Source of the DNA: Janthinobacterium agaricidamnosum | GTDB taxonomy: Bacteria; Pseudomonadota; Gammaproteobacteria; Burkholderiales; Burkholderiaceae_D | NCBI RefSeq assembly: GCF_003667705.1 | Contig: NZ_CP033019.1 | Coordinates: 6,076,001 to 6,140,000 of the forward strand | Direction: 5' to 3' | DNA: 64,000 nt | Shown: positions 1 to 64,000 of the stretch, piece after piece | How the letters are laid out: every line of letters starts with the position of its first letter | Numbering within the stretch: the stretch's first letter is position 1 | The notes under the pieces: generated by a model | What the model saw: the letters and a program-made list of their open reading frames with translations, nothing else | Databases searched by the model: none | Told to the model about the DNA's origin: nothing | Made by a program: the position numbers and the translations under genes

Positions 1-92
1 GGGAAGAAGGAGAGGGAAATATCTTTCAGAATCTGGCGCTTGGGCGGGACGATTTTGCCCACGCGATTCATGGTGTAGACGTAATTTGCCAT
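1..92 (-). CDS. ettA: Energy-dependent translational throttle protein EttA (partial, N-terminus only)
   Basis: Only the first 30 codons are inside the window, read leftwards from an ATG at 90-92. The peptide begins MANYVYTMNRVGKIVPPK and continues RQILKDISLSFF. This matches the very conserved start of the ABC-F protein EttA (YjjK), which binds the ribosomal E site and gates entry into elongation according to the ATP/ADP ratio. The Walker A motif would follow just beyond the window edge. The assignment rests on the N-terminal signature alone, so other ABC-F members are not fully excluded. Confidence 0.8.
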   Translation of the reverse strand, partial: MANYVYTMNRVGKIVPPKRQILKDISLSFF

Positions 93-179
93 TAGAAATC
101 TCGGGTGATATACAAAGACGGACAGGATACGGTAAACGCCCGCTTCCGGCCAGCGCTGCGCGCTGCCGGAACGGACCGA

Positions 180-1064
180 TCAGGCGGCCAGGCGCGCGCG
201 GCGGCTACTCCACAGGCCTTCGGCCGCATACAGGCCCAGCGCCGTCCAGATGACGAGGAAGCCCAGCATGCGTTCGGGCGTGAACGATTCGTGGAAGACC
301 CATACGCCGATCAGGAGCTGGCCCGTGGGGGCGATGTATTGCAATAGCCCCAGCACGGCCAGCGGCAGGCGGCGCGCGCCGGCGGCGAACAGCAGCAGGG
401 GAATGGCCGTGATGGGGCCGGACGCCAGCAGCAGCGCGCGCGTGGCGGTGGAATCCGTATTGACGAAGCCGCTCTGGCCATGCCAGGCCAGCCACAGCAT
501 GTAGGCCAGCGCCAGGGGAAATAAAATCAGGGTTTCGAACGACAAGCCTTCCAGCGCGCCCAGCGCGGCCGTCTTGCGCAGCAAGCCATAGCCGCCGAAC
601 GTGGCGGCCAGCAGCAGGGCGATCCATGGTACTTGCCCCGCCTGCCAAGTGAGCCAGGCCACGCCGCAGGCGGCCAGGCCGATGGCCAGCCACTGCAGGC
701 GGCGCAGGCGTTCGTGCAGCAGCAAAAAGCCCAGCATGACATTGATCAGGGGCGTAATGAAGTAGCCGAGGCTGGCGTCGACCACGTGGCCGTTGTTGAC
801 GGCCCAGATATAGATGAACCAGTTGGCGGACAGCAAAAACGCGCTGGCGACGAAGCTGGCCACCACCTGCGGCTGGCCTTTCAGGGCGCCCAGCCAGCTC
901 CATTGGCGGCGCACGGTCAGCACGATGCCTAGAAACAACAGCGACCAGACCATGCGGTGCGCCAGGATTTCCTGTGGTGCAATCTCGCCGATGGCGTGGA
1001 AATACAGGGGAAACAGGCCCCAGCACAGGAAGGCGAGGGAGGCGTACAACATGCCTGGATTCAT
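180..1064 (-). CDS. rarD: EamA-family transporter RarD
   Basis: A 294-residue, strongly hydrophobic protein with about ten predicted membrane segments, arranged as two EamA repeats. The start (MNPGMLYASLAFLCWGLFPL) and the APQEILAHRMVWS segment near residue 30 are typical of RarD, an inner-membrane drug/metabolite-superfamily permease. The substrate is unknown; RarD was named for chloramphenicol sensitivity. The gene is divergent from kup across a 237-bp gap. Downstream, at 144-171, there is an imperfect GC-rich hairpin with no T-run, which may still act as a weak 3' end. Confidence 0.85.
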   Translation of the reverse strand: MNPGMLYASLAFLCWGLFPLYFHAIGEIAPQEILAHRMVWSLLFLGIVLTVRRQWSWLGALKGQPQVVASFVASAFLLSANWFIYIWAVNNGHVVDASLGYFITPLINVMLGFLLLHERLRRLQWLAIGLAACGVAWLTWQAGQVPWIALLLAATFGGYGLLRKTAALGALEGLSFETLILFPLALAYMLWLAWHGQSGFVNTDSTATRALLLASGPITAIPLLLFAAGARRLPLAVLGLLQYIAPTGQLLIGVWVFHESFTPERMLGFLVIWTALGLYAAEGLWSSRRARLAA

Positions 1065-1241
1065 GATGGGCTTCGCTGGAGAGTAGACAGTCTGTCATTA
1101 TGGCTGAAAACATCGGGGGCTGCCCGGCGCCGCTGGCGAAGCGTAGAATGGCAACAAATCAATGGCCGCAAGCCCGCGCAGCAAGGCGGAGCGGCACAAA
1201 ACCACGACTTTGGGGCAGCCCGTAACCATGCAAAAATACTC

Positions 1242-1270
1242 TTGCTATTTGCTAATACCTATCATATTGT
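1242..1270 (+). promoter_or_regulatory. Putative sigma70 promoter of kup
   Basis: TTGCTA (1242-1247) and TATTGT (1265-1270) are separated by 17 bp in an AT-rich patch within GC-rich surroundings. The predicted transcription start lies about 25-30 bp before the TTG start codon of kup. This is pattern matching only. Confidence 0.35.
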
Positions 1271-1301
1271 GCGATGCAACAAAACAAAAACGGGTGCAAT
1301 C

Positions 1302-3179
1302 TTGACGTCGGAACATAAAAAAAGCGGCCTGGCCGGCTTGACGCTGGCGGCCGTCGGGATCGTTTACGGCGATATCGGCACCAGCCCGCTGTACACCCTG
1401 AAGACGGTCTTCGACCCGGCCCACGGCCTGGCGCTCTCGCCCGAGAATTTGCTGGGCATCGTTTCGCTGATTTTCTGGGGCCTGACGCTGATCGTCTCGC
1501 TCAAGTACGTGACCCTGGTGCTGCGCGCCGACAACCGCGGCGAGGGCGGCATCATGGCCCTGATGGCGCTGGTGCTGTCGTCCGTCAGCCGCCTGTCGCG
1601 CTGGCATTTTCCGCTGATGGTGATCGGCGTCTTTGGCGCCACCCTGTTCTATGGCGACAGCGTGATCACGCCGGCCATTTCCGTGCTGTCGGCGATCGAA
1701 GGCCTGGAAGTGGCCACGCCCGCCTTCAGTCCCTACGTGGTGCCGCTGACCATCGCCGTGCTGGTGGGCCTGTATTCCGTGCAGTCGCACGGCACGGCCG
1801 GCATCGGCCGCTATTTTGCCCCCGTCATGGTGCTGTGGTTTGCCGCGCTGGCGGGCATGGGCGTGGTCAACATCATCAAGTCGCCCGCCGTCCTGGCCGC
1901 ACTCAATCCCCTGCACGCGGCGACCTTCCTGATGAATAACGGCTTCGTTGCCTTCGTCGCCCTGGGCGCCGTGGTGCTGGCGCTGACGGGTGCCGAGGCG
2001 CTGTACGCCGACATGGGCCACTTCGGCAAGAAACCGATCCGCCTGGCCTGGTTCCTGATCGCCTTCCCCGCGCTGGCGCTGAACTACCTGGGCCAGGGTG
2101 GCTTGCTGCTGGCCCATCCCGAAGCCGTCTCGAATCCGTTTTACCAGCAGCTGGGCGCGTGGAGCGTGTATCCGCTGGTGATTTTGTCGACCATGGCTAC
2201 CGTGATCGCCTCGCAGGCCACCATTTCCGGCACCTTCTCGATGACCAAGCAAGCGATCGCGCTGGGTTTCCTGCCGCGCATGCGCGTGCGCCACACGTCG
2301 GAAAGCGAAATCGGGCAGATCTACATCCCCGCCGTGAACTGGCTGCAGCTGGCCGTGGTGCTGCTGGCCGTCATCGGCTTCGGCTCCTCGGAAAACCTGG
2401 CCGCCGCCTACGGCATTGCGGTCACGGCCACGATGCTGTCGACCACCATCCTGACCTTCTTCGTCATCCGTTACCGCTGGAAGATGAACCTGGCCCTGTG
2501 CTGGGCCGCCACGGGCTTTTTCCTGATCATCGACATCAACCTGGTGTCGGCGACCGCCTTGAAACTGTTCCACGGCGGCTGGTTCCCGCTGCTGCTGGGT
2601 TCGATCTTGTTCATCGTCATGCTGACCTGGAAACGGGGCCGCCAGCTGGTGTTCCAGAACCTGGAAAAGCATGCGATTCCGCTCAACGATTTCCTTTCGT
2701 CGCTGTTCATCGCGCCGCCGCTGCGCGTCCCCGGCACGGCCATCTTCCTGCGTGGCGAAACGGATGGCGTGCCGCATGCGCTGCTGCATAACTTGCTGCA
2801 TAACAAGGTTCTGCACGAGCGCGTGATTTTCCTCACCGTCTTCATGCATGAAGAGCCGTGGGTGGCGCCATCGGAGCGCGTGCGCGTGGTGGAGCTGGGC
2901 CACCAGTGCTACCAGGTCAACGTGCATTACGGCTTCAAGGATGAACCGGACATTCCGGCTGCGCTGGCGCAGTGCGCGCAGCAGGGACTGGACTTCGAGA
3001 TGATGGAAACGTCGTTCTTTATCGCGCGCCAGACTATCATCTCGACGCCGGGCGCCGGCATGATGCCGTGGCGCGAGCACCTGTTCGTCACCATGTCGCG
3101 CAATGCGCGCACGGCGGCCGACTACTATCAGATCCCGAGCAACCGGGTAATCGAACTGGGCACGCAGGTGGAAATCTAG
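1302..3179 (+). CDS. kup: Low-affinity potassium transporter Kup (KUP/HAK/KT family)
   Basis: Proton-coupled K+ uptake across the inner membrane. The product has about 12 membrane segments in residues 1-450 and a cytosolic C-terminal domain; total length is 625 residues, the usual size for Kup (E. coli 622). The family hallmark VYGDIGTSPLYTLKT lies close to the N-terminus. The open frame extends upstream to 957, but homology begins at LAGLTLAAVGIVYGD, so the TTG at 1302 (TSEHKKSGLAG...) is chosen as start; no ATG lies nearby in frame. The ribosome-binding site is weak, which fits a non-ATG start but leaves some doubt about the exact codon. Confidence 0.9.
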   Translation: MTSEHKKSGLAGLTLAAVGIVYGDIGTSPLYTLKTVFDPAHGLALSPENLLGIVSLIFWGLTLIVSLKYVTLVLRADNRGEGGIMALMALVLSSVSRLSRWHFPLMVIGVFGATLFYGDSVITPAISVLSAIEGLEVATPAFSPYVVPLTIAVLVGLYSVQSHGTAGIGRYFAPVMVLWFAALAGMGVVNIIKSPAVLAALNPLHAATFLMNNGFVAFVALGAVVLALTGAEALYADMGHFGKKPIRLAWFLIAFPALALNYLGQGGLLLAHPEAVSNPFYQQLGAWSVYPLVILSTMATVIASQATISGTFSMTKQAIALGFLPRMRVRHTSESEIGQIYIPAVNWLQLAVVLLAVIGFGSSENLAAAYGIAVTATMLSTTILTFFVIRYRWKMNLALCWAATGFFLIIDINLVSATALKLFHGGWFPLLLGSILFIVMLTWKRGRQLVFQNLEKHAIPLNDFLSSLFIAPPLRVPGTAIFLRGETDGVPHALLHNLLHNKVLHERVIFLTVFMHEEPWVAPSERVRVVELGHQCYQVNVHYGFKDEPDIPAALAQCAQQGLDFEMMETSFFIARQTIISTPGAGMMPWREHLFVTMSRNARTAADYYQIPSNRVIELGTQVEI

Positions 3180-3347
3180 ACGCGACAGTGCGGCGGAATG
3201 GTTGTTGTGACAATGTTGTATTGTTGCGCAATCTTCCGCCGTGCTTACGTCTGCTTACAAATTGGCTGCGCGACTCCTGTTAAACTGCTGCTCGCACTGG
3301 TCCGCACCGTACGGGCTGAGCCACACACCAATATTTAAAGGGAAACC

Positions 3348-3809
3348 ATGAAATCGGTATTTCAAATGATCGCCACCCTCGCTTGCGCCGTGGCCCTGAC
3401 CGCTTGCGGTGCCGCTGCCAACACCGAGAAACCGGTCGTGCTCGATCCGAATACGCAAGTGAAAGAACTGACCATTACCGATACGGTGACCGGCACCGGC
3501 ACGGCGGCGGCAGCGGGCGACACCTTGCTGGTGACTTACACGGGCTGGCTGTATGACGCAAGCAAGCCGGGCAACAAGGGCGTGCAGTTCGATGCGAGCC
3601 CGGCAGGCAGCGGTTTTACTTTCCCTCTGGGTGTCGGCCGGGTCATCCTGGGCTGGGACCGCGGCCTGGTCGGCATGCAGGTCGGCGGCACGCGCACCCT
3701 GGCCATTCCGTATGACCTCGGTTATGGCAAGGCCGGCAGCCCGCCGAAGATTCCTGGCTACGCCGGCTTGCTGTTCGAGATCAAGCTGGTGAGCGTGACG
3801 AAAAAATAA
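3348..3809 (+). CDS. FKBP-type peptidyl-prolyl isomerase, lipoprotein
   Basis: A 153-residue protein with a lipoprotein signal peptide: basic start, hydrophobic core, lipobox LTAC with the acylated cysteine at residue 20. Residues of about 45-150 are a single FKBP domain (LLVTYTGWLYD, GVGRVILGWDRGLVGMQVGG, LAIPYDLGYG). It should act as a proline cis/trans isomerase or chaperone tethered to the periplasmic face of a membrane. An AAAGGGAAACC ribosome-binding site precedes the ATG. It is followed by a strong terminator shared with the convergent gene. Confidence 0.88.
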   Translation: MKSVFQMIATLACAVALTACGAAANTEKPVVLDPNTQVKELTITDTVTGTGTAAAAGDTLLVTYTGWLYDASKPGNKGVQFDASPAGSGFTFPLGVGRVILGWDRGLVGMQVGGTRTLAIPYDLGYGKAGSPPKIPGYAGLLFEIKLVSVTKK

Positions 3810-3831
3810 GCACGCGCAGCGCACATGAAAA

Positions 3832-3858
3832 GGGCGATTCCGTGGAATCGCCCTTTTT
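3832..3858. terminator. Bidirectional rho-independent terminator
   Basis: A 10-bp perfect stem (GGGCGATTCC / GGAATCGCCC) is followed by TTTTT on the + strand and preceded by AAAA, giving a T-run on the - strand as well. It lies between the convergent FKBP gene and the PP-loop ATPase gene and should stop transcription from both sides. Confidence 0.85.
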
Positions 3859-3873
3859 GCTTTGCGGCCCGGT

Positions 3874-4545
3874 TTAAGCGGGCGCCAGCTCCTGGAAGTA
3901 ATACGTGGCGCCGCCCAGCTTGGCCGGCGCGTCATATTGCAGCACTTGCGTGCGGCGCAGCGCCACGGGGGCGCTGAAGGCGGGGCCGTCGTAGACGAAG
4001 GTGTGGAATTCGCCGTTTTCGCCGCAGGCATCGACGCCGGGCGGCAGGTCGGCCAGGAAGGCGGCGTCGAACTCGCGCCCGCAAAATTCGCGTGGCAGAT
4101 GCTGGCCATTGATGCACACGACGATAGCCTTGAAGCCGGCGGCGAGAAATTCGTCGACCAGCGCGCGCCGCGCTTCGCCCCACAGCGGCAGGTGCGCCGT
4201 CAGGCCGGCGACCGCGCAGACTTTTTCTTCCCAGTCGCGGTGCGGCTGCAGGTCGATGTCGCCGAAGATGGCGTGCTCGATGCCCTCGGCCTTGGCCGCG
4301 CGCAGCGTGGCGACGAACTGTTCTTCATAGCTGGCCCAGCTGGCGTGATAGCGCTGCAGGCGCGCGCCCAGGCTGGCCGCCTGCGCTTCGAGCAACTCGG
4401 GCGGCACGCCGTGCGAGCGCGACTTGCGGCCATCTTCATCCATGGCCGTGATCAACAGCGGCACGTCCATGCCGGCGTTGCGGGCGCGCCACAGGGCTAG
4501 GCAGGAATCCTTGCCGCCGCTCCAGGAAATCAAGGCCGTCGTCAT
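3874..4545 (-). CDS. Dph6-related PP-loop ATP pyrophosphatase
   Basis: A 223-residue protein with the N-terminal PP-loop SWSGGKDSCLAL (residues 7-18), which binds ATP for adenylation, followed by the diphthine-ammonia-ligase-like fold (PF01902). GIEHAIFGDIDL and the later EFCGREFDAAFL and GENGEFHTFVYDGP segments are typical. Bacteria lack diphthamide, so the true substrate is unknown; an amide-forming or thiolation reaction on a small molecule or RNA is possible. The start ATG overlaps the elaA stop by 4 bp, implying translational coupling. Confidence 0.82.
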   Translation of the reverse strand: MTTALISWSGGKDSCLALWRARNAGMDVPLLITAMDEDGRKSRSHGVPPELLEAQAASLGARLQRYHASWASYEEQFVATLRAAKAEGIEHAIFGDIDLQPHRDWEEKVCAVAGLTAHLPLWGEARRALVDEFLAAGFKAIVVCINGQHLPREFCGREFDAAFLADLPPGVDACGENGEFHTFVYDGPAFSAPVALRRTQVLQYDAPAKLGGATYYFQELAPA

Positions 4546-5009
4546 GCCGCTGGCTCCGCGCGCAGCATGTCGACGTGCTGGATGCCGTCTTCGTCATACG
4601 GCGCGCTGACGGTGACAAAGCCGAACGATTGATAAAAGCGTTCCAGATAGTGCTGTGCGCCGATGCGGATGGCGTGGCCCGGATGCTGGCGCTCGGCCCG
4701 CGCGATGCCCTCAAGCAACAACTGCTTGCCGGCGCCGCTGCTGCGCGCCTCGGGCGCCGTCAGCACGCGGCCCAGCGACATTTCCACATACTTGGCGCCC
4801 GGCGCCAGCACGCGCAGGTAGGCGGCCAGCCGGCGCTGGCCATCGGCCGTTTGCCAGCCCAGCAAGTGCATCGCCTGCTGGTCATGGCCGTCCAGGTCCG
4901 GATAAATGCACTGCTGTTCGATGACGAACACGCGCTGGCGCAAGGCCAGCACCTGGTACAAATCGTGGGGGCCGAGTTCGTCGAACGTGTTCCATTGCCA
5001 GCTGATCAT
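4542..5009 (-). CDS. elaA: GNAT family N-acetyltransferase, ElaA type
   Basis: A 155-residue single-domain acetyltransferase. The N-terminus (WQWNTFDELGPHDLYQVLALRQRVFVIEQ) and the YPDLDGHDQQAMHLLG segment are the ElaA signature. The acetyl-CoA-binding loop is recognisable at VLTAPEARSSGAGKQLL. The acceptor is unknown. It is first in a two-gene operon with the PP-loop ATPase, whose ATG overlaps its stop codon. Confidence 0.85.
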   Translation of the reverse strand: MISWQWNTFDELGPHDLYQVLALRQRVFVIEQQCIYPDLDGHDQQAMHLLGWQTADGQRRLAAYLRVLAPGAKYVEMSLGRVLTAPEARSSGAGKQLLLEGIARAERQHPGHAIRIGAQHYLERFYQSFGFVTVSAPYDEDGIQHVDMLRAEPAA

Positions 5010-5049
5010 GGTTCATCCTTGATTGAGAGTGGCCGTGATTTTACCGGCT

Positions 5050-5958
5050 TCACGCCCCCGGCGTGGGATAGCGCTGCGCATACCACTGCTTCAGGTGCTC
5101 GATGCAGCGCGTCACGCGGGGCGCCACCAGCTGGCGCGACGGGTAGATGGCGAACAGCGCCAGGCTGGGGCGCTCGATTTCCGGAAACAGCTCGACCAGG
5201 GCGCCGCTGGCCAGTTCCTCGCGGCAGACAAAGGTGGGCAGGATGCCGATGCCCAGGCCGCGCAGGATCAGGCTGCGCATGAACAGCGTGTTGTTGGTGC
5301 GCACCCAGTTCGGCACTTCGATATCGCTGTGCGGCCCCGCATGGCGCAGTGGCCAGCGGCTGCCGAACAGGGCGTGGCTGTAGATGAAGCAGCGCTGGCG
5401 CGTCAGGTCCGTGGGTTCGGCCAAGGGGCCGTGGCGTTCCAGGTAGGCGGGCGCGCAGCAGATGTGCAGGCGGTAGTCGTGGATGTGGCGCGCCACATAG
5501 CTCGAATCGGTGAGCGCGGTGGTGACGCGAAAGCCCAGGTCGTAATTGGCGGCCGCCAGGTCGACATATTCATCCTTCAGGTCGACATCGAGGCGCAGCG
5601 CGGGCCAGTCGGCCATGAAATCGGCCAGGCCCTCGGCCAGCTCGCCCACGCCCAATGTCAGCGGCGCGTTGATGCGCAGGCGGCCCGTCACGTGCGCCGT
5701 GGAATGGGCCACCATGTCCTCCGCCTGCGCCAGCTCGTCGAGCAGCTTGCGGCAGTGCTCGAGATAGGCGGCGCCCGTTTCCGTCAGGGCCAGCTGGCGC
5801 GTGGTGCGCGTCATCAGGCGCCCGCCCAGTTCCTGCTCCAGCTGGCCGATGCGCCGGCTCACGTACGAGGCCGACAAGTCCAGTTCATCGGCCGCGCGGC
5901 GAAAGCTGCCCAGCTCGGCCACGCGGCGAAACAGCTGCATCGCCTGCAATTTATCCAT
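5050..5958 (-). CDS. LysR family transcriptional regulator
   Basis: A 302-residue LysR protein: winged HTH in residues 1-60 (MQLFRRVAELGSFRRAADELDLSASYVSRRIGQLE), then an effector-binding domain to the end. It resembles the large AaeR/DmlR-like group that usually represses or activates a divergent neighbour. Here it diverges from the secreted DJ-1/PfpI gene across 107 bp, so that gene is the natural first candidate target. The inducer cannot be told from sequence. Confidence 0.88.
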   Translation of the reverse strand: MDKLQAMQLFRRVAELGSFRRAADELDLSASYVSRRIGQLEQELGGRLMTRTTRQLALTETGAAYLEHCRKLLDELAQAEDMVAHSTAHVTGRLRINAPLTLGVGELAEGLADFMADWPALRLDVDLKDEYVDLAAANYDLGFRVTTALTDSSYVARHIHDYRLHICCAPAYLERHGPLAEPTDLTRQRCFIYSHALFGSRWPLRHAGPHSDIEVPNWVRTNNTLFMRSLILRGLGIGILPTFVCREELASGALVELFPEIERPSLALFAIYPSRQLVAPRVTRCIEHLKQWYAQRYPTPGA

Positions 5959-6065
5959 CCCGGCTCCATTCAGTCGTATTCCGCATCAGTACTGTGCATT
6001 ATTCATCATTTTTCCGTATTTTGATTCGGAATATGCTGGTGTCCTCTCTACAGAAAGGCCATACC

Positions 6066-6899
6066 ATGAAAAAATTACTGATCAGCAGCCTGTTGCTCGC
6101 CGCCTTTTCCACCGCCCAGGCGGCCGACGTCCTCGTCGTGCTGTCGGATGCGAATCATCTCGACTTGCGCGACGGTAAGGTCTTCCAAACGGGCTTTTAT
6201 CTGAATGAACTGATGCAGCCCGTGAAAAAGCTGCTCGACGCGGGCCACACGGTGACGTTCGCCACGCCGCAGGGCCAGGCGCCGGCCCTGGACGCCGGCT
6301 CCGATACGGACGCGTATTTTGGCGGCGACGTGGTGGTCCATGCGGCGCACAAGGCCTTGCTCGAGCAGCTGGCGCTGACGGTGCCGGGCCGCTCGCCCGT
6401 GATCAGCCTGAAACGGGTGGAGCAGATCGGCTATGGCCACTATGCGGCCGTGCTGGTGCCGGGCGGCCACGCGCCCATGCAGGACTTATTGAAGGACGCC
6501 AGCCTGGGCGCCTTGCTGCGCCAGTTCCACGCGGACGGCAAGCCGACGGCGCTGCTGTGCCATGGCCCCATCGCCCTGTTGTCGGCCCTGCCGCAGGCGG
6601 CGCAGTTTACGGCCGCGCTGGAAGCGGGCCGGACGCCGCCCACGCCGGCTGACTGGATCTACAAGGGCTACCGCATGACGGTGATCAGCAATGAGGAAGA
6701 GCTGGCGGCGCAGGGTGCGCTGAAGGGCGGATTGATGAAGTTCTATCCGCAGTCGGGCTTGCAGGCGGCCGGCGCGCAATATGTGCAGAACCAGGCGCCG
6801 TGGACCAGCAATGTGGTGGTCGACCGCGAGTTGATCACGGGACAGAATCCCGCCTCGGCGCCGGCCCTGGCAGACAAGCTGCTGCAGGCGCTGCGCTAA
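6066..6899 (+). CDS. Exported DJ-1/PfpI family protein
   Basis: A 277-residue product with a classical signal peptide (MKKLLISSLLLAAFSTAQA), then a DJ-1/PfpI class I glutamine-amidotransferase-like fold. The nucleophile elbow is visible as ALLCHGPIALL (about residue 175), with AAVLVPGGHAPM before it. Close relatives include Hsp31-like glyoxalase/chaperones, but a periplasmic location is unusual for these. The ATG at 6066 is chosen because it opens the signal peptide and follows AGAAAGGCC; the frame continues upstream to 5994 without coding character. It is divergent from a LysR regulator. Confidence 0.8.
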   Translation: MKKLLISSLLLAAFSTAQAADVLVVLSDANHLDLRDGKVFQTGFYLNELMQPVKKLLDAGHTVTFATPQGQAPALDAGSDTDAYFGGDVVVHAAHKALLEQLALTVPGRSPVISLKRVEQIGYGHYAAVLVPGGHAPMQDLLKDASLGALLRQFHADGKPTALLCHGPIALLSALPQAAQFTAALEAGRTPPTPADWIYKGYRMTVISNEEELAAQGALKGGLMKFYPQSGLQAAGAQYVQNQAPWTSNVVVDRELITGQNPASAPALADKLLQALR

Positions 6900-6934
6900 A
6901 AAAAAGCCCCGGCGGCGCCAAGGCGCGGCCGGGG
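6898..6934 (-). terminator. Rho-independent terminator of ohr
   Basis: On the - strand the stem CCCCGGC / GCCGGGG, with an inner GGCGCC pairing, is followed by a run of eight T. It lies immediately downstream of ohr and touches the stop codon of the convergent DJ-1 gene. Confidence 0.8.
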
Positions 6935-6957
6935 AGTTACAGTGCGTGCAGCGTGGA

Positions 6958-7383
6958 TTACACGATCGTCAGCGTGACGTCGATGTTGCCGCGCGTGGCG
7001 TTCGAGTAGGGGCACACGATGTGGGCGGCGGCGACCAGCGCTTCGGCGGCGGCGCGGTCCATGCCCGGCAGCGAGATTTTCAGTTCCACTTCGATGCCGA
7101 AGCCCGTCTCGATGGCGCCGATGCCGACGTTGCCTTCGATCGACAGGTCCGCCGGCACGGCGATCTTGTCGCGGCCGCCGACGAATTTCATGGCGCCGAT
7201 GAAGCAGGCCGAGTAGCCGGCGGCGAACAGTTGTTCCGGATTGGTGCCCACGGCGCCATTGCCGCCCAGTTCTTTTGGCGTCGTCAGCTTGACGTCGAGC
7301 ACATTGTCGGACGAGACGGCACGGCCTTCGCGGCCTCCGGTGGCGGTGGCTTGCGCGCGGTACAGGACTTGTTTGATCGACAT
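6958..7383 (-). CDS. ohr: Organic hydroperoxide resistance protein Ohr
   Basis: A 141-residue OsmC/Ohr-family thiol peroxidase that reduces organic and fatty-acid hydroperoxides. Both reactive cysteines are present: one in the [11 protein letters not shown] motif (about residue 60) and one in [13 protein letters not shown] (about residue 124). The N-terminus ([17 protein letters not shown]) and [15 protein letters not shown] are typical of Ohr rather than OsmC. No ohrR gene is adjacent; a dyad upstream could be a control site. Confidence 0.92.
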
Positions 7384-7782
7384 GATGGTTCCTTTAGGTA
7401 GATAAATAGGTGACTACTAAATAGTGTGCTACTTGTTTCGCGGGCCGTGGCCCCAGGATGCCCGTCTGAAGAAGTAAATCCGGCGTCCATGTGTGCAATA
7501 TATATCGTGCACTATTTAATTGCAAGCGATTTTATTCATGAAGTCACGACACCTGACAAAACCGTTGCGAGCGGAAGGGAGAGGTGGTCGAGACGCGGAA
7601 CCGTACTTTGAGTACGGTGAGCATCGCAGGCCACCTGTACCGACGCGCAGCAGGTTTGGTCAGGTGTCTTGAACCTTTATTTTGATGCCTTTGTCGCCAC
7701 TACCGGGCTTCCATCGCATAATGGCCACCGCTGCCGGGGCCGATGATTATGCTGGCCTCACTTCAATACCCAAGGAAAAATC
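7384..7782. other. 399-bp intergenic region between ohr and the LytS-type kinase
   Basis: No convincing gene is seen here. The ohr-proximal third is AT-rich and contains a dyad, GTGCA-N10-TGCAC at 7493-7512, and TTAATTGCAA just beyond it. The middle holds a 121-bp palindromic repeat at 7548-7668. The rest, up to the kinase start, includes a leader with AAGGAAAAATC as ribosome-binding site. Confidence 0.6.
7548..7668. repeat. 121-bp intergenic palindromic repeat (element A)
   Basis: Outer arms GACACCTGAC / GTCAGGTGTC (7548-7557 and 7659-7668) continue as AAACC / GGTTT. A nested pair GGTGG / CCACC follows, with a perfect central hairpin CCGTACT-TTG-AGTACGG at 7601-7617. The core AGTACGGTGAGCATCGCAG resembles the reverse complement of the element at 60315-60399. 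No T-run follows, so it is not an ordinary terminator. Confidence 0.7.
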
Positions 7783-9048
7783 ATGACCAGCCTTTTCTTT
7801 ATCCTGCGCCTCACCCTGGCCGCGATGCTCACGTACATCATCGCCACGGCGATCCTGGTCGAGAACTTTCTGCGCTATCTCTTTGGGAATACGGAAGGCT
7901 TCTTTGTCATCATCGGCGCCTTGCTGGCCTGCACCGTCGTCACGAATGCGTTTTCGCACGTGCGCCGCGTGCGCCTGATCGCCGGCGCCGTCAATGCCGC
8001 CACCCTGTCGAGCCGCCAGCGGCGCCAGATCGAGATTCCGTTCGAGGCGGGCGAGGCGTTCGACATGGTCGATGCGGCCATCCGCGAACTGCCGGGCAGC
8101 GAAGTGGTGGAAAGCGCGCGCGACAGCCTGCAGGTGCAGGCGCGCGTGCGCCGCGCGGCGCCGTACACGCATACGGGCTTGCCCCGCATGCGCGTGCTGG
8201 GTTTCCTCGAGCCGCGGCCGAATCAGATCCTCGCCACCGTCACGCCGAATGGCGAGGCGGGCAGCGTGACCCTGATCTGCGAGCCGGCGCGCAATGCGTG
8301 GACCGACTGGTTCCTCGTCGACCATGGCAGCAACCTGGAAAACGCGGAGGCGGTGACGCGGGCCATCACGCGCCGGGTGGCGCAGCGCCGCCGCGGCGAG
8401 CAGGCCGAGGCGCGCCAGACGGTGACGGAAAAGGAACTGACGGTGGCCAAACTGAGCCTGCTGCATGCGCAGGTCGAGCCGCACTTCCTGTACAACACGC
8501 TGGCCAGCGCGCAGCTCCTCACGCGCAGCGACCCCGTGCGCGCCGACGCGATGCTGGGCAACCTGATCCTGTACCTGCGCCACTCGCTGCCGCGCACGGA
8601 GCAAGCCATGTCGACCCTGGGCACGGAGCTGGAACGGGCGCGCGCCTACCTCGACATCCTGAAAATCCGCATGGGCGAGCGTCTGAACCTGCAGATCGAG
8701 GTACCGCAATACCTGCGCCAGGTGGAGCTGCCGCCGATGATGCTGCAAACCCTGGTGGAAAACGCCATCAAGCATGGCCTGGAGCCGAAAAGCGGCGGCG
8801 GTACCATCTGGATCATGGCGCGCAGCGGCAATGGCACGGTGATCGTCACGGTGGCCGACGACGGCAAGGGTTTCAGCGACGACGGCGCCGGCACGGGCAT
8901 TGGCCTGCGCAATGTGCGCGAGCGCCTGCGCCTGACCTACGGCAATGCCGCCGCGTTTGCCATCGTCGCCAACTTCCCCGACGGCGTGACGGCCACCATC
9001 ACGGTGCCGGACAGCACGGCGCAAGGAGTGTCGTATGCATCCGCCTGA
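7783..9048 (+). CDS. LytS-like sensor histidine kinase (His_kinase/HATPase)
   Basis: A 421-residue membrane kinase. Two membrane segments lie in residues 1-50, followed by a cytoplasmic linker of unknown sensory function (about 60-210). Next come the His_kinase domain with phospho-acceptor motif AQVEPHFLYNTLA (near residue 230) and the ATPase domain with N-box LVENAIKHGLEP and G-boxes DDGKGFSDDG and GIGLRNVRERL. This is the architecture of the LytS/AlgZ group. The downstream LytTR regulator overlaps its 3' end by 14 bp, so the two form one operon and a cognate pair. The signal is unknown. Confidence 0.88.
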   Translation: MTSLFFILRLTLAAMLTYIIATAILVENFLRYLFGNTEGFFVIIGALLACTVVTNAFSHVRRVRLIAGAVNAATLSSRQRRQIEIPFEAGEAFDMVDAAIRELPGSEVVESARDSLQVQARVRRAAPYTHTGLPRMRVLGFLEPRPNQILATVTPNGEAGSVTLICEPARNAWTDWFLVDHGSNLENAEAVTRAITRRVAQRRRGEQAEARQTVTEKELTVAKLSLLHAQVEPHFLYNTLASAQLLTRSDPVRADAMLGNLILYLRHSLPRTEQAMSTLGTELERARAYLDILKIRMGERLNLQIEVPQYLRQVELPPMMLQTLVENAIKHGLEPKSGGGTIWIMARSGNGTVIVTVADDGKGFSDDGAGTGIGLRNVRERLRLTYGNAAAFAIVANFPDGVTATITVPDSTAQGVSYASA

Positions 9049-9817
9049 AATGACTTGCGTCGTCGCCGAAGATGAAACCCTGCTGCGCGATGCGCTCGTG
9101 GCCCTGCTGGCCGAAGAGTGGCCGGCACTGCGCATCGTCGCCGCCTGCGACGACGGCGGCACGGCGCTCGAGGCCATCGCCACGCGCAAGCCCGACGTCG
9201 CTTTCCTCGATATCCGCATGCCGGGCCTGACGGGGCTGGAAGTGGCGGGCGGCGCGCTCGAAGCGAGTCCCGCCACGCAGGTGGTGTTTGTCACGGCCTA
9301 CGACCAGTACGCGATCGACGCCTTCGACAAGGGCGCCGTCGATTATTTGTTGAAACCGGTCGCCCGCGAGCGCCTGCAGGCGACCCTGCAGCGCGTGCGG
9401 GCGCGGACCGGCAAGGCCCGGGCGGGCGACGGCGCGCTGGCCGGCCTGCTGCAGCAATTGAGCAGCGCCTTGCCGGCGGCGGCCAAGTCGCCGCCGCTGG
9501 TGTGGCTGACGGCCAGCAGCGGCAAGGATACGCGTCTGATCATGGTGGAAGACATCGCCTATTTTCAATCCGACACCAAGTACACGGCCGTCATGACGGC
9601 CGACGGCGAGGCGCTGCTGCGCAAGCCGATCCGCGAACTGCTCGACGTGCTCGACCCGGCCATTTTCAAACAGATCCACCGTTCCACCATCGTCAACATG
9701 AAGATGGTGGCGTCGGTGACGCGCGACGAGGTGGGACGGGGCGCCCTGCGCCTGAAGACGCGGCCGGAAACCCTGGCCGTGAGCCAGCCGTTCATGAGTT
9801 TGTTCCGGAATATGTAG
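9035..9817 (+). CDS. LytTR family response regulator
   Basis: A 260-residue regulator: receiver domain in residues 6-125 with acidic pocket E12/D13, phospho-acceptor D59 in FLDIRMPGLTG, VTAY, and the conserved lysine in YLLKPV. A DNA-binding LytTR domain follows (VWLTASSGKDTRLIMVEDIAYFQSD..., then HRSTIVNMKMV). It overlaps the kinase gene by 14 bp. Its TAG stop lies within a REP-like palindrome. Targets are not evident in the window. Confidence 0.9.
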   Translation: MHPPEMTCVVAEDETLLRDALVALLAEEWPALRIVAACDDGGTALEAIATRKPDVAFLDIRMPGLTGLEVAGGALEASPATQVVFVTAYDQYAIDAFDKGAVDYLLKPVARERLQATLQRVRARTGKARAGDGALAGLLQQLSSALPAAAKSPPLVWLTASSGKDTRLIMVEDIAYFQSDTKYTAVMTADGEALLRKPIRELLDVLDPAIFKQIHRSTIVNMKMVASVTRDEVGRGALRLKTRPETLAVSQPFMSLFRNM

Positions 9818-9850
9818 GTCGGCTTAGCCCGCGAGGGCGTAAGCCGACAT
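9814..9850. repeat. REP-like extragenic palindrome
   Basis: GTAGGTCGGCTTA, a GC-rich loop, then TAAGCCGACAT. The left end overlaps the stop codon of the LytTR gene. The same sequence recurs at 14146-14241 (two inverted copies) and at 43805-43839. Confidence 0.75.
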
Positions 9851-9860
9851 CACCACCGGC

Positions 9861-10904
9861 CTACTCCGCCGTCTCAAAACCTTCCAGCACGTTCACCACA
9901 TTGATGCCGATTTCCTTGACCGCGTAGCCGCCTTCGAGGATGAAGGCGGTGGGCAGGTTCAGATGCGCGAGGCGTTCGCCCACGCGCAGGTAGTCGCCGC
10001 TTTGCAGCGAGAAATGCGACAGCGGGTCGCCCACGAAGGTGTCGACACCGAGCGACACCACCAGCGCGTCGGGCGCATACATATTGATGCGCAGGCAAGC
10101 CGTTTCCAGCGCGGCGAACCAGCTGGCCGTGGACGTGCCGGCCGGTAGCGGCAGATTGACGTTGTAGCCGAGCCCCGCGCCGCTGCCCGTTTCGTCGGCG
10201 TGACCGAGGTAAAACGGATATTCGCTGCGCGGGTCGGCGTGGAGCGAGGCGAACAGCACGTCGTCGCGTCCGTAAAAAATGCTCTGCGTGCCGTTGCCGT
10301 GGTGGTAATCGATGTCGAGGATGGCGACCTTGCGTGCGCCATCGTCGAGCAGGTGCTGGGCGGCCAGGGCTGCGTTGTTCAGAAAACAGTAGCCGCCAAA
10401 GAAATCGCTGCCCGCGTGGTGGCCCGGCGGGCGCGTCAGGGCAAACGTGGCCCGTTCGCCCAGGCGCAATGCGTGCGCCGCATTGACGGCGCAGTCGGCG
10501 CCCGTCTTGGCCGCCGTCCAGGTGCCGGCCGTCAGCGGCGTGCCGTTGTCCATCGAATACAGGCCCAGCTTGGCCGTGAAGTCGTCCGGTTCGATGTCGC
10601 TGCGCAGGGTGCGCACGGGCCACACGGACGGCAAGGCATCCTTGCCCCCGTTGTCGGGGTCGAGCGCCAGCCAGTCGTGCCAGGCATGGCGCAGGAAATG
10701 CAGGTAGCGGGGCGTGTGGATGCGCTCCAAGGAGGTCAGCGGCACGCCGTGCGGCGTGACGATGCGGCCCAGGTTGCGCCGCCCCAGCTCGGCCACCACC
10801 ATGTCGGCCCGCTCCGGCGTCTCGAAGCAGGGCACCATGGTGCCGCGAAACATCTCGAAGCGGCCCCGGTGCTGGCCGTGCAATTCATTGTAGAAGGTCA
10901 GCAT
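9861..10904 (-). CDS. Histone-deacetylase-family amidohydrolase (acetylpolyamine amidohydrolase-like)
   Basis: A 347-residue zinc amidohydrolase of the arginase/deacetylase fold. Active-site motifs are intact: RPPGHHA (about residue 157), the zinc-binding ILDIDYHHGNGTQ (about 195), SLHADPRSEYPF, and GVDTFVGDPLSHF carrying the second zinc aspartate. The EYPFYLG and DPLSHF segments are typical of bacterial acetylpolyamine amidohydrolases, so deacetylation of acetylated polyamines is the best guess. It lies 28 bp downstream of gshA on the same strand and may be co-transcribed with it. Confidence 0.82.
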   Translation of the reverse strand: MLTFYNELHGQHRGRFEMFRGTMVPCFETPERADMVVAELGRRNLGRIVTPHGVPLTSLERIHTPRYLHFLRHAWHDWLALDPDNGGKDALPSVWPVRTLRSDIEPDDFTAKLGLYSMDNGTPLTAGTWTAAKTGADCAVNAAHALRLGERATFALTRPPGHHAGSDFFGGYCFLNNAALAAQHLLDDGARKVAILDIDYHHGNGTQSIFYGRDDVLFASLHADPRSEYPFYLGHADETGSGAGLGYNVNLPLPAGTSTASWFAALETACLRINMYAPDALVVSLGVDTFVGDPLSHFSLQSGDYLRVGERLAHLNLPTAFILEGGYAVKEIGINVVNVLEGFETAE

Positions 10905-10932
10905 CGGGCGCCAGGCAAAAAGTCAGGCAAGG

Positions 10933-12534
10933 TCAGGTGTGCGAACACAGGGTGCTGGCCCGGTAGGCGGCGACGAAGTCGTCGAAGCTGCCGGCGGGCG
11001 CCGCTTCCATGGCGCGCTGCTCGGCCAGCGAGCTGGCGGCCATCGCGTCGAAATATGCGCTTTGCTCGGGGGTGGGCGGATGGGCGCGGAAAAACGCCGC
11101 ATGGCGTTCGCTTTGCTGCAGGCCGAAGGCGGCGAATGAGCCGCCGTTGGCGCGCAGTTCGGCCAGTACCTTGGCCGATGGCGTCGTGTCCGGGTCGGCC
11201 AGCTTACGGGCTTGCGCGGCCAGGCTGTCCGCGTGCTGCGTGCCGCCCTGGCGCGCATCGAGCAGGGCCGCCACGGGCGCGATACGGGCCAGCAATTCCT
11301 CGCCCCAGGCTTGCAGGGTGATGTCTTCGCCATCGCGGCGCAGGCTCAGGCCCGGCTTGCGGCCTTCCTTGACGGTGCGGGCGAAATTGTTCGTGTAGCA
11401 AGCACTTTGCTCGGCAGAAATCGGCGCGCTGTCGTCGAGCGCGCAGAACAGCAAAAACGCGTCGAGGAAGCGGCCCGTTTCCAGGCTGATGCCCACTGGT
11501 TCGAACGGGTCGACATCCATGCAGCGCACTTCGATGTATTGCACGCCGCGCAGGCACAGGGCCTGGATGGGGCGTTCGCCCGTGCGGATCACGCGTTTCG
11601 GGCGGATGGTCGAATAGTATTCGTTTTCGATCTGCAGCACGTTGGTGGACAATTGGATCCACTCGCCATCCTGCTTCGTGCCCAGCGTTTCGTACGGCGG
11701 ATACGGGTCGTTGACGGCGTGCGTGAGCGCGTTGACGTAATCATCGAGGCTGTTTTCGTGCGGGCGCAGGCCGGACTGGGCGTCGTTCTGGTAGCCGAGG
11801 TCGCTCATGCGCAGGCTGGTCGCGTACGGCAGGAACAGGGTATCGTCGGACAAGGTGTCGAGCTTGTGCGCGCGGCCGCGCAGGAAGCCGGCGGACAGGG
11901 CCGGCGAGGCGCCGAACAGGTACATCAACAGCCAGCTGTAGCGGCGGAAATTGCGGATCGTCGCCAGGTAGCTTTCCGACTGCACGTCTTTTGGCGTCGC
12001 GGCTGCGTGCGTGGGGCTGGCGCTGGTGTCCGGATGGCTGGCCAGCACTTGCCACAGCTGCTCGTCGAGCGAATAGTTGTAATGGATGCCGGCGATGCAT
12101 TGCATGGCCTTGCCGTAGCGCAATGCCAGGCCGCGCCGGTAGACGTGCTTGAGCATGCCCATGTTCGAGCTGCCGTAGTTGGCGATCTCGATGTCCGCTT
12201 CGGGCGGCAGCTGGCAGGGCATCGACTGACTCCACAGCAACTCGTCGCCGAGGCGGCTGTAGGCGTGGCGGTGCACGGTATCGAGCTTGTCGAGCGTGAC
12301 GGCGATGTCGGCTTCGGCCGGGGTGATGAATTCGAGCAGCGCTTCGGCGTAGTCGGTGGTGATTTCAGGGTGCGTCAGCGCCGAGCCCAGGGCGGCGGGG
12401 TGGGGCGTGGAAGCCAGATGGCCGGCTTGGTCGACGCGCAGGGTTTCGCGCTCGATGCCGCGCAAGCCGCCCAGCAGCGCGCGGTTGGCATCTTCGGTCA
12501 GCAATGCCAGGCGGCGAGTCAACAGGTTGGGCAA
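10933..12534 (-). CDS. gshA: Glutamate-cysteine ligase (E. coli type)
   Basis: First enzyme of glutathione synthesis, joining L-glutamate and L-cysteine with ATP. The 533-residue protein fits the proteobacterial GshA family (PF04262; E. coli 518). Typical motifs are [14 protein letters not shown] near the N-terminus, [18 protein letters not shown], and [22 protein letters not shown]. The frame runs upstream to 12618, but a TTG at 12532-12534 is preceded at 6 nt by AAAGGAAG, and the family's first conserved helix ([12 protein letters not shown]) starts there. TTG is therefore the likely start. Confidence 0.9.
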
Positions 12535-12750
12535 TTTGAGCTTCCTTTCTTGTGCAGCATATAAATAATTTGTGCTGAGATTAACCGAATTTTGGCAAAT
12601 GCGTCGGCGCCGGCCCAAAAAACGCCGCGTCGCCAGCGTCCGCCCCGGGGAACGGGGACGGCGCTTCGGTCAGGAATTCGCTTGATATTTTAACAAACTG
12701 CGGGGGGATCTGGCGCGCCGCCGGGTCAAGCTTTGCGCAGGTGGCAACGG

Positions 12751-13581
12751 TCAGCCCAGGCGGGCGCCGCTGACCCGTTCAATGCCGGCCAGGTCGCGCC
12801 AGCTTTGCACCTTGCTGTAGCCGGCAGCGGCCAGCAGCTCGCGCACCTGGTCAGCCTGGTCATAGCCGTGTTCCATCAGCAGCCAGGCGCCGGACGCCAG
12901 GTGGCGCGCGGCGCCGGCAACGATGGTGCGCAGGGCCGACAGGCCATCGGCATGGTCGGTCAGCGCGCCCGCCGGCTCGAAGCGCAGATCGCCTTCGGCC
13001 AGGTGGCGGTCGCCGCTGGCGATGTACGGGGGATTGGAGACGATCAGGTCGAACTTTTCCGTGCCCAGCGCTTCGAACCAATCGCTGGCCATGAAGGTGA
13101 TGTTGACGCCGTTGGCGCTGGCGTTGCGGCGCGCCACGGCCAGCGCCGTGCTGCTCACGTCCAGGGCCGTGACGACGGCGTCGGGCCGCGTATGCGCCAG
13201 CGCGACGGCGATGGCGCCGCTGCCCGTGCCCATGTCGAGCACCCGTCCGCCGGGCGGCAGGCGCTCGAGCGCCAGTTCCACCAGCACTTCCGTATCGGGG
13301 CGGGGGATCAGCACGGCGTCGTTCACTTCGAACGGCAAGCCGAAAAATTCGCGCTGACCGACGATGTAGGCGATCGGTTCGCCTTGCAGACGGCGCGCCA
13401 GCAAGCCCGATAAACGTTCGGCCTCATCGGGAGTGAGCACACGCTCCGATTGCGTGATCAAGCTGACGCGCGACAGGCCCAGCGCGTGACCGAGCAGGAT
13501 GCGGTTGTCGAGCGGATCGAGCAGCGGACGGATTTGCAGGGCGCCGACAGTGCTGCCGGCAGGGATCAGTGTTTCTGGCAT
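12751..13581 (-). CDS. prmC: Release factor glutamine N5-methyltransferase PrmC
   Basis: Transfers a methyl group from S-adenosylmethionine to the glutamine of the GGQ motif in RF1 and RF2. The 276-residue protein has an N-terminal helical substrate-binding domain (residues 1-85) and a Rossmann methyltransferase domain with VLDMGTGSGAIAVALA and the catalytic NPPY in FDLIVSNPPYIASGD. The ATG at 13581 (MPETLIPAGST) is chosen; the frame continues upstream but overlaps dsbB. Its substrate gene prfA lies about 0.7 kb upstream on the same strand, separated by dsbB. Confidence 0.93.
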   Translation of the reverse strand: MPETLIPAGSTVGALQIRPLLDPLDNRILLGHALGLSRVSLITQSERVLTPDEAERLSGLLARRLQGEPIAYIVGQREFFGLPFEVNDAVLIPRPDTEVLVELALERLPPGGRVLDMGTGSGAIAVALAHTRPDAVVTALDVSSTALAVARRNASANGVNITFMASDWFEALGTEKFDLIVSNPPYIASGDRHLAEGDLRFEPAGALTDHADGLSALRTIVAGAARHLASGAWLLMEHGYDQADQVRELLAAAGYSKVQSWRDLAGIERVSGARLG

Positions 13582-13591
13582 AAATGAATGG

Positions 13592-14062
13592 TTATTGTTT
13601 GCGGCGCAGCAATGTCCACAACATGGTGATGGCGAAGATGGCGAACCAGATGAATGCCCATTGCGGAATCGACAGGCCGAAAAACGGCTCGCCGGCGTTT
13701 TCGCAAGCGCCATACGATTCGAACATGAAGGGCATGAGTTCGGCCGTGAAGACCTTGTTCAGCGCCGTTTCCACCGGATCGATGCCGCACGAGAAGCCGG
13801 GATTGGCCAGCACGTACAAATGCTTGGCGCCCACGCCCATGCCGCCCAGGGCCGCCAGCAAGCCGATGCCGGCGCCGATTTTCGGGCGGTTGGCGGCGGC
13901 GCCCGCCAGGCAGGCGATGCCGATGGCGAGGAACAGGTAGCGCTGGATCACGCACAGCGGGCACGGCGCCATGTTCATGGCATGCTGCAAATACATGGCC
14001 ACGCCCAGCATCAGGAAACACAGGGCGGCGGTCAACAGGAGGACGGTGCGTGAATTTTTCAT
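13592..14062 (-). CDS. dsbB: Disulfide bond formation protein DsbB
   Basis: Inner-membrane quinone-linked oxidase that reoxidises DsbA. The 156-residue protein has four membrane helices. The first periplasmic loop carries the CPLC redox pair (MAPCPLCVIQRY), and the second loop carries the other cysteines (GFSCGIDP and YGACENAG). The ATG at 14062 (MKNSRTVLLL) is preferred; a TTG at 14110 would add 16 poorly conserved residues. It is separated from prmC by 10 bp. Confidence 0.9.
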   Translation of the reverse strand: MKNSRTVLLLTAALCFLMLGVAMYLQHAMNMAPCPLCVIQRYLFLAIGIACLAGAAANRPKIGAGIGLLAALGGMGVGAKHLYVLANPGFSCGIDPVETALNKVFTAELMPFMFESYGACENAGEPFFGLSIPQWAFIWFAIFAITMLWTLLRRKQ

Positions 14063-14145
14063 GGGCGACACGGTGAGGTGGATGGAATCGAGCTGGTCAT
14101 TTTCGCACAAGGGCCGATTTTTATTGCTTAGCCGCTACTTAAAGC

Positions 14146-14241
14146 TGTCGGCTTACGCGCTGCGCGCCAAGCCGACCTACAAATTGCGGCGTAGGTTGGC
14201 GTAGGGCGGCGTAGGTCGGCTTAGCGCAGCGTAAGCCGACA
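14146..14241. repeat. Pair of inverted REP-like palindromes (BIME-like)
   Basis: Two copies face each other: 14146-14180 (TGTCGGCTTACGCG... ending CCAAGCCGACCTAC) and 14211-14241 (GTAGGTCGGCTTAG... ending TAAGCCGACA). Degenerate half-copies (GTAGGTTGGCGTAGGGCGGC) lie between them. They fill the prfA-dsbB gap. Confidence 0.75.
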
Positions 14242-14256
14242 CAACGGAGCCAGCGT

Positions 14257-15333
14257 TTAGTCGCCCAGCGCCGCCAGCAACTCTGCCTGATGCTCTGCCG
14301 CCAAGGCATTCGTCAACTCCGTCAAATCCCCGTCCATGATGAAGTCGAGCTTGTACAAGGTCAGATTGATGCGGTGATCCGTCAGGCGGCCCTGCGGGAA
14401 ATTATAGGTGCGGATGCGCTCGCTGCGGTCTCCCGAGCCGATCAGGCTCTTGCGCGTGGCCGCTTCCTTCGACTGCTGCTCGCGCAATTGCACGTCCTTG
14501 ATGCGCGCGGCCAGCACTTTCATCGCCTGCGCCTTGTTCTTGTGCTGGCTGCGGTCATCCTGGCACTCGACCACGATGCCGGTCGGCAAGTGGGTGATGC
14601 GCACGGCCGAATCCGTCTTGTTGATGTGCTGTCCGCCCGCGCCCGAAGCGCGGTAGGTGTCGATGCGCAGGTCGGCCGGGTTGATGTTGACGTCTTCCAC
14701 CTCGTCCGCTTCCGGCATTACGGCCACCGTGCAGGCGGACGTGTGGATGCGGCCCTGCGTTTCCGTGGCCGGCACGCGCTGCACGCGGTGGCCGCCCGAC
14801 TCGAACTTCAGCTTCGAATACGCGCCATTGCCCACCACGCGCACGATCACTTCGCGGTAGCCGCCCAGGTCGGAGTCGGACGACGACACCAGTTCCACCT
14901 GCCAGCGGTTGCGCTCGGCAAAGCGCGTGTACATGCGCAGCAGGTCGCCGGCGAACAGGGCCGATTCATCGCCGCCCGTGCCGGCGCGAATTTCCAGGAA
15001 GATATTGCGCTCATCGTTGACGTCCTTCGGCAGCAGCATGGTCTGCAGTTCGCGCTCGAGCCGCGCCATGGTGGCCTTGGCCGCCTCGATCTCTTCCTGG
15101 GCGAATTCCTTCATGTCCGGGTCCGCCAGCATCTCTTGCGCCGTGGCGATGTCGTTGCCCGCTTCCTGGTAGGAGCGGTACAGGGCCACCAGCGGGCCCA
15201 GCTCGGCGTGCTCGCGCGTCATCTTGCGGTAGCTGTCCATGTTCGACGTGGCGTCCGGATGCATCAGCAGTTCGTCGAGTTCGACCAGGCGGTTCGCCAG
15301 TTGATCGAGTTTGGCCAGCATGGATGGTTTCAT
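14257..15333 (-). CDS. prfA: Peptide chain release factor 1
   Basis: Recognises UAA and UAG and triggers peptide release. The 358-residue protein has the coiled N-terminal domain, the codon-reading PAT tripeptide in [17 protein letters not shown], and the catalytic GGQ in [19 protein letters not shown]. The ATG at 15333 ([16 protein letters not shown]) fits family length. It lies 87 bp downstream of hemA on the same strand, the order also known from E. coli (hemA-prfA-prmC), except that dsbB is inserted before prmC here. Confidence 0.96.
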
Positions 15334-15420
15334 AGCGATTCGCGGTAAAAGAGTGTAGGGATGATGCAAGCCCGGCAGGCGGGCAGGGGTAGCCGCGCGC
15401 GGGCGGCCAGCGGGGCTGCG

Positions 15421-16695
15421 CTAACGGCGGGGGCGGAACAGTTTCGGCAGCAGGGTGACCAGCTGCTTGCGCTCGTCGCCTTGCGCATGGTGCAGCGCTT
15501 GCTGCGGGCCGTGCAGGAACTTGGCCGTCAAGCCTTTCGACAGCGCTTCGAGTACGGCGTCGATGTCGGCGCCCTTGGCCAGCATCTTGCGCGCCCGTTC
15601 CACTTCCATCAGGCGCAAGGTTTCGCTGTTTTCATGCAGATGCTGGATGACGGGCACCATGGCACGGTCGTCGACCCAGCTCATGAAGGATTGCACGCGC
15701 GTCTCGATGATGGCCTCGGCTTGCGCCACGGCCGCCTGCCGGCTTTCCAGGCCCGTCTGCACGACCTTGCCCAGGTCGTCGACCGTGTACAGGAAGACGT
15801 CGTTCAAACGGCCCACTTCCGCCTCGATGTCGCGCGGCACGGCCAGGTCGACCATGAACATGGGCTTGTGGCGGCGCGCCTTGATGGCGCGCTCGACCAG
15901 GCCCAGGCCCAGCAGCGGCAAGGACGATGCCGTGCACGAGATGACGATGTCGAACTGGTGCAGCTGCTCCGGCAGGTCGGCCAGGCGGATCGCCTTGCCG
16001 TTGAAGCGGTGCGCGAGTTCCTCGCCCCGTTCCATGGTGCGGTTGGCAATGGTGATGCTTTTCGGGTTTTGCGCCGCAAAGTGCGTGGCGCACAGTTCGA
16101 TCATTTCGCCGGCGCCGATGAACAGCACGTTCTGCTCGGCGATCTTGTCGAAGATGCGCTGCGACAGGCGCACGGCGGCCGCCGCCATGGATACGCTGTG
16201 GGCGCCGATTTCCGTGCTGCTGCGCACTTCCTTGGCCACCGAAAAGCTGCGCTGGAACAACTGGTGCAGATAGGTGCCCAGGCCGCCCGCCTCGTCGGCC
16301 GTGCGGATGGCGTCCTTGATCTGCCCCAGGATCTGCGTTTCGCCCAGCACCATCGAATCGAGCCCGGAGGCGACGCGGAAGGTGTGGCGCACGGCATCGT
16401 GCTGCGGCAGCATGTACAAGTGGGGGCGCAGCTCGCTGTAGTTGAGCTGGTGGTAGTCGGCCAGGAAATGCGCACCGGCGTCGAGCGGGTTCGGCACATG
16501 GCTGGCCGCATACAGTTCGGTGCGGTTGCAGGTCGACAGGATGGCCGCTTCGTCGTTGTCGCGCAAGTCGATGCGCTGGAACCAGGTGCGCGCCGCCATC
16601 ACCGCCTGGCCCAAGTGCTCAGGCGCAAACGCCAGCTGTTCGCGGAGCGACACTGGGGCGGTGGTATGGTTGAGGCCGACGGCGAGCAGTTGCAT
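15421..16695 (-). CDS. hemA: Glutamyl-tRNA reductase
   Basis: NADPH-dependent reduction of glutamyl-tRNA(Glu) to glutamate-1-semialdehyde, the first step of C5-pathway haem synthesis. The 424-residue protein has the catalytic cysteine C56 in [11 protein letters not shown], the N-terminal [13 protein letters not shown], the NADPH-binding [13 protein letters not shown] segment, and the C-terminal dimerisation helix. Start ATG at 16695. It heads the hemA-prfA-dsbB-prmC group. Confidence 0.96.
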
Positions 16696-16775
16696 TTCAG
16701 GGCTGTTGGATGACTTATGGCGACATTATAACGCTTTGTGCCCGCGCTTTGAGCAGGTCAGCCGTTTGCCGCCGT

Positions 16776-17465
16776 TCAGCCGCCCAGTTTTTCCAGGCGA
16801 TAACCGTAGCTGTAGACGGGCACGAGCCTGTAGCCGTGTTCCGGTTTCAGCTGCAGCTTGTTGCGCACGCGCGAGACGTGGGTATCCATGGTGCGCGAGG
16901 GCAGGGCCGTGTCGCGCTGCCACACGGCTTCGTGAATGTAGGCGCGCGACAGGGGACGGCCCAGGTTGCGGAAAAACAGCAGCGCCAGGGCGAATTCCTT
17001 GTGTGTCACGTCCAGCACTTCGCCATCGCGCAACAGGCGGCCGGGACGGGTTTCAAACGTGTAATGACCGAATTGCAAGTACTCGGCGCCATTCTGGGCC
17101 GGGTACGCCACGCGCAGCAGCGCCTGGGTGCGCAAGGTCAGTTCGCTGCGCCGCAGGGGCTTGATCATGTAGTCGTCGGCACCTGCCGTCATGCCCGCCA
17201 CCACGTCGTCTTCGCCGGAACTGTTGGTCATAAACAACACGGGCGCCTTCGGCGCCAGTTTTTCCCGGGCACGGCGCAAGACTTCCGCACCGTCCAGATC
17301 GCTCACATGCCAGTCGAGGATGAGCATGTCGCAACTGTCCTTGCGCAGCTGCCCCAGCATTTCCTTGCCACTCTGAAACTCGTGGCAGGCGTGGCCGGCG
17401 GCGGTGAGCACCTGGCATATCAGTTCTGCCTGGCTATGGTCGCTATCGAGTACGGCAATTCGCAT
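16776..17465 (-). CDS. OmpR/PhoB-type response regulator (orphan)
   Basis: A 229-residue two-domain regulator. The receiver (residues 1-120) has acidic residues D7/D9, phospho-acceptor D51 in ILDWHVSDLDG, and K in YMIKPLRRSEL. The C-terminal winged helix begins around residue 135 (LDVTHKEFALALLFFRNLGRPLSR). No histidine kinase is adjacent: hemA lies downstream, and a divergent DUF697-like gene upstream. Cognate kinase and targets are unknown. Confidence 0.88.
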   Translation of the reverse strand: MRIAVLDSDHSQAELICQVLTAAGHACHEFQSGKEMLGQLRKDSCDMLILDWHVSDLDGAEVLRRAREKLAPKAPVLFMTNSSGEDDVVAGMTAGADDYMIKPLRRSELTLRTQALLRVAYPAQNGAEYLQFGHYTFETRPGRLLRDGEVLDVTHKEFALALLFFRNLGRPLSRAYIHEAVWQRDTALPSRTMDTHVSRVRNKLQLKPEHGYRLVPVYSYGYRLEKLGG

Positions 17466-17633
17466 AATTGGCTGGAGTGTGTAGCAACAAACAGACGACC
17501 TGCTCTGCTTATCGTAATGTTAAGGAATGCTCAAGTGAAATATAACAGAGATTGCAACTGTGTCCAGTGAAATCGGAGGGCAGATCCTTTACGTTACACT
17601 TGTTCATCTACCCCTACTAGCGGAGAAGCGGCC

Positions 17634-18137
17634 ATGCCAGACAAGAGCACTACCGATTGGACACTGATACCGGCCAGTCGTGCCGAAATCGAGCAAGTGC
17701 GCGAGCGTTGCCGGCGCCTGGTGCAGCGGCGCGCCATGATGTCGGCGGGCGCTTCGGCCATTCCCATTCCCGGCATCGACCTGATGTCCGACGTGGGTCT
17801 GTTTTCCATGTTGATCAACGATATCAACCACGAATTCGGCCTGACGCCCGAGCAGATCGAGCGCCTGAACCCGCAGTTCAAGATGATGGCCTACCGCGCG
17901 GCGGTGGGCATGGGAGGCATGCTGGTAGGAAAGCTGGTGTCGCGCGAACTGATCCTCCACCTGCTCAAGCGCAGTGGCGTCAAGATTGCCACCAAGCAGG
18001 TGGCGCGCTTCGTGCCGTTCGCCGGCCAAGCGGTGGCGGCAGCCATCGGCTACGCCGTGTTCCGCCAGATCGGCAACCAGCACGTGAACGCCTGCGCCGC
18101 GGTGGCGCAGGAATTGCTCACGGTCAGGCCGGAGTAA
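17634..18137 (+). CDS. DUF697-like small membrane-associated protein
   Basis: A 167-residue protein with a charged N-terminal helix (EIEQVRERCRRLVQRRAMMS), the segment ASAIPIPGIDLMSDVGLFSMLINDINHEFGL, and two glycine/alanine-rich hydrophobic stretches (AAVGMGGMLVGKLV and FAGQAVAAAIGYAVF). This pattern matches the DUF697 group often found fused to or near GTPases, but no GTPase is present. Function is unknown. It is divergent from the orphan response regulator and convergent with ptuB (12-bp gap). Confidence 0.7.
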   Translation: MPDKSTTDWTLIPASRAEIEQVRERCRRLVQRRAMMSAGASAIPIPGIDLMSDVGLFSMLINDINHEFGLTPEQIERLNPQFKMMAYRAAVGMGGMLVGKLVSRELILHLLKRSGVKIATKQVARFVPFAGQAVAAAIGYAVFRQIGNQHVNACAAVAQELLTVRPE

Positions 18138-18148
18138 AGCTGATTCCA

Positions 18149-18784
18149 TTATGTTGAAATCAACGTGTGCTTGATCGCGGTGGAAAATGGCAGATATGCT
18201 GTCGCTGCCAGTTCGTCTTTATATAATTCGAGGCATTGCTCGCGTGTCAAATCACCAGATTCCACTATCTCAATGAATTCCATTCCTAATTCGATGTAAC
18301 CGGCGATGGCGCTGCGCCGCATTTCACGTAAGGCGCCATTAAGATTGAAAATGCGTATGGTTTCCATTGCGCGTTTTTTATCCACGGCATTTAATCCTTC
18401 GCGCACGGCTACGCTACCGTCGCTGACGAACAGGAAAAAGTGTTCAGGGTCTTCCTCGTCCGGTTTGATCAGGTCGGCAGGATCGTAAGGTGGCAGTTCA
18501 TCCTTGAATTTGCCGCAATTGTCCGGTCGATTGCAGGAACCAAAAAGGTTTGTCCAGAGAAAGATTACCTTCGAATCCCTTCGGTTTTGACGAAAGTGTT
18601 CGATATGCTTCTTGTCGGTGCGCAAAGAACCTTCGCAATAGGCGCAGCGATGTTGCTGCATCTCATTAAGCCTCTCCCATATCTCGCGCTTGTCTTCGGC
18701 AGTGACGGCCTTCCAGTTGTCTCGACCATGCCGATAGTTGGACAAGCACGCCGGCGCAGCACCGCGTTGCAGCTTATGCATCAT
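18149..18784 (-). CDS. ptuB: Septu system HNH nuclease PtuB (TIGR02646 type)
   Basis: The 211-residue effector has a zinc-ribbon HNH (beta-beta-alpha-metal) core: C47/C50 in HRCAYCEGSL, H60 and H63 in KKHIEHFRQN, N79 in LWTNLFGSC, and C84/C90 in CNRPDNCGKFKD. This fits the TIGR02646 family, the nuclease partner of Septu and of the Ec78-type retron. Its first ATG overlaps the ptuA stop by 11 bp (a second ATG follows at once), so it is the distal gene of a coupled operon. Zinc binding and DNA or tRNA cleavage are inferred from the family. Confidence 0.85.
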   Translation of the reverse strand: MMHKLQRGAAPACLSNYRHGRDNWKAVTAEDKREIWERLNEMQQHRCAYCEGSLRTDKKHIEHFRQNRRDSKVIFLWTNLFGSCNRPDNCGKFKDELPPYDPADLIKPDEEDPEHFFLFVSDGSVAVREGLNAVDKKRAMETIRIFNLNGALREMRRSAIAGYIELGMEFIEIVESGDLTREQCLELYKDELAATAYLPFSTAIKHTLIST

Positions 18785-20222
18785 CAGCCTCGCGCAACGG
18801 TAGTTTGCGTTTGAAGGCTTGCAGGCGTATCAAGCGGTCGCACTCCAGCATTTTTGGATGGTCGGCACCAAAATGCGCGTTCAGTTCTGCACGTAGCGCC
18901 TTGCCATCAGGCTCGTCATGCAAATTCTGTTGAATTAACGCCATGTAGTGACTGAGTTGGCGCGCCGGTTCGACATCGGGGACGGGATCGATACCCATCA
19001 CATTGGCCAGTACGTCCGAACTGGCCACGCCCATGGTTTGTTGGTCGATCGTATTGACCGCCATGCGCTTGCGCCCGCTTTCTTCGTCCAGCTCCCAATC
19101 CAGCCGGCGTATGCAGTGCGCGTCAATGCTGCTGAGCACTTGAGGGCTGTGGGTGGTCACGATGAACTGGATATTCGGGAATGCATTTTGCAAATCAGGC
19201 AATACGGTCTGCTGCCACTCCGGGTGCAAATGCATGTCGATTTCATCGATCATGACGATGCCATGCGTTAGCTGGGCCGCCTTGTCGCCATAATGGGTAT
19301 TGAGTTTGTAGCAGCGGTAGGCAATGTCACCGACGAGCGCCAGCATGTTGCGTATGCCATCGCTGAGTTGGCTGACCTTGAGCTTGCCCTGATCAGGATG
19401 TTCCAGTACTAGATCGTCGTGTTCGGCGCTATATTCCAGCCAATGCCAGCCAGTATGCGGTTCCAGAATCACGTCGATGGCCTGTTGCACGGCGCGTACG
19501 GGGGCAAGCAAATCGTTGGCGACTTTCGCATCGGGTCCGAGTTTCTTTTCGAGATTGCGGATCTGTGCATCCCTTAGCGCCTTGAATACCCTCGTGTACC
19601 ACTGGGCAAAGTCCTTATAACTTGACGAAGGTGCGAGGCAATCGCGATAGGCCCAGGTGCGGGAAAACGATGCCTGATCCACTTTATCCGATTTGCCAGC
19701 CAGCTTCTTCTGGCTCCACAATCGGCCTGTGCCGTAATATCCGAGCATCGGCAATTCGTCTGCTTCAACCTCACCATTGGCAAAGACGCGCCTTTCCAGC
19801 ACCTGCGCATGGCCGTAAAGCGCTATTGCGTCGGAGAACGCATTGTTTTTTGTTTTGCTGGATCTTTTGACGCTGTCGCGGAAACGTTTCCCATGCCATT
19901 CCAGATCAGTACGATCTGGGTCATGGACCATCGGCTCAACAGTGCCAAATGACTCAATCACGCAAGGAAGACGCCATTCCATTTGATGCGCTGCGAGTTT
20001 TTCGCGAAACACATCGTCGATCTGTATGCCGGTAGTATCGAGCGACATGCTGCCCAGGTCAAAGCCGGCAAGATACGGCCACAAGGCAATCTTGATCGCA
20101 TCGAGCATGGACGATTTTCCCTGACCGTTGAGTGCGACGATGACGGTCAACCGGGGATCGAAAGCGAGCTGCACATTTTCAAAGCAACGGAAATTCTGCA
20201 GAGTGATCCGTTCGATTTTCAA
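18774..20222 (-). CDS. ptuA: Septu system ATPase PtuA
   Basis: An SMC/ABC-like ATPase of about 482 residues. The N-terminus IERITLQNFRCFENVQLAFD leads into Walker A ALNGQGKSS. The signature KVSQLSDGIRNML, Walker B IVMIDEIDMHLHPEW and H-loop TTHSPQVLSS are all intact. Together with the adjacent HNH protein this makes a complete two-gene Septu system; no reverse transcriptase is present. The frame extends to a TTG at 20264, but a TTG at 20222 has CTGGAG six nt upstream and gives the usual short N-terminus, so it is preferred. Base composition is visibly more AT-rich than the flanking min genes, suggesting acquisition. Confidence 0.85.
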   Translation of the reverse strand: MKIERITLQNFRCFENVQLAFDPRLTVIVALNGQGKSSMLDAIKIALWPYLAGFDLGSMSLDTTGIQIDDVFREKLAAHQMEWRLPCVIESFGTVEPMVHDPDRTDLEWHGKRFRDSVKRSSKTKNNAFSDAIALYGHAQVLERRVFANGEVEADELPMLGYYGTGRLWSQKKLAGKSDKVDQASFSRTWAYRDCLAPSSSYKDFAQWYTRVFKALRDAQIRNLEKKLGPDAKVANDLLAPVRAVQQAIDVILEPHTGWHWLEYSAEHDDLVLEHPDQGKLKVSQLSDGIRNMLALVGDIAYRCYKLNTHYGDKAAQLTHGIVMIDEIDMHLHPEWQQTVLPDLQNAFPNIQFIVTTHSPQVLSSIDAHCIRRLDWELDEESGRKRMAVNTIDQQTMGVASSDVLANVMGIDPVPDVEPARQLSHYMALIQQNLHDEPDGKALRAELNAHFGADHPKMLECDRLIRLQAFKRKLPLREADDA

Positions 20223-20269
20223 TGTTGGCTCCAGTACTGCATAAGTGAATGTCGTCGCGGACAACGCGA

Positions 20270-20296
20270 AAAGGGCTGACTGAATGTCAACCCTTT
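20270..20296 (-). terminator. Possible terminator of the minCDE operon
   Basis: On the - strand AAAGGGTTGAC and GTCAGCCCTTT form an 11-bp stem (one G-U pair) with a 5-nt loop, ending in TTTT. It lies 44 bp beyond the minE stop and just before ptuA. The T-run is short, so some read-through into ptuAB is likely. Confidence 0.5.
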
Positions 20297-20297
20297 G

Positions 20298-20303
20298 ATT
20301 ATA
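20298..20303 (-). promoter_or_regulatory. Consensus -10 box upstream of ptuA
   Basis: TATAAT on the - strand, directly upstream of the minE terminator stem. A transcript from here would start inside the 5' arm of the hairpin and so escape termination, about 70 nt before the preferred ptuA start. No good -35 is seen, so the call is tentative. Confidence 0.35.
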
Positions 20304-20339
20304 GTACTGTTTTTGCCCGCCTCTGTTGCTTGGCCAGCT

Positions 20340-20591
20340 CTACGCGTCCGGCAGCACCACGTTCACGTCGAGGACTTCCAGGTTGCCCTGGCGGTCCAGC
20401 GAGATCTTGATGTCGTCGGCATTCACCTTGGTGTACTTGGAAATGACGGCGATCAATTCCTTGTGCAGGGCGGGCAGGAAGTCCGGACCATCGCGTCCGC
20501 TGCGTTCGCGGGCGATGATGATCTGCAGGCGTTCCTTGGCCGCGGTGGCCGTCTTCGGCTTGGGGGGGAAGAGGAAAGAAAGCAAGGCCAT
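20340..20591 (-). CDS. minE: Cell division topological specificity factor MinE
   Basis: Stimulates MinD ATPase and drives pole-to-pole oscillation. The 83-residue protein begins [20 protein letters not shown], continues with the conserved [21 protein letters not shown] anti-MinCD region, and ends with the topological-specificity domain. The start at 20591 lies directly after the minD stop. It is the last gene of minC-minD-minE. Confidence 0.95.
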
Positions 20592-20592
20592 A

Positions 20593-21408
20593 TCACTTCG
20601 CCCCAAAAATGCGCTGGAGTAATCCAGGCTTTTCATAGTTGGTAAAGCGCAACTCGACCTCTTCGCCGAGGAAACGCGAGACCACGTCTTCATAGGCTTG
20701 CGCCACGTCCGTGCCCGTGAAATGGATGGCCGGATTGCCCTGGTTCGAGGCGGCCAGCACTTGCTCCGACTCGGGAATGATGCCCACCAGCGGGATGCGC
20801 AGGATTTCCTGCACGTCCTGGTAGGACAGCATTTCATCCGATTCCACGCGTTTCGGCGAGTAGCGGGTGATCAGCAAATGTTCCTTGACCGGCTCGCCGC
20901 CCGTCTGCGCACGGCGCGACTTGGCTTGCAGGATGCCGAGGATGCGGTCCGAATCGCGCACCGACGACACTTCCGGGTTGGTGACGATGATGGCTTCGTC
21001 GGCGAACGTCAGCGCCATCAGCGCGCCATGCTCGATGCCGGCCGGCGAATCGCAGATGATGAACTCGAAACCCATGTTGATCAGGTCGTTCAACACGCGT
21101 TCCACGCCTTCTTCCGACAAGGCATCCTTGTCGCGCGTCTGCGAGGCGGGCAGGATGAACAGGTTGTCGCAGTGCTTGTCCTTGATCAGGGCCTGGTTCA
21201 GGGTTGCTTCTTTATTGATCACATTGATCAAGTCATACACGACGCGGCGCTCGCAACCCATGATCAGGTCGAGGTTACGCAGGCCCACGTCGAAATCGAG
21301 CACGGCTGTCTTGTGGCCGCGCATGGCCAGGCCAGTGGAAAAACTGGCGCTAGAGGTCGTCTTGCCGACACCGCCCTTGCCGGACGTCACAACAATAATT
21401 CTTGCCAC
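20593..21408 (-). CDS. minD: Septum site-determining ATPase MinD
   Basis: Membrane-associated ParA/MinD ATPase that recruits MinC. The 271-residue protein has the deviant Walker [12 protein letters not shown], the switch segment [11 protein letters not shown], and a C-terminal amphipathic membrane-targeting helix ([12 protein letters not shown]). Middle gene of minCDE, 37 bp after minC. Confidence 0.97.
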
Positions 21409-21445
21409 AAATAATCCTTTTCAGATATCTCTTGAATTGTGCAGC

Positions 21446-22201
21446 TTAAGAGCGGTTCACGGGAGTGACCGGATTGACAGAGTGTATATCGATTCTGTCT
21501 CCAGCCAAACGAATTTGCGCGGGTCCGCGCGCCATTTCTGCAGGGAAACCATCCTCGAACGTGCGGTATACGCCCGCGATCGAGACCAGTTCCGGTTCCA
21601 TGGCCAGCGCGAAGATGCGCGCCTGGGGATTGCCCGAGGCGCCGGCCAGCGCGCGGCCGTACAGCGAGGAATACACATGGATGCTGCCGTCGGCGATGAT
21701 TTCGGCGCCATTGTTGACGACGGCGGTGATGATCAGGTCGCAGCCGCGCGCATAGATGCGCTGGCCGGCCCGCACGGGCGTGTCGATCACCATCACCTGA
21801 GCGTCGGCGCCCGACTGGGCCGCCGCCGTGGGCGTATCCTTGGGACCATCCTTGGGCGGCGCATCGTCGCGCGTCTTGCCGCTGTCGAGGCTCAAGCCTT
21901 GCGCCAGGATGGCGTCATGCATGTCGGCCGGCGCATTGCGCACGGCCACGGCATTCAAACGGTATTTTTTCAGCAGGGCCACGAGGGCGGCCCAGTCGAT
22001 GGGCACGCTGTCGGGCGGCAAGGCCGCCACGTCCAGCACGGCCAGGTCGTCCTCGAAAAAGTCCGCCACGCCTCCCGTCATGTCGCGCAAGGCGGCATCG
22101 AGTGCCTGCGTATCGGCGCTATGCAGAATGGCGGAGACAGCAACGACGGTGGAAATCTTGATTTCGATAGGCTTCTGCGACGGGCTTTTGGACATAAACA
22201 T
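21446..22201 (-). CDS. minC: Septum site-determining protein MinC
   Basis: FtsZ-ring inhibitor, 251 residues. The N-terminal domain (about 1-110) binds FtsZ. A proline/alanine-rich linker (DDAPPKDGPKDTPTAAA) leads to the C-terminal beta-helix domain (VRAGQRIYARGCDLIITAVVNNGAEIIADGSIHVY and GRALAGASG), which binds MinD and DynA-like partners. Two in-frame ATGs (22201 and 22195) are equally possible starts. First gene of minCDE. Confidence 0.93.
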   Translation of the reverse strand: MFMSKSPSQKPIEIKISTVVAVSAILHSADTQALDAALRDMTGGVADFFEDDLAVLDVAALPPDSVPIDWAALVALLKKYRLNAVAVRNAPADMHDAILAQGLSLDSGKTRDDAPPKDGPKDTPTAAAQSGADAQVMVIDTPVRAGQRIYARGCDLIITAVVNNGAEIIADGSIHVYSSLYGRALAGASGNPQARIFALAMEPELVSIAGVYRTFEDGFPAEMARGPAQIRLAGDRIDIHSVNPVTPVNRS

Positions 22202-22341
22202 TTATCAAAGTGAAACTGCGGCAGGCCAGATGTTCCGTACGGCAACAATGGGAGCAGTAAATTTCTTGCATTCTACTGCAAAAAAATCAGCGTCAGGGGC
22301 CTGGCGCATGCTATTCCGCAGGGCAATACCTACTTCATGTC

Positions 22342-22383
22342 AAAAAAAACGGGCGGCGCCCCGGAAAACCGGTGCGCCGCCCC
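22342..22383 (-). terminator. Rho-independent terminator of metE
   Basis: On the - strand GGGGCGGCGC pairs with GCGCCGCCC (22351-22359 with 22374-22382; inner CCGG pairing) and is followed by a run of eight T. It lies 40 bp beyond the metE stop and isolates it from minC. Confidence 0.8.
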
Positions 22384-22422
22384 GAAAGCCGCCGCCCATG
22401 CGCCCTCAGGCGCCATGTCCGA

Positions 22423-24615
22423 TTACGCCGCGCGCATCTGCCGTGCCGCCTCGACCATATGACGCAACGCTGTTTCCGTTTCCACCCAGCCACGTGTCTT
22501 CAAGCCGCTGGCTTTTTGCCGTAACGTCACCATGTCGACGGCGGTGGGGATGCGCGGCGAGTGGATGCCGTACACGCCGGGGCCGATTTCGTTCGAGTAC
22601 TGGAACTGGACTGAGCCCGTCAGCGGTTCCACGTCCGAGCGGCTCGTCTCTATCGTGATGACGTCGGCATCCATGGCGGCGATCTGCGGCAGGATGTCGT
22701 TGAACTCGGCATAGCACATGTGGGTATGGATCTGCGTCGTGTCGCTGACGACGGACGCGGCGATGCGGAAGGCGCGCGTGGCCCAGTCCAGATAGGCGTC
22801 CCACTGGCCGCGGCGCAGCGGCAAGCCTTCGCGGATGGCCGGCTCGTCGATCTGGATGATGCCGATGCCGGCCGTTTCCAGGTCCTGCACTTCGTCGCGG
22901 ATGGCCAGGGCCAGCTGCAGCGCCGTGGCGGCGCGCGGCTGGTCGTCGCGCACGAACGACCATTGCAAGAGCGTCACCGGGCCCGTCAGCATGCCCTTCA
23001 TCGGTTTGCTCGTCAGGCTTTGCGCATGGACCGTCCATGCGACCGTCATGGGGGCCGGACGCTGCACGTCGCCGTAGATGATGGGCGGCTTGACGCAGCG
23101 CGAGCCGCACGATTGCACCCAGCCGTGACGGGTCAACACGAAGCCGTCCAGCTGCTCGCCGAAGTAGTCGACCATGTCATTGCGTTCCGCTTCGCCATGC
23201 ACGAGCACGTCCAGGCCCAGCGCTTCCTGGCGGCCCACGGCGTGGGCGATTTCGGCGCGGATGGCCGGCGTCTGCGGGAAGGCGCCAATGGTCGTCGTCG
23301 GGAAGTCGGGCAGGCGCAAGCGTGCATGCTGCGCGGCCTGGCGCAACGGGAAGCCGGAATCGCGGCGGTCGATGGTGGGCGACAGCGTCTGCAGGCGCTG
23401 CGCGACCGGCGCACGGTGCACGCGGGCGCTGCCACGGCGGCCGACAATGGCCAGGCGGGAAACGGCCAATGCGGCCAGCGCGTCGTCGTCGGGGGTGCCC
23501 GCCAGCGCGTCCTTCAGCAACGCAAGTTCCGTGAGTTTTTCCGTGGCAAACGCCAGCCAGCTCTTGATGTCGCCATCGAGCGCCGTCTCTGCTTCCAGGC
23601 TGAACGGTACGTGCAGCAGTGAGCACGACGGCGCCAGCCACAGGTGCCCGTTGCGCTTGGCGGCCAGCGGCTGCAGCACGGCCAGGGCAGCGTCGAGGTC
23701 GGTACGCCAGATATTGCGGCCATCGACTATACCGATCGACAAGACTTTATGCGCGGGCAGCCAGTCCGTCACGCTGATCAATTCATGCGGCGCGCGGATG
23801 CCGTCCACGTGCAGGCCGGCCACGGACAGGCGGCATGTCAGGCTGAGGTTTTCTTCCAGCGGCGAGAAATACGTGGCCAGCAGGATGTTCACCCCCACCT
23901 GGTTCAGCTGCCAGTAGGCACTCTCGAAGGCGCTGCGCCAGGCATGGGGCAAGTCCAGGCCCAGGATCGGTTCCTCGAGCTGCACCCACGCCACGCCCTG
24001 CTGTTTCAATCGGTCGAGCAGGCCGCCGTAGACGGGCAGCAATTGTTCCAGCAGCGCCAGGCGCTCGAAGCCCGGTGTCTTTTCCTTGCCCAGCCACAGG
24101 AAGGTGAGGGGGCCGATCAGGGCCGCCTTGACCTGGTGACCGAGCGCCTGCGCCTCGGCCACTTCCGCCAGCAGGCGCTCGCACGCCAGCGAAAATTGGG
24201 TGTGCGGCGACAATTCGGGCACCAGGTAATGGTAATTGGTGTCAAACCACTTGCTCACTTCCAGCGCATGGCCGTGGCGGCAGCCGGCATGCTCCGCCTG
24301 GCTGGTGCCGCCGCGCGCCATCGTGAAATAGCGCGACAGCGGCGATTGTTCCGCGCCGAAATCAAAACGCGCCGGCTCGCAGCCCAGCAGCTGGATATGG
24401 CTGGCCACGTGGTCGTAGAAGGCGAAGTCGCCCACGGTGACGTAGGCCAGGCCCGCGTCGCGTTGCAAGGCCCAGTGGCGCGCGCGCAATTGCCGGCCCG
24501 TCGCTTCCAGCGCCGCCTCGGACAGCTCGCCGCGCCAGTGGCTTTCCAGCGCCAGTGTCAGTTCGCGCGTGGCGCCGATACGGGGAAAGCCAAGGATGTG
24601 CGTACGAATGGGCAT
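22423..24615 (-). CDS. metE: Cobalamin-independent methionine synthase MetE, with two internal deletions (possibly inactive)
   Basis: Transfers the methyl group of 5-methyltetrahydropteroyltri-glutamate to homocysteine. The 730-residue protein opens with the N-terminal domain (THILGFPRIGATRELT) and keeps the C-terminal barrel with zinc ligands H632 and C634 (IHTHMCYAEFND) and E656 (ITIETSRSD). Compared with E. coli and Thermotoga MetE as I remember them, about 21 residues are missing after TTTIGAFPQTPAIR (residue 453). About 14 are missing near residues 699-703, where the usual WVNPDCGLKTRGW reads KASGLKTRGW. The last zinc cysteine is therefore absent. The frame stays open throughout. It is divergent from metR. 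Confidence 0.85.
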   Translation of the reverse strand: MPIRTHILGFPRIGATRELTLALESHWRGELSEAALEATGRQLRARHWALQRDAGLAYVTVGDFAFYDHVASHIQLLGCEPARFDFGAEQSPLSRYFTMARGGTSQAEHAGCRHGHALEVSKWFDTNYHYLVPELSPHTQFSLACERLLAEVAEAQALGHQVKAALIGPLTFLWLGKEKTPGFERLALLEQLLPVYGGLLDRLKQQGVAWVQLEEPILGLDLPHAWRSAFESAYWQLNQVGVNILLATYFSPLEENLSLTCRLSVAGLHVDGIRAPHELISVTDWLPAHKVLSIGIVDGRNIWRTDLDAALAVLQPLAAKRNGHLWLAPSCSLLHVPFSLEAETALDGDIKSWLAFATEKLTELALLKDALAGTPDDDALAALAVSRLAIVGRRGSARVHRAPVAQRLQTLSPTIDRRDSGFPLRQAAQHARLRLPDFPTTTIGAFPQTPAIRAEIAHAVGRQEALGLDVLVHGEAERNDMVDYFGEQLDGFVLTRHGWVQSCGSRCVKPPIIYGDVQRPAPMTVAWTVHAQSLTSKPMKGMLTGPVTLLQWSFVRDDQPRAATALQLALAIRDEVQDLETAGIGIIQIDEPAIREGLPLRRGQWDAYLDWATRAFRIAASVVSDTTQIHTHMCYAEFNDILPQIAAMDADVITIETSRSDVEPLTGSVQFQYSNEIGPGVYGIHSPRIPTAVDMVTLRQKASGLKTRGWVETETALRHMVEAARQMRAA

Positions 24616-24699
24616 GATGTCATCGAGATTTAATGTGAATGCGCTAGAGTGTGCGGCAACTTGGTCTATAATCAAAACGAAACATTTTGCCGAATAACA

Positions 24700-24712
24700 T
24701 GAAAATAATTCA
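24700..24712. promoter_or_regulatory. MetR-binding box
   Basis: TGAA-AATAA-TTCA is an exact match to the MetR consensus TGAA-N5-TTCA. It lies in the 118-bp metE-metR divergent region, 88 bp from the metE start and 22 bp from the metR start, so it can serve metE activation and metR autorepression. Confidence 0.75.
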
Positions 24713-24733
24713 CCTGCAGACGTCATTTCCCCG

Positions 24734-25642
24734 ATGCTAGAAATTCGCCACCTGCGCACCCTGAGTGCCCTGCGTTCCTCCGGCAGCCTGGTGCGCGCCG
24801 CGCAACTGCTCAACCTGACCCAGTCGGCCCTGTCGCACCAGATCCGTTTGCTGGAAGAGCGCTACAAGGCGCCCCTGTTCGAGCGCAAGTCGATGCCGAT
24901 CGCGTTTACGGCCACGGGCAGCCGGCTGCTGGAGCTGGCCGACAAGCTGCTGCCCGAGATCGAACTGGCCGAGCGCGACGTGGCGCGTTTGTCGCAGGGC
25001 GACAAGGGGCAGTTGCGGGTGGCGCTCGAATGCCATACCTGTTTCGACTGGCTCATGCCCGTGATGGATGCGTTCCGCCAGCGCTGGCCGGAAGTGGAAA
25101 TCGACCTGGTGTCGGGTTTTCATAGCGAGCCGGCCGACTTGCTGCGTTCGGGCGAGGCGGACCTTGTGATCGGCTCGCCGTACGGCCCCGATTTCACCGT
25201 GTTTCCCCTGTTCCGCTTTGAAATGCTGGTGGTGATGGCGCAGAAGCACCGGTTGCAGGCCCAGCGCCGCCTTGCGGCGAGCGACTTTACGGGGGAGACT
25301 TTGATTACCTATCCCGTGCCGGAAGAGCGCATCGACCTGATCCGTGAAGTGCTGCGGCCGGCCGGCATCCAGTTTGAACGCCGCACGGCTGAATTGACGG
25401 TGGCCGTGCTGCAACTGGTGGCGAGCCGGCGCGGCATCGCCGCCTTGCCGAACTGGGCCATCAAGAATTACGTCGATTACGATTATGTGGTGGCGCGCCC
25501 GGTGGGCGAGCACGGCTTGTGGAGCGATTTGTATGTGTCCGTGCCGGAGCCGTTGCAGGACAAGGCCTATGTGCGCGATTTCGTCAGCGTGATACGCGAA
25601 CAGTGCGCGGCTACGCTCGACGGTATCAAGTTGTTGTCCTGA
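24734..25642 (+). CDS. metR: LysR-type regulator of methionine genes, MetR
   Basis: A 302-residue LysR protein with the MetR-like start MLEIRHLRTLSALRSSGSLVRAAQLLNLTQSALSHQ and the PLFERKSMPIAFTATG wing. It activates metE and other methionine genes with homocysteine as coactivator (family knowledge). Divergent position next to metE and a perfect MetR box between them support the name over a generic LysR. Confidence 0.9.
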   Translation: MLEIRHLRTLSALRSSGSLVRAAQLLNLTQSALSHQIRLLEERYKAPLFERKSMPIAFTATGSRLLELADKLLPEIELAERDVARLSQGDKGQLRVALECHTCFDWLMPVMDAFRQRWPEVEIDLVSGFHSEPADLLRSGEADLVIGSPYGPDFTVFPLFRFEMLVVMAQKHRLQAQRRLAASDFTGETLITYPVPEERIDLIREVLRPAGIQFERRTAELTVAVLQLVASRRGIAALPNWAIKNYVDYDYVVARPVGEHGLWSDLYVSVPEPLQDKAYVRDFVSVIREQCAATLDGIKLLS

Positions 25643-25771
25643 TCAACGTTGAGTTGGAAACAAACCAACAGCAAAGCTTGATAAATATCAAGGTTCAGCA
25701 ATGAACCACCGCTTACAGTTGAGTACTGTGCGGCGCAACATGGCGTCGCCTACTCTTTGGGGAGGAACGAC

Positions 25772-26257
25772 ATGTTTTCATTTTCCGAACAATGGGCACT
25801 GGCTGGCAAGGCCGTGGTGGAAGCGCAATTGATCAGCGCGCAAGCGTATGCCCAGGCCGCCGTCGACAGCGGCGCCAACGTGCTGGAGTTGCAGCTCGAT
25901 GCGGCCCGCGCGGCGCTGGCTGCCGCTACGGTGGCGGGCAATCAGCTGCTGTCCGTGAAGGATACGCAAGCGCTGCTGCAACTGTCGCGCACCCAGTCCC
26001 AACTGGCCATCGAACGCATCGGTGCATATGGCCGCCAGGCAAAGGATGTTGCTCAAGAAACCCAGGAGAAATTTGAGACTGTGACAAAGGGTGAGTTTGC
26101 TGCATCGCGTCAAAAATTTGGCGAGCTGTTGCAGGTGGTAAAGCAAACACCCGTGCCCCTGATTATTCCCTTCAATAATTTTCTAAAAACCACTTTCGGC
26201 GGTGCCGATGAAGGGTATGATAAAAATAAAAACACGCGTCCTGCTCGCCAGGCCTAA
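25772..26257 (+). CDS. phaP: Phasin (polyhydroxyalkanoate granule-associated protein)
   Basis: A 161-residue, alanine-rich, mostly helical protein of the TIGR01841 phasin type ([28 protein letters not shown]). Phasins coat PHA granules and control their size. The ATG at 25772 follows GGGGAGGAACGAC, a strong ribosome-binding site; an in-frame upstream start lacks one. It precedes phaA and phaB, which supports the role. Confidence 0.85.
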
Positions 26258-26479
26258 GCGTTTTGCGGCCCGGCAGCGGCTATCCGCCGCGCCAGGTTGC
26301 CCGCCGCCACCGCAAGCAGGCTGTCATCGCCGCCGCCAGCGGTGCGGCGCTGGAACTGCGGCGCATGCCGCGCTAGAATGAAACGCAGCTTGCTGTGTCT
26401 TCCCGGATTCACTGGATTCCAATTGGATTCTATTAGCACCTTGACCTTGGCCCTCGTGGCCAGCATATCGGAGAAATAA

Positions 26480-27658
26480 ATGGATGATGTCGTAATCGTG
26501 GCCGCCGGCCGTACCGCAGTCGGCAAATTCGGTGGCAGTCTGGCCAAGATTCCTGCGTCCGAACTGGGCGCGCATGTAATCAAGGGCTTGCTGGCACAAA
26601 CCGGCATCGACCCGAACCTGATCGGCGAAGCCATCCTGGGCCAGGTGCTGACGGCCGCCGTCGGCCAGAACGCCGCGCGCCAGGCCGTCATCAAGGCTGG
26701 CCTGCCCAGTTCCATCCCGGCATTCACCATCAACAAGGTCTGCGGCAGCGGCCTGAAGGCCACGCACCTGGCGGCGCAAGCGATCAAGTGCGGCGACGCC
26801 AACATCATCATCGCCGGCGGCCAGGAAAACATGAGCGCCTCGCCGCACGCGATGAACGGTTCGCGCGACGGTTTCCGCATGGGCGACTTCAAGATGATCG
26901 ACACCATGATCGTCGATGGCCTGTGGGACGTGTACAACCAGTACCACATGGGCATCACGGCGGAAAACGTCGCCAAGAAATACGAAGTGACGCGCGCCGA
27001 GCAGGATGAATTCGCGCTGCAGTCGCAGCTGAAGGCGGAAGCGGCGCAAAAGGCGGGCAAGTTCAAGGATGAAATCCTGCCGCTGGAAATCGCCAACAAA
27101 AAAGGCACGGTCGTCTTCGACAGCGACGAATACATCAAGCCCGGCTCGACCCTGGAATCGCTGGCCGGCCTGCGCCCTGCGTTTGCCAAGGACGGCACCG
27201 TCACCGCCGGCAATGCCTCGGGCCTGAACGATGGCGCCGCCGCCGTGATCATGATGTCCGCTTCGCAAGCGAAGGAACTGGGCTTGAAGCCGCTGGCGCG
27301 CATCAAGGCTTACGCTTCTTCGGGCCTGGACCCGGCCGTCATGGGCATGGGCCCCGTCTCTGCCTCGCGTCTGTGCCTGAAAAAAGCCGGCTGGACGCAT
27401 GAAGAGCTGGACCTGATGGAAATCAACGAAGCGTTTGCCGCGCAAGCGATTGCCGTGAACAAGGAAATGGGCTGGGATACCAGCAAGATCAACGTGAACG
27501 GCGGCGCGATCGCCATCGGCCACCCGATCGGCGCCTCGGGCGCGCGCATCCTGGTCACCCTGATCCACGAAATGATCCGCCGCGACGCCAAGAAAGGCCT
27601 GGCAGCGCTGTGCATCGGTGGCGGCATGGGTGTCGCTTTAGCGATCGAGCGTGATTAA
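26480..27658 (+). CDS. phaA: Acetyl-CoA C-acetyltransferase (beta-ketothiolase) PhaA
   Basis: Condenses two acetyl-CoA to acetoacetyl-CoA, the first step of polyhydroxybutyrate synthesis. The 392-residue thiolase has the acyl-enzyme cysteine in [13 protein letters not shown] (about residue 88), the histidine in [11 protein letters not shown] (about 350), and the C-terminal cysteine in ALCIGGGMG (about 380). AGAAATAA precedes the ATG. It lies between phasin and phaB. A perfect 12-bp stem at 27672-27683/27697-27708 follows it without a T-run and may stabilise the 3' end. Confidence 0.94.
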
Positions 27659-27670
27659 GTAGCTGGCACC

Positions 27671-27709
27671 GAACCCCGCCGTCGCGCGCAGTGCGTGACG
27701 GCGGGGTTC
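27671..27709. terminator. Strong hairpin after phaA (no T-run)
   Basis: AACCCCGCCGTC and GACGGCGGGGTT form a perfect 12-bp stem with a 13-nt loop in the phaA-phaB gap. The lack of a T-run means it may attenuate, or protect the phaA 3' end, rather than fully terminate. Confidence 0.5.
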
Positions 27710-27802
27710 GCGGCGGTACGCCGCTGTAATTCTCGGCGGAACTGGGTTGCTTTCACTAAATAATTAACTTTTTGGCAATAGAACGACACTGAGGGGATGA
27801 AA

Positions 27803-28543
27803 ATGGCAAGAGTTGCATTGGTAACTGGTGGCATGGGTGGTCTGGGCGAAGCGGTGTGTTTCAAGCTGGCGGCGCTTGGCTATCGCGTGGTGACCACATA
27901 TTCCCCAGGCAATCCGAAGGTCGAGGAATGGCTGGCGACGACCAAGGACATGGGCTACGACTTCAAGGCATATCCGTGCGACGTGGCCGACTACGATTCG
28001 GCCGCTGCCTGCGTGGCGGCAGTGGAAGCGGAAATCGGTCCTGTCGACGTGCTGGTGAATAACGCCGGCATCACGCGCGACATGACGTTCAAGAAGATGG
28101 ACAAGACGAACTGGGATGCCGTGATGAGCACCAACCTCGATTCCGTCTTCAACATGACCAAGCCCGTCTGCGACGGCATGGTGGAACGCGGCTGGGGCCG
28201 CATCATCAATATCTCGTCCGTGAACGGCCAGAAGGGCGCTTTCGGCCAGACCAACTATGCGGCCGCGAAAGCTGGCATGCATGGTTTCACCAAGTCGCTG
28301 GCGCTGGAAGTGGCGCGCAAGAACGTCACCGTCAACACCATTTCGCCAGGCTACATCGGCACCAAGATGGTCATGGCGATTCCGCAGGAAGTGCTCGACA
28401 GCAAAATCATCCCGCAAATTCCGATGGCGCGCCTGGGCAAGCCGGAAGAAGTGGCCGGCCTGGTCGCCTACCTGGCTTCCGATGAAGCGGCGTTCGTCAC
28501 GGGCGCGAATATTTCGATCAACGGCGGCCAGCACATGTCGTAA
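27803..28543 (+). CDS. phaB: Acetoacetyl-CoA reductase PhaB
   Basis: NADPH-dependent SDR that makes (R)-3-hydroxybutyryl-CoA for PHA synthase. The 246-residue protein has the cofactor motif VTGGMGGLGEAV, NNAGITRD, the catalytic serine in NISSVNGQKGAFG, and YAAAK. Length equals Cupriavidus PhaB. The ATG at 27803 is preferred over that at 27797 because GAGGGG is then 6 nt upstream; 27797 would leave no spacing. No phaC is in the window. Confidence 0.94.
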   Translation: MARVALVTGGMGGLGEAVCFKLAALGYRVVTTYSPGNPKVEEWLATTKDMGYDFKAYPCDVADYDSAAACVAAVEAEIGPVDVLVNNAGITRDMTFKKMDKTNWDAVMSTNLDSVFNMTKPVCDGMVERGWGRIINISSVNGQKGAFGQTNYAAAKAGMHGFTKSLALEVARKNVTVNTISPGYIGTKMVMAIPQEVLDSKIIPQIPMARLGKPEEVAGLVAYLASDEAAFVTGANISINGGQHMS

Positions 28544-28563
28544 TCGTTGTTGAAGTAAAACAG

Positions 28564-28590
28564 AAAAGACAGCTGCGGCTGTCTTTTTTT
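28564..28590 (+). terminator. Rho-independent terminator of phaB
   Basis: AAAAGACAGC-TGCG-GCTGTCTTTT followed by further T, 20 bp after the phaB stop: a 10-bp stem with a 4-nt loop and a seven-T run. Confidence 0.92.
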
Positions 28591-28661
28591 ATGCTGGCCA
28601 GCAAAACAAGGAGATCGCTGGATTTGCCTTAGAATCAGTATTTCTCCACTGCATCATCTCC

Positions 28662-30098
28662 ATGACCCTTGTTCCCGCCTTGCGCCGCGCCAGCGTGGCC
28701 GCCATCCTTCTTCTGGGCACTTCCGCGGTCCAGGCCAGCGTCGCCTTCCACGTCACGGTGACTACCGAGCGCGCGCACAAGCCGGGGTTGAAAACCAGCC
28801 TGCCCGCGCGCGAGACGCAGGACAGCGATGTCGTGCTGGGACCGCATTACCTGAGCGTACGCGATGGCCGCATTCTGTCCGTCTTCGACTTTGCCACGCG
28901 CCGCCGCCACGTCATCGATACGGCGGCGTCCACCTACGACACGTATTCGCTGTTCGACGTGGTGGGCTTTCGCGCCGCCGAGCTGCGCCACCGGCAGGGG
29001 CTTGGCGGCATGCTGAAGGCGGGCGGCCTGGAGCAGCACGCAACGCCTCGCGTGTATGAGGAGCAGGCTTTGTCGGTGCTGGACAACAAGCGGCGCGGCG
29101 CTCTGCAGCCGCAAGTGCTCGACGGCGCCGTGCTGTGGTCGCTTGACGGGCAGCCCCTGTTGCGCCTGGGCATCGCGGGCAGTCCCGTCAGCGGCGACGA
29201 CGCGACGGCCTTTGCCCAGTACTTGCGCTACACCTGGGGCGGCCACCCGCTGGTGCTGAAGATGCTGGCCGACGGCAAGCGCATTCCCGCCGACTTCACT
29301 TTGCACTACCAGGAGGTGGGCGGCGCGGTGACGCGGCAGTTCCGCATCAGCGCCATGACGGCGGGCGCACCGGCCACCTATACCTTGTCCGCCTACCGGC
29401 CCCGTCCGCTGGCGGCCGATGCGCCCCCGCTCGAGCGCGTGCTGGCGCAGGCGGCGCTGTTGCCGCCGCCGGGACCCCAAGTCCATCCCGCGCTGCGCGC
29501 CGAAGCGGAAAAACTGTTTGCCGCCGACCAGCCCTTCGAGGCTTTTTTGACCATGCTGGAAGACCATTTTTCCACGGGCGCGCTGGTGGAAAAGCTCACG
29601 CCCCGGCAGCAGCAGGCCATGCAGGAATGCCAGCCCATCCACGATTTGACGCGGGGATTGCTGGCCAAGGACCATGAAGGCATCGCAGCCGCGCTGGCCA
29701 CCGTGCAAGATTTAAGGACGCAAACGGGGATGGCGCAGCCCGTGCTGGCCTTGTTCGAGGGGAATTTGCGCGCCAAGCTGGGGCAATGGCCGCAAGCGAC
29801 GGCCTTGTATCTGCAAGTGCTGCAGGCAAAACCGCAGATGGCGGCCGTGTACCAGGACCTGGGCGACGCCTTGCTGGCGCAGTTCGATGCGCCGAACGCC
29901 TGGCGCAGCTGGGATGCGGGGCGGGCCATGGCGCCGGCGCTGCGGCAATTTCGCAAGGTTAACGACCTCGAGCGCAGCCTGCTGAACGATTACCCCGCCT
30001 TCTTTGCCGGCGGGGCGCCGCTGCCGCCGACAGTTCAGCCCAGCACCAGCCGTCCCGCCAGCAAGACGAAGACGGTGGGCAGTACAAACTTGCCGTAA
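28662..30098 (+). CDS. Exported protein of unknown function with C-terminal TPR-like region
   Basis: 478 residues with a signal peptide (cleavage after AVQA, about residue 25). The middle is beta-rich with no motif I recognise. Residues of about 270-440 are helical, with a TPR-like stretch (AKLGQWPQATALYLQVLQAKPQMAAVYQDLGDALLAQFD). The tail is proline/serine/threonine-rich. It overlaps the 3' end of the convergent lysE-type gene by 64 bp. It could be a periplasmic assembly or scaffold protein, but nothing nearby indicates a partner. Confidence 0.65.
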   Translation: MTLVPALRRASVAAILLLGTSAVQASVAFHVTVTTERAHKPGLKTSLPARETQDSDVVLGPHYLSVRDGRILSVFDFATRRRHVIDTAASTYDTYSLFDVVGFRAAELRHRQGLGGMLKAGGLEQHATPRVYEEQALSVLDNKRRGALQPQVLDGAVLWSLDGQPLLRLGIAGSPVSGDDATAFAQYLRYTWGGHPLVLKMLADGKRIPADFTLHYQEVGGAVTRQFRISAMTAGAPATYTLSAYRPRPLAADAPPLERVLAQAALLPPPGPQVHPALRAEAEKLFAADQPFEAFLTMLEDHFSTGALVEKLTPRQQQAMQECQPIHDLTRGLLAKDHEGIAAALATVQDLRTQTGMAQPVLALFEGNLRAKLGQWPQATALYLQVLQAKPQMAAVYQDLGDALLAQFDAPNAWRSWDAGRAMAPALRQFRKVNDLERSLLNDYPAFFAGGAPLPPTVQPSTSRPASKTKTVGSTNLP

Positions 30099-30655
30099 GG
30101 CGAAGGTTTGCCGCGCAGGCGGCGCGCCAGGCGCGCGGCCAGCACGGCGTAGATGGCGTCGAACAGCAGGCCCACCAGCACCAGGATGGCGCCCAGGCGC
30201 AGGTATTGCAGGCCCACGCTGTCGCTGCCCACGACGAACTGCGGCAGGAACATGCTGCAAAACAGCAGTGCCTTCGGATTGAGCAGATTCGTCAGGAAGC
30301 CGCGCACCAGGCTGGCGCGGGCGTTGTGCGCCGTGGCGGGGGCGGCCGTTTCCTGGGCCGTTTTGGTGGACAGGGCCGATTGCAGCAGGCGTAGCGCCAG
30401 GTACAGCAGGTACGCGGCGCCCGCCCATTTGACCCACTGCAAGGCTTGCGGATGCGTCACCATCAGCGCCGCCAGGCCCGCGCCCGACAGCGCCACGTGC
30501 ACGGCGCGCGCGCCGGCGATGCCCACGGCCGTCACCAGCGCCGTGGCCACGCCGCGCGCGGCGCCCGTCGCCAGCACCAGCGCCATGTCGGGTCCCGGCA
30601 ATAAAAAGGCGCCGGCCAGTGCCAGCAGGTACATCAGGAAGGTAGAATCGGACAT
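30035..30655 (-). CDS. LysE/RhtB family amino-acid exporter
   Basis: A 206-residue inner-membrane protein with about six helices. The N-terminal LALAGAFLLPGPDMALVLATGAARG is the LysE/RhtB signature (PGPD), and FLTNLLNPKALLFCSMFLPQF is the second conserved region. It exports amino acids or their analogues; the substrate is not predictable. It is divergent from an Lrp-type regulator, the usual pairing for these exporters. Confidence 0.88.
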   Translation of the reverse strand: MSDSTFLMYLLALAGAFLLPGPDMALVLATGAARGVATALVTAVGIAGARAVHVALSGAGLAALMVTHPQALQWVKWAGAAYLLYLALRLLQSALSTKTAQETAAPATAHNARASLVRGFLTNLLNPKALLFCSMFLPQFVVGSDSVGLQYLRLGAILVLVGLLFDAIYAVLAARLARRLRGKPSPYGKFVLPTVFVLLAGRLVLG

Positions 30656-30807
30656 GGCTCAGTCGAAAAGAAAGCGGGAGCATGCGCACGCTGCAGCCTG
30701 CTCGCCGGGCCCCATTATGTTCTTGTCGCGATGAAATGTGCTTGCTTTTCCTGCCCTGCATGCCCTAGTATTCGGGTAGATTCCACTCGTATCAAAACAA
30801 AAATTAG

Positions 30808-31290
30808 ATGAAAATTCCAGAAGTTAGCCTCGACGCCACCGATTTGCAGATACTCAGGCTGTTGCAGGATGAAGGACGGCTGTCGAATGCGCGCCTGGCC
30901 GAGCGCTTGAAGCTGAGCGAAACCCCCGTCTGGCGCCGTCTGCGCCGCCTGGAAGAGGAAGGGTTTATTACCGGCTACCAGGCTTTGCTCAACCGCAAGA
31001 AGCTGGGCATCGGCCTGGTGGCGTTCGTACGCGTCGTGTTTGCCAACCATGGCGGCGAGCAGCCGTCGCAGTTCGAGCAAGCCATCGCGACGATTCCCGA
31101 AATTCTGTCGTGCCACAATGTGGCGGGCGAAGCCGATTATTTCCTGCAAGTGGTGGCGCGCGACCTGGAAGCGTATGGCGAATTCGTCTCGACCGTGCTG
31201 CGCCGGCTGCCTGGCGTGGCGGAAATCCAGTCCAGCCTGTCGATGCGCGAAATCAAGTCGTCGAACCGCCTGCCCTTGCTGCTGGCCTGA
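30808..31290 (+). CDS. Lrp/AsnC family transcriptional regulator
   Basis: A 160-residue regulator: N-terminal HTH (LDATDLQILRLLQDEGRLSNARLAERLKLSETPVWRRLRRLEEEG) and a C-terminal RAM ligand domain (ILSCHNVAGEADYFLQVVARDLEAY). It probably senses an amino acid and controls the divergent LysE exporter 152 bp away. Confidence 0.9.
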   Translation: MKIPEVSLDATDLQILRLLQDEGRLSNARLAERLKLSETPVWRRLRRLEEEGFITGYQALLNRKKLGIGLVAFVRVVFANHGGEQPSQFEQAIATIPEILSCHNVAGEADYFLQVVARDLEAYGEFVSTVLRRLPGVAEIQSSLSMREIKSSNRLPLLLA

Positions 31291-31372
31291 GCCGGCGGCG
31301 GCGCACTATAATTGGAACAGTTGCCAGGCCTCATGCCTGGCGCCCTGACCGCCATTCCAAGGACCGCTCGCC

Positions 31373-32329
31373 ATGCCCGATTCATTGTCACCCCTGTTTC
31401 CCGCCCTGACGCCGAACCGGCACGGCATGCTGGCGGTCGATGACATCCATACCATTTATTGGGAAGAGTGCGGCAACCCCGACGGCATTCCCGTGCTGTT
31501 CCTGCATGGCGGCCCGGGCGCGGGCCTGTCGCCGCAGCACCGCCGCTTTTTTGACCCGCAGCGCTACCGCGTGATCCTGTTCGACCAGCGCGGCGCCGGC
31601 AAGTCCACGCCGCTGGGCGAATGGCGCAACAACACGACGCAGCTGCTGATCGAGGACATCGAACGCCTGCGCGCCCAGTTCGGCATCGCCCAATGGCTGG
31701 TGTTTGGCGGCTCCTGGGGTTCGACCCTGGCGCTGGCATATGGCCAGGCGCATCCGGCGGCCTGTCTCGGTTTCGTGCTGCGCGGTATTTTCCTGTGCAC
31801 GCAGGCGGAAATCGACTGGTTCATCGAAGGCGTGCGCTGGTTTTATCCGGAACTGTACGAGGAATTCGCCGCCCCGATTCCGCTCGAGGAGCGGGGCGAC
31901 TTGCTGGCGGCTTACGTGCAACGCATCCTCAGCAGCGACCCGGCCGTGTACTGGCCGGCCGCGCGCGCCTGGAGCCGCTTCGAAGGCCGCCGCGTGTATC
32001 TGATGCCGCAGCCGGAAGACGCGCCGAACGATGCGCTGGATCTGGGCGTGGGCCGGCTCGAATCGCATTACATGGCCAATCTCGGTTTCTTCGAAGAAGA
32101 CCAGCTGATCCGCAACATGGGACGCATCGCGCATTTGCCGGCCGTCATCGTGCAGGGACGCTACGACGCCATCTGCCCGCCGCTGTCGGCCTACCGCCTG
32201 CAGCAAGCCTGGCCTGGTTCCCAGTTGGAAATGATTCCCGACGCGGGCCATGGCGCGCTCGAGCACGGCATCGCTTCGGCGCTGGTGCGCGCCACCGAGC
32301 GCTTTGTGCCGGGGCGCGGCTTCGCATGA
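31373..32329 (+). CDS. pip: Proline iminopeptidase (S33 peptidase)
   Basis: A cytoplasmic alpha/beta hydrolase of 318 residues that removes N-terminal proline from peptides. It has HGGPGAGLS (oxyanion region), DQRGAGKSTP, the nucleophile elbow GGSWGSTLAL, the acid in QGRYDAICPP and the histidine in PDAGHGALE. Length and motifs fit the Pip/PIP-I family (about 313-320). A single gene after the Lrp regulator, probably with its own promoter. Confidence 0.93.
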   Translation: MPDSLSPLFPALTPNRHGMLAVDDIHTIYWEECGNPDGIPVLFLHGGPGAGLSPQHRRFFDPQRYRVILFDQRGAGKSTPLGEWRNNTTQLLIEDIERLRAQFGIAQWLVFGGSWGSTLALAYGQAHPAACLGFVLRGIFLCTQAEIDWFIEGVRWFYPELYEEFAAPIPLEERGDLLAAYVQRILSSDPAVYWPAARAWSRFEGRRVYLMPQPEDAPNDALDLGVGRLESHYMANLGFFEEDQLIRNMGRIAHLPAVIVQGRYDAICPPLSAYRLQQAWPGSQLEMIPDAGHGALEHGIASALVRATERFVPGRGFA

Positions 32330-32441
32330 CCTTGCAACACGCCGGTTGGCAAAGCGGCCAGCCGGCGTGCGCCACCTGCTACACTATGGCCTGTGCTGGC
32401 GCCAGGGTCGGGCGCCGGTGTGAACCCACGACTTTTTATCC

Positions 32442-32882
32442 ATGAACATACAGATCGGCGACATCGGCCATATCATCCAGCTGGCGATTGCGCCGGTTTT
32501 CCTGTTGACCGGTATCGGCACCATGCTGGTGGTACTGACCAACCGCCTGGGCCGCATCATCGACCGCACGCGCGTGCTGGAAGACCGGCTCGACATCGGC
32601 TACAACGATTTCTATATGGATGAGCTAGATACCCTGTATCGGCGTACCCATCTGATTAATTATTCGATTTCGCTGAGCACGGCGTGCGGTTTCTTCGTCT
32701 GCGTCATCATCGCCATGCTGTTTTTGGGCGATATTCTGAACCTGACCCTGGACAAATACATCGCGGCCTTCTTTGTGCTGGCCGTGATTTGCCTGATCGG
32801 CTGTTTTATTTATTTACTGCGCGAAATTTACCTGGCTGCCAGGGCCCAGCGCATCCGGCGCCATATCCGCCCGCCCCGCTAG
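32442..32882 (+). CDS. DUF2721 membrane protein
   Basis: A 146-residue protein with three predicted membrane helices: residues 8-30, about 70-95, and about 105-127. The pattern IAPVFLLTGIGTMLVVLTNRLGRIIDRTRVLE is typical of DUF2721. Function is unknown. It is followed after 42 bp by a small hypothetical gene on the same strand. Confidence 0.82.
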   Translation: MNIQIGDIGHIIQLAIAPVFLLTGIGTMLVVLTNRLGRIIDRTRVLEDRLDIGYNDFYMDELDTLYRRTHLINYSISLSTACGFFVCVIIAMLFLGDILNLTLDKYIAAFFVLAVICLIGCFIYLLREIYLAARAQRIRRHIRPPR

Positions 32883-32924
32883 GCGGCGCGCCGGTTTACC
32901 CTACTATTGAAGAACGAGTCCAGC

Positions 32925-33380
32925 ATGCACGATTACAAACGTCCCCCCACCCTGCACCGCTACGGCCAGCGCAGCGAACTCGAGCTGGCGCTGAGCCTGG
33001 GCCAGTTCCGCTTGATGCCAGCGGGCAATTGTTTGACCCTGAGTTTTTCGCAAGTGTGGGACAAGCAACTGTTCGACCTGTTCACCCCGGCCGACGCTTG
33101 TTTGATCATCCACAATACGGAAGAATTCGGCGAACGCCTGCACCGCGCCGTGCAGCGCACCTTGCCCAGCTGGGCCGGCATCGATGGCCTGGTCGAATAC
33201 GGCCAGCGCGCGGCCCTGGGCGCCGCCTTCACCAAGACGCGCGCCGAAGCGCCCGAACAGGAATGGCTGTTCGCCTGGCGCTCGATGCAGCCGCAAGCGA
33301 GCCTCAACCCCGTCACCGTAAAACTGGGCAGCCTGGAAAACTTCGCGGAAATCCGCGACCGCGATACCTATCTGGCTTGA
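32925..33380 (+). CDS. Conserved hypothetical protein
   Basis: A 151-residue soluble protein starting MHDYKRPPTLHRYGQRSELELAL. It has no signal peptide, membrane segment or motif I recognise. An upstream in-frame TTG at 32907 exists, but the ATG at 32925 is better supported. It follows the DUF2721 gene and ends 1 bp before the stop of the convergent SRPBCC gene. Confidence 0.6.
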   Translation: MHDYKRPPTLHRYGQRSELELALSLGQFRLMPAGNCLTLSFSQVWDKQLFDLFTPADACLIIHNTEEFGERLHRAVQRTLPSWAGIDGLVEYGQRAALGAAFTKTRAEAPEQEWLFAWRSMQPQASLNPVTVKLGSLENFAEIRDRDTYLA

Positions 33381-33381
33381 T

Positions 33382-33963
33382 TTAACCTGCCTTTTCCGCG
33401 TACTGGCTGTCGATGCGGGTGAGTACGGCCGCCATCATGCGTTCGATATCGCCACGTATCATGGTCGTGCCCAGCATGCCGGGCACATAGAAGCCCGGCA
33501 TCAGCCGGCTGGAAAAGACGATGCGCGTGCCGCCCGTCTCGGGCACGGGATACAGATTCCAGCGCGATTCGTAATGCCGCATGTCGCCCGAGATCAGGGC
33601 GATGTCGATGGCCGTCAACGGCGTTTCCGTGGCCCGCACCACCAGGTGGATGGGGTGGTTCATGAACAGGAAGCGCGCCATGCCCTGCTGCTCGATGATG
33701 ACTTCATTGCCGTTGCGCGACAGCACGCGGCAGGAACTGAGGTCGGGCACGAATTCGCTCATGCGCTCGTAAGTGGTCAGGGTCTTCCACACGGAGGCCG
33801 GAGGCGCCTGCACGCTGCCGCTGGCATCGACTTCATACATGCGCTGCCCGTCAACCTCGATGCGCTTGACCTCGACCTTCAGCTTGTCCAGGCGTATCGC
33901 CTGTGCCAGCGCGGTAGCGGGGACGGCGCACAGCATCAACAGGCAGAGGAATAGTCGCTTCAT
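33382..33963 (-). CDS. Exported SRPBCC (START/polyketide-cyclase-like) protein
   Basis: 193 residues with a signal peptide (MKRLFLCLLMLCAVPATALAQ), then an SRPBCC lipid-binding fold (VDASGSVQAPPASVWKTLTTYERMSEFVPDLSS; RWNLYPVPETGGTRIVF). These proteins bind hydrophobic ligands such as quinones or lipids. The ATG at 33963 has AGGTGG just upstream. The ligand is unknown. Confidence 0.78.
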   Translation of the reverse strand: MKRLFLCLLMLCAVPATALAQAIRLDKLKVEVKRIEVDGQRMYEVDASGSVQAPPASVWKTLTTYERMSEFVPDLSSCRVLSRNGNEVIIEQQGMARFLFMNHPIHLVVRATETPLTAIDIALISGDMRHYESRWNLYPVPETGGTRIVFSSRLMPGFYVPGMLGTTMIRGDIERMMAAVLTRIDSQYAEKAG

Positions 33964-33972
33964 GCCACCTAG

Positions 33973-36168
<2,196 letters not shown>

Positions 36169-36173
36169 CCCTG

Positions 36174-36212
36174 AAAAAAAACCGGGGTCGGACCCTCAGG
36201 GTCCGACCCCGG
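36174..36212 (-). terminator. Rho-independent terminator with GGGTCNGACCC palindrome
   Basis: A perfect 14-bp stem (36182-36195 with 36199-36212, loop TCA). On the - strand it ends in a run of eight T and lies just after the antiporter gene, so it serves that gene. On the + strand it follows fadH but has no T-run. Confidence 0.88.
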
Positions 36213-36248
36213 CATTTGCATGGGTCACAGATTCGGCATCAAAGAGCC

Positions 36249-37958
36249 TTAATGGCCATGCCCCTTGCTGGCCGTCTCAAAACTCTGCAGCACGTGCTCG
36301 GCCATGCCATTGGCCAGTTCGTGCTCGCCGATGAATACCTTGCCCGCGTTTTCCGCGCGCAGCAATTCCGCCTCTTCCTCGCTGTGCGTGCGCACCACCG
36401 TCAGGATGTGCGGGTTCAGCGCGCGCGCCGTCTCGATCATGGCGCGCACGTGGAAGGTGTCCGGCGTGGCGATGACGAGCATGGTGGCGTGCGTGATGTG
36501 CGCCTGGATCAGCACGGCCGGTTCGCCCGCATTGCCGGCCACGGCCGGGATGCCCTGCTTGCGCAGCTGGTCGACGATTTCGCGGTTTTCCTCTGCCACG
36601 ACAAAGTGGATGCCCCGCTCCATCAGAGCGGCGGCGATGCGCCGGCCCACGCGGCCATAGCCGACCAGCACGATCTGGCCCGACAGTTTTTCCTGCGGCA
36701 CCGTCATCGGCAGCTCGGCCAGCGGGTCCGTGGTGCGTTCGAACTTGCGCGCGAAATCGCTGTTGCCGATCACGCGCAGCAGCGGCTTGGCCATGCTGAA
36801 GACGAGCGGGTTGAGGGCGATCGACAGGATGGCGCCGGCCAGGATCAGGCTTTGCCCTTCCTGCGGCATCAGGCCCAGGGACAGGCCCAGGGCGGCCAGG
36901 ATGAACGAGAATTCGCCGATCTGCGCCAGGCTGGCCGAGACGATGATGGCCGTTTTCGGCGGATAGCGCAGCGCCATCACGAGCAAGAAGGCGGCGATCG
37001 ACTTGCCGAAGATAATGATGGCGCACACGGCCAGCACTTGCAGGGGCTTGTCGATGAGGATGGTCGGCTCGAACAGCATGCCGACGGACACGAAGAACAG
37101 CACGGCGAACGCGTCGCGCAAGGGCAAGGACTCTTCCGCAGCGCGGTGACTGAGTTCGGACTCGCGCAGCACCATGCCGGCGAAGAAGGCGCCCAGCGCG
37201 AACGACACGCCGAACAGCTTGGTCGAGGCGTAGGCAATGCCGACGGCGGCGGCGATCACGCACAGGGTAAACAGTTCGCGCGAACCGGTGCGCGCCACTT
37301 GCCACAGTATCCACGGGAACAGCTTGCGGCCCACGACCAGCATGAAGATGATGAAGCCGGCCACTTGACCCAGGGTCACGGCCAGGGTTTGCCACAGGCT
37401 GACGGCTTCGGCATCGGGCGCGGCCTTGCCGCCGAGCACACTGGCGAACGCCGGCAGCAGCACGAGGACCAAGACGGTGACCAGATCTTCCACCACCAGC
37501 CAGCCGACGGCGATGCGGCCATTGAGCGAATCGAGGATGCCCCGTTCTTCCAGCGCGCGCAGCAGCACCACGGTACTGGCCACGGACAGGGCCAGGCCAA
37601 AGATCAGCCCGCCACCGAGGGTCCAGCCCCACCAGTGGGCCAGGCCCATGCCCATCGCCGTGGCGACGCCGATCTGCAGGATGGCGCCAGGCAGCGCGAT
37701 CTTGCGCACGTCCCACAAATCTTCGATGGAAAAGTGCAGGCCGACACCGAACATCATCAGCATCACCCCGATTTCCGCCAATTGTCCCGCTATTTCCGCA
37801 TCCGCCACAAAACCGGGCGTGGCCGGTCCGATGATGATGCCGGCGGCCAGATAGCCGACCAGTGCCGGCAGTTTCAGGCGCGCGGCGATGAAGCCGAAGA
37901 TGAGGCCGAACCCGAGGGCGGCGGCGATGGTGGTGATCAGGCTGATGTCATGGGGCAT
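36249..37958 (-). CDS. ybaL: CPA2-type cation:proton antiporter with TrkA-N domain (YbaL-like)
   Basis: A 569-residue protein. Residues 1-390 hold about 12 membrane helices of the Na+/H+ exchanger fold (LKLPALVGYLAAGIIIGP; VGWLVVEDLVTVLVLVLLP). Residues of about 410-560 are a cytosolic RCK/TrkA-N domain with the NAD-binding IVLVGYGRVGRRIA. Overall resemblance is to E. coli YbaL and the KefB/KefC group. K+ or Na+ efflux coupled to proton entry is expected; ligand gating is inferred. Confidence 0.88.
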   Translation of the reverse strand: MPHDISLITTIAAALGFGLIFGFIAARLKLPALVGYLAAGIIIGPATPGFVADAEIAGQLAEIGVMLMMFGVGLHFSIEDLWDVRKIALPGAILQIGVATAMGMGLAHWWGWTLGGGLIFGLALSVASTVVLLRALEERGILDSLNGRIAVGWLVVEDLVTVLVLVLLPAFASVLGGKAAPDAEAVSLWQTLAVTLGQVAGFIIFMLVVGRKLFPWILWQVARTGSRELFTLCVIAAAVGIAYASTKLFGVSFALGAFFAGMVLRESELSHRAAEESLPLRDAFAVLFFVSVGMLFEPTILIDKPLQVLAVCAIIIFGKSIAAFLLVMALRYPPKTAIIVSASLAQIGEFSFILAALGLSLGLMPQEGQSLILAGAILSIALNPLVFSMAKPLLRVIGNSDFARKFERTTDPLAELPMTVPQEKLSGQIVLVGYGRVGRRIAAALMERGIHFVVAEENREIVDQLRKQGIPAVAGNAGEPAVLIQAHITHATMLVIATPDTFHVRAMIETARALNPHILTVVRTHSEEEAELLRAENAGKVFIGEHELANGMAEHVLQSFETASKGHGH

Positions 37959-38167
37959 GCGTGTGGGGTTCCTTATGGGGACGTGCGGGTAGAAAAAGAT
38001 GTTGCTCAGCGACCAAGTATAAACGCATCAAAGCCCTTGCCGGAATGTTCCTGCGGCTTTATCGCAAAAAACCTGTGCTATATCTTCGTCCAGGTGGCCG
38101 CGAACGCATGCCTATCCGTCACGAACATCGCCTAATTCAGGAATCAGGCGATGTTACACCCATGGGC

Positions 38168-39289
38168 TCAGAGCTTGCGCACGACCACGCAGCCGATGGA
38201 ATAGCCGGCGCCGAACGAGCAGATGACGCCGGTGCTGCCTGCCGCCATGTCATCCTGATATTTATGGAAGGCGATGATGGAACCGGCCGACGAGGTATTC
38301 GCGTAGGTGTCGAGGATCACGGGCGCTTCATTTGCTTCCGCGTCGCGGCCCAGGATCAGGCGGGCGATCAGCAGGTTCATGTTCAGGTTAGCCTGGTGCA
38401 GCCAGTAGCGGGAAACTTGCGCCACTTCCACGCCGGCCTTGGCCAGGGTCGCCTTGATCATCTCGGCCGCCATCGGGCACACTTCCTTGAAGACCTTGCG
38501 CCCTTGCTGGCGGAACAATTTGTCGGCCTTGCCCACGCCGGACTCGTCAAAACGGTTGAGGAAGCCGAAATTGTTGCGGATGGCGTTAGAGAAGCGCGTT
38601 TTCAGTTCCGTGCCGATGATCTCGAACTGGTGCTGCGAGACGGCCGTGTCCTTCGCTTCGACGATGATGGCGGTGCAGGCGTCGCCGAAAATGAAATGGC
38701 TGTCGCGGTCGCGCCAGTTCAGGTGGCCGCTGGTGATCTCGGGATTGACGACCAGCACGGCGCGCGCCTGGCCGCTTTGCACGGCGGCCACGGCTTGCTG
38801 GATGCCGAAGGTGGCGGACGAACACGCCACGTTCATGTCAAAACCATAACCGTCGATGCCGAGCGCATCCTGCACTTCCACGGCCATGGCCGGGTAGGCG
38901 CGCTGCATGTTGCTGCACGCTACCAGCACCATGTCGATGTCGGCCGGCGTGCGGCCGGCGCGCGCCAGGGCGTCTTTGGCGGCGGCGACGGCCATTTCCG
39001 CCTGCAAGGACAGTTCGTCATCGCCCCGTTCCGCAATGCGCGAGACCATGCGGGCCGGGTCGAGGATGCCTTCCTTTTCCATCACGAAGCGCGACTTGAT
39101 GCCGGAGGCCTTTTCGATGAAGGCCACGCTCGACAGCTCCAGCGCCGTCACCTCGCCCGCAGCGATCGCGCCGGCGTTGTCGGCATTGAACTTTTCCGCG
39201 TAGGCATTGAAGCAGGTGACCAGCTCTTCGTTGGAGATCGAAAAGGGCGGCGTATACAGTCCGGTACCGCTGATGACGACTTGTTTCAT
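38168..39289 (-). CDS. Beta-ketoacyl-ACP synthase III-like protein (FabH-related)
   Basis: A 373-residue thiolase-fold condensing enzyme. The catalytic triad is visible: C in NVACSSATFGIQ, H in YWLHQANLNM, N in ILDTYANTSSAGS. It is longer than housekeeping FabH (about 320-330), with an insert around residues 20-75, and no other fab genes are nearby, so it is probably a specialised KAS III using a non-acetyl primer. The ATG at 39289 (MKQVVISGTGLYTP) is chosen; the upstream in-frame extension crosses a repeat and has no coding character. Confidence 0.82.
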   Translation of the reverse strand: MKQVVISGTGLYTPPFSISNEELVTCFNAYAEKFNADNAGAIAAGEVTALELSSVAFIEKASGIKSRFVMEKEGILDPARMVSRIAERGDDELSLQAEMAVAAAKDALARAGRTPADIDMVLVACSNMQRAYPAMAVEVQDALGIDGYGFDMNVACSSATFGIQQAVAAVQSGQARAVLVVNPEITSGHLNWRDRDSHFIFGDACTAIIVEAKDTAVSQHQFEIIGTELKTRFSNAIRNNFGFLNRFDESGVGKADKLFRQQGRKVFKEVCPMAAEMIKATLAKAGVEVAQVSRYWLHQANLNMNLLIARLILGRDAEANEAPVILDTYANTSSAGSIIAFHKYQDDMAAGSTGVICSFGAGYSIGCVVVRKL

Positions 39290-39454
39290 GGTTAAACTTT
39301 CAAATTTGGCAATCGGCGCGGCGCCGATAAGTGAAGCAAATTTTACACAAACGGGCTCGACTGTAGAGAGTTTCGTGTTGCGGGGGAGGGGGAAGTGTGG
39401 CGGAAGATTGATTTTTGTCGCGTGGACGGGTGCTGGGGGTATTGCGTGTGATGG

Positions 39455-39477
39455 GGTCAGACCCGGCGGGTCTGACC
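39455..39477. repeat. GGTCAGACCC palindrome
   Basis: GGTCAGACCC-GGC-GGGTCTGACC lies just beyond the ctpA stop. It is the same sequence type (GGGTCNGACCC) as the terminator at 36182-36212, but with no T-run on either side. Confidence 0.6.
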
Positions 39478-39486
39478 TCAAACTGC

Positions 39487-40929
39487 CTACTTTTTCTGTT
39501 CTTTCTTGACGTCGGCCTGCACCACCACCGGTTCGGCCTTGGCCAGCTGCACCGGCAAGCCCTTCAGGTGGTTCAGCGCCTGGTGCAACTGAAAATCGTC
39601 CTTGCTGCCAAATTCTAGCGGCTTGCGGGTCTTTTCCAGGGCGATGATGCGCAATTGCTCTTCCATCTCGTCGTTGACGGGCGCGGCCTTGGCACTTTCT
39701 TGGTCGCGGTCGTTGCTCAGGTGCTTGGTCAGGTCCGCTTCGCGGATGCGCAAGCCGTTCAAGCCGTCGCCGTCCGCATTCTCGTCGACCAGCAGGTCGG
39801 GCACGATGCCCTTGGCCTGGATCGAGCGGCCGTTCGGCGTGTAGTAGCGGGCCGTCGTCAGCTTGACGGCCGTGTCGGCCGTCAGCTGGCGGATGGTTTG
39901 CACGGAACCCTTGCCGAAGGTTTGCGTGCCGATGATGGTGGCGCGCTTGTAATCCTGCAGGGCACCGGCGACGATTTCCGAGGCCGAGGCCGACCCCGTG
40001 TTGACGAGCACCACCAGCGGTACTTTCTTGATGGCGGCCGGCAATTTCGCCAGCGCGTCGCCTTCCGAGCGGAAGGTATAGTATTCGGCGCGGCCGTAGA
40101 ACACCTGTTTCGAGTCCTGCAACTGGCCGTTGGTCGAGACGATGGCCGCGTCCTTCGGCAGGAAGGCGGCCGAGACGCCGATGGCGCCCTGCAGCACGCC
40201 GCCCGGATCGTTGCGCAGGTCCAGCACCATGCCCTTGATGTTCGGGTCCTGCTTGTATAGCGCCGTGATCTGCGCGGCCATGTCGTCGACGGTCGGTTCC
40301 TGGAATTGCGACACGCGCAGCCAGGCGTAGCCGGGCTCGACCATCTTCGCCTTCACGCTTTTCTGATGGATTTCCTCGCGCGTGATGGTGAAGGCCAGCG
40401 GCTGCGGTTCATCCTTGCGCGCAATGGTCAGCGACACCTTGGTGCCCGGTTCGCCGCGCATGCGCTTGACGTTGTCGTCCAGGCTGACGCCCTTCACGGG
40501 CTGGCCATCGAGGCGGGTGATCAAATCGCCGGCCTTGATGCCGGCGCGGTAGGCGGGCGAATCCTCGATGGGCGAGACGATCCTGATGTAGCCGTCTTCG
40601 CTCAGGCCGATTTCGATGCCCAGGCCGACGAACTTGCCTTCCGAGCCTTCGCGCAGTTCGGCGTAGGCTTTCTTGTCCAGGTAGGCGGAATGGGGGTCGA
40701 GCGAGGCGACCATGCCGGCAATGGCGTCTTCCAGCAGTTTCTTGTCTTCCACGGGCTCGACGTAGTCGGACTTGATCAGGCCAAACACGTCGGCCAGCTG
40801 GCGCAGCTCTTCCAGCGGCAGGGGCGGCTCGACGGTTTTTTGCGCCATGGCGGAAAATTGCAGCGACACGGCGACGCCGGCCACCACGCCCAGGCCGATC
40901 AAGCCGGTATTTTTGAGTTTGCCCATCAT
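39487..40929 (-). CDS. ctpA: S41 family carboxy-terminal processing peptidase
   Basis: An envelope serine protease of 480 residues with an N-terminal signal anchor (LKNTGLIGLGVVAGVAVSLQFSAMA), a PDZ domain (about 85-165; SPAYRAGIKAGDLITRLDG), and the S41 catalytic domain. The Ser/Lys dyad is seen in NTGSASASEIVAGAL and TQTFGKGSVQT. It trims C-termini of periplasmic proteins or activates murein hydrolases. Two adjacent ATGs (40929, 40926) are possible starts. The lysine-rich tail (VKKEQKK) is a common feature of the family. Confidence 0.93.
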   Translation of the reverse strand: MMGKLKNTGLIGLGVVAGVAVSLQFSAMAQKTVEPPLPLEELRQLADVFGLIKSDYVEPVEDKKLLEDAIAGMVASLDPHSAYLDKKAYAELREGSEGKFVGLGIEIGLSEDGYIRIVSPIEDSPAYRAGIKAGDLITRLDGQPVKGVSLDDNVKRMRGEPGTKVSLTIARKDEPQPLAFTITREEIHQKSVKAKMVEPGYAWLRVSQFQEPTVDDMAAQITALYKQDPNIKGMVLDLRNDPGGVLQGAIGVSAAFLPKDAAIVSTNGQLQDSKQVFYGRAEYYTFRSEGDALAKLPAAIKKVPLVVLVNTGSASASEIVAGALQDYKRATIIGTQTFGKGSVQTIRQLTADTAVKLTTARYYTPNGRSIQAKGIVPDLLVDENADGDGLNGLRIREADLTKHLSNDRDQESAKAAPVNDEMEEQLRIIALEKTRKPLEFGSKDDFQLHQALNHLKGLPVQLAKAEPVVVQADVKKEQKK

Positions 40930-41296
40930 TGCACCTTTGCAGCTAGCGTGTCTTGCACAAGCGCCAGTCCCCTTGGAGCGGCGCTTTGTTGAAAGTATAG
41001 ACCTGAATCTCTGCCGGCGTGGGCCGGCCGCGGAAAAAGCATGCCTTGGCCCAGTCTACGCGCGAAAACGGGGCTGTCAGCTTGCCATATGTTGCGGTTT
41101 TGTATGCGATGTATAGGGGGTCTTGAGGGGAGTAAGCATTTGTAAGAGTCGAAAAAAAGCGTGTGCGGCGGCCCTATAGTGGACTCGCATTCTCGACCCG
41201 AAGTGGTTTTGCCTGCGTCCGCGGACGCAGGCTTTTTTTTGTCGGCGGGTTCAAGCTCATTTAGACTGGCGCTTCTTCCTTGGCAGCGGATAAAAA
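40930..41296. other. 367-bp intergenic region between ctpA and a small gene
   Basis: No protein-coding gene is supported. The ctpA-proximal 180 bp presumably hold its promoter. An AT-rich, A-run-containing stretch (41130-41180, with TATAGT at 41175-41180) is followed by a strong terminator at 41211-41240 that no annotated gene explains. A short non-coding RNA, or premature termination of the leader of the next gene, would fit. Confidence 0.5.
41211..41240 (+). terminator. Strong rho-independent terminator without an upstream gene
   Basis: GCCTGCGTCC-GC-GGACGCAGGC followed by eight T. On the + strand nothing upstream encodes protein for about 5 kb (ctpA and its neighbours are on the other strand), so it must end a non-coding transcript or the leader of the gene at 41297. 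Confidence 0.85.
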
Positions 41297-41518
41297 ATGT
41301 TAACTGATTTGCAGGCACGTGCCGCGCTCACAGCGCTGATTGAAAAGTATCTGCGGGGGCGGGATCCTGATGCCGGCCTGCTGATCGACATCGTTCAGGA
41401 TCCGTCACGGCAAGTGCCGATTCGGGGTGTGCTCGAAGATATCGGACAGTTCAACGGCACGCAGTTCACGCAACAGGAGCGGGCGCTGATCGACGACTTG
41501 CTGTATCTGTATGGATAA
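41297..41518 (+). CDS. Small conserved-looking hypothetical protein
   Basis: A 73-residue acidic protein (MLTDLQARAALTALIEKYLRGRDPD... ending LIDDLLYLYG), predicted helical, with no signal peptide or membrane segment. Codon use fits the genome. A ribosome-binding site is weak (GGCAGCGGATAAAA). Function is unknown; it sits between a strong terminator and the M13 peptidase genes. Confidence 0.5.
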   Translation: MLTDLQARAALTALIEKYLRGRDPDAGLLIDIVQDPSRQVPIRGVLEDIGQFNGTQFTQQERALIDDLLYLYG

Positions 41519-41694
41519 ACGTGTGAATATACCTTGAGCCTGGCCGAACTGAGCGGCGATTCCCGGGCAGTTCCCGGGGCAAGGATGGTCAAATGGCATG
41601 GCCGCGTGCTACATTCCTGCAGCGCCTGGCGCGGCAGGCTATCCGCCCGCAGCTATCTGCCCGGTCTTTTTGACATGCCCCATAAGGACAATTC

Positions 41695-43770
41695 GTGAAT
41701 CGCTATCTCTTAAGCAGTCTGACCCTGACCCTGTTGGCTGCGTTTGCCCATGCCGCCGAACCCGTATCCGCCGTGGCCGCGCCGACCGTAGCCCCGAGCG
41801 CCGCGCCTGCCGCCGCCGGCGTCGTTTCCGGCATCGATGTGCAATACATCGACCCCGCCGTGCGCGTGCAGGATGACTTCTTCACCCATTTGAACGGCAA
41901 GTGGCTGGCCACGACCGAGATTCCTGCCGACAAATCGAGCTGGGGTTCGTTCGCCAAGCTGCGCGACGACACGACGCCGCAATTGCGCGGCATCATCGAA
42001 GCCACGCAACAGGACAAGAGCAAGAAGGCCGGTTCCGAAGCGCAGAAGATTGCCGACCTGTACGCCAGCTACATGAATGAAGCCAAGCTCGAAGCGCTGG
42101 GCACGAAGCCGCTGGCCGGCGAACTGAACCGCATCCGCTCGCTGCGCGACAAGAAGGGCGTGCCCGCCCTGATCGCCCACCTGAGCCAGACGGGTGTGTC
42201 GACCCCGTATGCCGTGTATGTGGGCCAGGATGCGCGTGCCTCGACGAAATATGCGGCGTATGTGAGCCAAAGCGGCCTGGGCATGCCCGACCGCGACTAT
42301 TACCTGGAAGCCAAGCAGGCGGGCGTCAAGGAAAAATACCAGGCGCACGTGGAAAAAATGCTGGCCATGGCGGGCGACAAGAACGCCGCCGCCCGCGCCA
42401 AGGCCGTCGTTGCCCTGGAAACGGCTTTGGCCGAAGTGCAATGGACCAAGGTCGAGAACCGCGACCCCGTCAAACGCTACAACAAGACCGACATCAATAA
42501 ACTGAACGACCTGACCCCGGGCTACGACCTGAAGTCGGGCCTGGCCGCCCTGGGCATCGCCAACAAGGTCGATTACGTCATCGTCAACCAGCCGAGCTAC
42601 CTGGCCGGCTACGACAAGGTGCTGGCCGCCACCGACCTGGATACCCTGAAAGCGTATTTCGAATGGCAGTTGCTGCGCAGCTACGCCAGCTACCTGTCGA
42701 AAAACTTCGTCGACGAGAGCTTTGCCTTCTACGGCACGGTACTGAGCGGCGTGACGGAAAACCAGCCGCGCTGGAAGCGTGGCGTGGGCGCCGTCGAAGG
42801 CGTGCTGGGTGAAGCCGTCGGTAAGCTGTATGTCGCGCAATATTTCCCGGCCGAGCGCAAGGCGCACATGCAGGAACTGGTGAAAAACGTGCTGGCCGCC
42901 TACAAGGACAGCATCGACACCCTGGACTGGATGAGCCCGGAGACCAAGAAGGAAGCGCAAGCCAAGCTGGCCAAGTTCACGCCGAAGATCGCGTATCCGA
43001 ACAAATGGCGCGATTACACGAAGCTGCAAATCGTCCAGGGCGACCTGGTGGGCAACATGATGCGCGCCGCCAACTTCGGTTCCGCGCGCCAGGTGGCCAA
43101 GCTCGGCAAACCGATCGACCGCGAAGAGTGGGGCATGACGCCGCAAACGGTGAACGCCTATTACAGCTCGACGATGAATGAAATCGTCTTCCCGGCCTCC
43201 ATCCTGCAGCCGCCGTTTTTTGACGCCAACGCGGACGATGCCGTCAACTATGGCGCCATCGGCGCCGTCATCGGCCATGAAATCAGCCACGGTTTCGACG
43301 ACAAGGGCAGCCAGTCTGATGGCGACGGCAACCTGCGCGACTGGTGGACCCCGGCCGACCGCAAGAACTTCGCCGCCAAGGCCGACGCGCTGACCAAGCA
43401 GTACGATGGTTACAGCCCATTGCCGGGCTATCACGTCAACGGCGCGCTGACCCTGGGCGAAAACATCGCCGACAACTCGGGCGTGGCGATCGCCTATAAA
43501 GCGTACAAGATCTCGCTGGGCGGCAAGCCGGCGCCTGTGCTCGATGGCTTGACGGGCGACCAGCGCTTCTACATGGGCTTTGGCCAGGTGTGGCGCAGCA
43601 AGATGCGCGAAGCGCAGCAGATCGTGCAGATCAAGACCGACCCCCATTCGCCGGGCCAGTACCGCGCGAACGGCACCATGGTCAACCAGCCTGGCTTCTA
43701 TGAAGCGTTTGGCGTGAAACCGGGCGACAAGATGTATGTCGCCCCGGAAAACCGCGTGATCATCTGGTAA
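41695..43770 (+). CDS. M13 family zinc metallopeptidase (copy 1)
   Basis: A 691-residue exported neprilysin/PepO-type endopeptidase. GTG start with AAGGAC upstream; signal peptide ending AFAHA. The peptidase M13 N-domain follows, then the catalytic site VIGHEISHGFDD near residue 527 and the third zinc ligand in GENIADNSGVAIAY. NAYYSSTMNEIVFPASIL is also characteristic. It should cleave oligopeptides in the periplasm or outside. The next gene is a same-length paralogue. Confidence 0.92.
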   Translation: MNRYLLSSLTLTLLAAFAHAAEPVSAVAAPTVAPSAAPAAAGVVSGIDVQYIDPAVRVQDDFFTHLNGKWLATTEIPADKSSWGSFAKLRDDTTPQLRGIIEATQQDKSKKAGSEAQKIADLYASYMNEAKLEALGTKPLAGELNRIRSLRDKKGVPALIAHLSQTGVSTPYAVYVGQDARASTKYAAYVSQSGLGMPDRDYYLEAKQAGVKEKYQAHVEKMLAMAGDKNAAARAKAVVALETALAEVQWTKVENRDPVKRYNKTDINKLNDLTPGYDLKSGLAALGIANKVDYVIVNQPSYLAGYDKVLAATDLDTLKAYFEWQLLRSYASYLSKNFVDESFAFYGTVLSGVTENQPRWKRGVGAVEGVLGEAVGKLYVAQYFPAERKAHMQELVKNVLAAYKDSIDTLDWMSPETKKEAQAKLAKFTPKIAYPNKWRDYTKLQIVQGDLVGNMMRAANFGSARQVAKLGKPIDREEWGMTPQTVNAYYSSTMNEIVFPASILQPPFFDANADDAVNYGAIGAVIGHEISHGFDDKGSQSDGDGNLRDWWTPADRKNFAAKADALTKQYDGYSPLPGYHVNGALTLGENIADNSGVAIAYKAYKISLGGKPAPVLDGLTGDQRFYMGFGQVWRSKMREAQQIVQIKTDPHSPGQYRANGTMVNQPGFYEAFGVKPGDKMYVAPENRVIIW

Positions 43771-43804
43771 GTGTCATCCGACATACCGATGGCGCTCACC
43801 ATGT

Positions 43805-43839
43805 TGTCGGCTTATGCCCGCCGGGTTAAGCCGACCTAC
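43805..43839. repeat. REP-like extragenic palindrome
   Basis: TGTCGGCTTATGCCC... ending TTAAGCCGACCTAC, between the two M13 genes. Same sequence family as those at 9814 and 14146. Confidence 0.7.
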
Positions 43840-43866
43840 GTCATGTAAACGTTATCTTGTCACAAC

Positions 43867-43895
43867 AAAAGAGACCACCGCGCGTGGTCTCTTTT
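43867..43895 (+). terminator. Rho-independent terminator after M13 copy 1
   Basis: AAAAGAGACCAC-CGCGC-GTGGTCTCTTTT: a perfect 12-bp stem ending in TTTT. It separates the tandem M13 genes into two transcripts. Confidence 0.9.
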
Positions 43896-44013
43896 GTATT
43901 TCTGTCAAAGTTCTTTCTGTCATTTCGGCCGGTATGCTACAGTCAAAAACCGGGCCAGAAGCCTAGGGCCTTCTGACCCTTATATTTCACACAATACAAT
44001 ATAGAGGACAACC

Positions 44014-46089
44014 GTGAATCGTTATTTGTTAAGTGCATTGACCCTGAGTTTGCTGGCTGGCGTGTCCGGCATGGCTGGCGCCGCTGATTCTGCCAAGAAA
44101 GCCGCCGCCGCTCCCGCCACGGCCGCCGCATCGGCCGCGCTGACCTCCGGCATCGCCATCGAATACGTCGACCCTGCCGTGCGCGCGCAGGACGATTTGT
44201 TCCAGCACCTGAACGGCAAATGGCTGGCGGAAACCGTGATTCCTGCCGACAAGTCGAGCTGGGGCAGCTTTGCCAAGCTGGCCGACGATACGCAAACGCA
44301 GCTGCGCGGCATCGTCGAAGGCGCTGCCGCCGACAAGGCCCGCGCGGCCGGTTCGAATGCGCAGAAAATCGGTGATTTCTATAACAGCTTCATGGACGAA
44401 GCCAAGCTGGAAAGCCTGGGCCTGACGCCCTTGAACGCGGAACTGGCGAAGATCGCCGCGCTGCAGGACAAGGCGGAGTTGCCTGCCGTGATCGCCCACT
44501 TCAGCAAGCTGGGCGTGACCTCGCCGTACGACTTCGGCATCCACCAGGACGCCAAGGATTCCACCAAATACGTGGCGGACATCGTGCAAAGCGGCCTGGG
44601 CCTGCCTGACCGCGATTACTACCTGGAAGAGGGCAAGGCCGATACGCGCGCCAAATACCTGGCCCACGTGGAAAAAATGCTCAGTTTGGCCGGCGACGCG
44701 AACGCTGCCGCGAATGCGAAAGCCATCCTCGCGCTGGAAACGGAGCTGGCCAAGGCGCAATGGAGCAATGTGCAGAACCGCGATCCCGTCAAGACCTACA
44801 ACAAGGTGGAACTGGCGAAACTGGCCGCCGTGGCGCCAGGCTACGACTGGGCTCGCTACCTGAAGGACACGGGCATCGCCGGCAAGGTCAATTATGTGAT
44901 CGTCAGCCAGCCCAGCTACCTGAAGGGTTTCGCCGAGATCGCCAACAAGACGCCGCTGGAAACGTGGAAAGCATACTTCCAATGGCACTTGCTGCACGCC
45001 AACGCCGGCTACCTGCCGAAAGCGTATGTCGATGAAAACTTCGCCTTCTATGGCACCACCCTGACGGGCGTGACGGAAATGCGTCCGCGCTGGAAACGCG
45101 GCGTGGGCGCCGTCGAAGGCGCGCTGGGCGAAGCCGTGGGCCAGCTGTACGTCGAGCAGTATTTCCCGGCCGAGCGCAAGGTGCGCATGGAAGCGCTGGT
45201 GAAAAACCTGATGACGGCCTACAAGCAAAGCATCGACAAGCTCGACTGGATGAGCCCTGTCACCAAGAAACAGGCGCAAATCAAGCTGGCCAAGTTCACC
45301 ACCAAGATCGGCTACCCGAACAAATGGCGCGATTACTCGGGCCTGACGGTGGCGCCCGATGATTTGATCGGCAACATCCAGCGTTCGCACCTGCTCAATT
45401 ACAACCGCGAATTGAACAAGCTGGGCCAGCCTATCGACCGCGACGAGTGGGGCATGACGCCGCAGACCGTGAACGCCTATTACAACCCGGAACTGAACGA
45501 AATCGTCTTCCCGGCCGCCATTTTGCAGGCACCGTTCTTTGACGCCAAGGCGGACGACGCCGTCAACTACGGCGCCATCGGCGGCGTGATCGGCCATGAA
45601 ATCAGCCACGGCTTCGACGACCAGGGCGCCCAGTACGACGGCGACGGCAATCTGCGCGACTGGTGGACCAAGGCCGACCATAAAAACTTCGCCAAGAAGA
45701 CCAAGCAGCTGGTGGCGCAGTACAACAGCTTCAGTCCGGTGAAAGGCCACTTCGTCAACGGCGAGCTGACCCTGGGCGAGAACATCGCCGACAATTCCGG
45801 CGTGGCAATTGCCTACAAAGCGTATAAATTGTCGCTGAACGGCAAGCAAGCCCCCGTCATCGATGGTTTCACGGGCGAACAGCGCTTCTACGCGGGCTTT
45901 GCCCAGGTATGGCGCATGAAGATGCGTGAAGCGCAGCAACTGGTCTTGCTGAAAACGGATCCGCACTCGCCAGGCCAGTTCCGCGCCAACGGCACCATGC
46001 GCAACCAGCCAGGTTTCTATCAAGCCTTCGACGTGAAACCGGGCGACAAGATGTATCTGCCGCCGAAAGACCGCGTCATCATGTGGTAA
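44014..46089 (+). CDS. M13 family zinc metallopeptidase (copy 2)
   Basis: A 691-residue paralogue of the preceding gene, same length, GTG start (MNRYLLSALTLSLLAG) and near-identical domain layout: signal peptide, N-domain, HEISHGFDD zinc site and ENIADNSGVAIAYKAYK. Differences cluster in the alanine-rich linker after the signal peptide and in surface regions. A terminator lies between the copies, so it has its own promoter. Tandem duplication is the simplest origin; specificity may have diverged. Confidence 0.92.
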   Translation: MNRYLLSALTLSLLAGVSGMAGAADSAKKAAAAPATAAASAALTSGIAIEYVDPAVRAQDDLFQHLNGKWLAETVIPADKSSWGSFAKLADDTQTQLRGIVEGAAADKARAAGSNAQKIGDFYNSFMDEAKLESLGLTPLNAELAKIAALQDKAELPAVIAHFSKLGVTSPYDFGIHQDAKDSTKYVADIVQSGLGLPDRDYYLEEGKADTRAKYLAHVEKMLSLAGDANAAANAKAILALETELAKAQWSNVQNRDPVKTYNKVELAKLAAVAPGYDWARYLKDTGIAGKVNYVIVSQPSYLKGFAEIANKTPLETWKAYFQWHLLHANAGYLPKAYVDENFAFYGTTLTGVTEMRPRWKRGVGAVEGALGEAVGQLYVEQYFPAERKVRMEALVKNLMTAYKQSIDKLDWMSPVTKKQAQIKLAKFTTKIGYPNKWRDYSGLTVAPDDLIGNIQRSHLLNYNRELNKLGQPIDRDEWGMTPQTVNAYYNPELNEIVFPAAILQAPFFDAKADDAVNYGAIGGVIGHEISHGFDDQGAQYDGDGNLRDWWTKADHKNFAKKTKQLVAQYNSFSPVKGHFVNGELTLGENIADNSGVAIAYKAYKLSLNGKQAPVIDGFTGEQRFYAGFAQVWRMKMREAQQLVLLKTDPHSPGQFRANGTMRNQPGFYQAFDVKPGDKMYLPPKDRVIMW

Positions 46090-46093
46090 GACG

Positions 46094-46270
46094 CTAAGTA
46101 ATCCTCGGGAAATTAGTGTGAATTTATGACGAATAGAACCGGATGCTATGCAAGGCGCTCGCTGCGACGCAGCGCGAGCACTGCTAGCAGCGAGCAAGCC
46201 TCGTCGGCCACCTTGCAGAGCGCCGGTTATAGAAGTCAGAAATCACAATAATTTATTGGGGGTTACTTAG
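46094..46270. repeat. 177-bp MITE-like palindromic element (element B)
   Basis: Terminal inverted repeats CTAAGTAATCC / GGGTTACTTAG (46094 and 46270 ends) enclose imperfectly paired arms: AAATTAGTGTGAATTTATGAC pairs with GTCAGAAATCACAATAATTT, ATAGAACCGG with CCGGTTATAG, and TGCAAGG with CCTTGCA. The centre is CTGCTAGCAG. The whole intergenic stretch after M13 copy 2 (46090-46397, 308 bp) contains this element and two terminators, and no gene. Confidence 0.65.
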
Positions 46271-46288
46271 TTCAAGGCATAAGTTGCC

Positions 46289-46319
46289 AGCCGCCCCGCG
46301 CAAGCCGGGCGGCTTTTTT
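46289..46319 (+). terminator. Rho-independent terminator downstream of M13 copy 2
   Basis: AGCCGCCC and GGGCGGCT form an 8-bp stem with a 10-nt loop followed by six T. It is displaced about 200 bp from the stop codon, with the palindromic element lying in between. Confidence 0.8.
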
Positions 46320-46346
46320 ACGGCCTGATGTAACGCAAATTGCGGG

Positions 46347-46374
46347 TAAAAAAAAACCGCCCCTGCGGGCGGTT
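46347..46374 (-). terminator. Rho-independent terminator of the cytochrome c gene
   Basis: On the - strand ACCGCCC-GCAG-GGGCGGT is followed by a run of nine T, 23 bp after the stop of the cytochrome c gene. Confidence 0.88.
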
Positions 46375-46397
46375 CCTCGATACAGGTGCTGCGCTGC

Positions 46398-46961
46398 TTA
46401 CTTGGCAGGCTCGGCGGCTGGTGCGCTGGCGGCGCCAGCCGCTGCGGCCGGTGCCGGCACTTCCGGCTCCTTGAACTTGCCGCCCGACGCATTGGCCATG
46501 TAGACCACGGCGCGCGCCACTTCCACATCGTCGAGGTCGGGATTGCCGCCCTTGGCCGGCATCGCGCGCAAGCCTTCGATCGCGTGTTTCAGGACCGTAT
46601 CGTAGCCCTGGGCCAGGCGTGCCGACCAGCTGCCCGCGTCGCCAAACTTCGGCGCACCGGCCACGCCGGCGCCATGGCAAGCCACGCAGGTGGCCGTGTA
46701 GACGGCTTCGCCGCCTTGCAGCACTTTCGGACCGCTGGCATCCTTGAAGGTAAAGCCTTCATTGGCCACCGGGCTCAAGCGGGCATCGATGGCTTCGGGC
46801 GACTGGCTGTCCGTGCCGGCGCCCGTCAGTTTTTGCGCCGTGACGAACTGCACCAGCAGGATGATGCCGATGACGGTGATGAGGAAGAAGCCCGCTACGG
46901 CGGCAAGCAATTGTTTAGGCGTTTTGATCGCTGATTGTTGTTCGTTATGTGCGTCGCTCAT
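46398..46961 (-). CDS. Membrane-anchored cytochrome c5-like protein
   Basis: 187 residues. A short cytosolic N-terminus precedes one membrane anchor (LLAAVAGFFLITVIGIILLVQF, about residues 24-48). A class I cytochrome c domain follows, with haem motif CVACHG (about residue 92) and axial methionine in LRAMPAKGGNPDL. The tail is alanine/proline-rich. It probably carries electrons in the periplasm, for example to an oxidase. The ATG at 46961 has CTAAGGACATC upstream; the longer frame to 47057 lacks support. Confidence 0.87.
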   Translation of the reverse strand: MSDAHNEQQSAIKTPKQLLAAVAGFFLITVIGIILLVQFVTAQKLTGAGTDSQSPEAIDARLSPVANEGFTFKDASGPKVLQGGEAVYTATCVACHGAGVAGAPKFGDAGSWSARLAQGYDTVLKHAIEGLRAMPAKGGNPDLDDVEVARAVVYMANASGGKFKEPEVPAPAAAAGAASAPAAEPAK

Positions 46962-47160
46962 GATGTCCTTAGTCCAGATTTGAAACTGATGGCCGTGTAA
47001 GGTAGCATTTTTACATGCTTGTATGTAAACCTTTATGAAACCCACAATTATAGGCACAAAAATTGAGCAGTGACATGCAATTGCCGACGATACGACAGTT
47101 TCCGTAGACGTAGGTAAAGAAAAACGGTATCCTTCGCATCACTTCAGAAATTCCCCCTAC

Positions 47161-47236
47161 GCGGCTGTAGCTCAGTGGATAGAGTATTGGCCTCCGAAGC
47201 CAAGGGTCGTGGGTTCGATCCCCGCCAGCCGCACCA
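47161..47236 (+). tRNA. tRNA-Arg (anticodon CCG)
   Basis: A complete cloverleaf can be drawn: acceptor GCGGCTG / CAGCCGC, D-arm GCTC...GAGT, anticodon stem TTGGC / GCCAA with loop CTCCGAA (anticodon CCG, reading CGG), T-arm with GGTTCGATCC, discriminator A, and encoded CCA at 47234-47236. Total 76 nt. Confidence 0.97.
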
Positions 47237-47357
47237 AGATTTTCCTCATCGTTTCCAGATCATTTCTCCACCATGTCGCGGTTGATGGCACTGGCTTTCT
47301 GTCGGCCTGTATCTGTTCGCCTTGCCGTTAAAACGTCGTGTCGTACTTGTCCTTGCA

Positions 47358-47377
47358 CAAATTGTTATACTAATTTG
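47358..47377 (+). promoter_or_regulatory. Putative promoter/operator of the PIN toxin-antitoxin operon
   Basis: The dyad CAAATT-N8-AATTTG surrounds a -10-like TATACT (47366-47371). It lies 55 bp before the antitoxin start in an AT-rich gap after the tRNA. Such a dyad over the -10 would suit autorepression by the HTH antitoxin. A matching -35 is not clear. Confidence 0.4.
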
Positions 47378-47431
47378 GTTGCGTTTATTGCGTTTGCTTC
47401 GTAAGATTCAATGGAAAGTAGGGAGGATGCC

Positions 47432-47896
47432 ATGTCGAATGTGCTTGATCGTCTGGACAATAAAGAAGACCTGGAACTGGCGAAGGCGGCGCAGCGCTGC
47501 CTGGTGAGTGCGCTTGATCATTCTCGTGCCGTGCAGATTGCGGTTCTGGAAGAGGGCGCGCAGGACTTGGGTGATGCACCCTTGCTGCGTTTGCCGCCGA
47601 ATGTGTTGCGCCTGTTTGCCGATGTCTTAGGTACCTTGGCCCAAGGTAAGGCCGTGACAGTCATGCCGAAGGAACATGACGTGACGACACAGGAAGCGGC
47701 CATGTACCTGAACATGTCACGTGCCTACCTGGTGCGCCTGCTTGAGGCAGGGAAGATTCCCCATCATAAGGTGGGTACGCACAGGCGGCTGCGCTTTGAG
47801 GATGTGGTGCAGTACAAGGATGAGCGCAAACGGCGTTCGCAACAGGCCTTGCAGGCCTTGGCAGATCAGGCGCAGGAGCTTGAACTGGGGTACTGA
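47432..47896 (+). CDS. HTH (excisionase-type) antitoxin
   Basis: 154 residues. The first part (LDRLDNKEDLELAKAAQRCLVSALDH...) is helical. Residues of about 82-132 are a MerR/excisionase-like HTH (VTTQEAAMYLNMSRAYLVRLLEAGKIPHHKVGTHRRLRFEDVVQYKDE). This layout is common in antitoxins paired with PIN toxins. The ATG at 47432 follows GGGAGG at good spacing; an in-frame ATG at 47411 is less likely. Its stop overlaps the toxin start by 1 bp. Confidence 0.82.
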   Translation: MSNVLDRLDNKEDLELAKAAQRCLVSALDHSRAVQIAVLEEGAQDLGDAPLLRLPPNVLRLFADVLGTLAQGKAVTVMPKEHDVTTQEAAMYLNMSRAYLVRLLEAGKIPHHKVGTHRRLRFEDVVQYKDERKRRSQQALQALADQAQELELGY

Positions 47897-48474
47897 TGGC
47901 TGGATACTACCGTTACACTGCCGTCCTCGATGCCTGTGTGTTGTATCCGGCCCCCTTGCGCGATCTATTGCTGAGTTTGGCGGCGGACGGTATATTCAGC
48001 GCACGCTGGACAGCACGGATACAGGAAGAGTGGCAACGCAATTTGCTACTCAAGCGGCCTGATCTCGATCCTTCGGCATTGGCGCGCACCAGCGCGCTGA
48101 TGGACGAGGCGGTCGAAGACGGCGTGATCGAGTCGTATGAATACCTGATTGATGCCTTGGTCTTGCCCGATGCCGACGACCGGCACGTGCTGGCGGCAGC
48201 CATCGTGGGGCATGCGGACGCCATCGTCACGTTCAATCTTAAAGACTTCCCGGACGCGATCATGCGAGGGCACAACATTGAAGTCTTGCATCCCGATGAT
48301 TTTCTGGTGGCGCAGTATGAACTGGCCCCGATACGCATGCTCAGTGTCGTCAAGGAAAACCGGGCGCGATTGCGCAAACCGCCCAGATCCGCTGCCGAAT
48401 TGATTGCCACCTACGAAGCGCAAGGCTTGCCGCAACTGGGGAAGTTGCTGCATTCCGCAATTGCCTTGCCCTAG
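47896..48474 (+). CDS. PIN-domain ribonuclease toxin
   Basis: 192 residues. The PIN fold's metal-binding acids are recognisable: D11 in AVLDACVLYP, E43/E44 in RIQEEWQRN, the DADDRHVLAAAI cluster and the D of FNLKDFPDAI. The C-terminal part is an extra helical region. It should cleave RNA when not bound by the HTH protein encoded 1 bp upstream. Overlapping TGATG suggests translational coupling. The pair abuts tRNA-Arg, a common landing site for accessory DNA. Confidence 0.83.
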   Translation: MAGYYRYTAVLDACVLYPAPLRDLLLSLAADGIFSARWTARIQEEWQRNLLLKRPDLDPSALARTSALMDEAVEDGVIESYEYLIDALVLPDADDRHVLAAAIVGHADAIVTFNLKDFPDAIMRGHNIEVLHPDDFLVAQYELAPIRMLSVVKENRARLRKPPRSAAELIATYEAQGLPQLGKLLHSAIALP

Positions 48475-48635
48475 CGTCTGCTTCGGCAACCGGGCAAGAG
48501 TTGCTCCCCCGCTTGAAAGACATGCCTCCGTTGTCCAGGATCGTGTACTGCCGTTTTTTTAGGCGTGATCACGCCTGAAATGTCCCTGGCGCCCCTGCCG
48601 TTGTCGCATTACAACCTCCAAAGTCACCCAGCCAT

Positions 48636-48703
48636 CGATATCAAAATTGATATCGAAACAGTGGAAAAATTGATTGGAGAGATTATCGCCCAGCCCCTAA
48701 GAT
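48636..48703 (+). promoter_or_regulatory. Arabinose-locus promoter 1 with shared dyad
   Basis: Dyad CGATATC-AAAATT-GATATCG at 48636-48655, exactly 13 nt, then ATTGATTGGA (48669-48678). Predicted -35 TTGGAG (48674-48679), 18-bp spacer, -10 TAAGAT (48698-48703). The dyad centre would sit near -64.5, where activators usually bind. It drives the TonB receptor gene. The same arrangement recurs at 55023 and 63215. Confidence 0.7.
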
Positions 48704-48768
48704 AAACGCCGAGCATGCGAACGACATGCAAGCAGCACAAAAAATATCAATACAATATCTGGAGATTC

Positions 48769-51426
48769 ATGATGCGCAACGCCACCGGCCCGCTCGCGGC
48801 CACTTTCCCTCGTCCATTCATGTTGAAGGCAGCCGTCGCGGCATTGGCCGGTATCGGCTTGCTGAGCACGGCTTCGGTCCGGGCGCAGGAGGCGGTGGCG
48901 GCCGATGCCGGTGCCGAGCCTGCCGCGGAAGTGGCTGTCGTGACCGTCAGCGGCGTGCGCCGTTCGGCGCAGAACTCGCAGCAGATCAAGATGCGCTCGG
49001 ACCAGGTCATCGATTCCATCGTCGCCGACGACATCGGCAAGTTCCCTGACAATAACGTGGCCGAGACCCTGGCGCGCATTTCCGGCATCCAGATCCGCCG
49101 CGATTCGGGCGAGGCTAGCGCCGTCATGATCCGCGGCTTGCGCGATGTCACGACCCTGCTCAACGGCCGCGAGCTGTTCACCACGACGGGCCGCTACGTC
49201 AACCTGGCCGACATTCCTGCCACGATGCTGCAGCGCGTCGACGTGTACAAGTCGCAAGGCGCGGACCAGGTCGAAGGCGGCGTGGCCGGCATCATCGACG
49301 TGCGCACGAATCGCCCGTTCGACTTCAAGGATTTCACGGCCAGCGTCAACACGCGCGCCGTCTACAGCGACAAATCGAAAGCCACGGACCCGAACATCAG
49401 CGGCATGGTGGCGAACCGCTGGAAGACGGGCATCGGCGAAGTGGGTGCCTTGCTGGGCCTGTCGCAGCAGCAGCACCGTTACCACGAAGAACGCGCGTTC
49501 AGTACGGCGCCCGTGGATAAAAGTTTCCTGTCGCCGGGCTTGACGGGGCCGGACCAGGTGGGTTTGTTGCCGATCAAGGGCGACCGCCGCCGCACGACCG
49601 CCAATGCCGTGCTGCAATGGCGTCCGAACGCCGACGTCGAACTGTACGCCGAAGGCATGGCCACGCGCTTCCTGCTCGACGCCGAGTCCGACTACTTTGT
49701 CGGCTTGCCGTGGTGGGGCACGCCCGTGTCGGCGACCAAGATTCCCGGCAGCAACCAGCTGCAAACCCTAACCTCGACCAACGTCAACACCATCATGTCG
49801 ACGCAGGCGAACAAGAACCAGACGAAGACGCACCAGTTTGCCGTGGGCGGCTTGTGGGATATCAACCCGGAATGGCGTTTCACGTCGGAAGTGGCCAGCA
49901 CCAAAAGCACTTATGCGTGGCGCAATCCGATTCTCGACGCCATCACCGTCGTGCCGAACGCCACCATCAATACCAACCAGAACGGCACCCTGCACGTCGA
50001 CTACACGGGCATCGATCTGCAAGACCCGTCGAATTATTATTTGAAGGGCTTTTTCGACCGCTACGGCAAGGACCAGGGCAGCTCGAACGATGTGCGCGCC
50101 GACCTGGCGTACACGCCGAGCGCCGGCGGCATCTTCAAGGAAATCAGCGTCGGCGTGCGCGGCGTCAAGCGCGAAGCCGAATCGATCAAGAGTTTCGAGG
50201 GCAATGCGGAAGCACCGGACGTGTCCGGCGCCGCGTTTCCGTTCAGCCGCCAGAGCGTGACCTCGATTCCGGGCCTCAATTGCCTGTCGGAACCGATGTC
50301 CGGCGGCGGCCCCGATTATGGCTTGAAGCAATGGTACACGCCGTGCGCCAGCTTCCTGCTCAATAACACGGGTACGATCCGCCAGGCCGTCACGGGCAGC
50401 AGCGCGGCGCGCGCCATGGACCCGGGCTCGTTCTTCAAGGATACGGAAAAGACGTATTCGATCTATACCAAGGCGAAGGTCGCCTTCAAGCTGGGTGCCT
50501 ACCCCGTCGATGGCACCGTGGGCGTGCGCGTCGTGCGCACGGAGCAAAGCTTGCAAGGCAACAGTTCGCAGGATGGCGTCTACACGCCCGTCATCAGCGA
50601 CACGGCCAGCACCGACGTGCTGCCGAGCGTGGCCCTGAAAATCAAGCTGCGCTCCGACCTGGTCGGCCGCTTCGCTGCCGGCCGCACCATCAGCCGCCCC
50701 GGCTTTGCACAGCTGAACCCGGGCGTGGCCCTCGTCAACTCGACGGAAACGGTGAAGGCGACGGGGGCGGGCGGCAATCCGAACTTGAAACCGGTGACGG
50801 GCGACAATGTCGATGCGGCCTTGGAATGGTATTTCGCGCCGGCCGGTTCCGTCACGGCCACCGTGTTCCACCACAAGTTCGACGGCTATATCCAGCAACG
50901 CATTGCCAGCGAAACCATCGGTGGCAAGACCTACGACGTGGACCGTCCGTACAACACGGCCGCCGGCAAGCTGCAGGGCCTGGAAATCGGCTACCAGCAG
51001 TTTTATGACGGCTTGCCCGGCATCCTGAGCGGCCTGGGCCTGCAGGCGAACGGCACCTACATGAGCGGCACCACCGACGACGAGACGGGCAGCCATGCCA
51101 TCACGGGCGTGTCGCGCTACTCGTACAACCTGGTGCTGCTGTATGAAAAAGATGCGTGGTCGGGCCGCCTGGCCTACAACTGGCGCTCGAAATTCATCGA
51201 CAGCTACAACCAGGGCGGCCCCGGCCTGGACTTGAAAGTGGCGCCGACGGCCCAGCTCGACGGTTCGCTGTCGTACAAGATCAACGAACAGTTCACGGTG
51301 ACCCTCGATGGGAATAACTTGCTCGACACCAAGTTCAAGGATTACTGGAACGAGCCGGGCGTGTATGCGCGCGATACGCGGCGCTATGACCGGACAGTTG
51401 GCGTATCACTGCGCTGGAAAATGTAA
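48769..51426 (+). CDS. TonB-dependent receptor, probably for arabino-oligosaccharides
   Basis: An outer-membrane receptor of about 885 residues, of the long TIGR01782-type carbohydrate group. A signal peptide (LSTASVRAQ) precedes a TonB-box-like VAVVTVSGVRR. The plug domain follows (DDIGKFPDNNVAETLARISGIQI; MIRGL), then a 22-strand barrel ending in the aromatic-rich KM terminus (TVGVSLRWKM). ATGs at 48769 and 48772 both follow CTGGAG. First gene of an operon with a symporter, GH43 and epimerase, so arabinan or arabinoxylan fragments are the likely ligand. Confidence 0.88.
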   Translation: MMRNATGPLAATFPRPFMLKAAVAALAGIGLLSTASVRAQEAVAADAGAEPAAEVAVVTVSGVRRSAQNSQQIKMRSDQVIDSIVADDIGKFPDNNVAETLARISGIQIRRDSGEASAVMIRGLRDVTTLLNGRELFTTTGRYVNLADIPATMLQRVDVYKSQGADQVEGGVAGIIDVRTNRPFDFKDFTASVNTRAVYSDKSKATDPNISGMVANRWKTGIGEVGALLGLSQQQHRYHEERAFSTAPVDKSFLSPGLTGPDQVGLLPIKGDRRRTTANAVLQWRPNADVELYAEGMATRFLLDAESDYFVGLPWWGTPVSATKIPGSNQLQTLTSTNVNTIMSTQANKNQTKTHQFAVGGLWDINPEWRFTSEVASTKSTYAWRNPILDAITVVPNATINTNQNGTLHVDYTGIDLQDPSNYYLKGFFDRYGKDQGSSNDVRADLAYTPSAGGIFKEISVGVRGVKREAESIKSFEGNAEAPDVSGAAFPFSRQSVTSIPGLNCLSEPMSGGGPDYGLKQWYTPCASFLLNNTGTIRQAVTGSSAARAMDPGSFFKDTEKTYSIYTKAKVAFKLGAYPVDGTVGVRVVRTEQSLQGNSSQDGVYTPVISDTASTDVLPSVALKIKLRSDLVGRFAAGRTISRPGFAQLNPGVALVNSTETVKATGAGGNPNLKPVTGDNVDAALEWYFAPAGSVTATVFHHKFDGYIQQRIASETIGGKTYDVDRPYNTAAGKLQGLEIGYQQFYDGLPGILSGLGLQANGTYMSGTTDDETGSHAITGVSRYSYNLVLLYEKDAWSGRLAYNWRSKFIDSYNQGGPGLDLKVAPTAQLDGSLSYKINEQFTVTLDGNNLLDTKFKDYWNEPGVYARDTRRYDRTVGVSLRWKM

Positions 51427-51539
51427 GTTGATCACATCGTAAAAAATCAAGGGCGTTGCATGGTTTCGGCCGGCAGCGCCCCTTGCGTTGCAGTTTGGCA
51501 GTCAGACACGATTCATCATCAAAAGAATGGACGGAAAGC

Positions 51540-52892
51540 ATGGAGACGCAAAAATTATCCACCGTTGAAAAGGTCGGCTTCGGCGCCGGCGACATGGCGC
51601 TCAATGTCGTCATCTCGTCGATGATGTTGATCATTACCTTTTTCTATACCGATATCTATGGCTTGAAAACCACGGACCTGGCACTGCTGTTCGTGGCCGT
51701 GAAAGTCATCGGCGCCATCGCCGACCTGGTCATGGGCCAGATCACCGATCGCTACAGCTTTGCCTCGGGCCGCTACCGCCCGTATCTGCTGTGGCTGGCC
51801 GTGCCGTACGGCGTCAGCGTCTTCTTCGTCTTCAGCACGCCCGAGTGGCAGTATGACGCCAAGCTGATCTGGGCATATTCGACGTATATCCTGATGACCA
51901 TCATGACGGCCGGCGTGGGCATCCCCTACATTTCCCTGATCAGCGGCCTGACCAGCGACCCGCAGGACCGCCTGTCGGCCAATGGCTACCGCCTGTTCTT
52001 CGCCAAGATCGGCGCCTTCATGGTGACCATCGTCGTGCCGATCCTGTCGCAGCGCTGGGGCGGCGGCAACCCGGCCGTCGGCTATCAGGCGGCCATGGCC
52101 GTGATGGCCGTCATGGGCGTGGCCCTGTTCCTGTTCTGCTATTTCTCCACCACCGAGCGCGTGGTGCACGTGGTGGAAAAGCAATCGTTGCTCGACCAAT
52201 TGAAAGTGCTGCTGCAGAACGACCAGTGGCTGGTGCTGTGCGGCGTGTGCGTCACGGGCACCATCGGTTATGTGGTGCGCGGCTCCGTCGCCATTTATTA
52301 CGCGAAATACTATCTGGGCGGCAATACGGAAACGGTGGCCGCCTTTTTGACCACGGGCGTGGTGGCCGCCATTCTGGCCATGATCGCCTCGACCTGGATC
52401 ACCAAGTTCTACTGCAAGGTCAAGCTGTTCCGCTACACGCAGATCGGCGTCGCGCTGATCAGCCTGGCCATCTATTTCTTCGTCAAACCGAGCGACACCG
52501 TGCTGGCCTTCGCCCTGTATTTCCTGCTCTCCTTTGTCGTGGACTTGCATGCGCCCGTGTTCTGGTCGGCCATCGCGGAAACCATCGATTACGGTCAAGT
52601 CAAGACGGGCAAGCGCGTCTCCGGCTTTGCCTTTGGCGGCATTTCCGTCTGCCAGAAGGCGGGCATGGCGGTGGCAGGTGGCCTGGTGGGCGTGCTGCTC
52701 GCGTATTTCGACTACCAGCCCAACCATGAGCAAACGCAATTCGCCCTGAACGGCATCGCACTGATGCTGTCGATCATCCCCGGCTTCTTCCACTTGTTGA
52801 TGGGCTTGCTGATGTTCAAGTACCGCATCAGCGACAGCTATTACACGGGTGTGAAAGTGGAAATGCACAAGCGTGGCTTTGTTGCCACGTAA
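51540..52892 (+). CDS. GPH-family glycoside/pentoside symporter (MFS)
   Basis: A 450-residue inner-membrane protein with about 12 helices. KVGFGAGDMALNVVISSMMLIITFFYTDIYGL and IADLVMGQITDRYSFASGRYRPYLL are the glycoside-pentoside-hexuronide:cation symporter signatures. It should import the oligosaccharides or pentosides delivered by the TonB receptor encoded just upstream. The ATG at 51540 is chosen, with GGAAAG upstream; the longer frame from 51456 lacks conserved residues. Confidence 0.9.
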   Translation: METQKLSTVEKVGFGAGDMALNVVISSMMLIITFFYTDIYGLKTTDLALLFVAVKVIGAIADLVMGQITDRYSFASGRYRPYLLWLAVPYGVSVFFVFSTPEWQYDAKLIWAYSTYILMTIMTAGVGIPYISLISGLTSDPQDRLSANGYRLFFAKIGAFMVTIVVPILSQRWGGGNPAVGYQAAMAVMAVMGVALFLFCYFSTTERVVHVVEKQSLLDQLKVLLQNDQWLVLCGVCVTGTIGYVVRGSVAIYYAKYYLGGNTETVAAFLTTGVVAAILAMIASTWITKFYCKVKLFRYTQIGVALISLAIYFFVKPSDTVLAFALYFLLSFVVDLHAPVFWSAIAETIDYGQVKTGKRVSGFAFGGISVCQKAGMAVAGGLVGVLLAYFDYQPNHEQTQFALNGIALMLSIIPGFFHLLMGLLMFKYRISDSYYTGVKVEMHKRGFVAT

Positions 52893-52916
52893 GAACAATT
52901 GAATGGAGTAAGCAAC

Positions 52917-53864
52917 ATGGCAGACGTCTTGAAACCGCTGATCGAACAGCGCGCCGACCCGCATATCTACCGCCACAGCGACGGCTATTATTACTTTACG
53001 GCGTCCGTGCCGCAGTACGACCGCATCGAACTGCGCCGCGCCGACAGCATCGCCGGCCTGGCCGACGCGCAAACGGTCGACGTGTGGCACAAGCCGGACA
53101 CGGGGCCGTACAGCGAACTGGTGTGGGCGCCGGAGCTGCACTTCAACCAGGGCGCCTGGTATGTGTATTTCGCCGCCGCGCCGAGCCGCGAAATCAAACA
53201 TAAACTGTTCCAGCACCGCATGTATGCGATCCGCAATGCCAACGCCAACCCCTTGGAAAGCGAGTGGGAATTCATGGGCCAGATCGATACGGGCATCGAC
53301 ACCTTCTGCCTGGACGCCACCACGTTCGAACACGACGGCGTGCTGTACTACCTGTGGGCGCAGAAGGATGTGGCCATCGAGGGCAACTCGAACCTGTACA
53401 TCGCACCGATGGCCACGCCGTGGCAGCTGGCCGGCCCGCCCGTGATGCTGAGCAAGCCGGAATTCGACTGGGAAATCCGCGGCTTCTGGGTCAATGAGGG
53501 ACCCTCCGTGCTGAAACGCAATGGCAAGATATTCATCAGCTATTCGGCCAGCGCCACCGATGAAAACTATGCGATGGGCCTGCTGTGGGCCGATGACACG
53601 GCCGACCTGCTCGATCCGGCAGCGTGGACGAAGTCGCCCGCGCCTGTGTTTGCCACCTGCTACGAGCACGGCATCTACGGCCCCGGCCACAACAGTTTTA
53701 CCACGGCCGCCGATGGCGATGGCGTATTGCTGGTGTACCATGCCCGCACCTACACGGAAATCGTCGGCGACCCGCTGTGGAACCCGGACCGCCACACGTT
53801 TGTCAAACCGCTGCGCTGGGATGCGCAGGGCATGCCCGTGTTTGGCCGCTCCTCGACCCTGTAA
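52917..53864 (+). CDS. Glycoside hydrolase family 43 (cytoplasmic arabinofuranosidase type)
   Basis: A 315-residue five-bladed propeller glycosidase. Family 43 acids can be placed: base D14 (RADPHIYRH), pKa modulator D133 (FCLDATTFEHDG) and acid E194 (WVNEGPSVLK). No signal peptide, so it acts on sugars after import by the neighbouring symporter. Alpha-L-arabinofuranosidase is the likely activity; beta-xylosidase is possible. ATG at 52917 with GGAG upstream. 24 bp after the symporter gene. Confidence 0.85.
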   Translation: MADVLKPLIEQRADPHIYRHSDGYYYFTASVPQYDRIELRRADSIAGLADAQTVDVWHKPDTGPYSELVWAPELHFNQGAWYVYFAAAPSREIKHKLFQHRMYAIRNANANPLESEWEFMGQIDTGIDTFCLDATTFEHDGVLYYLWAQKDVAIEGNSNLYIAPMATPWQLAGPPVMLSKPEFDWEIRGFWVNEGPSVLKRNGKIFISYSASATDENYAMGLLWADDTADLLDPAAWTKSPAPVFATCYEHGIYGPGHNSFTTAADGDGVLLVYHARTYTEIVGDPLWNPDRHTFVKPLRWDAQGMPVFGRSSTL

Positions 53865-53880
53865 CTCCGGACCCGACGCC

Positions 53881-54951
53881 ATGACCCCAGTTGATTCTGT
53901 TTCAGTGACGCAAGCGCCGTTCGGCGTCCTGCCCGATGGCCAGCAAGTGACGGCCTTTACCCTGACGAACCGCCAGGGCATGCAAGTGAAAGTGCTGGAC
54001 TTTGGCGCCATCATCAGCGAAATCCACGTGCCTGACCGCGATGGCCGCTTTGCCGACGTGGTGCTAGGTTTTGATCGCCTCGAGCCGTATCTGGCCAACA
54101 GTGCGTTTCTGGGCGCCGTTATCGGCCGTTACGGCAACCGCATCGCCGAGGGCCGTTTCAGTCTCGACGGCAAGGAATATCAGCTGGCCGTCAACAACGC
54201 ACCGAATCACTTGCATGGCGGCAATCAGGGCTTTCACCAGGTCATGTGGCAGGCTGAACCGTTCACGAAGGACGATGCCGTGGGCATCACGTTCACGCGC
54301 AGCAGCCCGCACGGTGAAGATGGCTACCCGGGCAAGCTCGACGTCACCTTGACCTATGCACTGGACAACGACAATGCGCTGAGCCTGCGCTACCACGCCG
54401 TCACGGACCAGGCCACGCCCATCAACTTGACTAACCACAGCTATTTCAATCTGGCGGGGCAGGGCACTATCCTCGGCCACGCGCTGTCCGTCAACGCGGA
54501 CCGCTACCTGCCCGTCGATGCGGGGTCTATCCCCACGGGGGAACTGGCGGACGTGGCGGGCACGCCGTTCGACTTGCGCCAGAGTACCGTCATCGGCGAC
54601 AACATAGCCCTGCCGCATGAACAGATCCGCATCGGGCGCGGCTATGACCATAACTTTGTGCTCAATCAAAAGCCGGGCCAGCAGCTGAACCTGGCCGCCA
54701 CCGTGCGCGATCCCGCCTCGGGTCGGGTGATGCAGGTGTACACGCAGGAACCGGGCATCCAGTTTTATTCCGGCAATTTCCTCGACGGCAGCCAGCACGG
54801 CAAGCAGGGCCCCATCCTTTACCGCGGCGCGCTGTGCCTGGAAACCCAGCATTTCCCGGATTCGCCGAACCAGTCGCATTTCCCGAACACCATTTTGCGC
54901 CCGGGCGAGGTGTATCAGACGGAAACGGTCTATCGGTTTTCCGCAGAATAA
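53881..54951 (+). CDS. galM: Aldose 1-epimerase (mutarotase)
   Basis: A 356-residue GalM-type beta-sandwich enzyme interconverting alpha and beta anomers. Motifs: GRYGNRIAEGRFSLDGKEY, HLHGGNQGFHQV, the catalytic histidine in NLTNHSYFNLAG, and the catalytic glutamate in ALCLETQHFPDSPN. Here it would speed release of the right L-arabinose anomer for dehydrogenase attack. 16 bp after the GH43 gene; last of the first operon. Confidence 0.92.
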   Translation: MTPVDSVSVTQAPFGVLPDGQQVTAFTLTNRQGMQVKVLDFGAIISEIHVPDRDGRFADVVLGFDRLEPYLANSAFLGAVIGRYGNRIAEGRFSLDGKEYQLAVNNAPNHLHGGNQGFHQVMWQAEPFTKDDAVGITFTRSSPHGEDGYPGKLDVTLTYALDNDNALSLRYHAVTDQATPINLTNHSYFNLAGQGTILGHALSVNADRYLPVDAGSIPTGELADVAGTPFDLRQSTVIGDNIALPHEQIRIGRGYDHNFVLNQKPGQQLNLAATVRDPASGRVMQVYTQEPGIQFYSGNFLDGSQHGKQGPILYRGALCLETQHFPDSPNQSHFPNTILRPGEVYQTETVYRFSAE

Positions 54952-55022
54952 TCGTCGCAGACCCCAAAAACCTTCCACGCCCTGCCGCCATGCGCCCGCA
55001 GGGCGTTTTCATTGGGGCATGC

Positions 55023-55090
55023 CGATATCGTTTTCGATATCGGAACGCATTAAAAATTGATTGGAAAGGCATGGCAGGATTCTTTAGTAT
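55023..55090 (+). promoter_or_regulatory. Arabinose-locus promoter 2 with shared dyad
   Basis: Dyad CGATATC-GTTTTC-GATATCG at 55023-55042 (extends to CCG/CGG), 13 nt, ATTGATTGGA (55056-55065). Predicted -35 TTGGAA (55061-55066), 18-bp spacer, -10 TAGTAT (55085-55090). It precedes the arabinonate dehydratase gene with a predicted leader of about 55 nt. Confidence 0.72.
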
Positions 55091-55151
55091 TCCAACATCG
55101 CTGCCCGGGCCGACGACCTTAGATCCGGCATGGCACAACCAGGAGAATGGC

Positions 55152-56894
55152 ATGTCTGAGACAAAAAAGAAGGTAGCCCTGCGCTCGGCCGAGTGGTTCG
55201 GCTCGCAGGACAAGAACGGCTTCATGTACCGCAGCTGGATGAAAAACCAGGGCATACCTGACCACGAATTTCACGGCAAGCCCATCATCGGCATCTGCAA
55301 TACCTGGTCCGAACTGACGCCCTGCAACGCGCATTTCCGCCAGCTGGCCGAACACGTCAAGCGCGGCATCCTGGAAGCGGGCGGTTTCCCCGTGGAATTC
55401 CCCGTCTTCTCGAACGGCGAATCGAATCTGCGCCCGACAGCCATGCTGACGCGCAACCTGGCCTCGATGGACGTGGAAGAATCGATCCGCGGCAATCCGA
55501 TGGACGCCGTCGTGCTGCTGGTCGGCTGCGACAAGACGACACCGGCATTGCTGATGGGCGCGGCCAGCGTCGACATTCCCACCATCGTCGTCAGCGGCGG
55601 CCCCATGCTGAACGGCAAACTCAATGGCAAGGACATCGGTTCCGGCACGGCCGTATGGCAGCTGCACGAGCAGATGAAGGCGGGATCGATCACCTTGCAC
55701 CAGTTCATGTCGGCCGAATCGGGCATGTCGCGCTCGGCCGGTACCTGCAACACCATGGGCACGGCTTCGACGATGGCCAGCATGGCCGAAGCGTTGGGCA
55801 CGTCCTTGCCGCACAACGCGGCCATCCCAGCCGTCGATTCGCGCCGCTACGTGCTGGCGCACATGTCGGGCATCCGCATCGTTGAAATGGTGCACGAAGA
55901 CCTGCGCCTGTCGAAAGTGCTGACGCGCGAGGCGTTTGAAAACGCCATCAAGGTCAACGCGGCCATCGGCGGCTCGACCAATGCCGTGATCCACCTGAAG
56001 GCGATTGCCGGCCGCATCGGCGTGCCTTTGGAACTGGAAGACTGGACCAAGACGGGCCGCGGCACGCCGACCATCGTCGACTTGCTGCCGTCGGGCCGTT
56101 TCCTGATGGAAGAGTTTTACTACGCGGGCGGCTTGCCGGCCGTGATACGCCGCCTGGGCGAGGGCGATTTGCTGCCGCACAAGAACGCGCTGACCGTCAA
56201 TGGCAAGTCGCTGTGGGACAACTGCGTCGAAGCGCCGATCTACAACGATGAAGTGGTGCGCACCCTGGACAATCCATTGCTGGCCGATGGCGGCATTTGC
56301 GTGTTGCGCGGCAACCTGGCACCGCGCGGCGCCGTGCTGAAACCGTCGGCCGCCTCGCCGCATTTGATGCAGCACCGGGGCAAGGCTGTCGTGTTCGAGG
56401 ATTTCGAGCACTATAAATCGCGCATCCTCGATCCGGATCTCGACGTCGACGCGAACTCCGTGCTGGTCATGAAGAACTGCGGCCCGAAAGGTTATCCGGG
56501 CATGGCGGAAGTGGGCAATATGGGCTTGCCGCCGAAACTGCTGGCGCAAGGCATCACCGACATGGTGCGCATTTCGGATGCGCGCATGAGCGGCACGGCC
56601 TACGGCACCGTCGTGCTGCACGTGGCGCCGGAAGCCATGGCGGGCGGCCCGCTGGGCATTGTGCGCGACGGCGACATGATCGCCCTCGATTGCCACGCCG
56701 GCAGCCTGAACATCGACATCAGCGACGCGGAAATCGCCGAGCGCCTGGCGGCCCGCGAGCTGGGCAGCGCGCCCGGACCGAAGAGCGGCTACCAGCAGCT
56801 GTACATCGAACACGTGTTGCAGGCCGATGAAGGCTGCGATTTCGACTTCCTGGTCGGCAATCGCGGTTCCGCCGTGCCGCGCCACTCACATTAA
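55152..56894 (+). CDS. araC: L-arabinonate dehydratase (IlvD/Edd family)
   Basis: Dehydrates L-arabinonate to 2-keto-3-deoxy-L-arabinonate. The 580-residue protein carries the three [2Fe-2S] cysteines C58 (WSELTPCNAHF), C126 (LVGCDKTTPA) and C199 (AGTCNTMGTA), at the spacing known for rhizobial L-arabinonate dehydratase. The C-terminal catalytic serine region (SDARMSGTAYGTVVLH) is present. Start ATG with CAGGAG upstream. First of the second operon, so pentonate rather than dihydroxy-acid or gluconate-6-P is the likely substrate. The symbol follows the Azospirillum naming, not the E. coli regulator. Confidence 0.88.
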   Translation: MSETKKKVALRSAEWFGSQDKNGFMYRSWMKNQGIPDHEFHGKPIIGICNTWSELTPCNAHFRQLAEHVKRGILEAGGFPVEFPVFSNGESNLRPTAMLTRNLASMDVEESIRGNPMDAVVLLVGCDKTTPALLMGAASVDIPTIVVSGGPMLNGKLNGKDIGSGTAVWQLHEQMKAGSITLHQFMSAESGMSRSAGTCNTMGTASTMASMAEALGTSLPHNAAIPAVDSRRYVLAHMSGIRIVEMVHEDLRLSKVLTREAFENAIKVNAAIGGSTNAVIHLKAIAGRIGVPLELEDWTKTGRGTPTIVDLLPSGRFLMEEFYYAGGLPAVIRRLGEGDLLPHKNALTVNGKSLWDNCVEAPIYNDEVVRTLDNPLLADGGICVLRGNLAPRGAVLKPSAASPHLMQHRGKAVVFEDFEHYKSRILDPDLDVDANSVLVMKNCGPKGYPGMAEVGNMGLPPKLLAQGITDMVRISDARMSGTAYGTVVLHVAPEAMAGGPLGIVRDGDMIALDCHAGSLNIDISDAEIAERLAARELGSAPGPKSGYQQLYIEHVLQADEGCDFDFLVGNRGSAVPRHSH

Positions 56895-56906
56895 GCGGAG
56901 ACCATT

Positions 56907-57899
56907 ATGCTGTTGCTGCAATTTACGAATGAACATGGCGGCCGCCTGGTCGGCCTGCTGCAAGACGACCAGATCCGCGTCATTGAAGGCTACAACACGA
57001 CGTATGCGCTGGCGCAAGACGCCATCCGCAAGCGTATCAATCTGGCGGAACTGGTCAACGCCAGCGTCGGCAACGCCACGCATGCGTATGCGGACGTGGC
57101 CGCCAGCGGCCGCCTGCTGCCGCCGCTCGACCATGCCGACGAGGCGCACTGCTACGTGACGGGCACGGGCCTGACCCATTTGGGCAGCGCCGGCGCGCGC
57201 GACGCCATGCACAAGAAGATCGGCGGCGACGCCGAATCCTTGAGCGACTCGATGAAAATGTTCCGCCTGGGCGTGGAAGGCGGCAAGCCCGCTGACGGCA
57301 CGGCCGGCGCCCAGCCCGAGTGGTTCTACAAGGGCGACGGCTCCATCGTGCGCGCTGGCGGCCAGCCGCTGCGCATGCCGGACTTTGCCCTCGATGGCGG
57401 CGAAGAGCCGGAAATCGCCGGCCTGTACGTGATCGGCGACGACGGCCAGCCCTACCGGGTCGGCTACGCCATCGGCAATGAATTCTCGGATCACGTGACG
57501 GAACGCCAGAACTATCTGTACCTGGCCCACTCGAAGCTGCGCGTCTGCAGCGTGGGCCCGGCCCTGCTGGTGGGCGAATTGCCCGCGCACATAGACGGCA
57601 CCTCGCGCGTGCTCGACGCGGCCGGCAATGTGCGCTGGGAAAAAGCGTTCGTCAGCGGCGAAGACAATATGTCGCACACGATCGCCAACCTCGAGCACCA
57701 TCACTTCAAGTATCCGCTGTTCAAGCGCCCTGGCGACGTGCACGTGCACTTCTTCGGCACGGCCACCCTGAGCTTTGCCGATGGCGTGAGCGTGGCGCCG
57801 GGCGAAACCTTTGAAATCGAAGCGCCGGCCTTTGGCCCTGCCTTGCGCAACCGCCTCGACGTCTTCCCAACCGAATTTGCGAAAGTGAGCACATTATGA
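56907..57899 (+). CDS. AraD1/GguC family protein, putative 2-keto-3-deoxy-L-arabinonate dehydratase
   Basis: A 330-residue protein of the fumarylacetoacetate-hydrolase superfamily. The N-terminus [21 protein letters not shown] and the middle [26 protein letters not shown] are characteristic of AraD1/GguC. The metal acids fit E184/E-type residues of GNEFSDH and [11 protein letters not shown]. It should convert the 2-keto-3-deoxypentonate to alpha-ketoglutarate semialdehyde. Classical AraD is a DHDPS-type aldolase, so this is the alternative type; the activity is inferred from context. 12 bp after the dehydratase; overlaps the next gene by 4 bp. Confidence 0.8.
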
Positions 57900-59473
57900 G
57901 TTTCAATATCACCGGTGATGCATTGATCGGCGGCGTCGCCGTCAAGGGCAATGGCGGCTCCTTCGAAGCGTGGGACCCGGCCGCGCGCGCACACATCGCG
58001 CCCGCCTTCCACATGGTTGACGTAGCGCAAATCGACGAAGCTTGCCGTCTGGCGCAAGCCGCGTTCGACCCGTTCCGCGCCACCAGCGATGCGCAGCGCG
58101 CCGACTTCCTCGACACCGTCGCCGCGCAAATCGGCGAACTGGGCGATGACTTGATCGTGCGCGCCATGACGGAAAGCGGCTTGCCTCGCGCGCGCCTGGA
58201 AGGCGAACGCGGCCGCACCGTCGGTCAATTAAAACTGTTCGCCGGCTTGCTGCGCGAAGGCTCGTGGACCGATGCGCGTATCGACAGCCCGCTGCCGGAC
58301 CGCGTGCCGCCGCGTCCTGACTTGCGCTTGCGCATGATCGGCCTGGGCCCCGTCGCCGTGTTTGCGGCCAGTAACTTCCCGCTGGCCTTCTCCGTGGCCG
58401 GCGGCGATACGGCCTCGGCCCTGGCTGCCGGTTGCCCTGTCGTCCTGAAAGCCCATTCGGCCCATCCGGGCACGTCCGAGCTGGTGGCGCGCGCCATCGT
58501 GAAAGCGATTGCCATCTGCAAGCTGCCGGCAGGCGTGTTTGCCTTGCTGACGGGTACGGGCAATGGCATCGGCCAGGCCTTGGTCGCCCATCCGGCAATT
58601 CGGGCTGTCGGTTTCACGGGTTCGCGTTCGGGCGGCATCGCCCTGATGAAGGTGGCGGCGGAACGTCCGCAGCCGATCCCCGTCTATGCGGAAATGAGCA
58701 GCATCAACCCCGTGTTTGTGCTGCCGCAAGCCCTGGCCGCCCGTGGCGCGGCCATTGCCAGCGGTTTTGCCGCGTCGCTGACGATGGGCGTGGGCCAGTT
58801 CTGCACCAATCCCGGCCTCGTGCTGGGCCTGGAAGGTGCCGACTTCACGGCCTTTGCCGCCGCCGCCGCCGAAGCGCTGGCGCCGGCACCGGCCGCCACC
58901 ATGTTGACGGCTGGTATCGCCAGCAGCTATGCCAAGGGCGTCGCCGCGCTGGCGCAGCACGCCGATGTGACGCCGCTGGTGCAAAACACGGGCGAGGAAG
59001 GCAAGGGCGCCGCCGCCCTGTTCGTCACCTCGGGCGAGGCCTTCCTGGCCAGGCACGATCTGCGCGACGAAGTGTTCGGTCCCGCCTCCCTGCTGGTGGC
59101 GTGCCGCGACATGGAGCAAATGCTGGCGATCACGGAAAGCCTGGAAGGCCAGCTGACGGCCACTCTGCAGATGGATGCGGGCGACCTGGAAGACGCGCAC
59201 CGTTTGCTGCCCGTGCTGGAACGCCGCGTGGGCCGCATCCTGGCCAACGGTTTCCCGACGGGCGTGGAAGTGTCGACGGCGATGGTGCACGGCGGCCCGT
59301 TCCCGGCCACCTCGGACGGCCGCAGCACCTCGGTAGGCACGGCGGCCATCAACCGCTTCCTGCGCCCCGTGTCCTACCAGAACCTGCCGCAGGACTTGCT
59401 GCCGGAGTCGCTGCGCGATGATAATCCGCTCAGTATCTGGCGCCGCAAGGACGGCGTGTTGGGCAAGGAATAA
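57896..59473 (+). CDS. Alpha-ketoglutaric semialdehyde dehydrogenase (NADP-type ALDH)
   Basis: A 525-residue aldehyde dehydrogenase. NAD(P)-binding [25 protein letters not shown] and [11 protein letters not shown], general base E in [14 protein letters not shown] and nucleophile C in [12 protein letters not shown] are all present. This class, with MSSINP and FCTNPG, oxidises alpha-ketoglutarate semialdehyde to alpha-ketoglutarate, the last step of the non-phosphorylating pentose pathway. ATGA overlap with the AraD1 gene implies coupled translation. Confidence 0.88.
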
Positions 59474-59548
59474 CAACACGGCGAGCCGCATATCGAATGC
59501 GGTACGCTGTGGTGCACGTGTACATAAAAATAAACAGGTGGAGACAAG

Positions 59549-60316
59549 ATGAAGCAATTGGCGAAATATGGCAGCTTGCAGGGCAAGCGCGTGTTCATCA
59601 CGGGCGGCGGCAGCGGCATCGGCGAATCCCTGGTGGCGGAGTTTGCCGCCCAGGGCGCGCTGGTGGCGTTTGTCGACATCGCCGTGGAAGCGAGCGAGGC
59701 CCTGTGCCGCCGCCTGGCTGAAGCGGGCCTGACGGCGCCACTGTTCCGCCATTGCGACATCACGGATATTGCTTCCCTGCAAGCCGTCATGGCGGAACTG
59801 GCGCAGAAGCTGGGCGACTTCGATATCCTCGTCAACAATGCCGCCAACGACCAGCGCCACCAGGCGCAGGACGTCACCCTGGAATACTGGAACGAGCGCA
59901 TTGCGATCAATCAACGTCCCATGTTCTTCACCTGCCAGGCCGTGTTCGAGGGCATGAAGCGCAGGGGCGGCGGCTCCATCATCAACGTCAGCTCGATTTC
60001 CTGGCACATGAAGTCGGGCGGCTATCCTGTGTACGCCACCACCAAGGCTGCCGTTGTGGGCCTCACGCGGGGCCTGGCGCGCGATTACGGCGCTCACAAT
60101 ATCCGCGTCAACACGGTCACGCCCGGCTGGGTCATGACGCAGCGCCAGATCGACCTGTGGGTCGACGACGCGGCCGAAGCGGAAATCAAGAAAAGCCAGT
60201 GCTTGCCCAATAAACTGATGCCACAGGACATCGCCGCCATGGTGTTGTTCCTTGCATCGGACGACGGCGCGATGTGCTCCAGTCAAGAATTCATCGTCGA
60301 CGCCGGCTGGGTCTGA
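59549..60316 (+). CDS. SDR-family sugar dehydrogenase (L-arabinose 1-dehydrogenase candidate)
   Basis: A 255-residue short-chain dehydrogenase: cofactor motif ITGGGSGIGE (about residues 18-27), NNAAN, catalytic S in NVSSISWHMK and YATTK. Relatives include galactose/arabinose 1-dehydrogenases. In this operon it is the only candidate for the first step, oxidation of L-arabinose to L-arabinono-lactone. No separate lactonase was found in the window. GTGGAGACAAG precedes the ATG. 75 bp after the ALDH gene. Confidence 0.82.
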   Translation: MKQLAKYGSLQGKRVFITGGGSGIGESLVAEFAAQGALVAFVDIAVEASEALCRRLAEAGLTAPLFRHCDITDIASLQAVMAELAQKLGDFDILVNNAANDQRHQAQDVTLEYWNERIAINQRPMFFTCQAVFEGMKRRGGGSIINVSSISWHMKSGGYPVYATTKAAVVGLTRGLARDYGAHNIRVNTVTPGWVMTQRQIDLWVDDAAEAEIKKSQCLPNKLMPQDIAAMVLFLASDDGAMCSSQEFIVDAGWV

Positions 60317-60399
60317 CAAAACGTCCAGGGCGTTGTTGCAGCGTCTCGCCGTACTAGCGTACTGTCTTCGACGCTGCGCCTAGCCCTGGGCGTTTTGTC
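60315..60399. repeat. 85-bp intergenic palindromic repeat (element C)
   Basis: Arms GACAAAACG / CGTTTTGTC, then CCAGGGC / GCCCTGG and AGCGTC / GACGCT, closing on CGTACTAGCGTAC. It starts inside the TGA of the SDR gene. Its reverse complement contains TAGTACGGCGAGACGCTGC, similar to the core of the element at 7548-7668. It may slow or end transcription between the SDR and GH51 genes; no T-run beyond TTTT. Confidence 0.7.
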
Positions 60400-60548
60400 G
60401 GCTGCGGACTGATCCGCGGCCAAACCGCTACCTCCATTGCAGCACCGCTCCTGCCGCCCCAACCCCGCGGCAGGAGAGGCATCGTCACATCCAGATTGCG
60501 CCGGGGTTGACCCCGGCCCTTGCTTTTCACTAAAAAACAGGAGACAGC

Positions 60549-62099
60549 ATGAAATTCATCCATACCAGCATCGTGGCCCTCAGCCTGGCCATGGCCGTCG
60601 GCAGCGCTTTTGCCGCGCCCGTCAATGTCACCATCGACGTGGCCAGGCCCGGTTCCGTGATCAACAAGAACATCTACGGCCAGTTCGCCGAACATCTGGG
60701 CACCGGCATCTACGAAGGCATGTGGGTGGGGCCGGAGTCCAGCATTCCGAACACCAAGGGCTGGCGCAATGACGTGCTGGGTGCGCTGAAACAGTTGCAC
60801 GTGCCGCTGGTGCGCTGGCCGGGCGGCTGCTTTGCCGATGAATACCACTGGAAGGATGGCATCGGCGCGCGCGCCCAGCGCCCGACCAAGGTCAACACCA
60901 ACTGGGGCGGCGTGGAAGAGTCGAACGCCGTCGGCACGCATGAATTCTTCGACCTGGCCGAGTTGCTGGGCGCGCAGACCTATATCAACGGCAACCTCGG
61001 TTCCGGCACGCCGCAGGAAATGTCCGAATGGCTCGAATACATGACGTCGGACAGCAAATCGACCCTGGCCGAGTTGCGCCGCAAGAATGGCCGCGCGCAG
61101 CCGTACAAGGTCGATTACTTTGGCATCGGCAATGAAGCGTGGGGTTGCGGCGGCAACATGCGCCCGCAGTACTATGCCGACCTGTACAAGCACTATCACA
61201 CCTTCATGAAGACGCCGGAAAGCGCGCGCCCGAAATTCATCGCCAGCGGCGGCAATGACGACGACATCAGCTGGTCCAGCACCCTGAGCCGCGAGATCAA
61301 GCCGAACATGATGGATGCCATCAGTTTCCACTACTACACGGTGCCGACCGGTGTGTGGGAAAAGAAGGGCGCGGCCACGGGCTTTGGCGAAAATGAGTGG
61401 ATTTCCACCCTGAGCCGTACCCTGCGCATCGATAGCTTGATCAAGAACAATCTCGCCGCCATCGACAAGAACGACCCGTCGAAAAAGACGGGCCTGTACG
61501 TCGATGAATGGGGCACCTGGTACGACGTGGAGCCGGGCACCAACACGGGTTTCCTGTTCCAGCAAAACAGCTTGCGCGATGCGCTCGTCGCCGCCCTGAA
61601 CTTCAATATCTTCCATGCCCACGCGGACAGGGTGCGCATGACGAATATCGCGCAAATGGTCAACGTGCTGCAGGCCATGATCATCACGGACAAGGACAAA
61701 TATTTCCTCACGCCTACGTATCACGCGTTTGAAATGTACGTGCCGTTTCAAGATGCCACGTCCTTGCCGGTTGCCATTAGCGGCAATGGCAAGTACAGTC
61801 TGGGCAAGGTCAGCATTCCCGAAGTGAGCGCCTCGGCCGCGCGCGGCAAGGATGGCAAGGTGTACTTGTCGCTGGTCAACACGAACCCGCACAAGGCCGT
61901 CGACGTCAGCGTGGCCCTGGCCGGCAAGCCGGCGGCCAAGGTCACGGGCCGCGTGCTGACCGCCGGCAAGATGGATGCCGTCAACAGCTTTGCGCAGCCG
62001 CAAGCCGTGCAGCCGGTGGCGTTCAATGCCCAGGCGCAGGGCGGCAAGCTGACCGTGTCGGTGCCCGCCAAGGCGGTGGTGGTGGTGGCGGTCGAGTAA
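60549..62099 (+). CDS. Exported GH51 alpha-L-arabinofuranosidase
   Basis: A 516-residue retaining glycosidase that releases terminal L-arabinose from arabinan and arabinoxylan. Signal peptide ends GSAFA (about residue 22). The barrel holds the acid/base E196 in FGIGNEAWGCGG and nucleophile E320 in LYVDEWGTWYD. YGQFAEHLGTGIYEG and RWPGGCFADEYHW are GH51 signatures. The C-terminal beta-sandwich completes the family layout. CAGGAGACAGC precedes the ATG. Secretion to the periplasm distinguishes it from many cytoplasmic GH51 enzymes. Confidence 0.93.
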   Translation: MKFIHTSIVALSLAMAVGSAFAAPVNVTIDVARPGSVINKNIYGQFAEHLGTGIYEGMWVGPESSIPNTKGWRNDVLGALKQLHVPLVRWPGGCFADEYHWKDGIGARAQRPTKVNTNWGGVEESNAVGTHEFFDLAELLGAQTYINGNLGSGTPQEMSEWLEYMTSDSKSTLAELRRKNGRAQPYKVDYFGIGNEAWGCGGNMRPQYYADLYKHYHTFMKTPESARPKFIASGGNDDDISWSSTLSREIKPNMMDAISFHYYTVPTGVWEKKGAATGFGENEWISTLSRTLRIDSLIKNNLAAIDKNDPSKKTGLYVDEWGTWYDVEPGTNTGFLFQQNSLRDALVAALNFNIFHAHADRVRMTNIAQMVNVLQAMIITDKDKYFLTPTYHAFEMYVPFQDATSLPVAISGNGKYSLGKVSIPEVSASAARGKDGKVYLSLVNTNPHKAVDVSVALAGKPAAKVTGRVLTAGKMDAVNSFAQPQAVQPVAFNAQAQGGKLTVSVPAKAVVVVAVE

Positions 62100-62164
62100 A
62101 CCTGCCGATTTTGAGGTATCCAGCCGGCCCGCATGACGGGCCGGCTGGCCATGTGGAGAACACG

Positions 62165-63190
62165 ATGCAATTTTCGACAATGATGGCCTTGGCGGCCATG
62201 CTTGCCTTCAGCCCCGTCCAGGCGGCCCAGGTCAGCGTGCACGACCCCGTGATGGCCAAGGAAGGCGACACGTATTATTTGTACAGCACGGGTCCCGGCA
62301 TCACCTTCTACAGCTCGAAGAATATGCGCGACTGGCAGCCGGAAGGGCGCGTCTTCGCGGGCCAGCCGACCTGGGCCAAGACGGCCGCACCGTCGTTTGA
62401 CGATCATATCTGGGCGCCCGACGTGCAATTCCATGACGGCAAATATTACCTGTACTACTCGGTGTCCGGCTTCGGCAAGAACACCTCCGGCATCGGCGTG
62501 ACCGTCAATACCACCCTGAATCCCCGCTCGTCCGATTACCGCTGGGTCGACCAGGGCATGCTGCTGCAATCGGTGCCCGAGCGCGACGAGTGGAACGCCA
62601 TCGATTCGAACATCGTCACCGATGCCAAGGGCACGCCGTGGATGGCCTTCGGCTCGTTCTGGAACGGCATCAAGCTGGTGAAACTCAACGCGGACTGGAA
62701 AACCATTGCGGAACCGCAAGAGTGGCATTCGCTGGCGCGCCGCGTACCGCTGCCGCCACGGGCGGGCGAATTCAAGCCCGCGCCCGAGGAAATCGAGGCG
62801 CCGTTCATCTTTCAGCGCGGCAATGAATACTTCCTGTTCGTCTCCTGGGGCTTGTGCTGCCAGAAGGAAAAAAGCACGTATCACCTGGCCGTGGGCCGTG
62901 CCAAGAGCGTGACGGGGCCGTATCTGGACAAGGATGGCCGCGACATGGCGCAGGGCGGCGGCACGGTGGTATTGAAAGGCGACAAGGATTGGCAGGGACT
63001 GGGCCACAACAGCGCCTACACGTTTGACGGCAAGGATTACCTGGTGCTGCACGCCTACGAAACGGCGGACAACTATTTGCAGAAGCTCAAGATATTGCCC
63101 ATGACGTGGGACAAGGACGGCTGGCCGCAGGTGGACCCGCGCGACTTGAACCGCTACCAGAGCCGCGAATTGCCGGCCGCCAAACGGTAA
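62165..63190 (+). CDS. Exported GH43 endo-alpha-1,5-L-arabinanase
   Basis: A 341-residue secreted propeller enzyme that cuts the 1,5-arabinan backbone. The signal peptide ends FSPVQA (residue 20). Catalytic residues: base D27 (VSVHDPVMAKEGDTYYLY), modulator D147 (WNAIDSNIVTD) and acid E211 (PEEIEAPFIFQ). The sequence HIWAPDVQFHDGKYYLYYSVSGFGKNTSGIG is highly typical. The ATG at 62165 has TGGAGAACACG upstream; the frame before it is spurious. 65 bp after the GH51 gene. Confidence 0.92.
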   Translation: MQFSTMMALAAMLAFSPVQAAQVSVHDPVMAKEGDTYYLYSTGPGITFYSSKNMRDWQPEGRVFAGQPTWAKTAAPSFDDHIWAPDVQFHDGKYYLYYSVSGFGKNTSGIGVTVNTTLNPRSSDYRWVDQGMLLQSVPERDEWNAIDSNIVTDAKGTPWMAFGSFWNGIKLVKLNADWKTIAEPQEWHSLARRVPLPPRAGEFKPAPEEIEAPFIFQRGNEYFLFVSWGLCCQKEKSTYHLAVGRAKSVTGPYLDKDGRDMAQGGGTVVLKGDKDWQGLGHNSAYTFDGKDYLVLHAYETADNYLQKLKILPMTWDKDGWPQVDPRDLNRYQSRELPAAKR

Positions 63191-63214
63191 ACGGACCAGG
63201 TGATGGGCGGCAGG

Positions 63215-63282
63215 TGATACGTAAATCGGTATCGCAAGCGAAAAAGAATTGATTGGATGGCTATGTTGCTTTCTCCTACCAT
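63215..63282 (+). promoter_or_regulatory. Arabinose-locus promoter 3 with shared dyad
   Basis: Imperfect dyad TGATACG-TAAATC-GGTATCG at 63215-63234, 13 nt, ATTGATTGGA (63248-63257). Predicted -35 TTGGAT (63253-63258), 18-bp spacer, -10 TACCAT (63277-63282). It precedes the ABC transporter binding-protein gene with a predicted leader of about 63 nt. Confidence 0.65.
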
Positions 63283-63351
63283 GGGTTCATAAAAAACCGC
63301 CCATCCGGCATCCGGCTGTGATGGTATTCCAAAAAAAAACTGGAGACAAGA

Positions 63352-64000
63352 ATGAAATTGACACGCCGCACACTCCTCGCCAGCGCCATGCTGCTGGCCG
63401 CTTCCGCCACCACCTTCGCTACCTCGTCCGCGTTTGCCGCCAAGCCCCTCGTCATGGGCTTTTCGCAGGTAGGCGCCGAGAGCGAGTGGCGCACCGCCAA
63501 TACCGTCTCCATCAAGGAGGCGGCCAAGAAAGATGGCGTCACTCTGAAATTTGCCGATGCGCAGCAAAAACAGGAAAACCAGGTCAAGGCCCTGCGCTCG
63601 TTCATCGCGCAAAAGGTCGACGTGATCGCCTTCTCGCCGGTCGTGGAATCGGGCTGGGATACGGTGTTGCGCGAAGCCAAGGCTGCCAAGATTCCCGTCA
63701 TCCTGACCGACCGCGCTGTCAACGTGGCCGATAAATCGCTGTACGTGACCTTCATCGGTTCCGACTTCGTGGAAGAGGGCCGCCGCGCCGGTCAATGGCT
63801 GCTGGACTATGCCAAGAAAACCCCGGACGCGCAACTGAACATCGTCGAACTGCAGGGCACGGTCGGTTCCGCGCCGGCCATCGATCGCAAGGAAGGCTTC
63901 CAGGAAGTCATCGGCAAGAATCCCAAGCTGAAGATCATCCGTTCGCAAACGGGCGACTTTACGCGTGCCAAGGGCAAGGAAGTGATGGAAGCGTTCCTCA
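63352..64000 (+). CDS. Sugar ABC transporter periplasmic binding protein, YtfQ-like (partial, 3' end outside)
   Basis: At least 216 residues, cut by the window end. A signal peptide (MKLTRRTLLASAMLLAAS..., ending AFA) precedes a type I periplasmic binding fold. KPLVMGFSQVGAESEWRTANT, DAQQKQENQVKALRSFIAQKVDVIAFSPVVESGWD and VELQGTVGSAPAIDRKEGF match the galactofuranose-binding protein YtfQ closely. In this locus it probably binds L-arabinose. CTGGAGACAAGA precedes the ATG. Permease and ATPase genes are expected just downstream. Confidence 0.9.
   Translation, partial: MKLTRRTLLASAMLLAASATTFATSSAFAAKPLVMGFSQVGAESEWRTANTVSIKEAAKKDGVTLKFADAQQKQENQVKALRSFIAQKVDVIAFSPVVESGWDTVLREAKAAKIPVILTDRAVNVADKSLYVTFIGSDFVEEGRRAGQWLLDYAKKTPDAQLNIVELQGTVGSAPAIDRKEGFQEVIGKNPKLKIIRSQTGDFTRAKGKEVMEAFL

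Follow-up and report, generated by a model that had tools for sequence, protein, structure and literature searches.

The window analysed here (the whole stretch of 64,000 nt, Janthinobacterium agaricidamnosum, GCF_003667705.1, NZ_CP033019.1, positions 6,076,001-6,140,000, forward strand) carries three groups of sugar genes, of which the first two presumably form a single operon each:

48772..54951, + strand: TonB-dependent receptor, GPH symporter, GH43 and aldose 1-epimerase genes
55152..63190, + strand: IlvD-type dehydratase, GguC/AraD1 family, aldehyde dehydrogenase, SDR, GH51 and GH43 genes
63352..64000, + strand: substrate-binding protein gene of a YtfQ-like sugar ABC importer, continuing past the window end

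To the right of the substrate-binding gene lie an ATPase gene, two permease genes, a GH43 gene and then a LysR gene. The identity of the sugar is deduced from the neighbouring genes, because the SDR is closest to a D-xylose dehydrogenase model and the dehydratase scores slightly under the L-arabinonate dehydratase cut-off. A xylose regulon was considered and rejected, since XylR stands beside the xylose-type genes.

Each group is preceded by the same ordered set of promoter elements:

48636..48655, + strand: RBS-type dyad CGATATC-N6-GATATCG, upstream of the TonB receptor/GPH symporter/GH43/epimerase genes
48664..48678, + strand: A-tract and ATTGATTGGA, site 1 (presumed activation half-site overlapping a TGGANN -35)
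48681..48685, + strand: position of the GATAT-like element, site 1 (GATTA, imperfect)
48698..48703, + strand: -10-like TAAGAT at the fixed cassette offset, site 1
55023..55042, + strand: RBS-type dyad (CGATATC-N6-GATATCG), upstream of the dehydratase genes
55051..55065, + strand: A-tract and ATTGATTGGA, site 2
55068..55072, + strand: GATAT-like element, site 2 (GGCAT)
55085..55090, + strand: -10-like TAGTAT, site 2
63215..63234, + strand: weaker dyad TGATACG-N6-GGTATCG, upstream of the ABC importer genes
63243..63257, + strand: A-rich tract and ATTGATTGGA, site 3
63260..63264, + strand: GATAT-like element, site 3 (GCTAT)
63277..63282, + strand: -10-like TACCAT, site 3

The initial annotation had described three dyads followed by a 13-nt gap and ATTGATTGGA, with TAAGAT, TAGTAT and TACCAT each beginning 22 nt past TTGATT, and all of these coordinates and letters were found exactly so. 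The cassette extends beyond that description by the A-tract and the GATAT-like element, both of which are common to 33 non-redundant cassette sites in columns that lay outside the selecting pattern. At 28 of these 33 sites TAnnAT stands at a single fixed offset. T-N12-A is present in all 33 dyads (both positions belonged to the selecting pattern), whereas T-N11-A, the usual though not universal LysR box, occurs anywhere in only two of them; the predicted operator is T-N12-A and not the textbook T-N11-A of the general LysR layout. TTGATT was rejected as the -35 element because its 22-nt spacing to the -10 is too long, and the likely -35 is TGGANN inside ATTGATTGGA, with a spacing of 17 nt, although TGGA stands exactly at this position in only 17/33 sites. 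In single-strand folding, two of the three dyads gave stable hairpins, an observation with no bearing on the argument.

The dyad-gap-ATTGATTGGA pattern, with up to 3 mismatches, has three matches in the window against none in 100 dinucleotide shuffles, and four matches in the whole 6.36 Mb genome (reversed control, 0). On its own, ATTGATTGGA has three copies in the genome, one at each window site (reversed control, 1). When the -10 is included (up to 3 mismatches), the genome holds five copies, each ahead of sugar genes, and the reversed control none; relaxed scans place the two further promoters outside the window, in front of chvE-gguA-gguB and of a dgoK-dehydratase-lactonase-aldolase operon. 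A genome scan that returned unrelated genes had been named beforehand as a possible refutation, and the scan returned sugar operons only. The regulon of three operons originally proposed is supported and has to be enlarged to at least five promoters, with a D-galactose-type operon and chvE as additions. The predicted targets would cover arabinan/arabinoside uptake, L-arabinose oxidation, a YtfQ-type importer, chvE-gguAB and a DeLey-Doudoroff-type galactose operon. The occurrence of several near-identical stretches inside one 15-kb region might suggest that a promoter or repeat element was copied recently, with no joint regulation implied. This is extremely improbable, since pairwise identity among the five sites of the genome is 77% in the motif columns and 27% in the other 36 columns, which is about the random level, and since the pattern persists over genera; a repeat or duplicated promoter was rejected for the same low identity in the columns that separate the motif elements.

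The initial annotation had seen no regulator gene in the window and had proposed to look for one to the right of position 64000. No convincing regulator is encoded among the ORFs of at least 150 aa in 40000-64000, and the LysR gene, at genome positions 6145012-6145953, lies ~5 kb beyond the window, adjoining the importer genes. A small HTH-like ORF (47411-47896) resembles one half of a toxin-antitoxin pair. The LysR protein has the domains of its family, an N-terminal HTH_1 (PF00126, 1.6e-20) and a C-terminal LysR_substrate domain (PF03466, 1.7e-32), and no second close relative of it was found in the genome. A PDB sequence search returned 20 LysR-family sequences (best 1.4e-20), none of them a sugar regulator by name, and the best 120 of 2788 matches in a protein search were mostly unnamed or 'LysR family' entries.

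Across 294 genomes drawn from the family, the motif was found in 118 of the 122 with a close LysR homologue (4/122 are without it) versus 37 of the 172 without one, a co-occurrence that is partly confounded by relatedness. Nine genomes without a close homologue carry at least two pattern matches. A weight matrix with a threshold of 14 bits matched 66 of 80 LysR-centred loci, including loci of Massilia, Duganella, Undibacterium, Collimonas and Herbaspirillum, whereas the reversed loci used as control all scored 5.7 bits or less; the other 14 loci gave no match of at least 14 bits, and at least eight of these 14 are outside Oxalobacteraceae by title. In 16/80 loci the cassette is situated in the divergent promoter adjoining the LysR gene (Undibacterium, Janthinobacterium, Herbaspirillum, Collimonas, Glaciimonas and others), and in Burkholderia, Paraburkholderia, Caballeronia, a comamonad and Azospirillum it stands on the opposite strand just upstream of the LysR gene. 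In three Azospirillum loci a similar cassette is seen, at three promoters each; the Azospirillum cassettes are weaker than those of Burkholderiales, and TAnnAT is not exactly preserved at the fixed offset. No match to the cassette was obtained in the Halomonas, Niveispirillum and Phaeobacter loci compared. An order-wide scan with 2 mismatches matched nine of 300 genomes, three within the family and six outside, the latter with weight-matrix scores of 38.9 bits, 15.2 bits and, for four, less than 3 bits, so that outside the family the strict pattern is for the most part absent.

The dyad is also present in the regulator's own promoter. It is found upstream of the LysR gene in 51/80 loci compared with 5 of 400 control windows, and 38 of the 51 are distinct from any divergent cassette's own dyad. 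These results bear on the possibility that the dyad belongs to another regulator (AraC-, LacI- or GntR-type), with the LysR gene as a bystander. XylR, an AraC/LacI-type regulator located between the chvE and dgoK cassettes, could be invoked in its favor, but the motif tracks the LysR homologue across the 294 genomes, adjoins the LysR gene in several genera of two classes and recurs ahead of the LysR gene itself, so that a bystander role is very unlikely. The earlier suggestion of a LysR-type activator gains support from the gene ~5 kb away, from the co-occurrence and from the 16 divergent cassettes. Control of the five-promoter set very probably lies with a LysR-type regulator encoded just outside the window, and we consider it highly likely that the protein encoded at 6145012-6145953 governs the three sites as activator-type promoters of a single regulon.

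In the proposed mechanism, one dimer of a LysR tetramer would occupy the T-N12-A dyad (RBS), centred near -64.5, and the second dimer would bind TTGATTGG-N3-GATAT (ABS), spanning the -35 region, aided by the intervening A-tract, probably through pre-bending of the DNA. The initial annotation had likewise placed the dyad centre near -64.5 and regarded TTGATTGG as a possible further contact. Once it carries a sugar or one of the early derivatives of a sugar, LysR would recruit RNA polymerase to a site made of the weak -35 TGGANN and the fixed TAnnAT. The protein might also limit its own synthesis by binding the dyad that covers the -10 of its gene. L-arabinose and D-galactose have an identical ring configuration; therefore, one sensor for both makes sense.

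On the other hand, the same LysR protein could act mainly as a repressor released by the sugar, with the elements near -35 as operator instead of activation sites: polymerase could be blocked by a protein bound at ATTGATTGGA and the GATAT-like element, which overlap the -35 region, and the position of the dyad on the -10 of the regulator's own promoter suggests repression. This appears unlikely, since the poor -35 (TGGANN), the location of the dyad near -64.5 and its fixed phasing relative to the -10 agree with an activator-dependent promoter, and since an RBS near -65 together with an ABS near -35, as for PnpM/PnpR, is described for LysR proteins that activate with inducer (PMC5603801). The activator-type promoters proposed here resemble those of PnpM/PnpR in where the two elements lie with respect to the predicted start, and both elements are at a fixed distance from TAnnAT. 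The cited passages of PMC5603801 state that no conserved ABS motif has been identified, whereas the ABS of the cassette is strongly conserved.

The closest known systems include the Azospirillum chvE/arabinose locus, which encodes a homologous LysR protein (gbpR by name, the records giving only the LysR family). Its best match in this genome is the LysR gene 6145012-6145953 (7e-66; next 1e-22), and in the plasmid record searched the two proteins share 39.5% identity (the plasmid loci compared are 10 of 87 plasmid records carrying a relative). GbpR, the galactose-binding protein regulator, is the LysR-type regulator of chvE in Agrobacterium, and a gbpR-sbpA locus is described in Roseobacter litoralis (PMC4086400; PMC3141670). 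As far as these descriptions and the Azospirillum gene order go, a LysR-type protein, a chvE-type transporter as target (predicted here) and an arabonate dehydratase and a sugar dehydrogenase as neighbours are common to those loci and to this one. Differences are the identity of ~39%, a regulator gene that does not adjoin chvE, and a regulon widened to the TonB receptor, GPH symporter, GH43/GH51 and the dgoK operon. The cassette stands at the chvE promoter, and LysR is predicted to control chvE-gguAB. The best reading would be a GbpR-type LysR activator of L-arabinose/D-galactose use. AraR of Halomonas, also of the LysR family, has an arabinose importer and the genes of an oxidative pathway as its predicted targets (PMC5507952), as here; unlike here, one Halomonas locus (41% identity, apparently not a strain of PMC5507952) had no cassette match.

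The regulon is very probably real and of a known kind, and no paper describing the cassette was found in the licence-limited PMC literature, which was judged partly from listings and passages. The analysis yields a predicted regulator, an operator model specific enough for genome scans and a list of five predicted target operons for plant-cell-wall sugar use in relatives of Janthinobacterium. There is perhaps an even chance that alpha- and betaproteobacteria have retained, though not without drift, one rigid LysR promoter cassette (T-N12-A dyad, A-tract, an activation site conserved in sequence and fused to the -35, and a fixed -10) that marks a sensor of L-arabinose/D-galactose by which pathways are grouped according to sugar stereochemistry, the regulator being expressed in many species from an autorepressed, leaderless promoter with the dyad over its -10. 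The system would add a LysR protein with a highly conserved activation site to a family otherwise said, in the part of PMC5603801 cited, to have no known motif there; this conservation leaves the placement of the dimers and the role of the A-tract open to simple promoter-variant tests.

The three promoter cassettes of the window, with dyads at 48636, 55023 and 63215, stand in the sequence as the initial annotation gave them. Searched with as many as 3 mismatches allowed, YGATAYS-N6-GRTATCG-N13-ATTGATTGG has 3 matches in the window and 0 in 100 shuffles, and a scan of the 6.36 Mb genome gave 4 matches (reversed control 0), the fourth lying before a transporter operon. Taken by itself, ATTGATTGGA has 3 copies in the genome, every one at a window site (reversed control 1). 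Additionally, a pattern containing the -10 recovered these four sites and a fifth (reversed control 0). The cassettes outside the window are:

Genome 6020079-6020120, minus strand: fourth cassette, 1 mismatch, before the ChvE/GguA/GguB transporter
Genome 6030067-6030133: fifth cassette, 1 mismatch, found by the pattern including the -10

The motif is real and well above chance. Copied DNA as the source of the likeness among the five sites is ruled out, since their pairwise identity is 77% in the motif columns and 27% in the other 36 columns.

The initial annotation proposed looking for a regulator gene to the right of 64000, and a LysR gene is indeed present there, where the ABC genes continue and are followed by a GH43 gene and then by the regulator:

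L004:6013-6954 (L004 being the stretch right of the window), genome 6145012-6145953: LysR gene, 313-aa protein

No second match to this protein was found in the J. agaricidamnosum genome at 1e-20. Among 294 sampled genomes of the family, 155 contain the motif pattern (445 matches by the per-genome table, 4 in reversed controls) and 122 contain a LysR homologue at E<=1e-120, eight weaker homologues being set aside. The motif occurs in 118 of the 122 genomes with the homologue and in 37 of the 172 without it (Fisher p about 6e-43, a value inflated by kinship among the genomes); with a looser set (E<=1e-70) the counts are 121/130 and 34/164. Within Janthinobacterium, the gene is found in 25 of 27 genomes, each with 2 to 6 sites, and the two genomes without it have 1 and 0.

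The architecture was analyzed in 41 sites (<=3 mismatches) from loci chosen around LysR genes or motif matches, reduced to 33 by removal of near-identical ones. Three features outside the selecting pattern are conserved. Positions 28-32 hold an A run (A in 19, 32, 33, 23 and 32 of 33 sites), positions 45-49 a GATAT-like element and positions 62-67 TAnnAT, whose fixed bases T, A, A and T occur in 33, 32, 28 and 32 of the 33 sites. TAnnAT occupies offset 62 in 28/33 sites, and no alternative offset between 42 and 79 has it in more than 2; the GNYAT form is at offset 45 in 20/33 and at no other offset in more than 1. Assuming a 17-nt spacer, the predicted -35 becomes TGGANN, within ATTGATTGGA, and 17/33 sites carry an exact TGGA at that position. 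LysR proteins are described as contacting an RBS (T-N11-A) near -65 and an ABS near -35 that has no known motif (PMC5603801). The initial annotation took the position of the dyad as suiting an activator such as a LysR-type protein; the spacing of the dyad is T-N12-A, and any T-N11-A within it appears in 2/33 sites.

Regarding the target genes, ChvE, GguA and GguB all exceed NCBIfam cut-offs, and their promoter again shows TAGTAT 22 nt after GTGATT. Behind the fifth site lie genes for a DGOK kinase, an IlvD-type dehydratase that passes the cut-off for L-arabinonate dehydratase, an SMP-30 lactonase and a KDPG-type aldolase, from which we infer a DeLey-Doudoroff-type pathway. The in-window dehydratase falls just under the L-arabinonate dehydratase cut-off (835.7 vs 882) and the nearest model to the in-window SDR is D-xylose dehydrogenase, whose cut-off it does not reach; therefore the L-arabinose assignment rests on the GguC/AraD1, GH51 and GH43 neighbours. 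The aldehyde dehydrogenase of the arabinose genes (window 57896-59473) scores far too low to pass any of the 9 listed NCBIfam models, which points to a divergent enzyme at the final step.

A 68-column weight matrix was run on 80 named loci picked for the similarity of their LysR proteins, some of which share a genome with training sites, and gave matches of at least 14 bits in 66, all reversed loci staying at or below 5.7 bits. For 134 matches of at least 30 bits (redundant genomes counted), the best-matching reference gene just downstream was a YtfQ-like binding protein in 62, ChvE in 20, a dehydratase in 12, an SDR in 3 and four others once each, while 33 matched none; two dehydratase cases and the single ABC ATPase case begin about 1 kb further downstream. 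Fourteen sites followed further led to DGOK-like genes in six cases and porin-like genes in three, called by eye except for the DGOK gene of J. agaricidamnosum. In four loci (L082, L154, L169, L170) cassette pairs face apart at about 65-150 bp, some between chvE and dehydratase genes.

The cassette is also found beside distant LysR homologues in Burkholderia cenocepacia (47.3 bits) and Paraburkholderia (35.3), both records being unannotated there, and in Caballeronia (30.3) and a comamonad (24.2). Three Azospirillum loci each have three promoters at 7 to 16 bits, and forty Markov shuffles per distant-homologue locus all scored under the observed values; the weight-matrix scan gave no cassette match in the Halomonas, Niveispirillum and Phaeobacter loci. 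In Azospirillum the dyad, an ATTGG-type core and the GATAT-like part are discernible, whereas the -10 is TATTGT, one base shifted or unclear; its LysR gene is flanked by lactonase, DHDPS-type, aldehyde dehydrogenase and ytfQ genes and by chvE-mmsAB. At L087:9517 (minus strand), in another genus, a 35-bit cassette-like site adjoins a 47%-identical LysR homologue and precedes a xylose-type operon gene; it may be a related operator serving a paralogous regulator.

GbpR controls chvE when sugars are present (PMC4086400), the gbpR cluster contains an arabonate dehydratase and a galactose dehydrogenase (PMC3141670), and a LysR-type AraR is predicted in Halomonas (PMC5507952). The available parts of PMC10107873 and PMC8376909 contain no closer system, and the listings and passages searched hold no prior description of the cassette. 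The system is best explained as a GbpR-type LysR regulon, of a known kind, with a distinctive and tightly conserved predicted operator.

Immediately 5' of the LysR start codon in J. agaricidamnosum the dyad TGATATCGATCATGATATGA overlaps TATGAT, and GATATC half-sites cluster at L004:5954-6015. In 51/80 loci, vs 5/400 random windows, the 110 bp preceding the LysR gene contain a dyad (no more than 2 mismatches in 12 positions); 13 of the 51 dyads belong to a divergent cassette and 38 do not. An opposite-strand cassette of at least 30 bits stands directly upstream in 16/80. The transcript may be leaderless because the TATGAT ends 6 nt from the ATG, and TATGAT or TATCAT lies 5 to 8 nt ahead of the start in 37/80 loci. 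Read from sequence, this suggests a leaderless, autorepressed promoter.

Elsewhere in the window, 41695-43770 and 44014-46089 encode adjacent 691-aa proteins of similar sequence, resembling M13-type zinc peptidases by eye and likely a tandem duplication. Directly left of the first site, overlapping small genes at 47411-48474 (by eye HTH/excisionase-like and PIN-like) form a possible toxin-antitoxin pair.
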